DNA from: Ptychodera flava
Lineage: Eukaryota; Hemichordata; Enteropneusta; Ptychoderidae
Assembly (NCBI RefSeq): GCF_041260155.1
Contig: NC_091929.1
Coordinates: forward strand, 25,668,080 to 25,732,079
Length of the DNA: 64,000 bases
Direction: 5' to 3'
The notes beneath the pieces were generated by a model. That model was not told where the DNA came from. It did not search any database and was given only the letters and a program-made list of their open reading frames with translations. Each line of letters starts with the position of its first letter. Positions within the stretch are counted from its first letter, which is position 1. The position numbers and the translations under genes were made by a program. This document shows, piece after piece, positions 1 to 64,000 of this stretch.

Positions 1-1045
1 CTAATGCTGTGCTTTATAAAATCAACCTACCTTCTGCACTCTGAATTATAGTCACCCCAACAACTTGAAACTTTTTTATCACTGCTGCTGAGAAACTGCC
101 ATCACCTTACCACTTCAGAACACTCTTCTGCACAAACAAAAATAATGCGAGAGCTAAAAAATTTGGTATTAATTAAATTTAATCCACCAGACTTTAAAAG
201 CTGATCAACATAATCAACATCAAACTGTTAAGTTGAAAAAATGTTCAAGTGTCCATAAAGTCAAGAACTTCATATTGCCATGACCATGAGCTCTGTTTAA
301 AAGTGTACGCTGTGATTGTCTGTTATGGTTTCAGTTATTGCTTGACCTGTCATCTTGAGGTTGTCCTATGCATAAGCTGGAAAAAATAAAAAACATCAAG
401 TAAGATATGGAGCTTTTTAAGTTTATAACAAAAATATGTAATATGTTAGAATTGCTAAAAGCTGACAATTTTGACTCTTTCAACAGCTATTAAACATTGA
501 AGAATGAAATTTGCATGTAGTCAGAAAATAAAGAAACTATTATATACCCTCAATTTGCGAATGATCCAATGTGATTTGTTGTACAAGTATAAATCTGTTC
601 ATATTGCAAATACCTTCAAACTAGTATATCCATAGACAGTAGAATCAATGACATAAAACAAAATTTATTTTTTCATATGATTTATCCCGCGGGAAAAAAT
701 GTTGATTTCCCTCTTTATTAAGTCAATGAATCTTTAAAGTTATTCATGTACGGAATAAGACAGAAACGTTGCCATAAAAATTGATCTGTACTTGATCTTA
801 ATGTATATATGCCAGAACATTTTATCCAAGTATGTTATTACCTCATTTAAAGTTCATGAGTCAATATTGTATGATTTGCAAAGGTTCAAGCGAAGTAAAT
901 GTTTATTGGTATAATTCAATTAAAATTATACACAGTCTACTATGTAACGTCCACTCATTTGGTTTGAGTACACTTCATTGCATATGTACATGAACGTTCT
1001 CAAGTCAAATTGGAACGCAGCATAGGAAAAAGGTAGGTTTTTGTA
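1..1045. other. AT-rich stretch without a clear gene
   Basis: I see no long ORF or repeat boundary here. On the minus strand, near 20-150, there are splice-like sites (GTAAGG and GTAGGT donors, CAG acceptors) and a short open frame reading QFLSSSDKKVSSCW. That could be a small exon of the minus-strand gene further right, but nothing ties it to that gene. Confidence 0.3.
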
Positions 1046-1812
1046 TTAAAGGCGAGTTCACCAAAGAAGATTTTTAATATTTGTTTTTGGTCACTTATTC
1101 AAGAATTGCCATTTTTGCCATTTATAACTTGATAATTTTTACAAAAATGGATAAAAATAGTGGCAGAAGTTGCATTTTTGGGCTTCATCAACTAAATTTA
1201 TTTTGAATGATGAGAAAAATAGACCAAGCTTGGCGCTTTCATCAAATGATATGGCAGGGGGCATCTTCTGATTGGTATGGCATTGTCCACTCTCTCACAT
1301 TCATGCAAGGCTGTGAGTATTTGCATAGTAAATGTGGTAAATGAAATGAAAAGTGACCCAGCAGGGACTTGCACAGAAGCCGCCAACTTAGGAATTGACT
1401 TTTTGGTAATGAGGATCAGTCATACAAATGATGCAGCCAGAGAAATGCAATTTTGGGGGTTAAAAGTTGTGACTCACCCCAATATACAAATAATAAACAA
1501 AATAATTAAAAATAATCGTATAGTGGGGTGAGTCACAATTTCAAATAAAAAAAAATACACAATAGTTATGTAAATACACAAAGCCTGGTGTAAACGTTAC
1601 TGACAATGCCATACCCATTGGAAGATGGTCCCTGCCATATGACCTGATGAAAGCACCAATCTTGGCAGCTTTTCCCATGATGAAGCCCTATAATGCAACT
1701 TCTGCCACAGAGTTTATCTTATTTGTAAAAATCTGCGCAAGTTATAAATGGAATAATTGACCTTCAAGCGAGAACATATGTAAATATCACCCCTGGAAAA
1801 CTCCCTCTTTAA
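1046..1812. mobile_element. Non-autonomous TTAA-flanked DNA transposon, long inverted arms
   Basis: The arms at about 1050-1300 and 1600-1808 are inverted copies of each other; for example GGCAGAAGTTGCATT and ATGGTATGGCATTGTC-type words recur in reverse complement. The outer tips read AAAGGCGAGTT on the left and AACTCCCTCTTT on the right. Both are bounded by TTAA (1046-1049 and 1809-1812), the target site of piggyBac and Kolobok-type elements. The centre (about 1300-1600) has no transposase. The arms are diverged, so this is an old copy. Confidence 0.65.
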
Positions 1813-2098
1813 GCCAAGCTCGAGTTGCACAGACTCACTGAGAGTACTATTCATTTAGGAATCCTAAGGTTGAACTTTACTTACCATTTAATGCTTCAAG
1901 GTTATGTATGGGTCAGTCTTTGATACCCAGCTCGTAGTTGTTTACTTTTGTGAAACAAAGCTCTGTTTAAGAAAAAAGGTGAAGTACATTATTATAAACA
2001 CATGATTAGTAATAGTTCCATTTGATGTTTATATTCTGCTCCCCACAGAATCCTTAAAAAGTACTGTGCATTGTTTGAAAACATGTCCTTCACACGTG

Positions 2099-3944
2099 TA
2101 AGGCCAAAATAAAAAATATGTGCTGTTCCGATTACCCGACCTACCCTAATTTTATCCCCCCGACCCTAGACTTTTTAGAGCTTCGTAAACCCGGAAGTAA
2201 AAATAATGATATGAAAAAACGTGAAACGCATGAAATTACAGCTAGTTTTCAATCGGGTTCGAACCCACAACATACAGCATCAGTCGCCTAGCATGAAACT
2301 AATTTTAGTTCGATTTTGATACTTTTTGATCTACTTCAATAAAATGTTGTTGAAACAATACCACGCGTAAATTTCCGTACGCTGATTTTGCACATGAAAG
2401 CCTCAGCAAGTTGAGAGTTACGTTCACAAAAGTTCGTTGCCCTAGCCCGATAAGGTTTCTGTGTCACATCATCTCTGCACGATCGAGAAAAGGAGACAAA
2501 CTGAAGGTTTTATGCATTATATGAATGTCCATAACATTGAAAATAATTCTGATAGCAAAATTGACACGAAATATTGGACTTAATATTGGACTTTACTGGT
2601 ACAGATACGTGCTCAGTGCAGACTGAACAAGCATTGAAGCAAGCTGTGGTGTCAATGGGCACATGGGCCCGGATTTTGAATTCAGTTAACAGACACTGAC
2701 TCATTTTTCAGAGCAAATAAACCCTAAAATTAACTGTCGGTGACAACCAACCTTTCTGTTTGTTATTTTCCCCATTCTAAAATGACTGAAAAAAGCAACT
2801 GGAGCAAATCTGATATCGAGAAAAACTCAACTCCGCATTGAAATCAAAACAAGGGATCTGACCCTCTAAGTTGTTCGTTTTAGCTCTACTGAGTCTGCGC
2901 ACAAAACTACAAGACCAGCCTAGGTCACTACAAAAACACAGCTCACTGGTTTGCAAAGGGCAATGTTGATCCAAACTACAGTAGTGAGGGATGATATACG
3001 CACAGTAAAAACGTGACAAACAAGCACATTATTTTTTCAGAAGCTACAAAACATTCTTTTATAACTACAATAGATTTTTTTCTTGGCTTGTGTAGTGCAG
3101 ACAGTGCAGTAAAAAATGAAAAAAATCCCTTGAATACACAATAATGGCTGGCTGTTGTTAATTTTGATGTTTGAATGTACATTAAGCCCTATGAAAGCAA
3201 ACTTACAGAATATGTACAAACAAACATACAGAATATTTAAGCATGAGGGAATATGCTACAATTTTTAGGGATATTAAAACTTATGAATATTAATGAGCCG
3301 TCCGCCACTCTTGGAAGCCCTATACATTCACAACAGTGACACCCAAATTTGTTGACTTTGAAAAAATCTTATAGAGGATGGTGTTTGGAGCCAGCAGCTT
3401 GGATTGTGTAAGCAAGTGATTTATGGCTTGTAGTATGTATATCACAAGTGACATCACTGCAACATTAAAACTTACATAAGATGTCCTCAAATGTTTCAGT
3501 TAAATCCCCCCAAAATTTTAAAATCCCCCTGAAAAATTCCAGGAGAGGGGGGACCAGTCCCCCTGGTATAGTATCCTAGATGAAACACTGCATTGATCAC
3601 CGTAAATATTGTGTTGTGTCAGTTCTTACAAGTCAGACTTACCTGTGGATAAAGAGTTCACTTTCCTGTCAAAGAATTGTAATTTTAGCCATATCAATTT
3701 CAAATTCCGTGGCAGTCTAATAAACCACAAATTTCAATTCTACTGATGAATATTTTATTTTAATAAATTGGTATTCAATTTGAGTGCGTTTCATGAGGAA
3801 ATTGTTCACTGTTAGTTTGTTTGAACGCATACAAAATGCACATTGAGAAATAAAAAAAAATGAAAAAAAAAAAAATTTCCCTACCTACCTACCCTATTTT
3901 TGAAAACCATGTAATCGGAACAGCACAATTTTTTTTTGGCCTAA
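2099..3944. mobile_element. PIF/Harbinger-like non-autonomous element, 1.84 kb
   Basis: The element spans 2102-3941. Its ends are inverted copies starting GGCCAAAA and sharing TGTGCTGTTCCGATTAC. It is flanked by a 3-bp TAA duplication (2099-2101 and 3942-3944), the TWA target typical of PIF/Harbinger. No transposase is visible. The interior holds a tRNA-derived SINE fragment (about 2240-2310, minus) and, near 3492-3590, a small hairpin with TGTTTCA/TGAAACA tips and a GGGGGACTGGTCCCCC-type core that may be another inserted MITE. Confidence 0.65.
2240..2310 (-). repeat. tRNA-derived SINE fragment
   Basis: On the minus strand it reads GGCGACTGATGC, then TATGTTGTGGGTTCGAACC. This is a box B (GGTTCGAACC) with the same flanking words as the better SINE copy at 10.5 kb. 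Box A is not clearly preserved. Confidence 0.5.
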
Positions 3945-4741
3945 TCACTATTGTTACTGTTGATAAATGAAATCTGTCCAGTTATACATTAGTATACTGA
4001 AATAATCTGCTTGATCTAATGAAATATTTCGTCTACAAAAAAAACCCTATCAACTGTGCTCTCGCTGTCGCTCATAATGTTCATAAATTGAGAACAAATA
4101 TAAAAATTTACGGGAAAAAGTAAATGTATGATTGGCCATTTACAATTTTGTTATTTTTGTAGCCTGATTTATTGTTAAGTTTATGAATTCTCAGGAAATA
4201 TTCTGTCATATCTTGTCTTTCAAAAACTACTCTGCCCCTATCATCAGCCTTTGATCGACACACATGGTGATAGCACAGCCCTCTACTGTGGTGATAGCCA
4301 GCTTTGGAATTTGACTTTGCCTGCATGAGCAGTGAAGTCCTGCCTAGTGAATAATTATCAAATTTCTAAGCAATCGGATTTACGGTTTCAGAGGAGAAGG
4401 CAATTGTTGACGGACGACAGATGGACAGATGACAACTGAGAAAGTAGCCTGTTTGATAAGCATTGAATTCAGGCAGCAGAGGAAAAAAATAAGAGAAATT
4501 GCTAAAAACACAGATAAATAAATATCACCACAATTTTAATAAATCTGACAGAGGTCAACCCAAGGATCGTGAATATAAATTTTCAAAACAAAATGATTTT
4601 TTTGACCAAAAACGCTAAAAATTGCCCCCAAGTTACAACCATAGAATAATTAACCACAATTCTTGGCTTGGCTGTCTGACTGAATTCAATTTTGCCGATG
4701 CATTTTATAACAACACAGAAATACAAATGATTTAGCAACAG

Positions 4742-5129
4742 TAGCCCTGCGTACAGGTCTGTGTGTTCTCGGCGTTATACGGCTTCCACCACAGCCTTGC
4801 AATGGTCTATGGAGATAACTGGGGCTGATCCGGACCTTAACAAAAACACGGTCTTTTTTGCCGAAATTCTGCTCTATCGGGGCAAAATCCTTTCCCTGCC
4901 TACCTTTACCTCCTAACCGACCCAAGAAAAGATGCGATGAACTTCTCCTAACGTCCAAAGCCGTTCGTTTTCTGAAACATAACGTACTCGACAGGTTGTT
5001 TACCACTTTGCCCATGGAGGTCGCCATTTTGAATCTCGCTGCAAGAACACAGTTATCTCCATAGACCGTTGCAGGGCTGTGGCTGTGGCCGTATAACGCC
5101 AGGAACACACAAACCTGTCCGCAGGGCTA
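4742..5129. mobile_element. 384-bp MITE with about 75-bp inverted repeats, TA target
   Basis: The element spans 4744-5127. Its left arm (GCCCTGCGTACAGG and onward to GGAGATAACTG near 4822) is repeated in reverse at 5051-5127 with roughly 90% match by eye. It is flanked by TA on both sides (4742-4743, 5128-5129), suggesting a 2-bp TA target duplication as in Tc1/mariner-type elements. The 230-bp core has no long ORF of its own. The family is not recognised. Confidence 0.65.
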
Positions 5130-7046
5130 AAACTACACTTACCCTGAGTAATGTAGATGGCATCAAGGGTGGTTTTGTCATCATTCTGCTGCCATTACAT
5201 GGCAACATTTGAATTCGTGTCAACCACTGGTGGTACAAACTCATGCAGTGACGCCGTCTCGAGAGTCAAATCGCCATTGAATCGCCAGTCTTCCAGGACA
5301 TGCAGAGGAATCCGCTACAATGGTATTTTACAGACTCAACTCATTTTCTGACGTCTGAATCGTTCTCACAACACACCAAAGTCATGATTTCTTGTGTAAA
5401 AATGACAGCGATTACACAGCAACGGAGCTGACACCGGCAGCTGCAAGCTGTCTACGTGGCAGCCTTGAACAGTTCAAATTGAATGTTGATGTCAAATTGA
5501 CGTTCAAACTGATCAAGCCTCGTTCTGGTTCATAACGGAAGTCAAGCGTCGACCCCGTTTTACTTGCGATCAGAAGATTCGATTCGCTGGGATTTTTTGG
5601 CAACTAATTGAAATGTCTGTGCACACAATTTATACGACAATTACGGTTACGATTCTTTGTTTAGAACAAAAACAAGCGTTTTTAAGGTGTTCATTTAATG
5701 ACCTCTGACATCACATGACTTACCTTTGACACGGAGTCAGCTGTGTACCCTTGATACTATTGATAGACTCATTCAATCGCGCAGCTCAGAGCTGTACTAT
5801 GAGCATAGAGTAAGTACAAATCTAATGTATTTCGTGCGTCCATCCTTGAAATATTTCGTGAAAGTTACTCAAGATGCTTTTAAAGACTACTAGAAACTAA
5901 TTCTTCGTTAAGGGAATATAATTTAAGCAAACTTTAGTTTTGCAGCGAGGCATTCTTGTAAACCCGGAAGTAAGCCCCCTCAAACCGCATATCATTTGCA
6001 TCTATTTGTCGGCTACATGGACTGTGTGCCCCTCTTTTTCTACCTCCATGCTATAACGTAGAGTGACCGTGGCTCTATCGACGACTGAATATCCCTACTG
6101 AAACTCAATTTGTTTGTGTCGTAGGGCTGACAATTAACCACATGGTATTTTCGACTCTGACAGTAACTGCTTTCAAGTCACTCGATGTTGAAAACAAAAA
6201 CCAAATCTACATGAAGATCTTATTGGTCCAGTGCTCGTAAATATGTGTCGTAAATTTAAACAATGAATGTTTACAAACAAAGATGACATTTTTTGTTACC
6301 ACTCAAAATTATCAATGTTATATGCGATTTAATTTTGGTCAAACTTTGGTCAAACTATTGTTTTTCGCCAAAACTACTTGCCTTATAGCTTTGATATTTG
6401 GTATGCGGGTTAATGGGGATAATAAAATGTGATGAGTCTTTCAAACGATGACGAAATCTACAATTTTGTAATTTGGGGAATTTTTTACAATTTTTTCGTC
6501 GAAGAAAAAGGGTTTCTCAAAAATTACAAGTCTGATAGCTATGATATTTGGTATGCAGGTTTCTACAGATAAGATGTGCTTTATTTTATAAAACTGCACT
6601 TCAGAAAAAAAAACCAAGTCAGCAATATGCATATACCGGTATTAAACATATTTATCTCATGTAAACAGTGCATGGCCTGAAATCCGCTCTCAGACTTACC
6701 CGTTTCAACATGAATGCAAAACAAATAACATGTATGGTATATGTATACACAGCACGAACAGAAGTGTCCCTGGGCTTAAACACTTCAGTAGCTATTTGTA
6801 AATATCTTTTAGGCATATTGATTTCCAACTATCATGAACTGTTTATCAATCTGGCATGCTAGAAGCTAGTTTTCACTTTGTCATTTCGGTAAGGGGTGTT
6901 ATCGTGAAGTCAAGTGAGACCTAGAATTCTAAGTTAAAAAATTGGATCATGTAAAGGCAGCAAACAAAATTCCATATTCCAACTGATTCAAATGAAGGCA
7001 GCCCACGACCAAAAGGCTGTTAGAAAACTCTTGATTTATCCACAAC
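5130..7046. other. Intergenic stretch with degenerate repeats
   Basis: No convincing gene. The phrase ATAGCTTTGATATTTGGTATG occurs twice in diverged form (near 6383 and 6534). Similar wording recurs at 17.6 kb and in the 39-41 kb array, so this is probably an old copy of a dispersed repeat. Short ORFs here look like chance. Confidence 0.4.
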
Positions 7047-7050
7047 TTAC

Positions 7051-10000
7051 TCCTTGTGAGAATCAAATGAAGCTGCAGGAATGGCAAAATCTGACTGTGA
7101 GGAAGCATCAGAGGTATTTCCGCTACACTTAGGAGACCTGATTTTCGTCAACACACGCTGTGCAAAGGCTTTTTGAGAAGTGATTTCCAATGCTTCTGTT
7201 AATACAAACAGAAAATGGGTAAGTATCATGGGGGAGAGGGGGTATCATCCTCCTTATATCATAAAAAGTATAAAGGCAAAAAATGGTCCTATAAAATTTC
7301 AATGTATACATAACACAGTCCATTTATTTCAAACCATATACACCTGGTATCAGGAATTCATACAGATGAAATCTACAGCACACAGGGTATACATTGACAC
7401 AGGTTATGACCACACGAGCACACAGGGTATACATTGACACAGGTAAATGATCATATGACCAGAGAACAAATCTGTTCTTTAACCCTTTCACCCCCAGTTC
7501 CATGTATACAGGTCCAACTTTACCATAGCAAACAATGGATTTGGGACAAACCATGGTCGTGAAAGGGTTAATTTAGGAAATATCCGGCTAAGACATTTTT
7601 TAAATAAACCTTAATGATAGTACATGTTGTAATAACATAGGATGTTGCTAAATTTAAGCAATAAAGCACACCCAGTGATGGTATACCAAAAGTTTTTGAC
7701 CAGTTCACGATGTATATGCACGAGTGATAGCTTGTGCATATATGGAGTGAAGTGGTCAAAATAGCGTAGTAAACGGTCGCTGGATGTGATTAACTGCTAT
7801 TATATCATGACAATATATTGAAATTCTGGGGTGGAACGTAAAAAACCCAGAATTTCGCTCAAGCTGAGAGCTTGTGCGCATGCCAGTCGTGGTATATTGC
7901 CAATATAACATGGTTCTTTTTGCACCTTGACCAATCAGATCGCTGTAGTTGCATCATCAATATACTTGTATGATATAATAACATAAATTTCTTTATGAAA
8001 AGGTAAAACAATATTGAATTTATTTGTTGAATTTGTAGTTTGTTGATGACTGCATCAGATTACCTTTGCCTCAGTTTGTGGGGCTATGGTCACAATATTC
8101 AAACAGAAATTCTGGCACTGTAAATCTTTTCACACGGGAAAAAAAGGCATACAGAACAGAGAATGGCAGGCAAAACCAGAGCAACCTTGCCATGTCCATA
8201 AAAGGAATGGTTAAGGAACTCACTGTGTTGTTGATATTTTGTCCATGACTACTTGATTAAACACATGTATACACATGCAATTCTATGCAATGCTTATATG
8301 CACTACCTAACACCCTGAGCTAAAAGTCACAAATAATTTACTTAAGATTCAAAATGCCAGGAGAGAGATATTTATCTGCTAACTAGTTGGTTAAGCCAGG
8401 GCACAGTACAATAAATTACCCACAATTCTCTTTGATTTGTATCCTTGAAGGTTACTGTCCTAAAAACTTTTTCAGTTCTGCATGTAAGCACTAATGTGCA
8501 GCATCAGAATAATTTTTAAATAATATCATGTAAAAGTACGTTTTGATATTTCAGTGAAACTTTCAAAATAACCACTGAACAACCATAAAAGTCACATTCT
8601 TTAGGTACTACAAATGCCTTGCTTTTTGGGTAGCAAGTTATGACGAACTGAAGGGGTCATTCTCTGAGAAAACTTAGCATGCAAATTTCTATTGTCACTT
8701 CCATTGCAAAAAATCAATATCCTTTTGTTTCATAAAATGGGTGCAACTAGTCTCGCTACTTTCCATCACATTATTCTGTATGGCTGAGGACACAATCTCC
8801 GGCAAATTTCACAAATATGCCATCTCCTCTCTCAATTATGCATAATTTTCCAAATTATTTAAAATGAGAATTGAGAAGAATGGTGCACATAAAAGTAATT
8901 TTTCAAAATTTTGATAAATAGTCTGTGAATTTGTCTACACATGGGAGACATGGTAGACTTCACTCGGGTATCTCCGAGGATACAAATCGCAATGAATTAT
9001 GGGAAATCTACAGTACCATGCAGGGTTAACATAGATACTTACTTTCACTTTTCAGCATTTCCTTTTCAGAATGGTCATCATCTGATAGAGATATGGCACG
9101 TTTTTTGTCTTCGACTTTGCTTGAACCACCTTTAAAATATCTGAAGAGAAATAAAAAATAGTGACAGCTCATTGACTTGGGTGGCACTCAAACGATTAAA
9201 ATGAATTGTGGTATTCTCTTCTCATTACAGTCATCTATTTGTTAAGGGCAGTAGGCAGGCAAATTCCAGTAAGGTTCTCCATGTACTTTATAAGATAGCA
9301 GCAGCAAAGACTCCTGGCTTCCAAATCATTTAGCTAAATCACAGAATAAGCACTGCCAGTTGTTGATCTATCAGTGCTTTTTGTACATGAAAGAGTATTG
9401 GAGTTCAAAAAGATACTTACTCTCCTTTTTTGATTGTTTCTCTGGTGGGACATAATCATCATCATAATCATCATCATTATCATAATCATCATCGTCCTCT
9501 TCATCAGAGACAGCACTGATACACTCCAGCTTTTGATTAGTTTTCTGTTTTTGAACCTTTGAACTACCTGAAGAAAAATAAATTTTGACAATCAGTATGG
9601 CCATTCTTCTTTACAGAGCAGGAAGCTCAGTCAGTAATTGATGTGCCTGTGATTTTTTGTACTTGCAAGAATTTTATTGTTGGGTTTTAAATGATAAGTG
9701 AGCTTTGTGAAGTCATCATCAGAGATGGTAATGATTGTCCCTGAACAGAGAATGAAGAACAATATTTTCCAACAAGTAAATGAAAGCACATACAGGTACT
9801 CATATTACTGTCATGGAAGCTCAGTCGTCATTAATTTGACCTGCCTGTTTTGTTTAATGACATGTGTATAAAAAACATTGTGAAAGATTTTCATTTGTGG
9901 ATTTTCTCAATACTTACTACCAGTTTTTCATTTTTTTTCTCTGACAAGAACTGACATGCACATATGTTTTTGAAGTTTATTCTGTTGAGTCATCATCATC

Positions 10001-12389
10001 GGAGACAGTAGATATGCTTCTTTTTTCGATTTGTTGTATGTCCGTGAACAACCTGAGATCTACCTGAAGATAAATATTTTTTAAAACATCAATTACAGCT
10101 CATTCTCCCATAATTATTCTGTTGGAAGCTGATAGTCATAATCACATGTGTCTCTGTTTGGTTTAAAGGGACAAGGTTGCCCTTTTTTCATGAATTTTGT
10201 TTGATACGAGATAATGCTTATATTGTTTGACATGTTGAAAGATACTGATTGAATGGGTGACCATGCATATATTGACCCCGATTCTAGACAAATTAAAGAA
10301 ACAATGGCAAAAATGAATGAATGGCCATGACCATTAATTCATTTTCGCCATGGTTTCATGTATCGTGTCTAAAACTGGGGTCGAATATATGCATGGTCAC
10401 CCATTCAATCAGTATCTTTCAACATGTCGAACAATATATAAGTAATATCTCGTATCAAACAAAATTCATGAAAACTGGGCGACTTTGTCCCTTTAAGAGT
10501 GGGGATTTAGCTCAGCGGACCTGTCTGTTGCCTGTCCGCTAGGCGACTGATGCCATATGTTGTGAGTTCGAACCAGCCATATTATATTGAAGATTTTTCT
10601 CCATGCTACCATTTTCAATCTTTCCTTTTATGAGAACTGACGTATCATGTACATACCTCTGTTGTTTTCCATTAAGATCTACACAGAAACCTACCTTCCT
10701 CAGTGCACTTTGAGGAACTTCTTGCATACACACAAAATAGATTAATAATTACCTTTTTTTGCCATCAATTGGGCTTTCAAGACTTTTTCTTTATCAGCTG
10801 AAAACAAGACAATAGCATATAATATAATCAAAGTTACATTCAGGGACATATTTGTAATCATAAAACAAAGTGCATTTAATTATATATGCATTCAACAGGA
10901 TCATAGCACTGTCATATTGGAAAAGGAAAATATTTCAAGAACTACAAATTACAGAGTTCTAACATTTTGTAAATGCAATTCCCAATAAATATTATCTCCA
11001 TACAGTAAAGAGTTCAGTGGCAAAGGTGGCAAGTTTTTTTTTTCTAGTTTGTTGAGCTTTTGGTGTATCTTGGATGACAATCTTTATCACAATAACAAAG
11101 ACTGAAAATAAATATAGAAAAGAGGACTGTTCGTATTATTAAAGTCTTAATTAACATTTTTCAATTTAGCTTGTGAATACCCTTGAACTATTATTTGGGG
11201 TAATTGTTAAACTTTGTGGTTCAATAGAAATGTAAAATTTAAGATAGTCCTTATATGTTCAGATGGGATACACCATTTCAGTAAAATATCTGGTCACCAG
11301 TTTCCTATAAAAGTTCTACCAAGTAACTTAGTAAGTCAGGAATTTCGCAATAAGTACATTCAGAATTAAAACAAACATTTTATATAATTTCGTTATAGAC
11401 CTGAATAAAACCTACTTGAAATTTCAATTATTTTTGCTTCTAGCATGATACTTTTCCATGGCGCCACAACGCAATCTCCTTTCTTCAAAATAGTTGAGTC
11501 TTGCCCAGACTCGCCATCATGAGTCTCTACTACACAGGCTCTAATACATTTGATACATATCCATCCTCTGTGTATTGAACAACAACCCATTTCTCTGAAA
11601 TTGAAAATATATACACCATCAGTTTGTCATTGGAAAGAGGCATCAGAGAACATTCACCCTCTAATGACATATTGGCTCCTCCTAGCACTTTTAAAAGTGT
11701 AACTAACCTAATGTTAGTCGCACATCTGAGATATAAACATACCTTAAAATTCTGGCATACACTGACCTCTGTACATTTCACTGTATTTTTTCGAGCAAAA
11801 TCTATCCGTCTGTTTAGTGATGTATAGTGAACGTGTTAATGCTTCACGAAAACTCAACAATAGGACTGAATGTATCGTTTGATCAGTGTTGAAGGGGAGA
11901 TCGCTGACAACTATTCCACGTCACTTTAAAAGCCAAACAGAAGGCGGGCGGCTGTGTCATGTACATTGGAACCTGTTATCTGACAGCCATGTTGAAATAG
12001 TGGAAATCAAATCGCAAAGTAAAACAGACGTTTTGTACGATCAGCAGTACAGAACTGCGGAAAATGTTCGTTACTATAGCGTAATCTTTGGCGATTGATT
12101 AAAGCATAATACCAACAGACCATACATGAAACTGGCAGATATCAATCTCGTAACGGTTACCCAAAGTGACACCACCTCGAGCGAAGCAATGCATAACTGA
12201 AGATGTTGCTGCTCATGCAAGACGTACGATGAAACAAACGATAGAGCGTAATTTGCGCGAACCATTACTAATTAAGCGGTTGTGATGAACTTGAAAATAC
12301 GGAGACTACTCTGTACACGATAGAATTGAGATCTGCTTACCTTGATCTGGAGAAATAGTGCATTTCACGCGTCTGGTATTTGCCGACAT
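7051..12389 (-). CDS. Multi-exon host-like gene, function unknown; N-terminal KW..VQYTEDG module
   Basis: I assembled this by phase-compatible GT-AG exons. They are 12341-12389 (start ATG at 12389, MSANTRRVKCTISPDQ), 11416-11594 (EKWVVVQYTEDGYVSNVLEP, later KKGDCVVAPWKS and EAKIIEIS), 10753-10797 (TDKEKVLKAQLMAKK), 9421-9567, 9043-9129 and 7051-7195. The first exons resemble the N-terminal module I associate with invertebrate BEN-domain-type proteins, but no BEN domain is seen and the 3' end is unresolved. Exons 9421-9567 and 9043-9129 are duplicates, each starting GSSKV and leading to an acidic SDD/SDEE stretch. The second exon is 179 nt: its two halves are in different frames, so it lacks one base relative to the expected phase. 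That means an assembly error or a damaged allele. The start lies in the promoter region shared with the plus-strand gene at 13.6 kb. Confidence 0.55.
7377..7445. repeat. Short tandem duplication
   Basis: The phrase GCACACAGGGTATACATTG, followed by ACACAGGT, is present twice about 40 bp apart. A recent local duplication with no coding content. Confidence 0.7.
7479..7571. mobile_element. Tiny TTAA-flanked MITE (85 bp)
   Basis: The ends read CCCTTTCAC and GTGAAAGGG (7483-7567), flanked by TTAA at 7479-7482 and 7568-7571. The core contains short inverted words (CCATGTATACAGG, CCATGGTC) but no ORF. Confidence 0.5.
9980..10063 (-). pseudogene. Degenerate third copy of the GSSKV exon
   Basis: After a CTTCAG acceptor the minus strand reads GRSQVVHGHTTNRKKK, followed in a shifted frame by TVSDDDDSTE. 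This matches the layout of the two good exons at 9421-9567 (GSSKVQKQKTNQK then AVSDEEDDD) and 9043-9129 (GSSKVEDKKR then SLSDDD). No donor is seen at its end. Phase runs cleanly from the exon at 10753 to 9421 without it, so it is probably a dead tandem exon copy inside an intron. Confidence 0.45.
10163..10496. mobile_element. Fold-back TTAA MITE, about 330 bp
   Basis: The sequence starting TTAAAGGGACAAGG is almost fully palindromic. Words such as TTTGATACGAGATA, CAACATG..AAAGATACTGATTGAATGGG and CATGCATATAT in the left half return in reverse complement in the right half, ending TTTGTCCCTTTAA. TTAA flanks both ends (10163-10166, 10493-10496). The two arms differ at only a few bases, so it is fairly young. 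It lies in an intron of the minus-strand gene and directly abuts a SINE. Confidence 0.75.
10499..10600 (+). repeat. tRNA-derived SINE head
   Basis: The sequence GGGGATTTAGCTCAGCGG carries a Pol III box A (TAGCTCAGCGG), and TGTGAGTTCGAACC about 50 bp on carries a box B. The stem arms do not pair as a working tRNA, and the sequence runs on into an AT-rich tail, so it is a SINE head. A second copy sits at 2240-2310. Confidence 0.65.
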
Positions 12390-12700
12390 GACTGCTGCGG
12401 ACGTTATCATTCACTCCCAGACGAAAAATAGCGCGCTTCTGACGAACTCTCGTTGGTTACAGTGAGAATGCTCGAGACTCCCAGAGTGCATTTCGCAAGA
12501 ACATGGCGGCTGCCGCTGTCTCGGTGGAGTGCATCGAATCGTTGTCATCGAACTAAGCTTTGACTGTATAAATCAAATAACCAGCTGATTGATGATAAAA
12601 CGGATAATATCCCTCATAAAACTGCAATTGGACACGGTGGATTCGAAAGCCAAGTAGGCGCATTATTGTCCGGTACGTAGTTTTTGTTTATACTCTATCA
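12300..12700. promoter_or_regulatory. Likely divergent promoter region
   Basis: This stretch has more CG dinucleotides than its surroundings. It lies between the minus-strand start ATG (12389) and a candidate plus-strand 5' untranslated exon around 12480-12672, which ends at a GTACGT donor-like site. The plus-strand transposase gene has its first coding exon behind a TTTTTTTCACAG acceptor at 13569, so an upstream non-coding exon is expected. No TATA box is obvious. Confidence 0.4.
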
Positions 12701-13579
12701 TGGCGTGCAGTACTGTACTTGTAGTACACATTGACTCGCATTGAGGGTGGACGATCGAGAATCAAATCACGATAATATGCTACAGACACGTTTTTAAGAG
12801 GGAAATTTCGGAGAAGTCATTGTGATCAGAGCAGATCGACGATTTATTGTTTATTCGTCAGCATGCACCTGAACCGCGTGCAAACAGTTGCTTGCTCAGG
12901 GTGACGAAGCCACGCCAGGGTATAGTTACACTTTGAATGATAAGGCTTTTGGAAGGACATTATCATAATATGAGCCAGAAAAATTGAGAAAGTCAAGCGG
13001 AGTGGTTGTTGTACCGATAAAAAATGAGCAAAAATTCAAACAAAACTTTAGAAAATGCTTTAAGGTGGGACTCACTGGTTTTCAAGTTCTTGGTCAGTTC
13101 AAATTTTTCAGCATTGAAATTTCCATACTATCCCAACACAAGCAGAATTTAACTTTCCATCTCTTGCATTTTTCCTTGTTTCCCTCGTTTTTTCGGTCAA
13201 TCACTGACCAGTGATTTCTTTAAACATATTAAAAATAAAGTGTACATGTACATTTTGTTCACAAAATGTACAATCGCTTGTCACTCAGTTCTTGTGTGAT
13301 TGGCATACAATTATACTTCCACACAATATCCATCCATCTTATTAAAAATCTCAGAGTGCCTTTAAGACTGGAATATTTAGTACAAACCACGATCTATTAA
13401 TGTTGAGAAGAACAGCCATGTCATGTGTATGGCTAACTGGATTCCTGTATCCTTGAATTCTATAAAGGCAGATCTTGTTTTGAGTGTTGTACTTGTGACT
13501 GCATCTGTCTGATACAGAGCAATGATCTTAATAGTATTTTAATGATTCTTTTTGCTCTTTTTTTCACAGGATTAGCATA

Positions 13580-16500
13580 ATGGAGGAGTCCAAACATCGG
13601 TGTTACTTAATACAAGGGAAAAACAAATTTCGGTGCAAGTTGTGTGGCCGCATACGTAGTAGCAAGCAGAGGATATTGACCCATCTCGTCGACTTTCACA
13701 ATAAAAGTATGTATTGTAAATATACCGGTACATCTTTGATGGTTTAGGGACAGTATCTGTAATATTAAATTTTTATGATTGATTCTTGTCATATATGTTG
13801 ATACACCGGGGTAAAAATAAATTTTAGCCATTACCAAATTTTGTCCCTATGAACCAAGCAAAGTAAGAAATTACGGCCATGTTTTTCTTGTATGCATTCA
13901 TCAAGACACTGTATCACAGGCATGCCTTGACTAAATCAAACTTTGAACAGTAATGTGTAAAATATCTTACAGGAAACTTAATCATAATAATGAAAGATGT
14001 CACTGCTCATTTTGTCTGAGAAATATCTGGAAAACTTATACAGTAGACCATTTGTAGTTCTGCTGCCAACAACACAGAACTTATTGGAGTGATGCATTGA
14101 CAGTTATGTGGCATCCATCTTATGTTGATCACTCTAATTATGCTTCTCTGAAACTGCTTGTCCAAATTGCTTTGAAATCTGGTATCTCAACCTTGGTACT
14201 TATTATTGATGTTATGGTTTTTATTGATACTTAGTGCAATTTTTCATCAAAAAATCTTCTGTACAAATAAAGTTGTTTTGCACTGTATTCATATCACAGT
14301 GGAACTCTATCAGCCATTAAGCGCTTATTAAAAAATTTAAGGAATTTCACCGATAAACCAATTAACTTATTCTACAGGTCCAATGAAAAGGGTATACATG
14401 AAGTACAAAGACAATCCATCGATAGCTGTTCCAAAACGTACTTTGTACCGGCATGCAGCAATGGCTGCGCATCTGGAGTCAGAAGCTACGGATGTGAATT
14501 CAGACATAGTTGGACAATCACTCAGTCAAGAAAGTACTAGTGCTGAAAATCCTGAAGATGAACTGAACGAAAGTGGCTCATCAAACGAGGTGGAACATAC
14601 ATCAGTCTCCTACACGTATGATACCTCATCCAACTATGTGAGTGACCTTTCAGATATCAATTGTGATAGTGACGAGTCAACTGATAGTGATGTTGAGAGT
14701 ATGTCTGCATCATCTAACAGTTATTCAGATTCTGAAGTTTCAAGTTCAGAATTAAGTGATGAAAGTGATGAAATGTTGGACAGAGACACAGTTGTTGATA
14801 CTACTGTTGAAGATGGGCCGATTTATCCTGAAAGTGAAATACAGAGACTCTGCATAATGTCATGTATTCTTCGACATAATATGTCAGGTTCAGCATCAAA
14901 GGACATGCTTCAATTGATGCGTATTCTTTGCCCTGATTCTGATAATTTGAAAAAGATGTCATATCAGGACATTATGGCTGCTTCAGGAGATGCAGACATC
15001 ATGACTGTGCATTACTGTTCAATTTGTGGTGGGCAATTCCCTGAACAGCCAGATGAGTATCTATGCTCAACTGAAGGATGCCCTGGTTACAGGTATAAGG
15101 GACCCCTTTCATCTCAACGAAAAGAAAATCGTCAGCCGAGAAGTTGTTTTGTTCTGGCAGATGTCAAGAGACAGCTTAAGTACATATTAGAGAAAAAAGG
15201 TAATTGGAATAGTGTACAAATGATTAAAGAATCAATAAGGCAGAATAATTTACCGGACGAAATGACTGATATTGTTGATGGACAATATTACAGAAGCTTG
15301 TGTGAAAAGGGAAACTTTTTACATGATATGAACAATGTAAGTGCGGTGTTTAACACGGATGGTATACCATTGTATAGTTCATCTAATGTTAAGCTATGGC
15401 CAGTATTTCTCGCAATAAATGAATTACCACCGGCAACTAGATTTGCGAGGGAAAATATGATCTTGGCAGCAATTTGGCAGGGAAAGAATAAACCTCCGTT
15501 CACTCAGTATTTGGGTGCTTTCAGTGAAGCAATGGTCAAGTTACATGATGAAGGACTTGTAATAACTCCTCCCGGTGCTCCAACTCCGATAACTGTAAGG
15601 ATGGGAGTATACCTTGGAACAATGGATCTGCAAGCAAAGGCCTATGTCCTGAACATGACCATGCATAATGGACAGTATGGATGTTCGACCTGTGAAGAAC
15701 CAGGTGAGACTGTAAGGCAAGGAAAAGGGTATGCCAGAACGTATCCATACAGATCACCAGAGCAGCAGCCCACAATTCGCGATTCACATGACGTCATATA
15801 TGAGAAAGGTACAGAAGCAACACCAGCAAAACGAATAAATGGCATTTGTGGAATGACTGGTCTGGCTCTAATGCCATGGTTTGATGTAGTAATCGGTATA
15901 GTGCCAGATTACATGCATGGAGTATTAATGGGAGTTGTCAAAACGCTTATGTATAAATTCTTCTCCCTGACAAATAGCAATGAAGATTACTTTGTGGGAA
16001 AGCATTTGAAACAAATATCTAGAAGACTTCTGGGTATGTGTCCACCTGATTATATTGAACGTATGCCTCGTGATCTTGAAAAACATTACAGTCATTTTAA
16101 GGCCACTGAACTTCAATCATGGCTACTTTACTATTGCATACCATGCTTGAATGGATTTTTGAAAGATGTATATTTGCGGCACTTGTCACTTCTGTGTGAA
16201 GGTATTCATTTACTTTTAGGAGACAGTATTTCTGAGCCTGAGCTTCAACGAGCAGAATTTCTGCTTGATTCATTTTACAAACAGTATGCAGATTTATACA
16301 AAGAAGGAAGTTGTGGATTGAATGTCCACAACATTGGGGCTCACATTGTATTTTACGTTCGGATGTGGGGGCCATTGTGGGCGTGGAGTTGCTTCCCATT
16401 TGAAGATTGGAATGCTGCAGTTTTGCAATCAGTGCATGGTACAGGTGATGTAAAAAAACAAATTCTGCAAATGAGGGAAAATGAGCTCAAATTAAGCTGT

Positions 16501-17049
16501 GTTGACTTGAGCAGATTACAAGCTTGTAAAGGAAAGTCTTATTTGAAAAAAATGAAACAGCGAGGCAAATTCTGGACATCCTATGGAAAGGATATAAGCA
16601 TTTCAGGTTGTTTAAGAACTGTTAGCGACTTACCTGCAGAACATTGTCAATGTATATTGGAAGCCACTGGATTGCTTGATATGACTTTTGTGAAAAAAGC
16701 CTTCAGAGTTAAACTTAATGATAATAAGCTTTATTCTAAAGAATACACACGTATGACAAAACGGGTATGCTATATGGTGCGATGTAAAAATGGTGACATG
16801 AGAAAGATTGAATACTTTATTGTAAATGTATTAACAGATCATATTTATGCCTTTGGAAAGGTGGTTTTGGTGAGTGACAATTGCTTTATTTGTGATGGCC
16901 CTCGTCACATCATTAGAATTGAGGACACAAGTAATCTGGTGTGTTTTCCAGTGGAAGAAATAGCTGAGAAATTGTTTTTCATGCAAGTTGATGGAATGAA
17001 GTATGTTGCATGCATGCCAAATTTGGTTGGCCATGGTATCTTGAAATAG
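13580..17049 (+). CDS. tnp2/EnSpm-like transposase domain protein, about 932 residues, two coding exons
   Basis: Exon 13570-13706 encodes the start and a C2H2-type finger (Cys19, Cys22, His35, His40). A phase-1 GT-AG intron (13707-14377) joins it to a single open exon, 14378-17049. The long exon has a Ser/Asp/Glu-rich N-terminal stretch (about 100 residues), a Cys-rich knot (HYCSICGG and CSTEGCPGY, about residues 210-235 of the exon), the motif PDYMHGVLMGVVK (about 508-520), and FPFEDWNAAVLQSVHGTG (about 670). These match the metazoan transposase-domain proteins related to Tnp2 of CACTA/EnSpm elements. The reading frame is intact over 2.6 kb, unlike nearly every other mobile gene here. No inverted terminal repeat is visible upstream; a candidate right end lies 1.5 kb downstream (18.6 kb). 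It is either the transposase of a partly lost element or a domesticated gene. Confidence 0.75.
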
Positions 17050-18030
17050 ATTCTCTGATTACTTGGCACTGGAATGTGTATCCTTTTCATTGCTAGGTGT
17101 AACAGTATTTCTGTGTACAGGGCTATTTTTACATAGTGCGGAATTTTCACACATGTTCCTGCATTGTACGTTACTATTCTCTCGGAGAATTTTAATGTAT
17201 AAAGATCCAGAGATTTGTATAATTATACAGTGAAGTCTATTAAATACAATGGACATGCAGACATTTGTGTATTGTATTATTAGATACAATTTATTCTTCT
17301 TGAGCCTAAAATCAAAAAAAGACATTTAGTCATGCATATTCCTTCTTGGATCAACACTCTTATGATCCCCAATGACGTGTTTTCAGCTACTATAGACTAT
17401 AGTCTATAGAACCTATTGGGATGGGTATCTGTCCGGTGTCCGTCATCAGTCTGTATGTATGTACCGGTATGTATGTATGTCCGTTTGTGAAGTGTCCATC
17501 CACTCAAATATTTTGAGAACCGCAGTACTTACTGATTTGATATGTGTCCACCTTCCTCATCAACACATGTATCGCAAAAAGTTATTCTCTACATAACATA
17601 GCAGAGCTCTGTCGACTGATAGGTCACTCGTTTTTTCAAAACCACTGGTCAGACAGCTTTAATATTTGGTTTACAGGTCCCTGTGATGACCTTAGTGAGA
17701 TAATTTCATACAGTCAGGAAATACTTAATTTTGTATCCATGTCTGTAGTAGCTTCAGGGACATTGGCCCTATGTTTTTATTTAGAAATTTAAAATACGTT
17801 CAGTAAAAGTTGACTTTTTTGATCACTCAACTGTACTTTGGTAGAGCACACAATAATTTTTCTTGCGGTAGACGGTCAGTAAGTCATCTATTTAGCTTAG
17901 CTATATACTCTGTATTTATTTATCTATTATCTCTCTTTACCGGATGTAAAATATATATTAACTCATCAAGAGTAGGTTCAAATAGTTTGATTTGTCGTGG
18001 AGTCAAACATGAGATGACACCATGATCGCA
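17050..18030. other. 3' flank with degenerate repeat
   Basis: No gene. A perfect palindrome CTATAGACTATAGTCTATAG sits near 17390-17408, followed by TGTCCG/TGTATG-rich sequence of the same style as the head of the 38.7-kb repeat. That suggests an old copy of a dispersed element. Confidence 0.4.
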
Positions 18031-18049
18031 ATTCCACATTAAAGCCATC

Positions 18050-18604
18050 ATGATCATAGTCAAAATGAATTGGCTTACATCAAATTTAACTTCAAAGACG
18101 ACAGATTATGATAATGTCTGAGTAACCAAATGACGAAATGGTTAACCATTGGCAAAACCTTATCGACTGTGGTCATACTGGACCTTGGTAAATTTTGGTC
18201 ATGAAGATCATCAGTCAAAGAACATAAAGTAATGGCCATGATCATCCTAACTGTTGACCATATCAGGTCATGGTGATCAAGAAAATCGGGCATCAAAACC
18301 ACTGTCAAACATGGTTGGCCATAGGTAAACAAATTATGAGAGAGACTTCAAATAACATGATCAATCATGGTTGACCATCGACAACGATGGTCATAAGTAT
18401 AATCAGTTATCAAATAACACGGTCAACCATGGTTGTTGAACACGTTGGCTGTGATAGACCATGGTCAGCTGTGGTAGACCATAGTATTTGAATGTCTACT
18501 GTGGCCTCATATCATGGCTGACCGTGGTACTTCATGGTCAAACATCAAAAACCATCAAATACCATGTTGACCACAGTACACCATGGTTGACATTTCGCCG
18601 GGAT
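18050..18604. mobile_element. Solo right end of the GACCATGG-word transposon family
   Basis: The last 350 bp aligns by eye with the right ends at 48168-48452 and 54726-55004. Shared words in the same order include CATCAAGAAAAT, GATAGACC, TCATATCATGGC and ATCAAAAACCATCAAATACC, with the end ACATTTCGCCGGG. It is dense in ATGGTC/GACCAT words. No left end is seen, so it is either truncated or the right end of a larger element that includes the transposase at 13.6-17.0 kb. Confidence 0.65.
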
Positions 18605-19278
18605 TGACAGGTAGTTATAGGAAACGGCAATTTACCAAAAATACTTAGCCAAATAAAATAGAAATACCTTTGCCACTTTTCATCTTGGTTATAGTAATTA
18701 TATGCATCAGAAATATGATTTTAGTTGCATTTGCGTGACAAACCTTGGAATTGTGATGTGTTGCAAGTTTTACTGGTGATGAACAACCTGCCAACACTTA
18801 CTGACTGATTAACAATATTTTAGAAAAGTGGTGGTTTGTTTCACATCTTTTACAGTATTGTACGTTTAGTTGACCCACAATAACTCCATATAATGGTGCT
18901 ACTCACTGTTTATATATCAAGAAGAAAACGTTACCAATTGCTAACTTCAAAGACCATGTGTTGTTACAGCTCAGACACTGCAAACTCCCCAGCCACTCAA
19001 TCAGGGGCACCCTTGGTACCCCTAACTTGGTGATACTATTTAGGTAGGTCACATTTTGTTTTCACTTGTGTTAGTACAACATTTCCTACAAATTTCATCT
19101 GTATTCCTTCTTTGCATAGATTTATGGAAAGATTTTTGAAATTTGGGTTTTGCAACACTTGTCATCTTGGTAATATGCTAATGAGGCTATTTTTTTACCA
19201 CATTTGTACTTCTCACCAACACGTCCAACAGGTGCAACCACCAATCCTGCATAAATTTGCATATTATAAATGGCTTGT

Positions 19279-19608
19279 TCACCCAAGTAGTATTTCTCTC
19301 GAAAAACCTAAAATTGAAAGCAATTTATACGACATAATTATGAAAGTCTCAATCTTGCTACCTAAACTACCGTACATACCGGTGTGGTCTTTGAGAGAAG
19401 ATACGCCAAAGTTCTTGGTACATGTGAAAACAGCAAATTTGGTATTAGTTTCCACTTCAAACGTAAGAAGCAGATTCATGGCATCTTCAACGGTGTTTAC
19501 AAATCCGATGTGGTCGCTGCTGGCTTCGTGGAATAACCTCATCCAGGACATTGTTTCAGTCAAGGGTTTGAGATACGTTCGCTTTGCGAGTCTGAACTCA
19601 AGTGGCAA
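19279..19608 (-). CDS. Partial ORF, possible transposon-linked exon
   Basis: The minus-strand frame includes SSDHIGFVNTVEDAMNLLLT, then ETNTKFAVFTCTKNFG and SLKDHTG, ending at a GTATGT donor-like site near 19376-19381. The TKFxVFTxTKxFG wording resembles the start of uncharacterised invertebrate proteins I associate with SWIM-finger/transposon-derived genes, but I cannot name the family. The plus-strand ORF over the same bases is considered its shadow. No following exon was found. Confidence 0.4.
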   Translation of the reverse strand: MPLEFRLAKRTYLKPLTETMSWMRLFHEASSDHIGFVNTVEDAMNLLLTFEVETNTKFAVFTCTKNFGVSSLKDHTGMYGSLGSKIETFIIMSYKLLSILGFSREILLG

Positions 19609-19895
19609 GTGGCAAGAGTTACGTTAAAATTAAGATAAAAGGCGGCGTGTATTATTTTCAAAACTCCACCCATAGTAATACACAGAGCCCCTCCCATTAA
19701 AAATTCCCCCATTGTACTGGTAGTCAAATTGTTGTTTGTTTTAGACACTAAAATGCACATATCTCAACTATATTTAGGTGTAGAGATTTAAAATTTGGAA
19801 CTCAAGTCTGACCACTCAATTGATGGACTCTGATGACAATGTCATCAGTCCTTCGTTGATCAAGTGGTTTACTGCCTCTGGCCTACAGTGGACCG

Positions 19896-20230
19896 TCAGT
19901 CGAGGGTCAATTTTAACCCGTCAAACTGGGCAGGTCCGTCCAGAGGAATCAGCCGAGGGGCTGCCCTTGGAGTCGTTGGTCTAGGCGATCTCTCATCAGT
20001 GGTGGTTGTTGTTTGTTGTCGATCCGATGCATAGAGCGGGGCTAGTGGGTCTGGACATGCTTCGCCTATCTCCTCTTCTAAGGATATTTCCCTCCGGTTG
20101 CATTTACTTATTTGTGCATCTTTGGTGCCTCTGCATGTGTGGGATTTCCATTGGTAAGTGTGGAAGAATCTTTCTTCTCCTCCATCGCAGACTCTCATTT
20201 TGTCGACATCAATATGGTACCCGAGATTTA
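19896..20230 (-). CDS. Unrecognised ORF with His/Cys residues
   Basis: An open minus-strand frame reads GYHIDVDKMRVCDGGEERF, then TYQWKSHTCRG and a Thr/Pro/Arg-rich C-terminal part. It runs past its first Met, so it may be an internal exon. Composition looks coding, but no known domain is recognised and no neighbour supports a function. Confidence 0.3.
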
Positions 20231-20499
20231 TCTTTCTGTTGCAAAAAAGAAAGGAAATATTGAAGAAAGATGATTAATAATTAATGTCGAATGACCTTTT
20301 GTGTTCAGCCTGTAGGAATCAATTCATATAGCACAGGCATGAGCATTTATAGTTTAAATGTTCACATCAAACTCAAACTATGCAGTTGAAGCTTGCTTCA
20401 CTGACTTTCTCAGAGAGAAGAATTGAAGAAATAAAGGAGTTGTGCAAAGATGCCCCAATGAGAGATGAGATGAGAGTGCACCCAAACGTAAGTACTACT

Positions 20500-20716
20500 G
20501 ACCTTGAAGAAATTTCTCGTTTTGTTGGCAGGCATGAATATTTTGTCTGATTGTTTGACAGCTTTGATATCTGCTTTCAGCTTGTCTTGGAAGCTGTCAC
20601 CTGTCTTCCTGAATTTGATCTTTTCTATCATTGCAAGCATATTGTCCTCAAAAGTTTTCATCATTTCAATCTGAACTGCTTGTTTTGCAGCCGAATTTCT
20701 ACCTTTGCGTGTGCTC
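20500..20716 (-). CDS. Exon fragment with PANKTRNFFK motif
   Basis: Starting MSTRKGRNSAAKQAVQ, a lysine-rich frame runs to SDKIFMPANKTRNFFK and stops at a GTCAGT donor-like site. The ADKTxNFYK-like ending resembles the stretch before the reverse transcriptase core in some invertebrate reverse-transcriptase-like predicted proteins; this is from memory and not certain. No downstream catalytic motif is present nearby, so this is a fragment at best. Confidence 0.4.
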
Positions 20717-21789
20717 ATCAATACTGTCTCTTTCCTTCAGAAAAACCAAGCCTTCCACCTCATGTGTTTGACCACACTTTCAACTCTGTAAGTCTGGTCA
20801 TGTAGAGATTCATAGGCGGAATGGGGATGTTTTTGGTCAAATAGTTGAACTTGAACTGCTCCATACTTGCATAGAGACCATGCAGAAGAGTGCTCAACCA
20901 GTAAATAGGAGCGTCCTTATCCTATAAAGTTTGGAAATCTTCATGGTGTAAAATACTTCTCAATACCTGTATAAACATCTCCATCCTTATCCAAGCAGAA
21001 GATAAATTTTTCTACACTGTACGCCTAAAGATCTGTTCACTCTCAAAGCTATGGAATTCTCAACATATATACGCTACAAATATGAATGATAGCAGTGACA
21101 TCCACACAAAAACAAATATGAATGTGAAAATGAGGAAAACTTCATCATTTTTTAAAATCTGGTTTCATACTGACAAGCCACATTGAAGCCAGATAAATAT
21201 TAAGTACTTATATGTGCATATATCTTCAGTTCAGGGGTCAATTCTACTGTCTCTTTCAATATGATTGGTTTTGAAAAGTTATATAACACTCAGCGCAATA
21301 ATTCAATTTTTTGTTCTACACAAAATTTATGTTCTTTTTCTACAAAGATTTAAATAAAAAATAGATAGGAGACCAAATTGACCCATGCACTTCTGCTTCC
21401 AGTCAAGAATCTTCATGTTTTTACCATCCATATATGTCTGCATCCTGAAGCATGCAGCAACAATTTGAGTTTCTCTGAACGAAGAAGTGCTGTCGATGTG
21501 ACAGATGAATATCTTTCAATGTATGTTTTATACAAATTATGAACATTTAATGCCCTGCAGACATTGATTTTCGAGAAACAAAAATATCAAAGCAGTTGTG
21601 CATCAATAAACTAAACTGACCTTTGTATATGCTGCTCTAAAGACTCACAGTCGTGACATATATTTTAGATATTTAAATAAATTCTTGTTTTTTTCAAAAT
21701 CTGCAATGATAACAAGTAGAAAGAATTATTATTTGTAAATAGTGAATTACATACCAAAAAACATTAACACATCCAAAATTAAGTATTTT

Positions 21790-21981
21790 TTATGCTTCCC
21801 CAAAAAATGCCAATCTCCTCTCGTCCCTCTGAAACCAAGTTTCCCATTTTCCATCCCTCTTATCTTCTATGCACCTTTGAAAGAATGTGTCAAAATTAAT
21901 CCAAAAGTTATTGCCAGCATGGTCCTGCCTTGTTCCAATCCGACCAAACAGATTCTTTGAATGAGCAAAGGCTCGCTGCAA
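21790..21981 (-). CDS. Probable terminal exon, function unknown
   Basis: A pyrimidine-rich tract and TTTTTTGCAG acceptor precede an open frame that reads RAFAHSKNLFGRIGTRQDH, continues NNFWINFDTFFQRCIEDK and ends RRLAFFGEA plus stop. Aromatic and charged residues are spaced as in real protein. I do not recognise the family, and no partner exon is assigned, though the coiled-coil ORF at 23.2-23.6 kb is on the same strand upstream. Confidence 0.4.
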   Translation of the reverse strand: MQRAFAHSKNLFGRIGTRQDHAGNNFWINFDTFFQRCIEDKRDGKWETWFQRDERRLAFFGEA

Positions 21982-23164
21982 AAAAGTATATGTAAAGGTA
22001 AGTAAAATAATGAACATGCAATTTTTCACATTGTTAACCAACTTTTCATTACAGATTGGAAAATCTCAGTTACTGTCACTCTTGCCTATTTTCTCAGTTT
22101 TTATTTTATTTTTGGTTTTGATGTTATAAATGATACTTTGTTTTACTCTGTACTATTGTAAAACATAATGGTAGGCTTAGAATTGTACTTCTCAACACGT
22201 ACGTGTTGTAGTAGTCTTCATTGTTATTGTTGGAAATTGTTCTTCAATAACAATGATTCTCAATTTCAAGCTTTGTTGAGAAGCTGAATATTGAATTATT
22301 TATTTCATCATGCTATAGGTAAGAACAAGAAAACAGAAAAAAACAAACAAACATATACCGGTATACTGTATTGTCAGAAGTTGAATTACACCCATACAGA
22401 AGTACTGCATTGTCAAAAGTTGCAATCACTTGGACTTTGATAGGATATATTGTGATTGATACATGCAGTATTTAGTCATTGATGAAAATATGACTGTAGC
22501 CCTTGGAAGAACCTTATTTCCTGTTGAGTTTAAAATATCAATAAACCTTTGGATTGCGTTAAGTGAAAATCCTGGTATGCCTTCATCAAATTGTTCTGAA
22601 ACTTCCAGCTAGCAGGGGAATAAATTAAAATCAGAAATGAAACATTAGTGTATCAATATGAACTAATTTTTGAATTGATTCCATAATCAAAATCTTGATT
22701 TAATTTGTAATAGCCTTAAACATTGTGTAAGGTTTCTATTTGTTAATATCTGTCAGTGGATGAACAGCGAGCAAAGAATTGTATTTATTAAAAGGTACTT
22801 CACATATAATTAATCAGAAGATACACACGGATAAAGAGATAGATTAAGATAAGATAATTAAAGTCAAATTGTCTCTCGTTAGGTTTCTCATTGCAGATTT
22901 TATTGGATACACTGTTATACAAGCAGTTTAAATTTTATCTACTCCGGACCCATGAGCATGCAGCCATTCTGAAAGAAAATGCCCAGCTGATTATAATATG
23001 AACTGTAGCCTCTGAAGGAACGTTACACATGGTTACCTAGCTACTTTAATCCCTAGCTACTTTCCATAATTTCACCAACTCTCACTAATCTCAAGTTACA
23101 ATGTTACTTAGTGTCATTCATCCATGATATGTATTTAAAGATGACACAATTAAAGTTTTATCTA

Positions 23165-23623
23165 TCACTTGTGTATTTTGTTATAGAAAATTAAACACGT
23201 GATATTTTTTGTCATATATAAATTTAAAAATATCTTCATTTCTGAAAGTTTATTAAACTGTTTATCGAATGCTTCTGTTTTCGCTTTTAGCTTTGATAAG
23301 TCTCTGCTATAATCCTCTATTGCTTTCCTGTGATTACGCTGAACTATCTCAAGCGCACTGAGTAACACATGAATCTCATCAGTAAGCCTTCTCTGTATTT
23401 CTTCCAGCTTATCTATATCTCCCGGCTCTTCCTCTAACTGTCTCTTCAGGGTTCTGTTTTCAGTGACTATCTCTATCACTTCATTTCTTGCCTGTCTTAC
23501 TACTTCCATGTGAGTATCTGATACAGATTGTACTTGCGCGACTGAGATTGATTTTGGCGGGTGAAATTTACTTTTGCAAAAGTCATCCAGGTCTTTTATA
23601 CCCCTTCGTTTCATATCTTTCAC
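23165..23623 (-). CDS. Coiled-coil protein fragment
   Basis: 152 residues, strongly charged, with heptad-like stretches (ENRTLKRQLEEEPGDIDKLE, EIQRRLTDEIHVLLSALEIV, DLSKLKAKTEAFDKQFNKL). Coding-like sequence continues upstream to about 23.87 kb (for example TILNNKPGTIKADSVTNG and YELRQVSNSAQQAAETIVQL) but with the frame interrupted, so this is part of a damaged gene. Coiled coils are too general to name a function. Confidence 0.45.
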   Translation of the reverse strand: MKDMKRRGIKDLDDFCKSKFHPPKSISVAQVQSVSDTHMEVVRQARNEVIEIVTENRTLKRQLEEEPGDIDKLEEIQRRLTDEIHVLLSALEIVQRNHRKAIEDYSRDLSKLKAKTEAFDKQFNKLSEMKIFLNLYMTKNITCLIFYNKIHK

Positions 23624-24139
23624 TTTCCTGTTGACATTTTCAACTTTCTTTCTCAGATTTTCAAAATTGCATTATTTGAAATCATTGTCAGATGTTAGCT
23701 GTACAATGGTCTCTGCAGCTTGCTGGGCCGAGTTAGATACCTGCCTAAGCTCATAGACAACACCATTAGTTACTGAATCTGCCTTTATGGTACCAGGTTT
23801 GTTGTTCAGTATTGTGTCAGCAGTAAGACCTGCTACGGCACAATACCTCCATGCTTACACTACGAGACATGTCTAAGAAAAAATAATCACAGACAAACAG
23901 AAAATGATAAATATACCAGTGAGCTGAGACAATGTGTGATGACACTTGCTACTGAATGCAATATCTTTGTGAAAATATGACATTAAACAGGTCCAATAAT
24001 CATTTTCATTCAAGGTAAATATTACCAGGTCCATGGGATATTTGAGATTTACAAATTTAAGTAGGACCATCCTGAACCACTGATAGTCAGTGGTGGTACC
24101 AGGTGTCCGGAATGGGTAAGCATACGGTCCCAAAATTGT

Positions 24140-25854
24140 CTAAATATTGTATGAAGTGATACAGTATATGAATCACTGTTATAAGTCAAAGTCGGGAATG
24201 CTGTCGCTAATCATTTGAGTGAACAAGGTGTCATATTTGGCCACTATGTCATCATAATCCACTGTAGAACTTTTTGAAAGTGTGTCTAAGGTACATTCGC
24301 AAGTAACGTCAGATTTGTTCATAAGAAACATCCAAAATAGTATTTTTATAACTATTTCGGAGGGAAAAATACGATGGATTTATTTGTATTTCGTTTCGAC
24401 ACGCAGAAAAATGAGCAGAAAGTTAGTTGATTACGTGACAACATAGCGTACAGTGGACGTCCATGAGCGTAAGTCACGTGACTTGAAACCCAGCTAGCAT
24501 TGATATGCTGAACTGTTGAAAACATGGCGCCTTCTGATTGCGCATGCGCACAAGGTCAACTCTCACAGTTGACCCGAAAATCGAAGTTAGTTTATACAAG
24601 GTCATTTGCTCAAAAAGAGCGAGAGGTGGAGGCTTGGAGGTGGGGAGATCAGTCCATACACAAACTCTCCATGAAAATGCTACCGAATACGTCGCCCAGG
24701 TGAAGAAATTACTTAAAGCAGTACTGGTAATTTTTAAAGCTGATTCGTGTTATGCATGTACTGAATGCCATTGCCAAAATAACACTGTAGTCTAATCTAG
24801 ATTGTACATGTTACGTAGGGCAATGATAACAATGTCAATACAATTATTTGTTAGTTGACTGAGAGATAATATCGTGGCTGCTTATTTTCGTACGATTCAG
24901 AAGTGACTTAATGTACTCAGAAAGTTTTATACAAGGATGGTTTTGATGTTATTTTTTACAACAAAAATCGTCATTAAAAGCAGCTGGGATATCAAACAGG
25001 TTCGCTTGATTGTTTGTTGGATATCAAGCCGAGAAAATTAAAGTTATCAGTTATTAAACTTACGAATTAGATCAGGGTCCGGCCCGTGATTAGATTCAAC
25101 TATATTGACCCATCTGAAGAAAGTATCAATGAAAACTTATTGATTTGTTTATTTTTTTAAATGTGATTCACTTTAAAGTCACTTTTTTAAAGATTAATTA
25201 CTGGTTAATCTTTATATTTTTAACTTTACCATAAAATTGTAGTTTGATTCCTGTGATATTTTGCATTTGTGTTCCTTGAATTAAACAGGAGTGCCTTAGG
25301 ATGAAAAGAAAATCACTAATTTCTTCTCTCTATTGTTGTACAGTATGTATTCAAATGTAAGGTAAAATGTCTTGTCTTTTACTGATGCCTTATGCCATGG
25401 AGCCTGCAGTTTGCTAATCATAGAATTTGAAGGGATTGGATTGTTGGATACAGTACATACAGCAAGAAACAGTGCTGTAGATAAAATATAGACAAGATGG
25501 TGCTTTTTGAAGAAGTAGATGAGTCTTTGTTTGCCTAAGTGAATTTTGTAGATGAAACTCCCTTAGATTGGATGGTAGATCAGTGTAGATCAAGCATAGA
25601 CGAAGTTAGTGCAATGCCAAAAAGTGCAAAAAAAGATGTAAATAAAGTCTACTGTAGACGGTCCGTAGATCTACTCTCATCTACTGTAGACGTAGGTTTT
25701 CCATAAGGGAAATTAAAGAAACTTGAGCATCGTGTGAAAGATCATCACATCAGGACAAACCCAATACATGAAAAACAGGAAATTAAATCAAGAGGGCCAT
25801 ACAAAAAGTAAATTTGAACATATAAAGGCCAGATTTGAGTGAGTGTAGGATTCG
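24140..25854. other. Gene-poor stretch with a candidate element end
   Basis: Near 24530-24550 there is a palindrome TGCGCATGCGCA beside ATGGCGCC, possibly an old promoter. At 25562-25709 the sequence is dense in GTAGAT/TCTAC words and ends TTTTCCATAAGGG, which resembles the terminal CCCTTAYG motif of other elements in the window. The left end and target duplication are not convincing. Confidence 0.35.
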
Positions 25855-25963
25855 TACATACATACATAAATACATACATAAATACATACATACATACATA
25901 CATTCATACATACATACATACATACATACATACGTATATACATACCGGTACATACATACATAC

Positions 25964-25995
<32 letters not shown>

Positions 25996-26033
25996 CATAC
26001 ATACATACACGCATACATACATACATACATACA
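25855..26033. repeat. (CATA)n microsatellite
   Basis: About 180 bp of CATA repeats, with small interruptions including one ACCGGTA. The long ORFs in several frames here are products of the repeat. Confidence 0.95.
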
Positions 26034-26270
26034 AAATACTGCATGACAAATATCAATAAAGTTTGTTTGAAAATTCTGGAAAATTGGAAAATAATAAAAT
26101 AAAACAAAGGGAAAAATTAAGAAAATTCTGTTTATTTCTCAATTTCTGTATCAAAACTCTGTAAACTTCAAGTAACAATATAACAAGGGACCTAGCAGTC
26201 GATAGAGCTGCACTTTGATATCGGCATACTGACACATAGCAACTGTTCACAGTTCTTGCTGATACCAGTA

Positions 26271-26492
26271 CCCGTACGAAACAGATTTTTTGCGGTAAGC
26301 ATACTGCAAGCTCTGGGTAAACATACCACACATAAGTTTGTGTGCCACAACACTCTATTCATCCTGCGCCGATAGTCACCACTAGTGGTGCACTTGTGGT
26401 GATCAGCAATCTTTCTCTTGGTATGTCTACCACAAAAATAAAGTAAACAAAGTTGCAGATTGCTTTGTGGTATGTTTGCCATGAAAGGCTTA
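26271..26492. mobile_element. Palindrome-word element (GGTAAACATACC type)
   Basis: The left tip CCCGTACGAAAC follows TA. The body is full of GTGGTATGTTTACCAC-like words in both orientations (GGTAAGCATACTGC, GGTAAACATACCACA, GGTATGTCTACCACA). The right end is not resolved. The same word family fills 35.98-36.27 kb, where a clean right tip is visible. Confidence 0.45.
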
Positions 26493-26499
26493 CGTAAAT

Positions 26500-28290
26500 A
26501 CAATGGTCACTGAGCACTGTACAGAATGGCCTAAGAATTCAAGGCTGCACGGTTACAGGGCAAAGTTAACTTGTGCAGCCAAATGACATCTATGAACATG
26601 TGTGCCCAGCTGGCTTCTGCAGATGTATATCATATGCATGAATAAAGATATACATGTTTGCACTCTAATTTGATAAAAAAATAGTATATTTATTGATTTT
26701 TCAAAACTGGGGATGTTAAAACGTGTATAGGCTACACATTTGTAAGACAAATCTTAGTCAGTTTCCAAGAAATTAGGAAATTCACATACAAAAGTACCTG
26801 ACTCTCCAAATGATACTTCTATACACAGTGACAAGATGTTAGGAATGCAGATTACATCAACAATAGCACATAAAGGTGCGGGATCGCTGGATTACCAAAA
26901 TAGCTTAATTTCAGCTATTTAGCAGCTAATAGTATTGTGTGATCGAGGCGAGAAAAGTGACGAAGTTGATATAAGACGGGTATTCTGTTGATAACAATGT
27001 TGTTTCATACTTAGGCCTAAACTGTTTCCATGAAACCATTTTCCCTGTCCATTGGGTAATTTTTTGAGCCAATGATCTGCACGAATCATGGCAGCAACGA
27101 AAATCTCTCGAAAATCGGCCGTAATCCACGAAGGAACAGAACTTTGCCACAGTTTGGGTAATGTAATAAGCAGACAGGGCATGTCAGTCACCGCGGTCCG
27201 AGAAAACTCTCATTCTATTTTTGTCTTTCGACAATTATTTTCCGAAGCCATCATATGATCAGTATAGTTACTCAATCGCCGACTTAGATAGACGAGGGAA
27301 TTATTAGTCGTATTGCCATCCACTTTACAAATGATTGACATCTAAACCTGCCGATGGACGTGTACACGTTCGTACGTCTCTCCAGAGAAACGCGCCCCAA
27401 CAAAAATCTAAGAAATTGTTGACTGGTATGTTGGATTTTTTGTATCTTACGCCTGTCGTATAGAACACAGTTTTCATCAAAATTGAAGTCCCGTATCTCT
27501 GGGAAGGCACACTATAAAATAGTTCTAGTATATAGTGCCTATGAACAGTTTGCACGGTTAGCCCCGCAGCGCCACTGCTGTGCTAACTGCTAGTAGTACA
27601 TAGTGTGGGGATATGTCGGGTCATAGCCACTGGTGCTCTCAATACACTTTTGCTTGGATAGTCCGTCGAAAGCTGCAACTTTTCAATGAATTGCTTTTCA
27701 ATGAATTACTTTTAAAAAAACTTACGTACGCGTACAGCGATCGCGATTGCGAGGACTTTGTACCGGAAGTAATAGTATCACGCCTGATGACATCATAGAT
27801 CATGTGAAGACTTCGTTGTGATTGGTCAGATTGGCGTGTCACAGGTCAAATCTCAGCGGCAAATCTGATATCAGAACGGCAGTTACGACCCTTTTGAATT
27901 GCTGAGTGCATTGTCGCTGTTTTTCACTCGATTTTTGACAAAATTTCACTGAAATTTGCCGGTGCATCGCCGTGACAGCTTCATATACGCTTGCTATGAA
28001 TGTACAACCTATAGGCAATGTTCAAGACGCGTTAATTTTCATGTCACCGTCGTCACGATCAGCGTGTGGAGATCCGCACTGAACAATGGTCACCATTTAT
28101 AATATACTAGTAACACCCTGAGGATCATGGCGATCGTTTGAATTTCGGTAAGTAAATTTTCGATTATCCTTCTCTGCAACGTAACGACGAATTTTATCTG
28201 TTTTTGTTCTGTGCAATTCTCGAGTAACACTGTCCAATTGTCTGAATAACTCCCGAGGTTGAACATTGAGTGAACAGTGTATACAATTAC
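26500..28290. other. Stretch without a supported gene
   Basis: A minus-strand ORF at 26919-27191 (LPKLWQSSVPSWITADF and onward) has plausible composition but no recognised domain and no splice partner. 27.5-28.1 kb is somewhat richer in CG, possibly regulatory. Nothing else is supported. Confidence 0.3.
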
Positions 28291-28293
28291 AAA

Positions 28294-28867
28294 TGTTACG
28301 TGCAGAGAAAACGAACAAAAGGGTGAACTCAGCAGTTAACGTTTAAACAAAATTTATTACGAAAATAAAACTAATTGCTAAGTCAGGGATAGAGTACAAG
28401 CTTTAAAAGTGTACAGACTACTTATCTCAGCTGGGACGGCAAAGCTCCAGTCTCAGAGTTGTAACAGTCAGTCGGATGAATGAACAGTCCTTTGGCTTGC
28501 AGGCTTGAAGCTGCACAAAGTCCACAGTATAAATCCAGCGTTGACAGTGAAGGTCTTGGAAAGTCTTGAGAATGACTACTGCTGGAGTTTAGTAACACAC
28601 AAGAGACACGATCCCAAAAGTCTGACTGGAAGCTGTGCACGTCCCTTTTATAAAGGCATATAAGAACAATCTAGAACTTTTATTGACATGCTAATTACTG
28701 TTCTAAAATTATCTCCCTTACACAACTAATCAACTTTCCAGAACATTCCAAACATGACTAATTGAATTCAAGGTTGTGAGGTCATCAAGGGCAGTGACCT
28801 TGAGAATGTTCTAGACTAATTGAACTCAGGTCATGATGAGTGTGTGGGGGGAATGACCTACACAACA
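28294..28867 (-). repeat. LTR (3' LTR of the minus-strand element)
   Basis: It runs TGTT..AACA on either strand. It contains a TATAAAAG box at 28645-28652 and an AATAAA-type signal at 28353-28358 when read on the minus strand. Nearly identical to 33994-34567. Confidence 0.9.
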
Positions 28868-29003
28868 CACCCCCTCTTCAAAAAAAAGAAAATTTTTCAA
28901 AGAAAAATCTTTCTTTTACAAATGTAATCTTGAAAAGGATTTAAGTACTCAAATTTTGTTTTACTCTAAAGTAAAGTTTCTTGAAAGTGAACAATAATAA
29001 ACT

Positions 29004-29570
29004 CTAAATACGAGAGAGACAGTCTGCAATTAAATTGTCTCTGCCTTTGATATGTCTAATGTCAAGATTAAACTCCTGTAACATTAAACTCCATCTTAGC
29101 AATCTCTGATTTTTGCCTTTAAATTTCTGCAGAAAAACAAGAGGGTTGTGATCAATATGAACCACTATTGGCTGATTTGAAGAAGTAACATAAACTTCAA
29201 AATGCTGTAAAGCTAATATCAAAGATAAACACTCTTTTTCAATTGTAGAGTAGTTTCTCTGAGATTTGTTAAATTTGCGTGAAAAATAGCAAACAGGATG
29301 ATCTATACCATGACTATCCTCTTGCAATAAAACAGCACCAGCAGCCGTATCACTAGCATCTACAGCTAATTTGAATGGCAAAGTGAAATCTGGTGCAGAC
29401 AACACTGGGGCACTTTGCAGTATGGCTTTAAGTGTATCAAATGCATGTTGGCATTGCTCTGACCAAACAAACTTTACTTTCTTTTTAAGTAAGTTAGTCA
29501 ACGGCTCAGTAATTGTGGAGAAATTTGGACAGAATTTTCTGTAGTAACCAGCCATACCGAGAAAGCGCAT
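29004..29570 (-). pseudogene. RNase H region of the Gmr1-like element
   Basis: Starts with the RT connection (FLGMAGYYRKFCPNFSTITE), followed by the RNase H core LAVDASDTAAGAVLLQED and the YSTIEKECLSLILAL block, ending near IKGRDNLIADCLSR. This is the 3' end of the polyprotein; a purine tract and the 3' LTR follow. Confidence 0.85.
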
Positions 29571-29599
29571 CAGTTGTCGTTTGCAGTTTGGTATGGGAA

Positions 29600-30399
29600 A
29601 CTTGAAATGGCACTGATTTTAGCATCAACAGGTTTTACCTCACCCTGTCCTACAGTATGTCCGAGGTAAGTTACCCTCGCCCAACCAAACTCAGATTTGC
29701 AAGGTTGACAGTCAACATTGCTTTACTCAGTCTCTCAAAGAACTTCCGCATGAGCTTGATGTGTTCCTCCCAGGTGTCACTATACAGGACGACGTCGTCA
29801 ACGTAGGCTGCACACCCGTCTAGCCCGGATATGACGTCGTTGATCATCCGTTGGAACGTTGCCGGAGAGTTCTTCATTCCGAATGGCATCACCTTGTACT
29901 GGAACAATCCGTCTGGTGTAACAAAGGCGGATATTTCACGAGCACGATCCGTCAGAGGGACTTGCCAAAATCCCTTCAGTAGGTCAAATTTCGTCACATA
30001 CTTGGCTTTTCCCACTCGGTCGATGCAGTCATCAATCCTCGGGATTGGAAAGTGTCTGTCTTTGTTAAAGTGTTGACCTTCCTAAAGTCCGTGCACATAC
30101 GATAACTGTGATCTGATTTGGGAACAAGTATGCACGGCGAACTCCAGTTACTTTTACTGGGTTCAATAAAGTCATTGTCCGGCAGGTATTTGACTTCTTC
30201 CTGGAGATATTTCGCTTTTGTTGGATTCAGTCTGTATGGGTGTTGTTTTACAGGCTTACTGTCCCCAACATCAACGTCGTGATAGATGACGTTTGTCCTC
30301 GTTGGAACATCTTGAAACAGGTGTTTATATTCATGGAGCAGTTCTTTCACCTGTTGTTGTTGTTCTGGCTGGAGGTGTGCCAACTTTGTAGACTCCAGC
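29600..30399 (-). pseudogene. Reverse transcriptase region of the Gmr1-like element
   Basis: Contains VKQHPYRLNPTKAKYLQEEV, SNWSSPCILVPKSDHSYRMC, LLKGFWQVPLTDRAREISAF and the active-site box AYVDDVVLYS. All are standard Gypsy reverse transcriptase blocks. Confidence 0.85.
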
Positions 30400-31763
30400 T
30401 TCTCCAGGATTTCTGAGTTCTGAAGCTTGACCGAGCCCAGCTTTGAGTTTAGAGTATTTTCACTCAAGTCAGTTTCAGTATCACTATCTTCATAATGGTT
30501 TGAACTGACTGCACTGACAGGCTGAGTTATAGTAGGATTATCCCTATCAAAATATGGCTTAAGCATATTTATGTGACATAGCTGTTTTTGTTTTCGCCTG
30601 TCAGGTGTTATTATGATGTAATTTAAATCACTCAATTTCTTATCAATTAGGTATGGCCCAAAGTAACGAGCATGGAGTGGTTTGCCAGGAACCGGAAGTA
30701 GAACAAGAACTTTTTGACCTGGTTCAAACTTCCGTTTTGGGGTGTTTTTATCGTATTTGGTTTTCATTGACTGCTGAGATGACTCAAGATTTTCTCTGGC
30801 TAATTCACATGCTTTAGAGAGTTTCGTACGAAAATCTGACACATATTGCAAAATATTCAGACAATCATCATCGTCTGATAGGAATTTCTCTTTAATGAGC
30901 TTAAGTGGGCCACGGACTGTATGTCCAAATACAAGCTCAAATGGGCTAAAACCAAGAGACTCTTGAATTGACTCTCTAACAGCAAAGAGCAGAAAATGAA
31001 TTCCTTCATCCCACTGCTTCTCTGTGTCAAAACAGTAGGTCCTAATCATGTTTTTCAAAGTTTGATGAAATCGCTCAAGAGCACCCTGACTTTCTGGATG
31101 ATAGGCGGATGACCTACACTGTTTAATGCCTAGCTGATCCATTACTTGTTGAAAAATACCAGACATAAAGTTGGAGCCTTGATCGGACTGGACACATTTA
31201 GGGAGGCCAAATAAAGTGAAAAATTTGACTAAAGCTCTCACTATAGTCTTTGTCTTTATATTTCTCAGTGGTATGGCTTCGGGGAACCGAGTTGATGTAC
31301 ACATTATTGTCAGCATGTACTCATTTCCTGATCTTGTTTTGGTAGGGGCCCAACACAGTCTATTAGTATCCTACTAAATGGTTCTTGGAATGCAGGAATT
31401 GGCTGTAAAGGGGCCTTTGGAATGGTCTGATTTGGCTTTCCTACCATTTGACATGTGTGACAAGTTTTACAGAAATGTGCTACAGTCCTGCCTGAGATTA
31501 GGCCAATAAAAGTGACTGAGAATTTTATGATAAGTTTTCCTGACTCCTAAGTGACCAGCCCAGGGCGTTTCATGGGCCAGACGCAATATTTCAGCACGGT
31601 AGGGCTTTGGAACCACAATTTGATGTTTTATAGCCCAATCGTCATCAACCAAAACGTCTGGAGGTCTCCATTTACGCATGAGAATACCAGATTTTGTATA
31701 ATAGGAAACAGAGCTATCTGAAGTTTTACCTTCATCATCATCTACCCTGTCAAACAAAGACAA
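30400..31763 (-). pseudogene. Integrase region of the Gmr1-like element
   Basis: An HHCC-type N-terminal part (HETPWAGHLGVRKTYHKILS and FYWPNLRQDC) precedes the catalytic core with QSDQGSNFMSG and SSAYHPESQGALERFHQTL. A GPY/F-like module follows (ARYFGPYLIDKKLSDLNYI). It precedes the reverse transcriptase, which defines the clade. Confidence 0.8.
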
Positions 31764-31803
31764 AATATCTGGGTCTTTGTGTTGTTCTGCAATGAGATTT
31801 GAT

Positions 31804-32294
31804 CTAGAAAATGTCTGACTTGGTCAGCAGAAGTTTTACTGGAAGTTTCAAATCCACGAGGGATAACGGAATGCTCCGTGTCAAACACCTGACTGAGAAG
31901 GTGTCATTTAAGTCAACATCTGTGACATTATTTTTGAGAGTATTTTGATTCTCAGAAGTTTTCTTTGACATGGCTCGAGTAATGGCACATGATGGGAAAA
32001 GGCCGGGAATGTCTTCCTCTATTGGCTCTGGATTTTGATCTAAACTAGGATTATCAGTCACAAGTGGATTAGTAATGACCTTGTCCCCAGCAAGGTCGTT
32101 TCCAAGAAGAAGGTGAATCCTTCAAAAGGCAAAAAAGGCCTAATACCTAAAGCCACAGGTCCAGAAACAAAGTCCGAAGACAAATAGACATTATGGAGAG
32201 GAACAGGAATGTAGTCATTACAATCTACCCCCTTAATAAGAACTTTAGAACCTGAAAATGACTTTTCAGAAAACGGCAGGGTATCTGCCAACAA
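31804..32294 (-). pseudogene. Protease-position region of the Gmr1-like element
   Basis: Lies between gag and integrase, where the aspartic protease belongs. I see SGSKVLIKGVDCNDYIPVPL but no clear DTG-type active site in the preserved frames, so the assignment rests on position. Confidence 0.45.
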
Positions 32295-32496
32295 AAGAGA
32301 CTGGGAAGCCCCGGTATCTCTTAAAATTTTGACAGGGGTAGCGGAAGAGAAATCACTAGAAAGTGATATAAACCATCATGAATAAATGGTTCGAAAATAC
32401 CCATAATGCTATCTTGAGAAGAATTGACCTTGACCTCATTAATTGGGGATAAGAGGGGTTTAACCTCAGAAAATGTGTTGCACACATTATTAGACT

Positions 32497-33890
32497 CTAA
32501 TTGAGTGATGAAGAAATAAAGCCGGTTGGCTTAGATCCACTTTGACCACTTTGACCTTCACGTTTTCTTTTCAATTTGAAACACTCTGACATTAAATGGC
32601 CGTCTTTCTTGCAATAATTACAAGAAAGTGTACCGAACTGTTTGTCAGAAGGAGATTGAGACTTGGGATCTGATGATGTGGAAGTGTTACTTGAATTTTG
32701 TGAACTGTTGTCATTTGATTTCCTACTCTCCTTTGAAAAATTCTTGGATGAAAAGGAGGAGTTAAATTTACCTGCATTGTTTCTGTATGAAAAGGACTGG
32801 GATGGTTTGCTGAGAAATGAAGATTTGTGGGTCAACGAATAATCATCGGCCAACGTGCAGCAACCTCCAATGTATCTGCCTTTTGTTCATTGATAAACGT
32901 CTTGATGTCACTCCGGATGCACCTTTTAAATTCCTCAATCAAAACAAGCTGTCGTAATTTGTCATAATTCTGACTGACCTTTTCGAAGAACACCAACGAT
33001 CAAACAGTTGTTCTTTTGTTCGAGCAAATTCAACATAAGTTTGATCCTTCACCTTCTCACAATCCCTAAATTTCTGACGATAAGCTTCAGGCACCAACTC
33101 ATAGCCCTTGAGAATTAATTCCTTCACAGAATCATAATCTGAAGCCTGCTCTACTGACAACTGAATGTAAATTTCTCTGGCTTTACCCACCAAAGCACTC
33201 TGCAAAAGCATAGACCAGGACTCCTTAGGCCAATCCAGACTCTGAGCAATTTTCTCAAAATGAAGGAAATATTTATCAACATCCTTTTCTTGGAAAGGGG
33301 GAACTAACCTGAAATGCTTAGTGATGTCAAAATTGTCTGAAGGGAAGAATTTTCCTGACTTCCAAGCTCTAAACGTTCATTTCTAACTGCAGTTGGTGTT
33401 CTGCTAATTCTCTTTCCTTTTCTTTTTCCTCTCTTTCTTTCTTCCTTGTCTTTCTTCCATTTGCAATTCTTTTTCTTTCATTTCCAATTCCCTCTCTTTC
33501 TGTCTTTCTTCCATTTCTAATCTTTCCTGCCTTTCTTTTTCTTTCTGTCTTTCTTCCATTTGCAATTCTTTTCTTTCATTGTAATTGCATTTGTATTTTT
33601 TCTTTTTCTAATGCCAATTTTTTAAGCTCCAAATCTGCCTGAATTTCTAATTCTAATTTTTTGAGTTCGAAGGAAGACTCAGGCTCATAATCTTTTAAGG
33701 CAGACTCTTCAAAATGGCCAGAATTAACTAAATGTTTTGCAATCTTGAATTGAATTTCTCGCTTGCGCATAGATCTTTTGACATCTACTTTAAGGAAATT
33801 GGCCAGTGCAATGAGGTTGTCCTTTTTGAGGGAATCAAATGCGTCCTGATCAAGGTCATCCATAAATTCGTCTGGCTTGAATTCCGCCAT
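32497..33890 (-). pseudogene. gag region of the Gmr1-like element, SCAN-like
   Basis: Begins MAEFKPDEFMDDLDQD. Contains a region with KAREIYIQLSVEQASDYDSV and ELVPEAYRQKFRD, wording typical of the SCAN dimerisation domain of vertebrate zinc-finger proteins, which is known to derive from Gmr1-type gag. A zinc knuckle (CNYCKKDGHLMSEC) follows. Part of a broken polyprotein. Confidence 0.75.
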
Positions 33891-33972
33891 GATTGAATTT
33901 CGCTGAGTTCACAGTATACAGTAGTTTTGAAAAGGCAGGCAAAATGTTGTCAAACGGCTCAAAATATTCGTC

Positions 33973-33990
33973 TCCCGGACGAGCCCCCAA
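33973..33990 (-). other. Primer-binding site, tRNA-Pro type
   Basis: The minus strand reads TGGGGGCTCGTCCGGGA a few bases inside the 5' LTR. This is the sequence complementary to the 3' end of tRNA-Pro that murine-leukaemia-type retroviruses use. Confidence 0.8.
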
Positions 33991-33993
33991 TTT

Positions 33994-34567
33994 TGTTACG
34001 TGCAGAGAAAACGAACAAAAGGGTGAACTCAGCAGTTAACGTTTTAAACAAAATTTATTACGAAAATAAAACTAATTGCTAAGTCAGGGATAGAGTACAA
34101 GCTTTAAAAGTGTACAGACTACTTATCTCAGCTGGGACGGCAAAGCTCCAGTCTCAGAGTGTAACAGTCAGTCGGATGAATGAACAGTCCTTTGGCTTGC
34201 AGGCTTGAAGCTGCACAAAGTCCACAGTATAAATCCAGCGTTGACAGTGAAGGTCTTGGAAAGTCTTGAGAATGACTACTGCTGGAGTTTAGTAACACAC
34301 AAGAGACACGATCCCAAAAGTCTGACTGGAAGCTGTGCACGTCCCTTTTATAAAGGCATATAAGAACAATCTAGAACTTTTATTGACATGCTAATTACTG
34401 TTCTAAAATTATCTCCCTTACACAACTAATCAACTTTCCAGAACATTCCAAACATGACTAATTGAATTCAAGGTTGTGAGGTCATCAAGGGCAGTGACCT
34501 TGAGAATGTTCTAGACTAATTGAACTCAGGTCATGATGAGTGTGTGGGGGGAATGACCTACATAACA
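33994..34567 (-). repeat. LTR (5' LTR of the minus-strand element)
   Basis: The promoter copy for this element, with a TATAAAAG box at 34345-34352 on the minus strand. The CAAA duplication follows at 34568-34571. Confidence 0.9.
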
Positions 34568-35259
34568 CAAAGCAGTGGCCTTCATCTGTTCATGCCGATA
34601 ACATGTATTGATAGTGTCTATGTCTGGGGAATACATACTTTGAGACACTCTCTTGCTTTGGCGAGGGCACAGTCTCTCGGGGACTGTGGCCAGGGTGAAA
34701 CTTTTGCTTATATGTATACAAATTTCCCTCGATGTACGATATAAAACAATGAAAAAACAATACATTTAGGAATTGTTGGGTAAGAATTAAGTTCTTAAAC
34801 TCTGACCTAGTATTGTTTGTACATGTGTTTGATGTCATGAAATTTAGTATACGTCTATTTATAAGATCATGCTGGACGATGCTGGACGTCTTTGACACTT
34901 AAGTTTCTTTTGAAGTCTTCATTGATGTATTTTGACATTTGTTCAACGTTACCTGTTAATATTTTGCTGGCATTATATTGTAAGGCGAAATCCAAATCAA
35001 TGATTGATTTACGATATTTCATTCAAGTTCTACATGAAATCTTACAACACAAAACATGCATACAATATTTTCAGTCCTATCTTTCTGTAGCTGTGGGTCA
35101 CTGGTAGTGTTTTCCTCCCCATCTAAAAGTAATTTAGATATAGTAGTACCGTACACTAGTTTTCATGTCACATGTAGTCAAAATCACCAAACATAATCGC
35201 TGGGACTTTTTCCTTTACATTCCTTTTTATGCCATTGCATTGTCTTATTTGTAGCTGGA

Positions 35260-35757
35260 AGTGATGACATGTCTTTGTGGCAACGGATGCTGAGAAAAGG
35301 CAATGCTGATGACAACTCTACATCACCAATCTCATAAACCCACATTGGTCCCAAAAGAGTAACCAAAATTGCCAAGGCCTGCAACTATATAAGTGTAAGT
35401 ACCATTTGAAATATCTTAGTGACATGGACTCCATTTAATGATATGTGCAAGACTAATTGTGAAAGGTATGTCAAGGCAGTTGCAATTACATACTGACTAG
35501 CAGATTGTTCTCTTGGCATTTTGTCTACTGTACTGTGCTAGTATATGTGATTACATTAATGTTTCTTTTCTTGTTTTTTCTTTTTTTTTTTGTTTTAGCC
35601 CGTTTGTTGAGTCCACGGAAACTTTCAAGACACTGAACAATCAACTGGATCAAAAGTAACTGTTCCAAATATATGGTTGGATATGCCAACACTTTGTTAT
35701 GAAGATGCCATGGACAAAGGGAGATATCCTGTGAAAGAACTGTTGATGAACTTCTGA
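35260..35757 (+). pseudogene. Remnant of a two-exon gene, unrecognised
   Basis: Plus-strand coding-like pieces are SDDMSLWQRMLRKGNADDNS, then GPKRVTKIAKACNYIS before a GTAAGT donor (35393-35398). After a TTTTGTTTTAG acceptor (35599) come PFVESTETFKTLNNQLDQK and VPNIWLDMPTLCYEDAMDKG. Each piece holds a stop in its frame, so the gene looks decayed. The family is not recognised. Confidence 0.35.
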
Positions 35758-35982
35758 TTTCTTTTGTTTTGTGTCATTTGTTAGCATTTCCATCTGCAAT
35801 AAATGTAAGGTAGGAATTCAATGAAAAACCTGGTAAGATTTTCTTTTTTTTGTGAATGTGTGTGAGTGTTTGTACCTGTGGCTACATTCTGAAAACTTAC
35901 ATGAGCACAAGAATGAATAGCTAGAGTGTGAGTGGTCGTGGCAAAGTGTGGGTAGGGGTATGCTACTGGGGGGGGGGGGCTA

Positions 35983-36267
35983 CCCATGGGGTCAGCTTCA
36001 ATAGCGGTATGTATACCGTAAATCCTGTTTGTGGCAAGTATACCGCAAAAAAAAATTCTGCAAAGCCTAAACTTTTGTGGCAAACATACCAGGACATGCA
36101 TGAGTGTCGTGGTAAGCATACCACAATATGTGCGCCGCAAAATCCATCAACATGCGAAAATCTCAAGCTATGCGTAAGTTTACCGCAACTTGTTGTGGTA
36201 AACTTACCAGGCAATTATGAAGACTTTACCAGAACTGTTCGCCGCAAGGCTTTAATTTTCGTAAGGG
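35983..36267. mobile_element. Palindrome-word element with CCCTTACGAAAAT tip
   Basis: The body repeats GTGGTAAGCATACCACA-like words (GGCAAGTATACCGC, GGCAAACATACCAGG, GGTAAGCATACCACA, GGTAAACTTACCAGG). The right end reads ATTTTCGTAAGGG, then TA. On the left TA is followed by CCCATGGGG, only weakly matching the right tip. It shares its tip with the element at 49313 and its words with 26271-26492. Confidence 0.5.
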
Positions 36268-36269
36268 TA

Positions 36270-38090
36270 CCTACACCTGCATTGCAGTCATCATATTTAT
36301 TTTACCTGATGGTTATTGACTATCCAAAGTGTCCACTGATACAAGATGCTAGATCTTTCAGTAACCAATCTTTCTTTAAATGTGATGCTATAAGATTGAT
36401 CTTTTACCTGCATTTTAATCAATCCCATAAGTATTTTGCCATTTACCTTTCATACTAATATATGTAGAACATATAAATTCAATTTTATGCGACACTTCCC
36501 AATACAAATAATATTCCACTGCATGCAGCATAAAATGGACCTTACTCTGATCACCACAATATATACATGAACTCTTATTGAATTACATGAACTACTATGT
36601 ATCAAATAGATGGCAAGAAAACTTACATAATGATTATGCTGACTAAGCTTATCTAAACAACAGTGACATCAAGCGAGATGTCTAACTCCAAATGTACTAT
36701 TTATTCATCACAGATAGTCAATGACTACTGTCTGCTATTCTGGTCTTATTCTGAAAACAAACTGCATATTTCCTAATGTTCTGGGTCAACATTGTGAATG
36801 GGTGCATTGTCCAAGTTTTTATCTTTTTACAAGTTTTTCAGTGACAGTTTTTAGCTGACTGGTTGTTGTCAAATATTATTGTCAGTATTTTGCGACGAAG
36901 AGCAAGGGCATCTTTATAGCCAAAATGGCTCTCTTTCATGTGATGCAGGAATGCATCCATTTGAACTTGTTTGCTGAAATACTGGAAGAAAAGTATGAGA
37001 GTTAATCAGTTATGTACAAGGGGTGTAATGTTAATTACAAACACAACATGGCCTACACTCTGTCTCTGAAAGCACTTAAACCATTATAGTGCAAGAATGA
37101 TTACACAGTAACCAAAGTTACATGACATTTCCCTGTAAACATTTCTGTACAGGTAGATGGCTGAATAAATGCTGTCAAAAAGTGTTTGTAATATCCATAA
37201 CATGGTTTTGTTTCAATAACACATGCAATAAGTTTTTTTACATGTTCATTTTCTTAAATGAATACCGGTATTACGTGTTGATATTATTGGTTATATCTCT
37301 TGTTTAACTAGGAAGTGTTCAGGGAATAAAAATCCTGTCATATTTATAGTGTGATAATTTAAATTTCAGCATAGGTATTGTTATAATATTTACCTCTAGA
37401 GTCTTCCACATATAGAAAATACAGAATATTCCACAATCAACTGTATTCTTTTGTTGTGAGTTTTCATTCTGGGAAGAAAAGTCAAATATTTGTCATGGTT
37501 ATCCCATGTCATTAGCACTGAGGTAATTTACTTAATTATTTCATCTCATTTGGACTGATTGCTGATAAGAAATAATAAAGTACAGCAAAATGAAAGTATA
37601 ATTTCCTCTATTAATGTACAAATAATAAAAATATTACTAGACTCTCACAGCCGTACCGGTATAATGTAACTTTAGTTGTTATACACCTACCGCTGTCACT
37701 TATGGAGTTTCAGAGTACAATATTTCCCAGTATCAAAGTACAATAACTATGCAAATGAGGATGCAGAGTACAATAACCCCAGAGTTGTGTCTTGCCAGAA
37801 AAGTCACTTTGACTTTGATCCCAATAACAATATCATAAATGACCCTGAATTTAAAATGTAAAACTTACACAGCCATGAATACATAAAACTATACCAAAAA
37901 ATGAAATACAAAGTATGTCAAAATCTTTTATGTCATTTGCGACACAAGAGTCTAATAGAGCTAAGTATGACAGATAAACATGATCATAACAAAGTGAAAC
38001 AAACTTAAAGTTTCTGAATAGGGTTTTTGCCTATTTGTGATTGTTCTTACGACAATTCTTGTAATATATTTGATGTGTGATCTGTTATTA
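36270..38090. other. No gene seen
   Basis: AT-rich sequence with short chance ORFs only. No repeat boundary, RNA gene or motif stands out. Confidence 0.4.
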
Positions 38091-38878
38091 ACCCTTTGCA
38101 CCCCAAGGCCCTGGGGTTGAGTTGACATTTGGAAGTACCATCTAGTATGATGTCTGACTTCTTAAATTAGCAAAGAGTGTCCCCCATACCAATATATTTT
38201 TGGAATCACCATAAAATACTCGTCCCAAAAATATGCAAATTATGATCATGTGACCTCATTAAATATTCAAAATGGCCGCCAATATATAAAATTTTGTATT
38301 TTTTCAACATATTTCTTTATTTCCATAGGAATTCCTCAATAAATTATCATTTTTCATCACCAAATCATTGCTTTCTATCACACCGGCATGAACTGATACA
38401 ATATTGTGACAAAAATTATGAAAAAACACTGATATTTTGTATGGTTTTGGCCTACTAAGTGTAATGTAACAAAGGCCCTGTATAAGGGTTAGGTCAGTCA
38501 AAGCATAATGTAACATAACATCCAGCATCTCATATTATGAAATATTTCAAATGTTAAGTATGTATATTTTGAATGACAATGAAACACTTGTCCCAAAAAT
38601 ATGCAAATACTAGTCATGTGACCTAATTAAGTATTCAAAATGGCCGCCAACAATAGAAATTTATCATTTTTTAGTCCCCACGGACACCGTCCGGGGGACT
38701 TATAGGTTTGGTCATGTCCGTGCGTCCGTCCGTTCACGCAGATATCTCAGAGACGCCTGGAGCGATTTCGTTCAAACTTGGTACAAGGATAGTACCATAC
38801 CTCATACAGATGCACGTCGATTTGTTTCACAATGCGATCAAATTTGGCCGTGGTAGAGGACTTTTTAGTTTTCACCTC

Positions 38879-39109
38879 CATAGACTCCCATGTATAAGGC
38901 AGACCATAGACTCCCATGTATAAGGCAGACCATAGACTCCCATGTATAAGGCAGACCATAGACTCCCATGTATAAGGCAGTCCATAGACTCCCATGTATA
39001 AGGCAGTCCATAGACTCCCATGTATAAGGAAGTCCATAGACTCCCATGTATAAGGCAGTCCATAGACTCCCATGTATAAGGCAGTACATAGACTCCCATG
39101 TATAAGGCC
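38879..39109. repeat. 26-bp minisatellite, about nine copies
   Basis: The unit CATAGACTCCCATGTATAAG plus GCAGAC or GCAGTC is repeated about nine times with little change. Because 26 is not a multiple of three and the unit lacks minus-strand stops, all three minus frames stay open and give false repetitive ORFs. Confidence 0.95.
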
Positions 39110-39284
39110 AAGAAAAATAAAAATTTAGTTTCTCATCGTATTCATATTGCAAAAAGGATGCAGTGACACAGTTTTTAGTCCCCACAGATAAAGTCCAGGG
39201 GGCTCATAGATTGGGTCATGTCAGTCCGTGAGTCCATCCACGTGAGTCCATCCGTTCACGCAGATATCTCAGACACTTTGAAAA

Positions 39285-40860
39285 AATGTCATGTGACCTC
39301 GGTGACCTTTGACCTCGAATATACATATTTGTCCATAACTCAGTAACCACAAGTGGTAAACCTTTCATATATGGTATGATGGGACACCCTATGACGCCAC
39401 ATATTGTACCTCATTAATTATGTGCATATCTAATTTTGAGCGAGCCAATAGAGCTGGAGGTCTGATTTTTGGTATATAGGGATAACTTAGCAATACAATT
39501 TTTTTGACAAAATGTCACGTGACCTTGGTGACCTTTGACCTCAAATATACATATTTGTCCATAACTCAGTAATCACTAATGCTACACCCTTCATATTTGG
39601 TATGATGGGACACCTTATGACGCCACATATTGTACCTCATTAATTATGTGCATATCTAATTTTGAGCGAGCCAATAGAGCCAGAGGTCTGATTTTTGGTA
39701 TGTAGGGATAACTTAGCAATACAATTATTTTGAAAAAATTTAATGTGACCTCAATGACCTTTGACCTCAAATATACATATTTGTCCAAAACTCAGTAACC
39801 ACAAGTGCTACACCCTTCATATTTTGTATGATGGGACACCTTATGATGCCACATATTGTACCTCATTAATTATGCACATATCTAAGTTTGAGCGAGCCAA
39901 TAGAGCTGAAGGTCTGATTTTTGGTATATAGGGATAACTTAGCAATACAATTTTTTTGACAAAATGTCATGTGACCTCGGTGACCTTTGACCTCAAATAT
40001 ACATATTTGTCCATAACTCGGTAACCACAAGTGCTACAGCCTTCATGTATGGTATGATGGGACACCTTAGTAGATGGACACCTTATGACGCCACATATTG
40101 TACCTCATTAATTATGCACATATCTAATTTTGAGTGAGCGAATAGAGCTAGAGGTCTGATTTTTGGTATATAGGGATAACTTAGCAATACAATTTTTTTG
40201 ACAAAATGTCACGTGACCTTGGTGACCTTTGACCTCAAATATACATATTTGTCCATAACTCAGTAACCACAAGTGCTACACCCTTCATATATGGCATGAT
40301 GGGACACCTTATGACGCCACATATTGTACCTCATTAATTATGTGCATATCTAATTTTGAGCAAGCCAATAGAGGTAAATGTATGATTTTTAGTATATAGG
40401 GATAGACTATAGGATAGAAATTTTTTGACAAAATGTCATGTGACCTCGATAACCTTTTACCTAAAATACATGATTATGTCAATAAATAAGTAACCACAAG
40501 TGCTATGTCCTTTATATTTAGTAGGATGGGAGACCTAATGACAACACATGCTTTACCTCGTTAATTATGCCCATATATAATTGTGGGCAAGCCAATAGAG
40601 CTAGAGGTCTGAATTTTGGCATATATGGATTAATTAGCAATACAATGTTTTTTTTCAAAATGTCACGTGACCTTGATGACCTATGACCTTGAATATGCAT
40701 ATATATGCATAACTCAGTAACCACAAGTTCTTTACGCTTCAATTTTGATAGGATAATAGACCTTAAGATGTCACATCTTGTACCTCATTTATTATGCACA
40801 TATGTATTTCTTGGCTGGCCAATACAGCTAGAGGTTTGATCTTTTTTCCCGATTTAGAGC
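39285..40860. repeat. About 227-bp tandem array, seven copies
   Basis: Each unit carries GTGACCTYGGTGACCTTTGA, ATACATATTTGTCCATAACT, GGTATGATGGGACACC, TGTACCTCATTAATTATG and GAGCGAGCCAATAGAGC. Starts are near 39292, 39519, 39744, 39971, 40212, 40440 and 40667. The fourth interval has a 14-bp insertion, and the last two units are the most diverged. Confidence 0.9.
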
Positions 40861-41009
40861 CATAACTTAGACATGCCTCGTTTCAAATTGGAACAATGAC
40901 ATAGACCTATGTGTCCATAGATCTGAACATATACACTTTAGTGATACTTCTTAATGACCTCATTTCCCTGCCCCCTCAAGACTAATACTCCTATTACAAG
41001 TGGGGACTA

Positions 41010-42561
41010 TGTCATTGTCAATGACTTGTTACACATGTTTCCAATTTTCCAGTAAAAAGAAATCAATATTGTATCATATCCCAGTGCTGAATCACATTTT
41101 ATAGTCCCATGACCATGAACGTTGATGTAAACTTTATATATTATGATAAACTTTACACAGATTTGATAAACCTTACACAGATTTTCTTGTCCTCCCTCGT
41201 AAGTGAAGAATTATACACAGCACCCCTGAATTGGGGTCATACAGGTCAAGTATCCTATTTTATAACATCTGACTATTGAATTTATCAAACTTTGTCCACA
41301 ATAACAAGATATTTTTTGGAATTGTAGAATAACAATTGTCGGGAAAATATGCAAATACTGGTCACATGACCTCATTAAATATTCAAAATGGCCACCAGTA
41401 TTCTAAATTTACAATGATTTTCAAATATTTGCTTCTCTTTCTGACGACATTCTAAAGAATTTATCACTTCCCATCACTCAATTATGTCTAAATGTATATT
41501 AGATTCTGTTGTCTACAACTGATGATTCAAAGAAAATGTTTTTAACATCACATTTATAAATCAAATACAAGCTTCTTTCAAATCACAGAGAACACTAACG
41601 TTACAATTATTTTGCAAAACACAGACTTTGATCATTCGAGTTTGCAAATTTCATCCAATATGCATGCAAAAACATAAGAACACACAATTTCATTGCAACC
41701 AAAACAACATTTATTTTTTTCTTTAGTAAAAAAAGTAAAAATAATGTAGCAACACACTGTAAACCAGACCAAAACCCTCAAAATGTCACAAGTAACCATT
41801 TCTGGATAAGGTGGGTTTTGTGGCAGGTACATCATTAGTACGTGTATAATAAAATTGGGTCTTAGAACACAACACTGTCAATATTGATTATATTGCTGTC
41901 TTTTATCATATTTTTGAGCTATGCATGACATCTCCAAGCCTTCCTCTTTCCATCTACCAACAGTAACATTGAGGAAAAAAAATGCAGAAAGGCCTGCAGT
42001 ATATTGTCTTTTCAAAGTACAGTACTGTATGTAAAACCTACTAGACTTTCGCATTTTGTTTTTCAATTATAAATCACATAAAATAAATCTCATTCTGCCT
42101 TCAATTGCATTTTACTATCAAACAAAATACTCTGAAGAGAACAAAAGACTATAAACCCCAAGCATTATACTTGAAGACAAAAACAAATGGAGTATCTATA
42201 CAGTACAAAAATGTCATATGATACTATTTTTACTATCAAACAAATTACTCTGTACAAAATAAAATACTACAGACCCCAAGCGTTATACTTGGAGACAAAA
42301 ATAAATCGAGTATCAACACGGTCCCAATATGTTATTTGATGCTGACATACAGTCACAGGTGGACCATTGTCCTCTGGTGAATGAATACTTGAAAGAAAAC
42401 AGACTGGCTTACAATCCATCCAAGGCAGGGCCAGCCATCGCCAATCACTTCATTTGCCTCTGAACGTAGGTAAGCATGTCTGGCAGAGCAGAACTAAATT
42501 TGACTGTTCCACACATACATGTGTCCTGTTGATAAAGGTCTTGCTATCCTAACACTTGTAT
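41010..42561. other. Gene-free stretch with a tandem duplication
   Basis: Positions 42114-42230 and 42232-42347 are two diverged copies of a roughly 118-bp unit (CAAACAAAATACTCTG... and CCCCAAGCRTTATACTTG). No gene is supported. Confidence 0.5.
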
Positions 42562-42570
42562 AAACGTTGT

Positions 42571-42595
42571 TAGACTTGGTTCAAGTCGGTGAATT
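42571..42595 (+). repeat. Left terminal inverted repeat of the 17.3-kb transposon
   Basis: TAGACTTGGTTCAAGTC is followed by GGTGAATT. Positions 42573-42587 form a perfect palindromic arm pair (GACTTG, GTT, CAAGTC). Confidence 0.9.
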
Positions 42596-42742
42596 TAAAA
42601 AAAATAAAATAATTTATAATAGTTCTCTTGTGTCTCTCCTATTTTGTACAAACCTATCCGGAATTTGGCAGCTCACGCCAGGTTTTCCCAGCGATTGAAT
42701 GCGTCACGTTTGAGTCTGCGCAGTAGTGAGTTAGTTTCTGCC

Positions 42743-42769
42743 GGATTCACCGACTTGGACTTCTTGCAA
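42743..42769. repeat. Inner inverted repeat, left side
   Basis: CCGGATTCACCGACTTGGAC then TTCTTGCA. It is a reversed partial copy of the terminal repeat (AAGTCGGTGAAT) and pairs with the inner copy at 59684-59709. Confidence 0.75.
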
Positions 42770-44915
42770 AGTACAGGCGGTGAGACGGACTGTGTACACA
42801 GTGACGTCAAGCAAATACAAAATGATTGACAGCCCCCGCCGTTATTCTGGCCAATAAGAAGAACGCATGCTAATAAACCTCTGCATATATTAAAAAGTTT
42901 GTTGTCATCTCCGTGCAAAGCTACTTAGACATCGAGTACGTTTTAAATCTGGGCGAATAATGGCATCAAGTTCGTACATCAACCGCGTTTTACAACTGAT
43001 CGGTCGACCATCGCTAATCATGAGAGATTACCAAAGAAAGGTTGTTGAGAGTTACACTGAGGGAAAAGATTTGTTCGTCTGCGCACCAATCAGTAGCGGA
43101 AAATCACTGACATACAAAGTCCCCCACATTGATTTAATTTCCATTGCTTTGGACACGTAAGAGAACAACTACAACTGACATAATTGTAGTCTCCCCGCTT
43201 ATTGCTCTGATGAAAGAGCAAGTTCAGAAGTTGAGCGAAAGAGGACTGAAAGCTGTAGCGACTAGAAAGTTGACATGACCAGCATAGTGGAAGGCCGCTT
43301 CAATTACGTCTTCAGTAGTCCTGAAGCTTTCCTCTGCCAACATCGCTCACTGCTACTGTCTGATACTAATCAGAGCAGAGTTGGGGCAATATTTGTTGAC
43401 GAAAGCCATTGCATCAAGAAATGGTAAGTCTTTCTTGGACTTGGTTTGAATTATTTAAGATTTCCGTGTGTGGACGCAACTCATTCTGGACAAACCATCA
43501 GCATCTGACGATGCGTTAATGGGTTATTTCCGGTGCGGCATGATGATCAGTGCAAGAAAACTCGGTACGTTTTACTCACTGCAAAACACAGCTGGTGTTT
43601 CAATGGCATTTCAATTTTGATGTGTAAAAATATATTGTTGGTCATTTCAAGCCCATTGCCTAAACTATCTTTCTGTCATCAAACTGCCGTGCCAGGATTA
43701 TTGCATTGGTTTTGTCAGTTGTATTGGGTTATGCCAGAAAACGGTTATAGTCACTCATCGCGGTCCCTGTCTTCCCTCAGCTCCGCTGGAGTTTACGCAC
43801 CATAATCCGTGCCAAGAAAACTCATGATAATTTTTTAACTACCTGGTAATGCAACTGAAATGCATCGGCCGATATCTAAGAATCATTTTGTCTGTTTTTT
43901 GGTTTTTTGTTTGTTTTTTTTTTTTAGGGGGGGGGGTTCGACGCATGAAATCAACAGTGGCGACTTAGATTTCTGCACTCTAGTAGAGATGTCGGCTATT
44001 TCCTTCATGCAAAACAGCAAAGCAGGAGGTAAAACTTGCCTTGGAATTAATAAGGCACATCCTTTATAGGAAAACGTCATGCGTTGAAATTCGTCACTTT
44101 TTTATTTATGCAAATAAACAGAAAACAGCTAATGTTTTTTTTTTCTCACAAAACCATGGAGGTAGAAGCAAGACATAGAACTGCTTTGCAATCAACCTAA
44201 TTTGTATACATGCTGTAATTACTGTGTTGCTATCTCTAAAAATCCTAATTTATTATTTACAGGGGCAAAGAAGCTCAGGCCGGTATGAAAGCATTTAGAC
44301 AACACTACGGGCAGTTAGGTCAACTGAGGTCCCTGCTTCCAGCTAAAGTTCCGGTTGTTACACTTACTGCCACAGCAACATCGGGGACAAGGAAAGTTAT
44401 CATCGATGATCTGTGTATGAAAGGATGTGAAGTGATCATTGAAAACCCAGATAAACCTAATATCAAGTATAATGTCATCAACACAGATGATGATTTAGAG
44501 ACTGTATTCATGTGGCTTGTAGATGAAATCAAACTAAAGCAGGCGGAGACTCCACGTGTCATAATCTTTTGTAGGAGAAGACGACACTGCTCAGAACTGT
44601 TTGAATTATTTTCAGTCAAGCTTGGAAGCCACGCGTTTTATCAATATGAACACAAAGGACAAAATGATGACCGTAACCGATATTTTGCCATGTTCCATTC
44701 AAAGACAGATGATGTGATTAAGGAGTCCATAATTTCATCATTTCAAAAGCCGAATGGCATAGTACGGGTGGTATTTGCTACATCAGCTTTTAGTATGGGG
44801 ATGGATTTAAAGAGTGTTGATCAGGTCATCCATTTTGGTCCCCCAAGTGATGTAGAAGGTTATTTGCAAGAAACGGGAAGGGTTGGGAGAGATAGAACAA
44901 CTCAGAGCAGTGCCA

Positions 44916-47900
44916 TCCCCAGGCGAAAGTGAACATGGTCAACCAGGAACTAACATGTTAGTTCATGGTCATATGACCATGGTGTACCATGTTAATTCAT
45001 GGTCAACCATTGACGACCATGTTTGTTAAATGGCACAAATTACTATGGTCTACCATCGTCAACCATTGCCAAAAAACCGTGGTCAGCCATGGCTATATGA
45101 CCGCGGTCAACCATAGATGACCATGTTTGTTTAATGGCACAAATTACTATGGTCTAACATGGTCAAACATGGCCAAAACTCATGGTCAATCATGATCAAC
45201 CACAGCCACCACCGTGGTCAATGACAGGTGACCATGGTTTTTAAGAGTGTTATGAACTGTGCACCAAGTTTGGGCAATAGTAAAAAATATATATTTGCAC
45301 AGAGAAGTAGAAGTTAAATTGTGTTTGTTTGTATGGAGTGTGCATGAAGATTAGGGGCGGGGTTCATATGAAAGGCATAGTAACTGCTGGCTCAACAACA
45401 GCATACACACTACCTGTAATATTTCACGGTATTCAGGTTATTGTAAATCCTGACATTGTCTTTTCCACAGCAATTCTAACAGTCAGCATGTGGTACATGA
45501 CATCATTGTGCTGCTTCTTCCCCTGTATTGTATACAAATGATAGTTTTCTAAAGTGACATATAAATGTACCCAGTACCCAGTAACTCTTTTGATACGTTT
45601 ACCTTGTGAGCAGCAGATTCTAAAATTCACCTTGGAGTCATGTATACAGATGCCAGAAGGTCTGAACAGCCATGAAAAAGTTGAGAGGATATACTTCCAA
45701 CACGTCTTCATTCCAGTGGACACATTCAATCACACTTGACTTTAAAAGAAAAACCTTCTCAGGCAATAAATGTTTCATTAAAAAAAAATATATTCATGTA
45801 CAATAAAACAAATATCTCTTCTATTATGAACATACAATAATTGTAGTTTCAACATGAAATGAGCTGTTAAATATATGTTTTCATTGTAAATATTAGTTAG
45901 ATACAAAATAAAAACGTTTGTACTTTGATCTATTATACTGGATACTGAATGCAAAATATTAATGTTAGTAGAAAACATATCTCTATATGTTGGAAGAATA
46001 ACCAACATTTTAGGAAATGAATTATACATGAAAGTCTGTTGATAAATTCTGTCTGTTTAAAAATGCTTTGACAGATTATACAGATACGTCATCACAAAGT
46101 GAAACATCACAAATTTTTAACGGGTACATGTTAACTGATAAAAATGTATCAATATTGAATTTAGTGTTAGAAGAATAATGCTTATAAATTCTTGGTACTT
46201 TTGTTGATATCTTTTTTGGATTACACGTACTAAGTGCAATCTGATAATGGAATATACAAAAAAAATCTGTCCTTTGAAAGACCTGGAACGGTAAGATCAA
46301 CAGATCACAATATTTAAAATGTGTATCAAATGGAAACTGATCAGTTAAAAAATGTTATGTTAAATTCACATAATTATATATATAAAAATCTAACTATGAA
46401 AAACTTATTCAAAAACTTTGCAATTTTTGTTACATGTAGTTTGTTGACAAATAAATTTCACTTTATATATTTTAAAATGCCTTTCCTGAAAATGAAGTGT
46501 ACATGGAAAACATGAGAACTTTGATTTGATGTTTTATCATTAGATGTTGAGTTTCAGCCAAAATAAACAAGGCATCATGGTAAATAATGTTCTATTGCTA
46601 CATGTAAAAATCAGGATCAGCTGAGTCTGTGGTGTCCTTCATGGTAAGAGCTGATGAACAGTAAAACTTGCAAAAGAAATGAATCACAGTACAAACCATG
46701 CCACCACCCGCACTACTTGGAAAGAGAGTAGTTGTATCAAGTCCGAAAACATTTCTTCCATCATTAAGACATCGAATGATCGGCACCTGAGACGAAATAA
46801 AACTGTATCATGTCCGATTTATACTATGTTACTCCTATGCACTGCATGCAGTAGAGTTGCTACCATAAGTACCATACCAATCCATAATCGATATGAACAG
46901 AGATCACTTCTTGTCGCCATATGTTCTCAACTTCTCAAAGATCAGTGGTTGGTTTGAAATAGTCCCCTAAGGTGTGGAAAGTGTCGAAGTAGCAAACTCT
47001 CAGTTGAAACGTCACGAAAAGGCTGGAAAATTCAACATGTCCAAGGCCGGCCATTACACTGTAAATAACGGACATCCACTGATCAAAGTTTAACTTACAT
47101 AAACTCTAAGTGTCTAACGCAGGCAACGTCCTTCAATCATTACAGTTGTTCTCCTAAACCTCTTCTGTGTTCCCTTCATCGTCGACTGAGAGAAGTAATC
47201 GACGATTTCTCCCAAAAACCGTGGCTTAATGGAGTGAATGATTATCCAGACTCACATATTCCAACACTGGAATTCAGCAAAAATGGCAACCTTGGCAAAA
47301 TTGGCCAATCAGAAGTCTTGTTTTACAACACGTGATGTTGTAAGGTCAAAGTTCGAATACATGATGATCTGTTTGACCTGTGACCTCCTGGCTGCTGCCG
47401 CTGCCTTTTCAAACATTAGTTTTGCGAGAATGGGAGAGTATATTACTTTTATGCCAACTTTTATACACTATAAATCAGTCAGTGTACCTCTATGGCCTTC
47501 CGACATGTATGATTATGCAAGTAATGATCGTGAGTAGTCAGATTTTAAGCCAATTACCTTTCTAAATGTGTTTGCATGTATCAACGTAGGACAGTAACAC
47601 TTTCTGATCGACACATGACTGAGGCAATGGCCTTATTTAGTGCTCGGTGCTACATGGCAACACAGAAAAACCTTGAACAGGGCCCATGGGCTACATTGCA
47701 GCAAATTCAGTGGTATGACTTGTAAACCAAACAAAAAATTGTAGTTTCTTTTCCTGAAATTCGTCACGGATTTTTTGAAACTTATCATTTAAAAACATTA
47801 ATGTCCAGAGAAATAACCTTCATGCATTGATGTTTTTCAGTACATTTATTTCATATTCCAAGGTAATGGTTTGATAAATTTGTGCATTCCACAAATTGTC

Positions 47901-48454
47901 CTGTCTAATTTTTTTTTCAAAACATAGTATTTCTCAAATCATTAATCCTTTGACTTTTCTTTTTCTTAAGGATTATGTGGTAATTTACAGTACATACCAC
48001 CTATAACTTACTTCGATTTTGTTTATTTATTGAGTGATTATGATATTTGGTATCCTGTTGTCTTCATCGTTGGACACATGTGTTAAATTCTGCCTGAAAA
48101 TATTCTTTATGATTTGTTGAAGAGAATTTTGCAATATTACAATTTAACCAAAATAAAAATCTAAAACATGGTCATCAAGAAAATTGGTCATTCTAGGACG
48201 ATGGTCAACCATTGTCATTGATAACGATGGTCAGAAATATAATCAGTCATCAAATAACATGGTTGACCATGGTTGCCGACAATCATGAACAGATCAGCGA
48301 TGATAGACCGTGGTCAACTGTGATAGACCAAGGTATTTGACTGCTTACTGTGGTCTCATATCATAGCCAACCATGGTAGTTCATGGTCAAACATCAAAAA
48401 CCATCAAATACCCTGTTGATCATGGTACATCACAGTTGACATTTCGCCGGGGTC
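44916..48454. mobile_element. 3.5-kb GACCATGG-word transposon, copy 1, inserted in the helicase
   Basis: The element spans 44918-48452, with tips CCCAGGCGAAAG and TTTCGCCGGGG and a TC target duplication (44916-44917, 48453-48454). Removing it with one TC restores the helicase frame (codons GCC ATC TTA TTG). About 330 bp at the left end and 290 bp at the right are packed with CATGGTCAACCATG-type words. No transposase was found; the longest conserved ORF is 83-99 residues (47238-47537). Nearly identical to 51499-55004. Confidence 0.85.
47283..47537 (+). CDS. Small ORF inside copy 1 of the GACCATGG element
   Basis: It reads MATLAKLANQKSCFTTRDVV and onward to SDMYDYASN. The counterpart in copy 2 (53846-54100) has the same reading apart from one residue near the end. 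Preservation between copies may just reflect their youth. No domain is recognised, and an alanine-rich stretch (LLAAAAAFSN) is the only feature. Confidence 0.3.
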   Translation: MATLAKLANQKSCFTTRDVVRSKFEYMMICLTCDLLAAAAAFSNISFARMGEYITFMPTFIHYKSVSVPLWPSDMYDYASNDRE

Positions 48455-49310
48455 TTATTGCTGTACAAAGGGTGCTTAAGGGGAAGAAATATTGATACAT
48501 CAATGCGAGACTATGCTAAAAATACTGATAGTTGTCGACGTCAATTGTTAATGAGAGAGTTTAATGAAACCACTGAGTATGGTGTCATTGCACATGCTTG
48601 TTGTGATATTTGCAGCCATATATGTAGATGTGCATGTACCTGTGACAAAAATCAAATCTGCACATGTGTTAGGGGTTGTGCATTCGAATATGTGTCCAAG
48701 GCAGAACAAGAGCTAAGATCAATGTCAGAGAGATTAAACAAGGAAAGAAATATTTTCAGTCAGTTGGAGGTCAAACACAGTGTAACACCACAGCAAAGGC
48801 AGTTTTTTTCCACTGAACTTGCTGAATACAGGTGCAGTTTAGTGTCAGAGATTGGTGAGCAATGCATATTGACATCAGATATAGCCACTGGGTTTTCCTC
48901 AGCTCTTGTCAACAGTCTTGTTAAGTACTGTCAATACATTGACAGCAAGGAAATGCTAGAAGAGTACTTTCCATTTTTCTCACATGAACATATTTCTTTT
49001 GTTTGGGATTTACTGTGTGAGATGTTAGAAACAAATTCGCTTCATCTGGAGTCTCCATGTTCAAATGAGATGATGATTGACTGACATTATTGTTCTGAGG
49101 AACCTTTGAATGCTATTGTACTTGACAGTGATGATGATGACATAATTCAAGCATACAGGTCAAAGAGACCACAGATCTTCAGTGATTTTTCAGATGATGA
49201 CTGAACAATTTACATGTACTCTGGTCATTGCCTCCAGTGTCAGTGAGAATTGCTGTTTTATCCATGTCATGAATTCAATTCTACATTGAATTTAGTAGTA
49301 CTTCTGTTAT

Positions 49311-50825
49311 TGCCCTTACGAAAATAGTCTGTAGATATTCTATTGATCTCTGATATTCTATAGAAATTCTGTATATTTTATGGAAATCTGATGGAAATAT
49401 GCTTCCATTGAAATTCAATTGAAAATTTTCAATACAATTCTGTAGAAAATTTAAATTTTATAGAATTTAATGTGTATAGAAACTTTAAATTCTATTGAAG
49501 TTTGCTGATAATTTTCTGTAGAAAATCTGCAGAAATTAAACTATTTTTTATGGAATGTTTCAGTTCCATAGCTTTTGTGGAAATTTTTTTTCTGTTTTTT
49601 TTTTCCCACAGTTTACACTGTTTCAGACTTAAGTTCATGTTTTTGCATGTTGGCATGAGCTTTGATAAGAACTGAGTGACATATATATAGCTGGTTTCAA
49701 TATGGAAAAGGTAGTGACATATACCTATGGAGAGTTCTAAGCACATTCTCGTGTACCCTTTAATTCTGAAAAGTTATTTTCATTTACACACACGTGCCAG
49801 GAAAATGTATACAGTTTCAATTGTACCATTCCTTTTGTACATTTCATGACTGTACACAGACCAACCTGACTCTCTTTGTTAGATCCTAGGTCAAGTGAGC
49901 TGACCTGTGCCTGTGCTTTGTTATGCAAATAGTTTCCTGCCTTTACAATGGGCTGATTACATAATAGTGTAGCCACGCATTATTCATTTGAACTTGAGGC
50001 AGTCCACACTGCATATGGCTCTTATGAAAAGTACTAAAGTTCAACTCCAAATTCCATGGAAAATTAGGATCCAAGGTCCATTAGCAAGATTCTAACAGTG
50101 TTATGGAGAAGAGAGCTCACTAATATGTCACAACTGTAAGGATCCACATTGCAGCATCAACTGAAAATTACGTGAGTTAAGATACACAACACTTTAATTA
50201 TGCACTTGGCTGAGTTGACAACTCAAAACTGCTAGACTGGAGAGGTAGGCCTTGCATTCATATGTGTTGGTTGCTTTATATTTTGTAGTCCCTGTATGTT
50301 TCATCAAGTTTCGAACGATTGTTAATCATAATTCTTTTAGAAATAAACTACATGTTTATGATTTACTTGCTGCCTGATTTTTGTGAGTTTTGCAGTCATT
50401 CATTGCATTTGTATCTATGGCAATATCATAAGGTGGTGCTCCTTACTTATAAAAGTTTAACACATATTGTTGTCATACTTTCTAAGAGATTGAACTCGTA
50501 TAAACTTCTGTAAAAGAGTGCAGAAATTAAATATAGTTCTACAGAAATTCTACATAAAAATTCTGTAGAATGTGGTATAAATTCAATATAGTGCTACAGA
50601 TATTCTGTAGAACGTGTATCGAATTTCCATAGAAATTCTGTAAATTCTACAGAAATGATACAGAAATTCTGTTGAATTTCTACAGAAAAAGGGGGCCAAA
50701 ACTCCATTAAACTCCGTTAATTTCCATAAAGGTTCAGTAGAATTTCTGTAGAAATTCTGTATCACTTTAATTGAATTTTGTCATCAATTTCAATAGAATT
50801 TCTACAGAAAATTTTCATGAGGGTG
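49311..50825. mobile_element. 1.5-kb element rich in TCTGTAGAAATTC words
   Basis: The element spans 49313-50823. The tips are CCCTTACGAAAAT on the left and CCCTCATGAAAAT read inward on the right, flanked by a TG duplication (49311-49312, 50824-50825). The first 270 bp and last 310 bp are packed with TTCTGTAGAAATTC-like words in both orientations. No ORF of note. It sits in the gap between the two convergent genes of the host transposon. Confidence 0.75.
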
Positions 50826-51156
50826 AGGACATTGCAGAGCTTACTTAAGCAAAAATTCATCAAGTTTACAACATTTGTGTTTTGCTTCAGCAACAGCTTT
50901 CATTGTATTGCTTTGCTATGTAGTAGTAAAACAATGTGTCCCTATTTGTAAATAAATCAATGTAAATAACATTGCTGTTTGTATATGTCAACATGGTATC
51001 AATTTCAATTATACATGTGAATGAACTTGTGTTGTCACTCTCTACACAGACAACGTCTACAAGCATTACAGACTGAACTTGCACAACTCTAACTCAACTG
51101 CAAGTTACTGTATCATGAAATGACCAATTCTATGCATACATTTAGTGTTCCAGTGT

Positions 51157-54100
51157 TTATACATTATGATTGTAATGTTTTGAGGAAAACTTTCTCAAAC
51201 TGTTTTTCATCCATTGCTTGAACGCTGCCATGTCCAACTTTCCAAGGATATTTGCTGGTATTTTCTCAAAAGCTCTGTGCTTACGCCCTGGTTTGTCTTC
51301 AACAACTCTGCAACTCTGAAATGTTGAACCAATGCTTGTACATCTTCGTCTGTGTTTGCACTGGTATGCTTCCCTGATGGTCTTCGTACCTGTGTCTGTC
51401 TGTTGTAGTTTGCTGTTATGGCTTCGGTAATGTTAAGGCTACGCGACACCTTATCAACCATTCTTTGTGTGATTTCCCCTCTGTAGCTGTTGACATCACC
51501 AGGCGAAAGTGAACATGGTCAACCAGGAATTAACATGTTAGTTCATGGTCATATGACCATGGTGTACCATGTTAATTCATGGTCAACCATTGACGACCAT
51601 GTTTGTTAAATGGCACAAATTACTATGGTCTACCATCGTCAACCATTGCCAAAAAACCATGGTCAGCCATGGCTATATGACCGCGGTCAACGATAGACGA
51701 CCATGTTTGTTAAATGGCACAAATTACTATGGTCTAACATGGTCAAACATGGCCAAAACTCATGGTCAATCATGATCAACCACAGCCACCACCGTGGTCA
51801 ATGACAGGTGACCATGGTTTTTAAGAGTGTTATGAACTTTGCACCAAGTTTGGGCAATAGTAAAAAATATATATTTGCACAGAGAAGTAGAAGTTAAATT
51901 GTGTTTGTTTGTGTGGAGTGTGCATGAAGATTGGGGGCGGGGTTCATATGAAAGGCATGGTAACTGCTGGCTAAACAACAGCATACACACTACCTGTAAT
52001 ATTTCACGGTATTCAGATTATTGTAAATCCTGACATTGTCTTTTCCACAGCAATTCTGACAGTCAGCATGTGGTACATGACATCATTGTGCTGCTTCTTC
52101 CCCTGTATTGTATACAAATGATAGTTTTCTAAGTGACATATAAATGTACCCAGTACCCAGTAACTCTTTTGATACGTTTACCTTGTGAGCAGCAGATTCT
52201 AAAATTCACCTTAGAGTCATGTATACAGATGCCAGAAGGTCTGAACAGCCATGAAAAAGTTGAGAGGATATACTTCCAACACGTCTTCATTCCAGTGGAC
52301 ACATTCAATCACACTTGACTGTAAAAGAAAAACCTCAGGCAATAAATGTTTCATTAAAAAAACAATATATTACTGTACAATAAAACAAATATCTCTTCTA
52401 TTATGAACATACAATAATTGTAGTTTCAACATGAAATGAGCTGTTAAATATATGTTTTCATTGTAAATATTAGTTAGATACAAAATAAAAACGTTTGTAC
52501 TTTGATCTATTATACTGGATACTGAATGAAAATATTAATGTTAGTAGAAAACATATCTATATATGTTGGAAGAATAACCAACATTTTAGGAAATGAATTA
52601 TACATGAAAGTCTGTTGATAAATTCTGTCTGTTTAAAAATGCTTTGACAGATTATACAGATACGTCATCACAAAGTGAAACATCACAAATTTTAACGAGT
52701 ACATGTAACTGTTTATAAAAATATATCAATATTGAATTTAGTGTTAGTCGAATAATGATTATAAATTCTTGGTACTTTTGTTGATATCGTTTTTGGATTA
52801 CACGTACTAAGTGCAATCTGATAATGGAATATACAAAAAATGCAAAATCTGTCCTTTGAAAGACCTGGAACGGTAAGATCAACAATTAAAACGTGTATCA
52901 AATGGAAACTGATCAATTAAAAAATCTTATGTTAAATTCACATATATATATATATAAATTTAACTATGAAAAACGTATTCAAAAACTTTGCAATTTTTGC
53001 TACATGTATTTGTTGACAAATAAATTTCACTTTATATATTTCAAAATGCCTTTCCTGAAAATGAAGTGTACATGAAAACATGAGAACTTTGATTTGATGT
53101 TTTATCATTAGATGTTGAGTTTCAGCCAAAATAAACAAGGCATCATGGTAAAACAATGTTCAATTGCTACATGTAAAAATCAGGATCAGGTCTGTGGTGT
53201 CCTTTACATGGTAAGAGCTGATGAACAGTAAAACTTGCACAAGAAATGAATCACAGTACAAACCATGCCACCACCCGCACTACTTGGAAAGAGAGTAGTT
53301 GTATCAAGTCCGAAAACATTTCTTCCATCATTAAGACATCGAATGATCGTCACCTGAGACGAGAATAAAACTGTATCATGTCCGATTTATACTATGTTAT
53401 TCCTATGCACTGCATGCAGTAGAGTTGCTACCATAAGTACCATACCAATCCATAATCGATATGAACAGAGATCACTTCTTGTCGCCATATGTTCTCAACT
53501 TCTCAAAGAACAGTGGTTGGTTTGAAATAGTCCCCTAAGGTGTGGAAAGTGTCGAAGTAGCAAACTCTCAGTTGAAACGTCACGAAAAGGCTGGAAAATT
53601 CAACATGTCCACGGCCGGCCATACACTGTAAATAACGGACATCCACTGATCGAAGTTTAACTTACATAAACTCTAAGTCTCTAACGCAGGCAACGTCCTT
53701 CAATTATTACAGTTGTTCTCCTAATTCTCTTCTGTGTTCCCTTCATCATCGACTGAGAGAAGTAATCGACGATTTCTCCCAAAAACCGTGGCTTAATGGA
53801 GTGAATGATTATCCAGACTCACATATTCCAACACTGGAATTCAAAATGGCAACCTTGGCAAAATTGGCCAATCAGAAGTCTTGTTTTACAACACGTGATG
53901 TTGTAAGGTCAAAGTTCGAATACATGATGATCTGTTTGACCTGTGACCTCCTGGCTGCTGCCGCTGCCTTTTCAAACATTAGTTTTGCGAGAATGGGAGA
54001 GTATATTACTTTTATGCCAACTTTTATACACTATAAATCAGTCAGTGTACCTCTATGGCCTTCCGACATGTATGATTATGCAAGTAACTATCGTGAGTAG

Positions 54101-57100
54101 TCAGATTTTAAGCCAATTACCTTTCTAAATGTGTTTGCATGTATCAACGTAGGACAGTAACACTTTCTGATCGACACATGACTGAGGCAATGGCCTTATT
54201 TAGTGCTCGGTGCTACACGGCAACACAGAAAAACCTTGAACAGGGCCCATGGGCTAATTTGCAGCTATTCAGTGGTATGACTTGTAAACCAAACAAAAAA
54301 ATTGTAGTTTCTTTTCCTGAAATTCGTCACAGCTTTTTTGAAACTTATCATTTAAAAACATTAATGTCCAGAGAAATAACCTTCATGCATTGATGTTTTT
54401 CAGTACATTTATTTCATATTCCAAGGTAATGGTTTGATAAATTTGTGCATTCCACAAATTGACCTATCTAATTTTTTTTTCAAAAAATAGTATTTCTCAA
54501 ATCATTAATCCTTTGACTTTTCTTTTTCTTAAGGATTATGTGGTATTTACAGTACATACCACCTATAACTTACTTCGATTTTGTTTATTTATTGAGTGAT
54601 TATGATATTTGGTATCCTGTTGTCTTCATCGTTGGACACGTGTTAAATTCTGCCTGAAAATATTCTTTATGATTTGTTGAAGAGAATTTTGCAATATTAC
54701 AATTTAACCAAAATAAAAATTTAAAACATGGTCATCAAGAAAATTTGTCATTCTAGGACGATGGTCGCATTGATAACGATGGTCAGAAATATAATCAGTC
54801 ATCAAATAACATGGTTGACCATGGTTGCCGACAATCATGAACAGATCAGCGATGATAGACCGTGGTCAACTGTGATAGACCAAGGTATTTGACTGCTTAC
54901 TGTGGTCTCATATCATAGCCAACCAAGGTAGTTCATGGTCAAACATCAAAAACCATCAAATACCCTGTTGATCATGGTACATCACAGTTGACATTTCACC
55001 GGGGCAGTCTTGAATGCCTTGTTGTCGTGTTCGATGTCCAAGTCCATTGGATGGTTTGTGTACTCCTTTCCTGCCAGTTGACACTTCTGTTCCATGTCAG
55101 TTGGTATGCTTTCCGTGGTGTAAGAAGGCAACTGACTTGTGCCAGCTACTCGAGTATTGCATACGCATATTTTGGACAGTTGGAAACCTTGAAGTATAAA
55201 TAAAAGAATTTGTACAGCCTGATGATTCTACCACCGTCCCCCATATGTATAGCGTTATTGTGGTCACGTCTCAGGAGACACAGCATCAGTGCATGGCGGG
55301 GGTAGTTAAGAACTCCATCATCTTCATTGTCATCTCTCCCAGCATCTGGTTCAGTGTACTCAGCGTGTTTAACCTCATGGTTCTTTAGGTTACCATTGCG
55401 TGCAAATTCTCTCTCACAGTACCTGCACTTGTATTTTCTTCCATCAGGTTGCAATTGTGGAATATCACTGATCACATAGGCCTTTACAAATTTCTTTGCT
55501 TCCGATAGGATATATTCCTTCTTATCATCAATGGAATCATGGTTACCTGTGAGGTCAAATAAAACATGACAAACTGTCAATGAAGGACAAAATTGGTGTG
55601 TACATACAATCATTAAAAGATAAACTGGCCAGACATATTTTGGGGCCTGTGTGTGTTTTGTTTGCAACACTGGAAACACAGGAAATTAAATTTTTCTGCA
55701 AGTTCTCCCCTTTCCCTAGTTTTTTTTTTAATAGCACCCTTCCCGGAGCCACAGTTGTTTGATCAGCTAGCTTGTTTATTGTGTTGTATACTATTTTGTA
55801 AGTTATGCCATACAATGCTCTTAACTGAGAGTTGTCCCGCAGTAAAGGTCATTGTCTGGTTTTTTTTGTATTTGTGTTTGTGTGTGTGTGTGTTGGGAAT
55901 AAATCAGTCTGTCATAAAACCATGTTTCTTTACCTTCAAATACATTATGTGTTGGTGTATCTTCGACATCACTCATATTGAAGTGCTTCAGAGCCCCAGT
56001 GACAAGGTGACCATCTTTGAATTTATCAAGTAGCTCTGATGATGCATAGAAATTTTTTGCCGGATCACTGTACATTCCGTTAGTTGATTGCATTCTGGGC
56101 TGCATGCAAAGTATCTATATCCCAACATGATGCTGTTGAGTAAGGTGGAGCCAAATCACCTGGAATGCAAAGAAGATAGAATGTATATAATTTACCAGAA
56201 ATACAAAGCAGCTAGAACCATTACCAAAAGTGGGTAAAATCTCTAGCTATTTACCCACCATGTCTTTCAGTCGAGCTGCTGTAGCCAGAAACTACTGAGT
56301 CACCAATGTAGGACTTCAAGTATTTTACACAAAATCAGATTCCAATAACCATAATGACCAACTTGACTTGCAGTGTTTCGTAAAGCGATGGTTGTTCTAC
56401 TCCTTGTAAAGTGCATGGTTTTTTTTTTTTTTACAATCGATTTTCAACTGACCATGAAACTGACTTGATAACTCAAAGTTTAAACCATTTTACAATTTAT
56501 GTTAATTTATGTTGTGCAATGAAGATGGTGTACCTTTTGCCACTCAGCCTGAACATGGAAATCCTCCACCTTAGGGATCAGTCCCTCTATTCTGCTACTT
56601 GGAGTTCTGCCATCTCTCTTTGATGACTGTGCTTCTTTATGGCGCTCGAAAGTCAGATAGTCACCACCACTAAGGACTTTCACTGGTTGTTCATCTGTGT
56701 CAACACTGTGACCAGGCACATAAGCATGAAGATACTCAACGATGTCAATCATATATTCTCAATATTGCTCATTTTATCCAAAACTCCCAGATAAACCTTT
56801 AAACAATAAACAAAAGTTGTAATAATTATGAGACAAATACAACCTATGCAATTATCAGCAGATGGGGTGAACATTTGTTTTCAGGACACCTTAAATCATT
56901 CTTGTCAATACCAGAAACCTTTAAGTTTTGTACTAATACAGATCTAGTCAATTTGTGTATGTCTTTGTATTTGTATATTTCTAATATAAAACATAATACT
57001 TTACTTTTACATGCATAATGAAGTGGGATCATTCCAGCTCCTGGAACATTTATTGTCATGACAAATAAATGTCACAATAATTTCACTTAAGTTAATTATA

Positions 57101-59541
57101 TTTTTAATTTCCAATTACATTGCATAAACTCATACCTTCTCTGTCTTCTTCTTCATGCTCTCCATATTTTCATGATGCATTGTTTGGTCTACATGGATAC
57201 CATAATCTGCAATTGAAGGGATATACTTGGACCATGTCCAAGTAACAAGTAAGGCCATCTCTTCAATGAGCGTAGACTGATCCTCTTCACTTGGCAGAAA
57301 CTGCTTCAGTGGGACAGCCAACGGATTTGCCTGGGGCTTATCATCTGGCAGATGATGACCTGCAACCCTGTTTTTATAGGCAACTAGGTGGTAGAGATGG
57401 TGATCTTTGTTTTGATTGGACTGTGTTATCTGTCTGACATGATGTCTGATATCAACATTGTCCCCAGTGAAAGAGTATCCAGGGTGCATCTGTTGTCGCA
57501 CTTGTTTCAGCTCTTCCTCTAGGGCTGAATACTGTAGAACTGTGTCCGGTGTAGTGTGGTTATTAGTCAAATCTTCATCTGCATGTATCTGTTGTAATTG
57601 GCATTCTACCTCTCTTTCTCTCCTTGACCAATGTTCCACCTCGTTCTTCCAAAATATTCAAGCATGGAACTGGTACATCCATATCCAACGCAAACATACT
57701 GTGCAGCCAGCTGTTCAATTGCCACCTTCTTGAGCCCACCCTTCTTCATCATTACGGAATTCAGCCTCCTTACAGTGTTGAGATCATCATTATAAATGGA
57801 AATCACGTGTGCTGCAGCAGACATTACCTTAGGAACAAGGCTTTCCCCTTTCTTAAGTTTGTTTCTGTTCTGACTTGGATTCTTGGTAGCAGCTTCGAGG
57901 ATCATAAGGAATAGCGGAGTACGATCTTGTAATTCTTTGAGGAGATTCGCCCAGCTAAAGTCACGCAAACTGTCAACACCTGCAGTACATGAAGCAAAAC
58001 ATCAACACAGAAAATAATCTATTTTGTTAAAACATGTCAACACGAAAAATACCTCTTTTGTTGTGAAAAATAATTCATTTTTCCTTTTTAACATTTACGC
58101 CGGCAGTGAATTAAACACTGATGTATTTATTACTTTTGTGACAGACATATCTTTTGAAAATTATCAACTAAAATGTCACTCTTGCAGTCGATCAAAAAAT
58201 ACACTACCTACAGCACAAGAAAGCAATTATATTTCAAACCTTAGACAATCTTCCATTACATAGGAATTCTATACTGATCTTCAGTTTGAATACCCCTCTG
58301 CTAAAAAGCAGAAAGTAACATAGTACAAAGCATAGACAGTAGAGTTTCTCTACTGTCTATGTACAAAGCTAGTTCTTTAGTAGTTGTTGAAAAAATCCGT
58401 TGTCACTTTAGCGTAATTGTTTATCTAGTGCATTTAGGCAAATAAGACAGAGTAAACATAACTATTTACTGACAGCATTAGTCAAATAAGACAGAGTAAA
58501 CAGCAATTTTATTACCTGCATATCTCAACAATGATGGGTTCGTCAAAGAACACAGGCCTGCCAATTCTGAATTGATTTTGCAGCACAGTTGTTTCATTAT
58601 GGCATCAGTCAGCTGACAACCACTGAGTAGGTCTTTTGCAGCATTTTCAGCTGAAGTTGTCACCATTTTCTTTACAAGGTTTTTGATGTTATGTTGTGGC
58701 TTGTATGTTCTGGTTCCCGAGGTGGCATACTTAATCATTACCTGCGAATTAAAATGATGGAGAACGTATTTATAATATTATCAGCAACAATGCTTTCATG
58801 AAGATTTACGGGACATAACTTTTAGTTCTGTTTCTTGTTGTACAATTTCTCTGTGAAGTTCGCCGTCTTTTATTTTTGTCAGTGGTTTTTCTGCTTTGAG
58901 TTGCATCCCATCATCGTACCTTTCATTCGCCACAATGACGCAACGAGGTAATGAAAGGGAAACATACACAAACTGTTTGAACGAAAATAACACTAAGAAC
59001 ACCGGCAAAATAAACGACTGTTGGCACGTGAACAAGTAAGGGTACCTTCCCGAAATGACAACAATAGACACACGAAACTCACCAGGACATCGCCATCGAC
59101 CATATCAACTGTCTCACACCCCGTCGATGGCGTCTGCAAGTCTGCGCTGTACTTAGTGTTAGTAGCGTCGAATAGGACCCTTTTGCTGGGCCTTTGGTTT
59201 TCGCAGGGAACTAGCCGCTTGACAACTTCTTCTTTGGTCCCGATAGTTGATCGTGTTGATTTGAACTGCTGTCGGAACTGCTGGAGGTGTTTCAGCAGAG
59301 TCGATGCCCGATTGCTGCACGATCTGCAACTCACATGAGTGTGCAGAAAGGGGTCGAGACTTGCACCGACGGCAAACTCTATTTCTTCACAGGACGGTGT
59401 CTTTTTTCCATCCTTGAATAACCGGCGACGATTTTCGCATTTTGCAACATGGGCCCCACAAACAACACAGATATTTTCACGCGTTTTCGGTGATACAACA
59501 GAGGTCGTGCTGACTTTTGTGGGAGTGATCGCACTCGACAT
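51157..59541 (-). pseudogene. DUF6589-type transposase of the 17.3-kb transposon, disrupted
   Basis: Exon 59083-59541 starts MSSAITPTKVSTTSVVSPK. It carries a Cys-rich finger (ICVVCGAHVAKC and HVSCRSCSNRAS). Further exons are 58516-58741, 57136-57979, 56534-56757, 55934-56159 and 55007-55546, continuing beyond a 3.5-kb insertion at 51157-51496. DUF6589-like landmarks in order are SLRDFSWANLLKELQDRTPL; SFTGDNVDIRHHVRQITQ; MIDIVEYLHAYVPG with LSGGDYLTFERHKEAQ; a C2H2 finger (CRYCEREFARNGNLKNHEVK..H); and LNYPRHALMLCLLRRDHNNA, IHMGDGGRIIRLYKFFYL, KYAYAILE, AYQLTWNRSVN and HPMDLDIEHDN. The Asp of GDN, Asp of GGD and Glu of DLDIEH are my candidates for an RNase H-fold D, D, E triad (inference). 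Frame defects lie near 57640, near the ILE of KYAYAILE, after WNRSVN and near 51280. An extra exon near 58800-58930 is possible. Confidence 0.8.
51497..55006. mobile_element. 3.5-kb GACCATGG-word transposon, copy 2, inserted in the transposase gene
   Basis: The element spans 51499-55004, in the same orientation as copy 1, with a CA duplication (51497-51498, 55005-55006). Removing it with one CA makes the minus-strand frame continuous (AAG ACT GAT GTC AAC, reading FKTDVNSYRGEI). The interior matches copy 1 closely, with scattered small indels, so the two copies are recent relatives. Confidence 0.85.
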
Positions 59542-59683
59542 TTTGTCAACAACGCCATGTGAGTTTTATGCACGTCTCGTTTGGGTCAATTGGTAACTCC
59601 TCCCAATATGTAAAATTTAGTGATGTCATCTTATGAATAATATATGAGCAAAGAAAACGTCATCTCATGAATAATTTATAGCA

Positions 59684-59709
59684 ACGCAAACCCTGCAAGA
59701 GTCCAAGTC
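59684..59709. repeat. Inner inverted repeat, right side
   Basis: TGCAAGAGTCCAAGTCTGTG then ATTCCGG, the mirror partner of 42743-42769. It lies 167 bp inside the right end, against about 172 bp on the left. Confidence 0.75.
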
Positions 59710-59740
59710 TGTGATTCCGGGTGAAACTCAGCTGTATAGC

Positions 59741-59847
59741 GTTCACTCCACTCATCGCGTTCACCCCACTCATCGCGTCCACTCACGCGCGCGCGCGTTT
59801 CACATGAAAGCAGAATACAAATCATTGCGTTCACTCCACTCAAACAT
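59741..59847. repeat. Subterminal repeats GCGTTCACTCCACTCATC
   Basis: At least four variants of CGTTCACTCCACTCA lie between the inner and outer right repeats, with a (CG)n-like CGCGCGCGCG run between them. No equivalent array is seen on the left. They could be transposase binding sites (inference). Confidence 0.6.
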
Positions 59848-59851
59848 TCAC

Positions 59852-59876
59852 AAATCACAGACTTGAACCAAGTCTA
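59852..59876 (-). repeat. Right terminal inverted repeat of the 17.3-kb transposon
   Basis: Read inward on the minus strand it is TAGACTTGGTTCAAGTC followed by TGTGATTT. It matches the left end over about 22 of 25 bases, with the same palindromic tip at 59860-59874. Confidence 0.9.
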
Positions 59877-59885
59877 AAACGTTGT

Positions 59886-60145
59886 CAGTCTACAGATGAT
59901 GGCCTAAATTTAGTAAACGCTGCATAAGATCAAACACTCCTTGCCTATAGCTTGCTTCGCACGGTTTTAGGTTCTCTTTGCCTGAAACATAAACAAATAC
60001 AAAATTTTTAGATGTTTTAAAATGTTATGTACTTTGTGTGAATAAGTTTCAGTACGATAATCCAAGTACAAAGCCATGCCTTTTTCATGGTGGCATATTC
60101 TATGAATAAGAACAAAACTTGATATGGACTAAGGAATTACTATTA

Positions 60146-60191
<46 letters not shown>

Positions 60192-60735
60192 GGTAGTGCA
60201 AACATGTTGCAGTTACATATTTCAAATACTAAAATATAACAGTATGTAATACACTCTTTATGGAAATCTGCAAGGTATTAGCACCAGTTTGTTTCAATAA
60301 AATTTATACCACAAAGAATAACTTTGTACAATGCTTACACACACTATCTGTATCCTCCTTACATTTGAACAAGTAGCTAAATAATTCACCTTTGGCATTA
60401 GTATCCATGAATAAAAAACATTCAAATTAAATTAGATTATGAGGGATATTTATATAAAACTATAATAATACAAAAGACAGACGGTCAGTTTCGCCTGCAA
60501 TAGGCCTACACATCTACAGTCAGTAGGACACCTACAGTAAACCTAAAAATGCCCTAAATGTCCTATCTTTCATCTGTCAACGTCTGTCTTATCATCTCTG
60601 TTGTTGCTCTGTCATTTCCTGGTTGTTTTGAGGTTTGTCATGTTTACTAATAAACATCGAGCTATGCCAAGTGTCATCATCGATACATACATCTAACTGT
60701 ACATTGCAAGTTGTCAATTATAAAGAGGAACTAGC
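59886..60735. other. Repeat-bearing stretch without a gene
   Basis: Contains a (CT)n run at 60148-60189 and otherwise AT-rich sequence. No coding signal supported. Confidence 0.5.
60148..60189. repeat. (CT)n microsatellite
   Basis: About 42 bp of uninterrupted CT dinucleotides. Confidence 0.97.
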
Positions 60736-60739
60736 CTAC

Positions 60740-60855
60740 CTTTTCTTACTCTGCGCTGCCGTGGGGCTGGATCACTTTGAAGGCACGGGTCGGACTTCCA
60801 GTTGCTCAACTGGTGGCTGAATTTCTTCACCGTTGGTGTGGTCGTAGGCCGCCAT
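60740..60855 (-). CDS. Candidate first exon, broken or non-coding
   Basis: On the minus strand ATGGCGGCC opens MAAYDHTNGEEIQPPVEQLE, followed by VRPVPSK and a stop. The sequence then goes on coding-like to a GAAAAG/GTAGGC donor (60739). CG content is raised. It may be a first exon whose true frame differs, or a decayed one. Confidence 0.3.
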
Positions 60856-60915
60856 TTTGATCTACTGCGATGTCCCGTTGGTCTTATGTGCGATCTGCAC
60901 TTTCTGAGCTGCTTT

Positions 60916-60996
60916 CTACTTGGCTTCGGTCAAAACAATCCCCCAAAACACCCCCGTCTTATAACGGATCAAAGCGTAGCTGTCGTCGGCCGCCAT
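60916..60996 (-). CDS. Short ORF starting MAADDSYALIRYKTG
   Basis: The minus-strand ATG at 60996 opens a 26-residue frame, MAADDSYALIRYKTG then WGIVLTEAK. Its wording recalls the N-terminal module of the gene at 11.4-12.4 kb (KWVVVQYTEDG). The region is CG-richer and could be a promoter/first exon. It ends in a stop and not in a donor. Confidence 0.25.
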   Translation of the reverse strand: MAADDSYALIRYKTGVFWGIVLTEAK

Positions 60997-61605
60997 TTTT
61001 AAATTCCTGTCAAATTTCGCTAACAATCGCCGCTTAGATATCACAAACTTGACGAAGCTGTTCGTATGTGAAACAGTACGTGGTTGTTTAGAATGTCGCA
61101 TTAGGTCCCCCTAGCTTTCTGACTCAGTGTTGTATGGCTGGCATTGCAATTCAGGCCGGGAAAGGAGCTGACGTCAACGTATTGCAAAATCAGGGGTCAA
61201 AAGGTCATCTTGCGGCACTTTAGTGCCGAACGGGGTTCAGAGGGTTAAATACTATTCAACCTGATATATTGCCTTCTGTGTGAATAAGTTGTTGCATAGA
61301 GTACATGAGTGAATGTTTGTGCATTCATATTTGTTGTTAAGGATTTCATGTGTCTTTAAAAAGTTTATTCATAAAATACCATACCTACAAAGCAACCAGT
61401 AATTACGCAAATCAAGAATACAGGATGTGCTCTCGCCATTCTTATACGAAAGTATTTCAGGTGGGGATTTAGCAGACTGGTACTGTGCATTGACATCTTT
61501 GCCACTTGATTGATTTGGTGCAGTAAGTGTGACTTTGAGACAATGGAGTACATGGAAATTTCTATAACATAATGACTAGACTGAATGTACAGGTTCCCCT
61601 CACGA

Positions 61606-62254
61606 ACATTCTTACTCATTCAACAAACGTTTACACACAAACATCAACAAATAAATTCAAACCAGCAATTGAATCATTTCAAATAAACTAAACTGACTTT
61701 GGTTCATTGCCATTTCATAAGATAAACCAGAAACTGCTTTTTGCAGTGTTACCATGTAAAAAGACATGAAAGGTGCACTTTAAAAACCAAACAAATGGTT
61801 GATCTGTCATGTTCAATTTCAAATTCAATATTTGAAGTTTAAAGGGGGGGGGGGGGGGAATGTACAGTCCATAATCAGGGAAACTGTGATCTTATTCATC
61901 GACAAAAACCAATTTTCCTAGGTGGCCTTCGGGGCAGTTGGGCCCACTTTTTTGGCCTTCGGGCAGTGGGGCCCACTTTTTGGCCTTCAGGGCAAGGGGA
62001 TACACAAGCACACAAACAAACAAACATTCTTGCTCATTTTACAAATGTTTGCACACAAACATCAACAAATAAATTCAAACCAGCCACTGAATCATTTCAA
62101 ATAAACTCAATTGACTTTCAAAAGATAAACTAGAAACTGCTTTTTGCTGTGTTACCATGTAAAAAGACATGAAAGGTGCAATTTAAAAAAAAAAACAAAC
62201 TGTTGATCTGTCATGTTCAATTTCAAATTCAATATTTGAAGTTTAAAGGGGGAA
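61606..62254. repeat. Direct duplication of about 235 bp, 414 bp apart, around a minisatellite
   Basis: Positions 61606-61848 and 62022-62254 share long identical runs (CACACAAACATCAACAAATA, CATGTAAAAAGACATGAAAG, TGTTCAATTTCAAATTCAAT). Between them, 61922-61996 holds about three copies of GGCCTTCGGGGCAGTKGGGC plus CCACTTTTT. Confidence 0.85.
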
Positions 62255-62611
62255 ATGTACCCTCTTCTTTCTTTGTTTTCATTTTGCAAATATGAATCAC
62301 ATACATTGAAAGGCTAGAGAAAGTGTCTGAAATATACAACTATAAGTCTTACAAACAGAATGATTAGAATACAATTGCAAAAAATATTGATCAGATTTTT
62401 TTTTCTCAAATTGTAAAACTACTTATAAGCAAGATCAATTATAAATCTACTGAATTTGATTATCATAGGACTTCTAGAAGATAGTTTCTTTAGAACAATA
62501 CTACAAACAAACCACACATTCCAAAACTTATGCGACATAGCTTTTTTTCTTCAGTGTCGCAACTCTATAAATTTAACTTTAGTATGGGAAAACTCAACAC
62601 ATACAATTCTT

Positions 62612-63162
62612 TTAAAGATAAATACAATTTCGACTGTAATGTCCAGCTGCACCACAACAAGAACAAAATCTTCTTCGTCCATATTCTTCCACTTTGAACT
62701 TGTATTCTTCTGGAGTAAAAGTTCCTCCTGCTTCTTTTGTCATGGCTGTTGCTTGTTTTCCATGGGCTGTAATAACATATCCATTAGCTTTCATGAGATG
62801 GTGTAGATAAGCCAATTCATCACTTGTATCTGAAATGATGAAAACCAACATCCAGTTTCGTGTTTTAATCGCCATAAACGATTGGTAAATCCATGAGCGA
62901 TGAAATCATCTGGACCATTAATCTTGTATAAGATGTGGTAGTGGTGTTTGGCTGACATTCCAATGGCACATTTGAAGTTGTGATGTATCACGACAAAGTC
63001 TTTCAACTTTTCACGTCTTAGGATATTGGTCAAATAACGTTGAGCCATATGGTCTGGTTCGTTGGTATTACACTCAATCTGGACCATACCATGAAAACTT
63101 GCACCAGGATTGATATAATTGAAATCACCAAACACATCTTTTCCATTGTAGAAACTGGCCAC
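62612..63162 (-). pseudogene. Unrecognised ORF with HxH motif and zinc knuckle, possible Rep-like fossil
   Basis: Starts MASFYNGKDVFGDFNYINPG. It contains KHHYHILYKING, where HYH could be the HxH of a rolling-circle (HUH) endonuclease, and later DELAYLHHLMKANGYVITAH and a C-x2-C-x4-H-x4-C knuckle (CSCCGAAGHYSRNC). The layout of a small ORF upstream (63327-63620) and this longer one is reminiscent of a small single-stranded DNA virus remnant (parvovirus-like). No helicase part is seen, and I could not confirm the family. If it is viral, it is a broken fragment. Confidence 0.35.
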
Positions 63163-63326
63163 AGTAAACGCTCTGTATTGTGTATATTTGTGTATAATAC
63201 AAGAACCTGGTTACATAAACATTTATAAATCAATGCGCGAGCTCATTTACAACGCACGCGCTAAAGAAAGAAACATTTATTTTGTTTGCGCGCCCATACT
63301 AAAACGCGCAAACTTATATTACCTTA

Positions 63327-63620
63327 TTAGGTTGCTTTTGGTTGTTCTTCTGCAATATGAACATCCTGGATATATTGATGGCAAAGTTCACGTATTTTGT
63401 TTGGTTTGATGTCATCCATAGCTATTTCAAAATGCCAAATACAAAATATACTCATGTAAAGTTGACCTTCATCCATAATACCCATAGTATGGGCATGACA
63501 CAGTGTACGAAGATCATCTCGACGAGCTTTTCGTTCTAAGAAACATACAAATATAAATTTATATGTTTCTTCACTTAAATCTGAATCAAATACAAACGGT
63601 GTTGTATGCGTAGTACCCAT
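63327..63620 (-). CDS. Small ORF upstream of the HxH ORF
   Basis: The minus-strand frame from MGTTHTTPFVFDSDLSEETY continues through RRDDLRTLCHAHTMGIMDE to IQDVHIAEEQPKAT and stop, about 97 residues. It precedes the HxH ORF by about 165 bp on the same strand, so the two may form one unit. No domain is recognised. Confidence 0.35.
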   Translation of the reverse strand: MGTTHTTPFVFDSDLSEETYKFIFVCFLERKARRDDLRTLCHAHTMGIMDEGQLYMSIFCIWHFEIAMDDIKPNKIRELCHQYIQDVHIAEEQPKAT

Positions 63621-64000
63621 ATTGAAATAACGTATTACGTATGTACATACATACATTACTTATACGCACACGCAGCAGACAAGCTAGTTAGTGAGGTTCC
63701 ATTGCTCATTCTTAATATTCATCACCCACATATGTGCTCCCCTTAGAGACCTATTGTTATCGCCATTAGTAGGGGGGTGATGAATATTACAATGTCACTT
63801 CAATTCAGCAGACAACCCCCGCACGACACACACACACGTACACAAAATCAACTACAAGCGAATACTAGCACCGGTTCACTCCTTGTGTTCGCTGTCTGCG
63901 TTTGGAACATACTGGAAAACTTAATGATTACTGCGACCAGCAAATTAATATGTACACGAAGCATGCCTTTTCGATGAACATTTGGACTTATTCTGGAGTT

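Follow-up and report, generated by a model that had tools for sequence, protein, structure and literature searches.

Within the window, as we call the whole 64-kb stretch of DNA analysed here, we found that the segment 42571-59876 is a real, correctly bounded transposon and that this copy of it is dead. It encodes a RecQ-like helicase and, facing it, a protein of the family DUF6589 (PF20231). We give a probability of about 0.78 to the reading that it is a dead cut-and-paste DNA transposon of AcademH type. Its duplication length and its helicase make it most likely a new member of that group, so that a known group would be extended rather than a new one founded.

Boundaries and terminal repeats

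The following features define the ends of the element (inner repeats by alignment).

42562..42570, no strand: left 9-bp target-site duplication AAACGTTGT
42571..59876, no strand: entire transposon of 17,306 bp, counting the two nested 3.5-kb inserts
42571..42587, plus strand: left outer terminal inverted repeat TAGACTTGGTTCAAGTC, 17/17 bp; 26 bp at 92% when extended
42733..42768, plus strand: left inner (subterminal) repeat, inverted relative to 59694-59728
59694..59728, minus strand: right inner (subterminal) repeat
59860..59876, minus strand: right outer terminal inverted repeat, reverse complement of TAGACTTGGTTCAAGTC
59877..59885, no strand: right 9-bp target-site duplication AAACGTTGT

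The 9-bp duplication and the matching ends had been claimed in a first-pass annotation, and comparison of the sequences within the window showed the coordinates to be exact and both features to be perfect. AAACGTTGT occurs in the 64-kb window only at 42562 and 59877, its reverse complement is absent, and the TAGACTTGGTTCAAGTC ends have no other occurrence there. A 9-bp direct repeat with an adjoining exact inverted repeat of at least 14 bp was found once in the window and in none of 20 first-order Markov shuffles (repeat spacing 0.5-30 kb). When the inverted-repeat requirement was lowered to 8 bp, there was again one case in the window, and 6/20 shuffles had a single case as well; the case therefore rests on the length of the inverted repeat. 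This end configuration, unique in the window, bears out the proposal that both genes belong to a single mobile unit. The boundaries had also rightly been called complete, yet what they enclose is a non-functional relic in which approximately 7 of 17.3 kb are two later insertions.

The ends had further been described as double inverted repeats, and this holds for the second inverted pair, which lies about 150 bp inward of the ends and scored 44, while none of 200 shuffles went above 24. An additional inversion between outer and inner repeat within the left end depends on 11 exact bases: TTCACCGACTT, contained in the left inner repeat (42746), is the reverse complement of AAGTCGGTGAA, located at 42583. 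This match alone reaches 22 points, which is not above the shuffle maximum of 25 and not significant. A search against Rfam gave 0 matches at gathering score. The 17-bp end was also used as a pattern in viral contigs, where the single matches in each of 11 contigs were taken as chance on a rough estimate.

The RecQ-like helicase gene

Gene models were built by tblastn with 7 helicase and 6 DUF6589 relatives. Together with Pfam they confirmed the convergent pair that had been proposed, with the helicase on the plus strand and the DUF6589 gene on the minus strand.

42960..49081, plus strand: RecQ-like SF2 helicase gene, decayed, split by insert A (Pfam, tblastn)

The helicase was recovered in tblastn blocks at 43020-43424, 44264-44917 and 48446 to 49198 at most. 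On the plus strand, Pfam domains Helicase_C (4.7e-18) and RecQ_Zn_bind (3.8e-6) were found, and DEAD (1.2e-5) at 25.5 bits, slightly below its cut-off of 26. No nuclease family exceeded its cut-off in the 10 pieces of the element scanned with Pfam. Helicase_C and RecQ_Zn_bind thus place the element on the helicase side of the distinction between AcademH, with a helicase, and AcademX, with a nuclease.

Relatives of the helicase were abundant, with at least 7,791 of 7,996 scored candidates passing. Among the best 120, the closest came from Ptychodera flava, at 54% identity with 66% of the query aligned, and the next named relatives were from Mytilus and Haliotis. A tree of 35 rows, made up of the window helicase and 34 of these best 120 relatives, with no cellular RecQ of animals as a control, separated the window helicase and relatives P0001-P0017 from 17 other RecQ rows with support 100/100; P0014 and P0015 formed long branches. 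A cysteine motif past the helicase core, CCDxC...CxC, was present in 10 of P0001-P0017 versus 0/22 in P0018-P0039. Searched by sequence against solved structures, relative P0001 matched 37 sequences, with bacterial RecQ first (134 bits) and human WRN next (103).

The DUF6589 gene

The second gene and its motifs are located as follows (gene by Pfam, tblastn and alignment; motifs by alignment).

51172..59541, minus strand: DUF6589 (PF20231) gene, probable transposase, split by insert A'
59469-59311, minus strand: CxxC...CxxC, N-terminal part of the protein
57468-57445, minus strand: GDNVD motif
56668-56642, minus strand: GGDYLTFER motif
55427-55365, minus strand: C2H2 finger, between the second and third acidic motifs
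55038-55012, minus strand: EHDN motif

The minus strand matched DUF6589 (PF20231) at 2.5e-8. The HMM check against this Pfam family, proposed along with the original claim, placed one exon of the window protein at 33.5 bits, above the gathering cut-off of 27. Relatives P0122 and P0125 scored 116.8 and 167 bits against the same family, which is listed as having no assigned function. The protein could be followed by tblastn from 58741 to 51172, and by eye its cysteine-rich N-terminal part (59469-59311) looks like the start of relative P0132.

The window protein itself retrieved 6 relatives among 7,994 scored candidates, and a 6-row alignment retrieved 21 among 7,992, giving 25 different relatives overall from corals (Stylophora, Paramuricea), molluscs (Saccostrea, Haliotis) and others. 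No helicase domain was found in the 14 relatives with listed Pfam domains, a count to be read with 11/25 having none listed and with a length limit that disfavours long fusions. Saccostrea and Haliotis occur in both the helicase and the DUF6589 lists, an overlap that fits a shared element, if weakly.

For the motif analysis we aligned 24 of the 25 relatives, omitting P0124, whose gene model is fused to a reverse transcriptase. Among the rows covering each position, GDN.D was conserved in 20/20, the G and D of GDYLTFE in 15/15 and 16/16, respectively, and EH.N in 11/11. The window copy carries all three acidic motifs. The predicted structure had a mean pLDDT of 66.8 and no confident RNase-H fold, with all three motifs in stretches below 50. 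With this model, of low confidence at the motifs, Foldseek returned no match at E ≤ 0.001; a sequence search of solved structures with the DUF6589 profile gave two matches only (E 0.81 and 0.83). Judged from its sequence, the DUF6589 protein is probably the transposase of the element, and this probable assignment is where the modest novelty lies.

Scans for related loci used collections of viral contigs and prokaryote genomes that are not meant for animal genomes. There the 6-row DUF6589 alignment gave 23 pattern matches in viral contigs and 52 in prokaryote genomes, and helicase P0001 gave 30 matches in viral contigs, with 0 confirmed in each case. These scans of viral contigs and prokaryote genomes revealed no other locus that links a helicase with DUF6589.

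Decay of the copy and nested insertions

The first account of the unit gave its boundaries correctly and left two nested 3.5-kb repeats and the broken reading frames unmentioned.

44919..48452, no strand: nested insert A, 3.5 kb, inverted ends CCAGGCGAAA/TTTCGCCGGGG, in the helicase coding sequence
51499..55004, no strand: nested insert A', 96.7% identical to A, in the DUF6589 coding sequence, CA/CA flanks

The helicase gene has an in-frame stop codon at 43158-43160, and its frame changes between about 43150 and 43270 and then returns. In the DUF6589 gene, tblastn and ORFs indicated stops or frame changes at about 57.66, 56.1, 55.15, 55.07 and 51.29 kb, part of which could be introns. We regard the copy as dead, given the stops or frame changes in both genes and the 3.5-kb repeat that interrupts each of them. 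Without both inserts the element measures about 10.3 kb.

No clear flank duplication was seen for insert A, and neither A nor A' has a stop-to-stop ORF longer than 154 codons. Their right end is 79% identical to 18357-18597, a stretch located downstream, by 1.3 kb, of an ORF (14341-17049) that matches Transposase_21. By this resemblance to an end near a Transposase_21 (EnSpm/CMC) gene, and lacking such an ORF of their own, the inserts appear to be non-autonomous elements of EnSpm type. The possibility that A and A' are mobile-element introns, raised by their position within coding sequence, was dropped, as no frame-restoring splice sites were seen by eye in the helicase.

A separate EnSpm-like element occupies 14341-18602, with a 902-codon ORF (Transposase_21, 2.3e-8); of its two ends only the right one, TTTCGCCGGG near 18602, could be located. 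It is probably an autonomous relative of A and A'.

Probable affiliation with AcademH and alternative readings

AcademH is the group of Kojima 2020 (Mobile DNA 11:15), as cited in the excerpts of PMC10045372 and PMC10799480. According to the former, AcademH elements have duplications of 9 or 10 bp and a helicase, AcademX elements have a nuclease and duplications of 3 or 4 bp, and the accessory enzyme may be related to duplication length in Academ; the excerpt of the latter describes AcademH as known at low copy number from three groups of fungi. Academ is also mentioned in PMC10294476, PMC12210899, PMC8290104 and PMC9783078, whose excerpts hold no comparable sequence or ends. The element studied here resembles AcademH, as compared by description only, in its helicase gene, in a perfect 9-bp duplication that falls within the 9-10 bp stated in PMC10045372 as excerpted, and in its animal host (inferred from the relatives). 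Terminal inverted repeats, a trait of the class in general, are present with 17/17 bp and the inner pair. If the assignment is right, AcademX belongs to the same superfamily and differs, in the excerpted account, by its 3-4 bp duplication and nuclease from the 9 bp and helicase found here. The first-pass annotation had suggested comparison with AcademH. This was an apt suggestion, as the PMC10045372 excerpt gives AcademH these two traits, a helicase and duplications of 9-10 bp.

The element might instead represent a distinct superfamily, combining a helicase with a DUF6589 transposase and resembling AcademH only in duplication length. Here the link between DUF6589 and Academ is drawn from description and not from sequence. 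A search of one literature collection on DUF6589 and PF20231 gave no relevant paper, none there naming DUF6589 and the one PF20231 hit being unrelated, which is no proof that the link is unpublished. Against this, Kojima's AcademH paper reportedly names animals and fungi in its title, and a 9-bp duplication with a helicase gene is the very combination stated for AcademH in the excerpt of PMC10045372. We therefore consider a distinct superfamily improbable.

A helicase-carrying Kolobok, of the KolobokH kind or like Kolobok-1_CCri, appears very improbable. Kolobok elements have TTAA as their target-site duplication, whereas the duplication here is the 9-bp AAACGTTGT, and the partner protein matches PF20231. 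The likeness lies in the pairing of a RecQ helicase with a transposase, known from KolobokH and Kolobok-1_CCri and, in the latter, with the helicase on the complementary strand (PMC9587614, in excerpt), so that helicase and convergent layout alone do not single out AcademH; the same excerpt gives KolobokH as found only in fungi. Although only a single copy was seen, it is scarcely credible that two host genes lie between chance repeats or that the segment was carried by another element, given that the 9 + 14 bp configuration is absent from all shuffles, that the ends are found only here in the window and that both genes are decayed.

Proposed mechanism and implications

For the favoured AcademH-type element we propose that the DUF6589 protein would be a DDE-type transposase, with candidate acidic residues in GDNxD, GDYLTFER and EHxN. 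It might bind the double ends via its zinc fingers, cut them and join them to the target with a 9-bp stagger, and the RecQ-like helicase might unwind the ends or the joint DNA during excision or when gaps are repaired. Once inserted, the copy would have decayed and gained two EnSpm-like insertions, one per gene.

A single mobile element whose ends are defined would thereby link the DUF6589 family with one branch of the RecQ-like helicases, which would allow annotators to mark gene models of both kinds as derived from transposons. It is plausible that many of the RecQ-like and DUF6589 models are transposon genes, and the occurrence of such models in corals, molluscs and other groups is compatible with this and goes no further. 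The co-occurrence of helicase and 9-bp duplication also bears on the idea, put forward for Academ in the PMC10045372 excerpt, that accessory enzyme and duplication length are related. A more far-reaching view, which we hold to be unlikely, is that DUF6589 constitutes a DDE transposase family that works with its own RecQ-like helicase (marked by a cysteine-rich C-terminal tail) on double inverted ends. Many coral, mollusc and hemichordate helicase and DUF6589 models would then be transposon genes, and a third lineage beside AcademH and AcademX would be possible.

Other features of the window

Between the convergent helicase and DUF6589 genes, at 49334-50811, there are TTCTGTAGAAATTCTA-type repeats, several of them mutually inverted. 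A tandem array at 39277-40845 consists of 6.9 copies of a 226-bp unit; shortly before it, at 38877-39108, lie 8.9 tandem copies of a 26-bp unit. On the minus strand, 28294-34569 holds an LTR-type element with direct repeats of about 576 bp that are 99.5% identical. Its integrase ORF (31370-29994) precedes its RNase H ORF (29618-29004), an arrangement opposite to that usual in Gypsy elements and like that of Gmr1-type elements.
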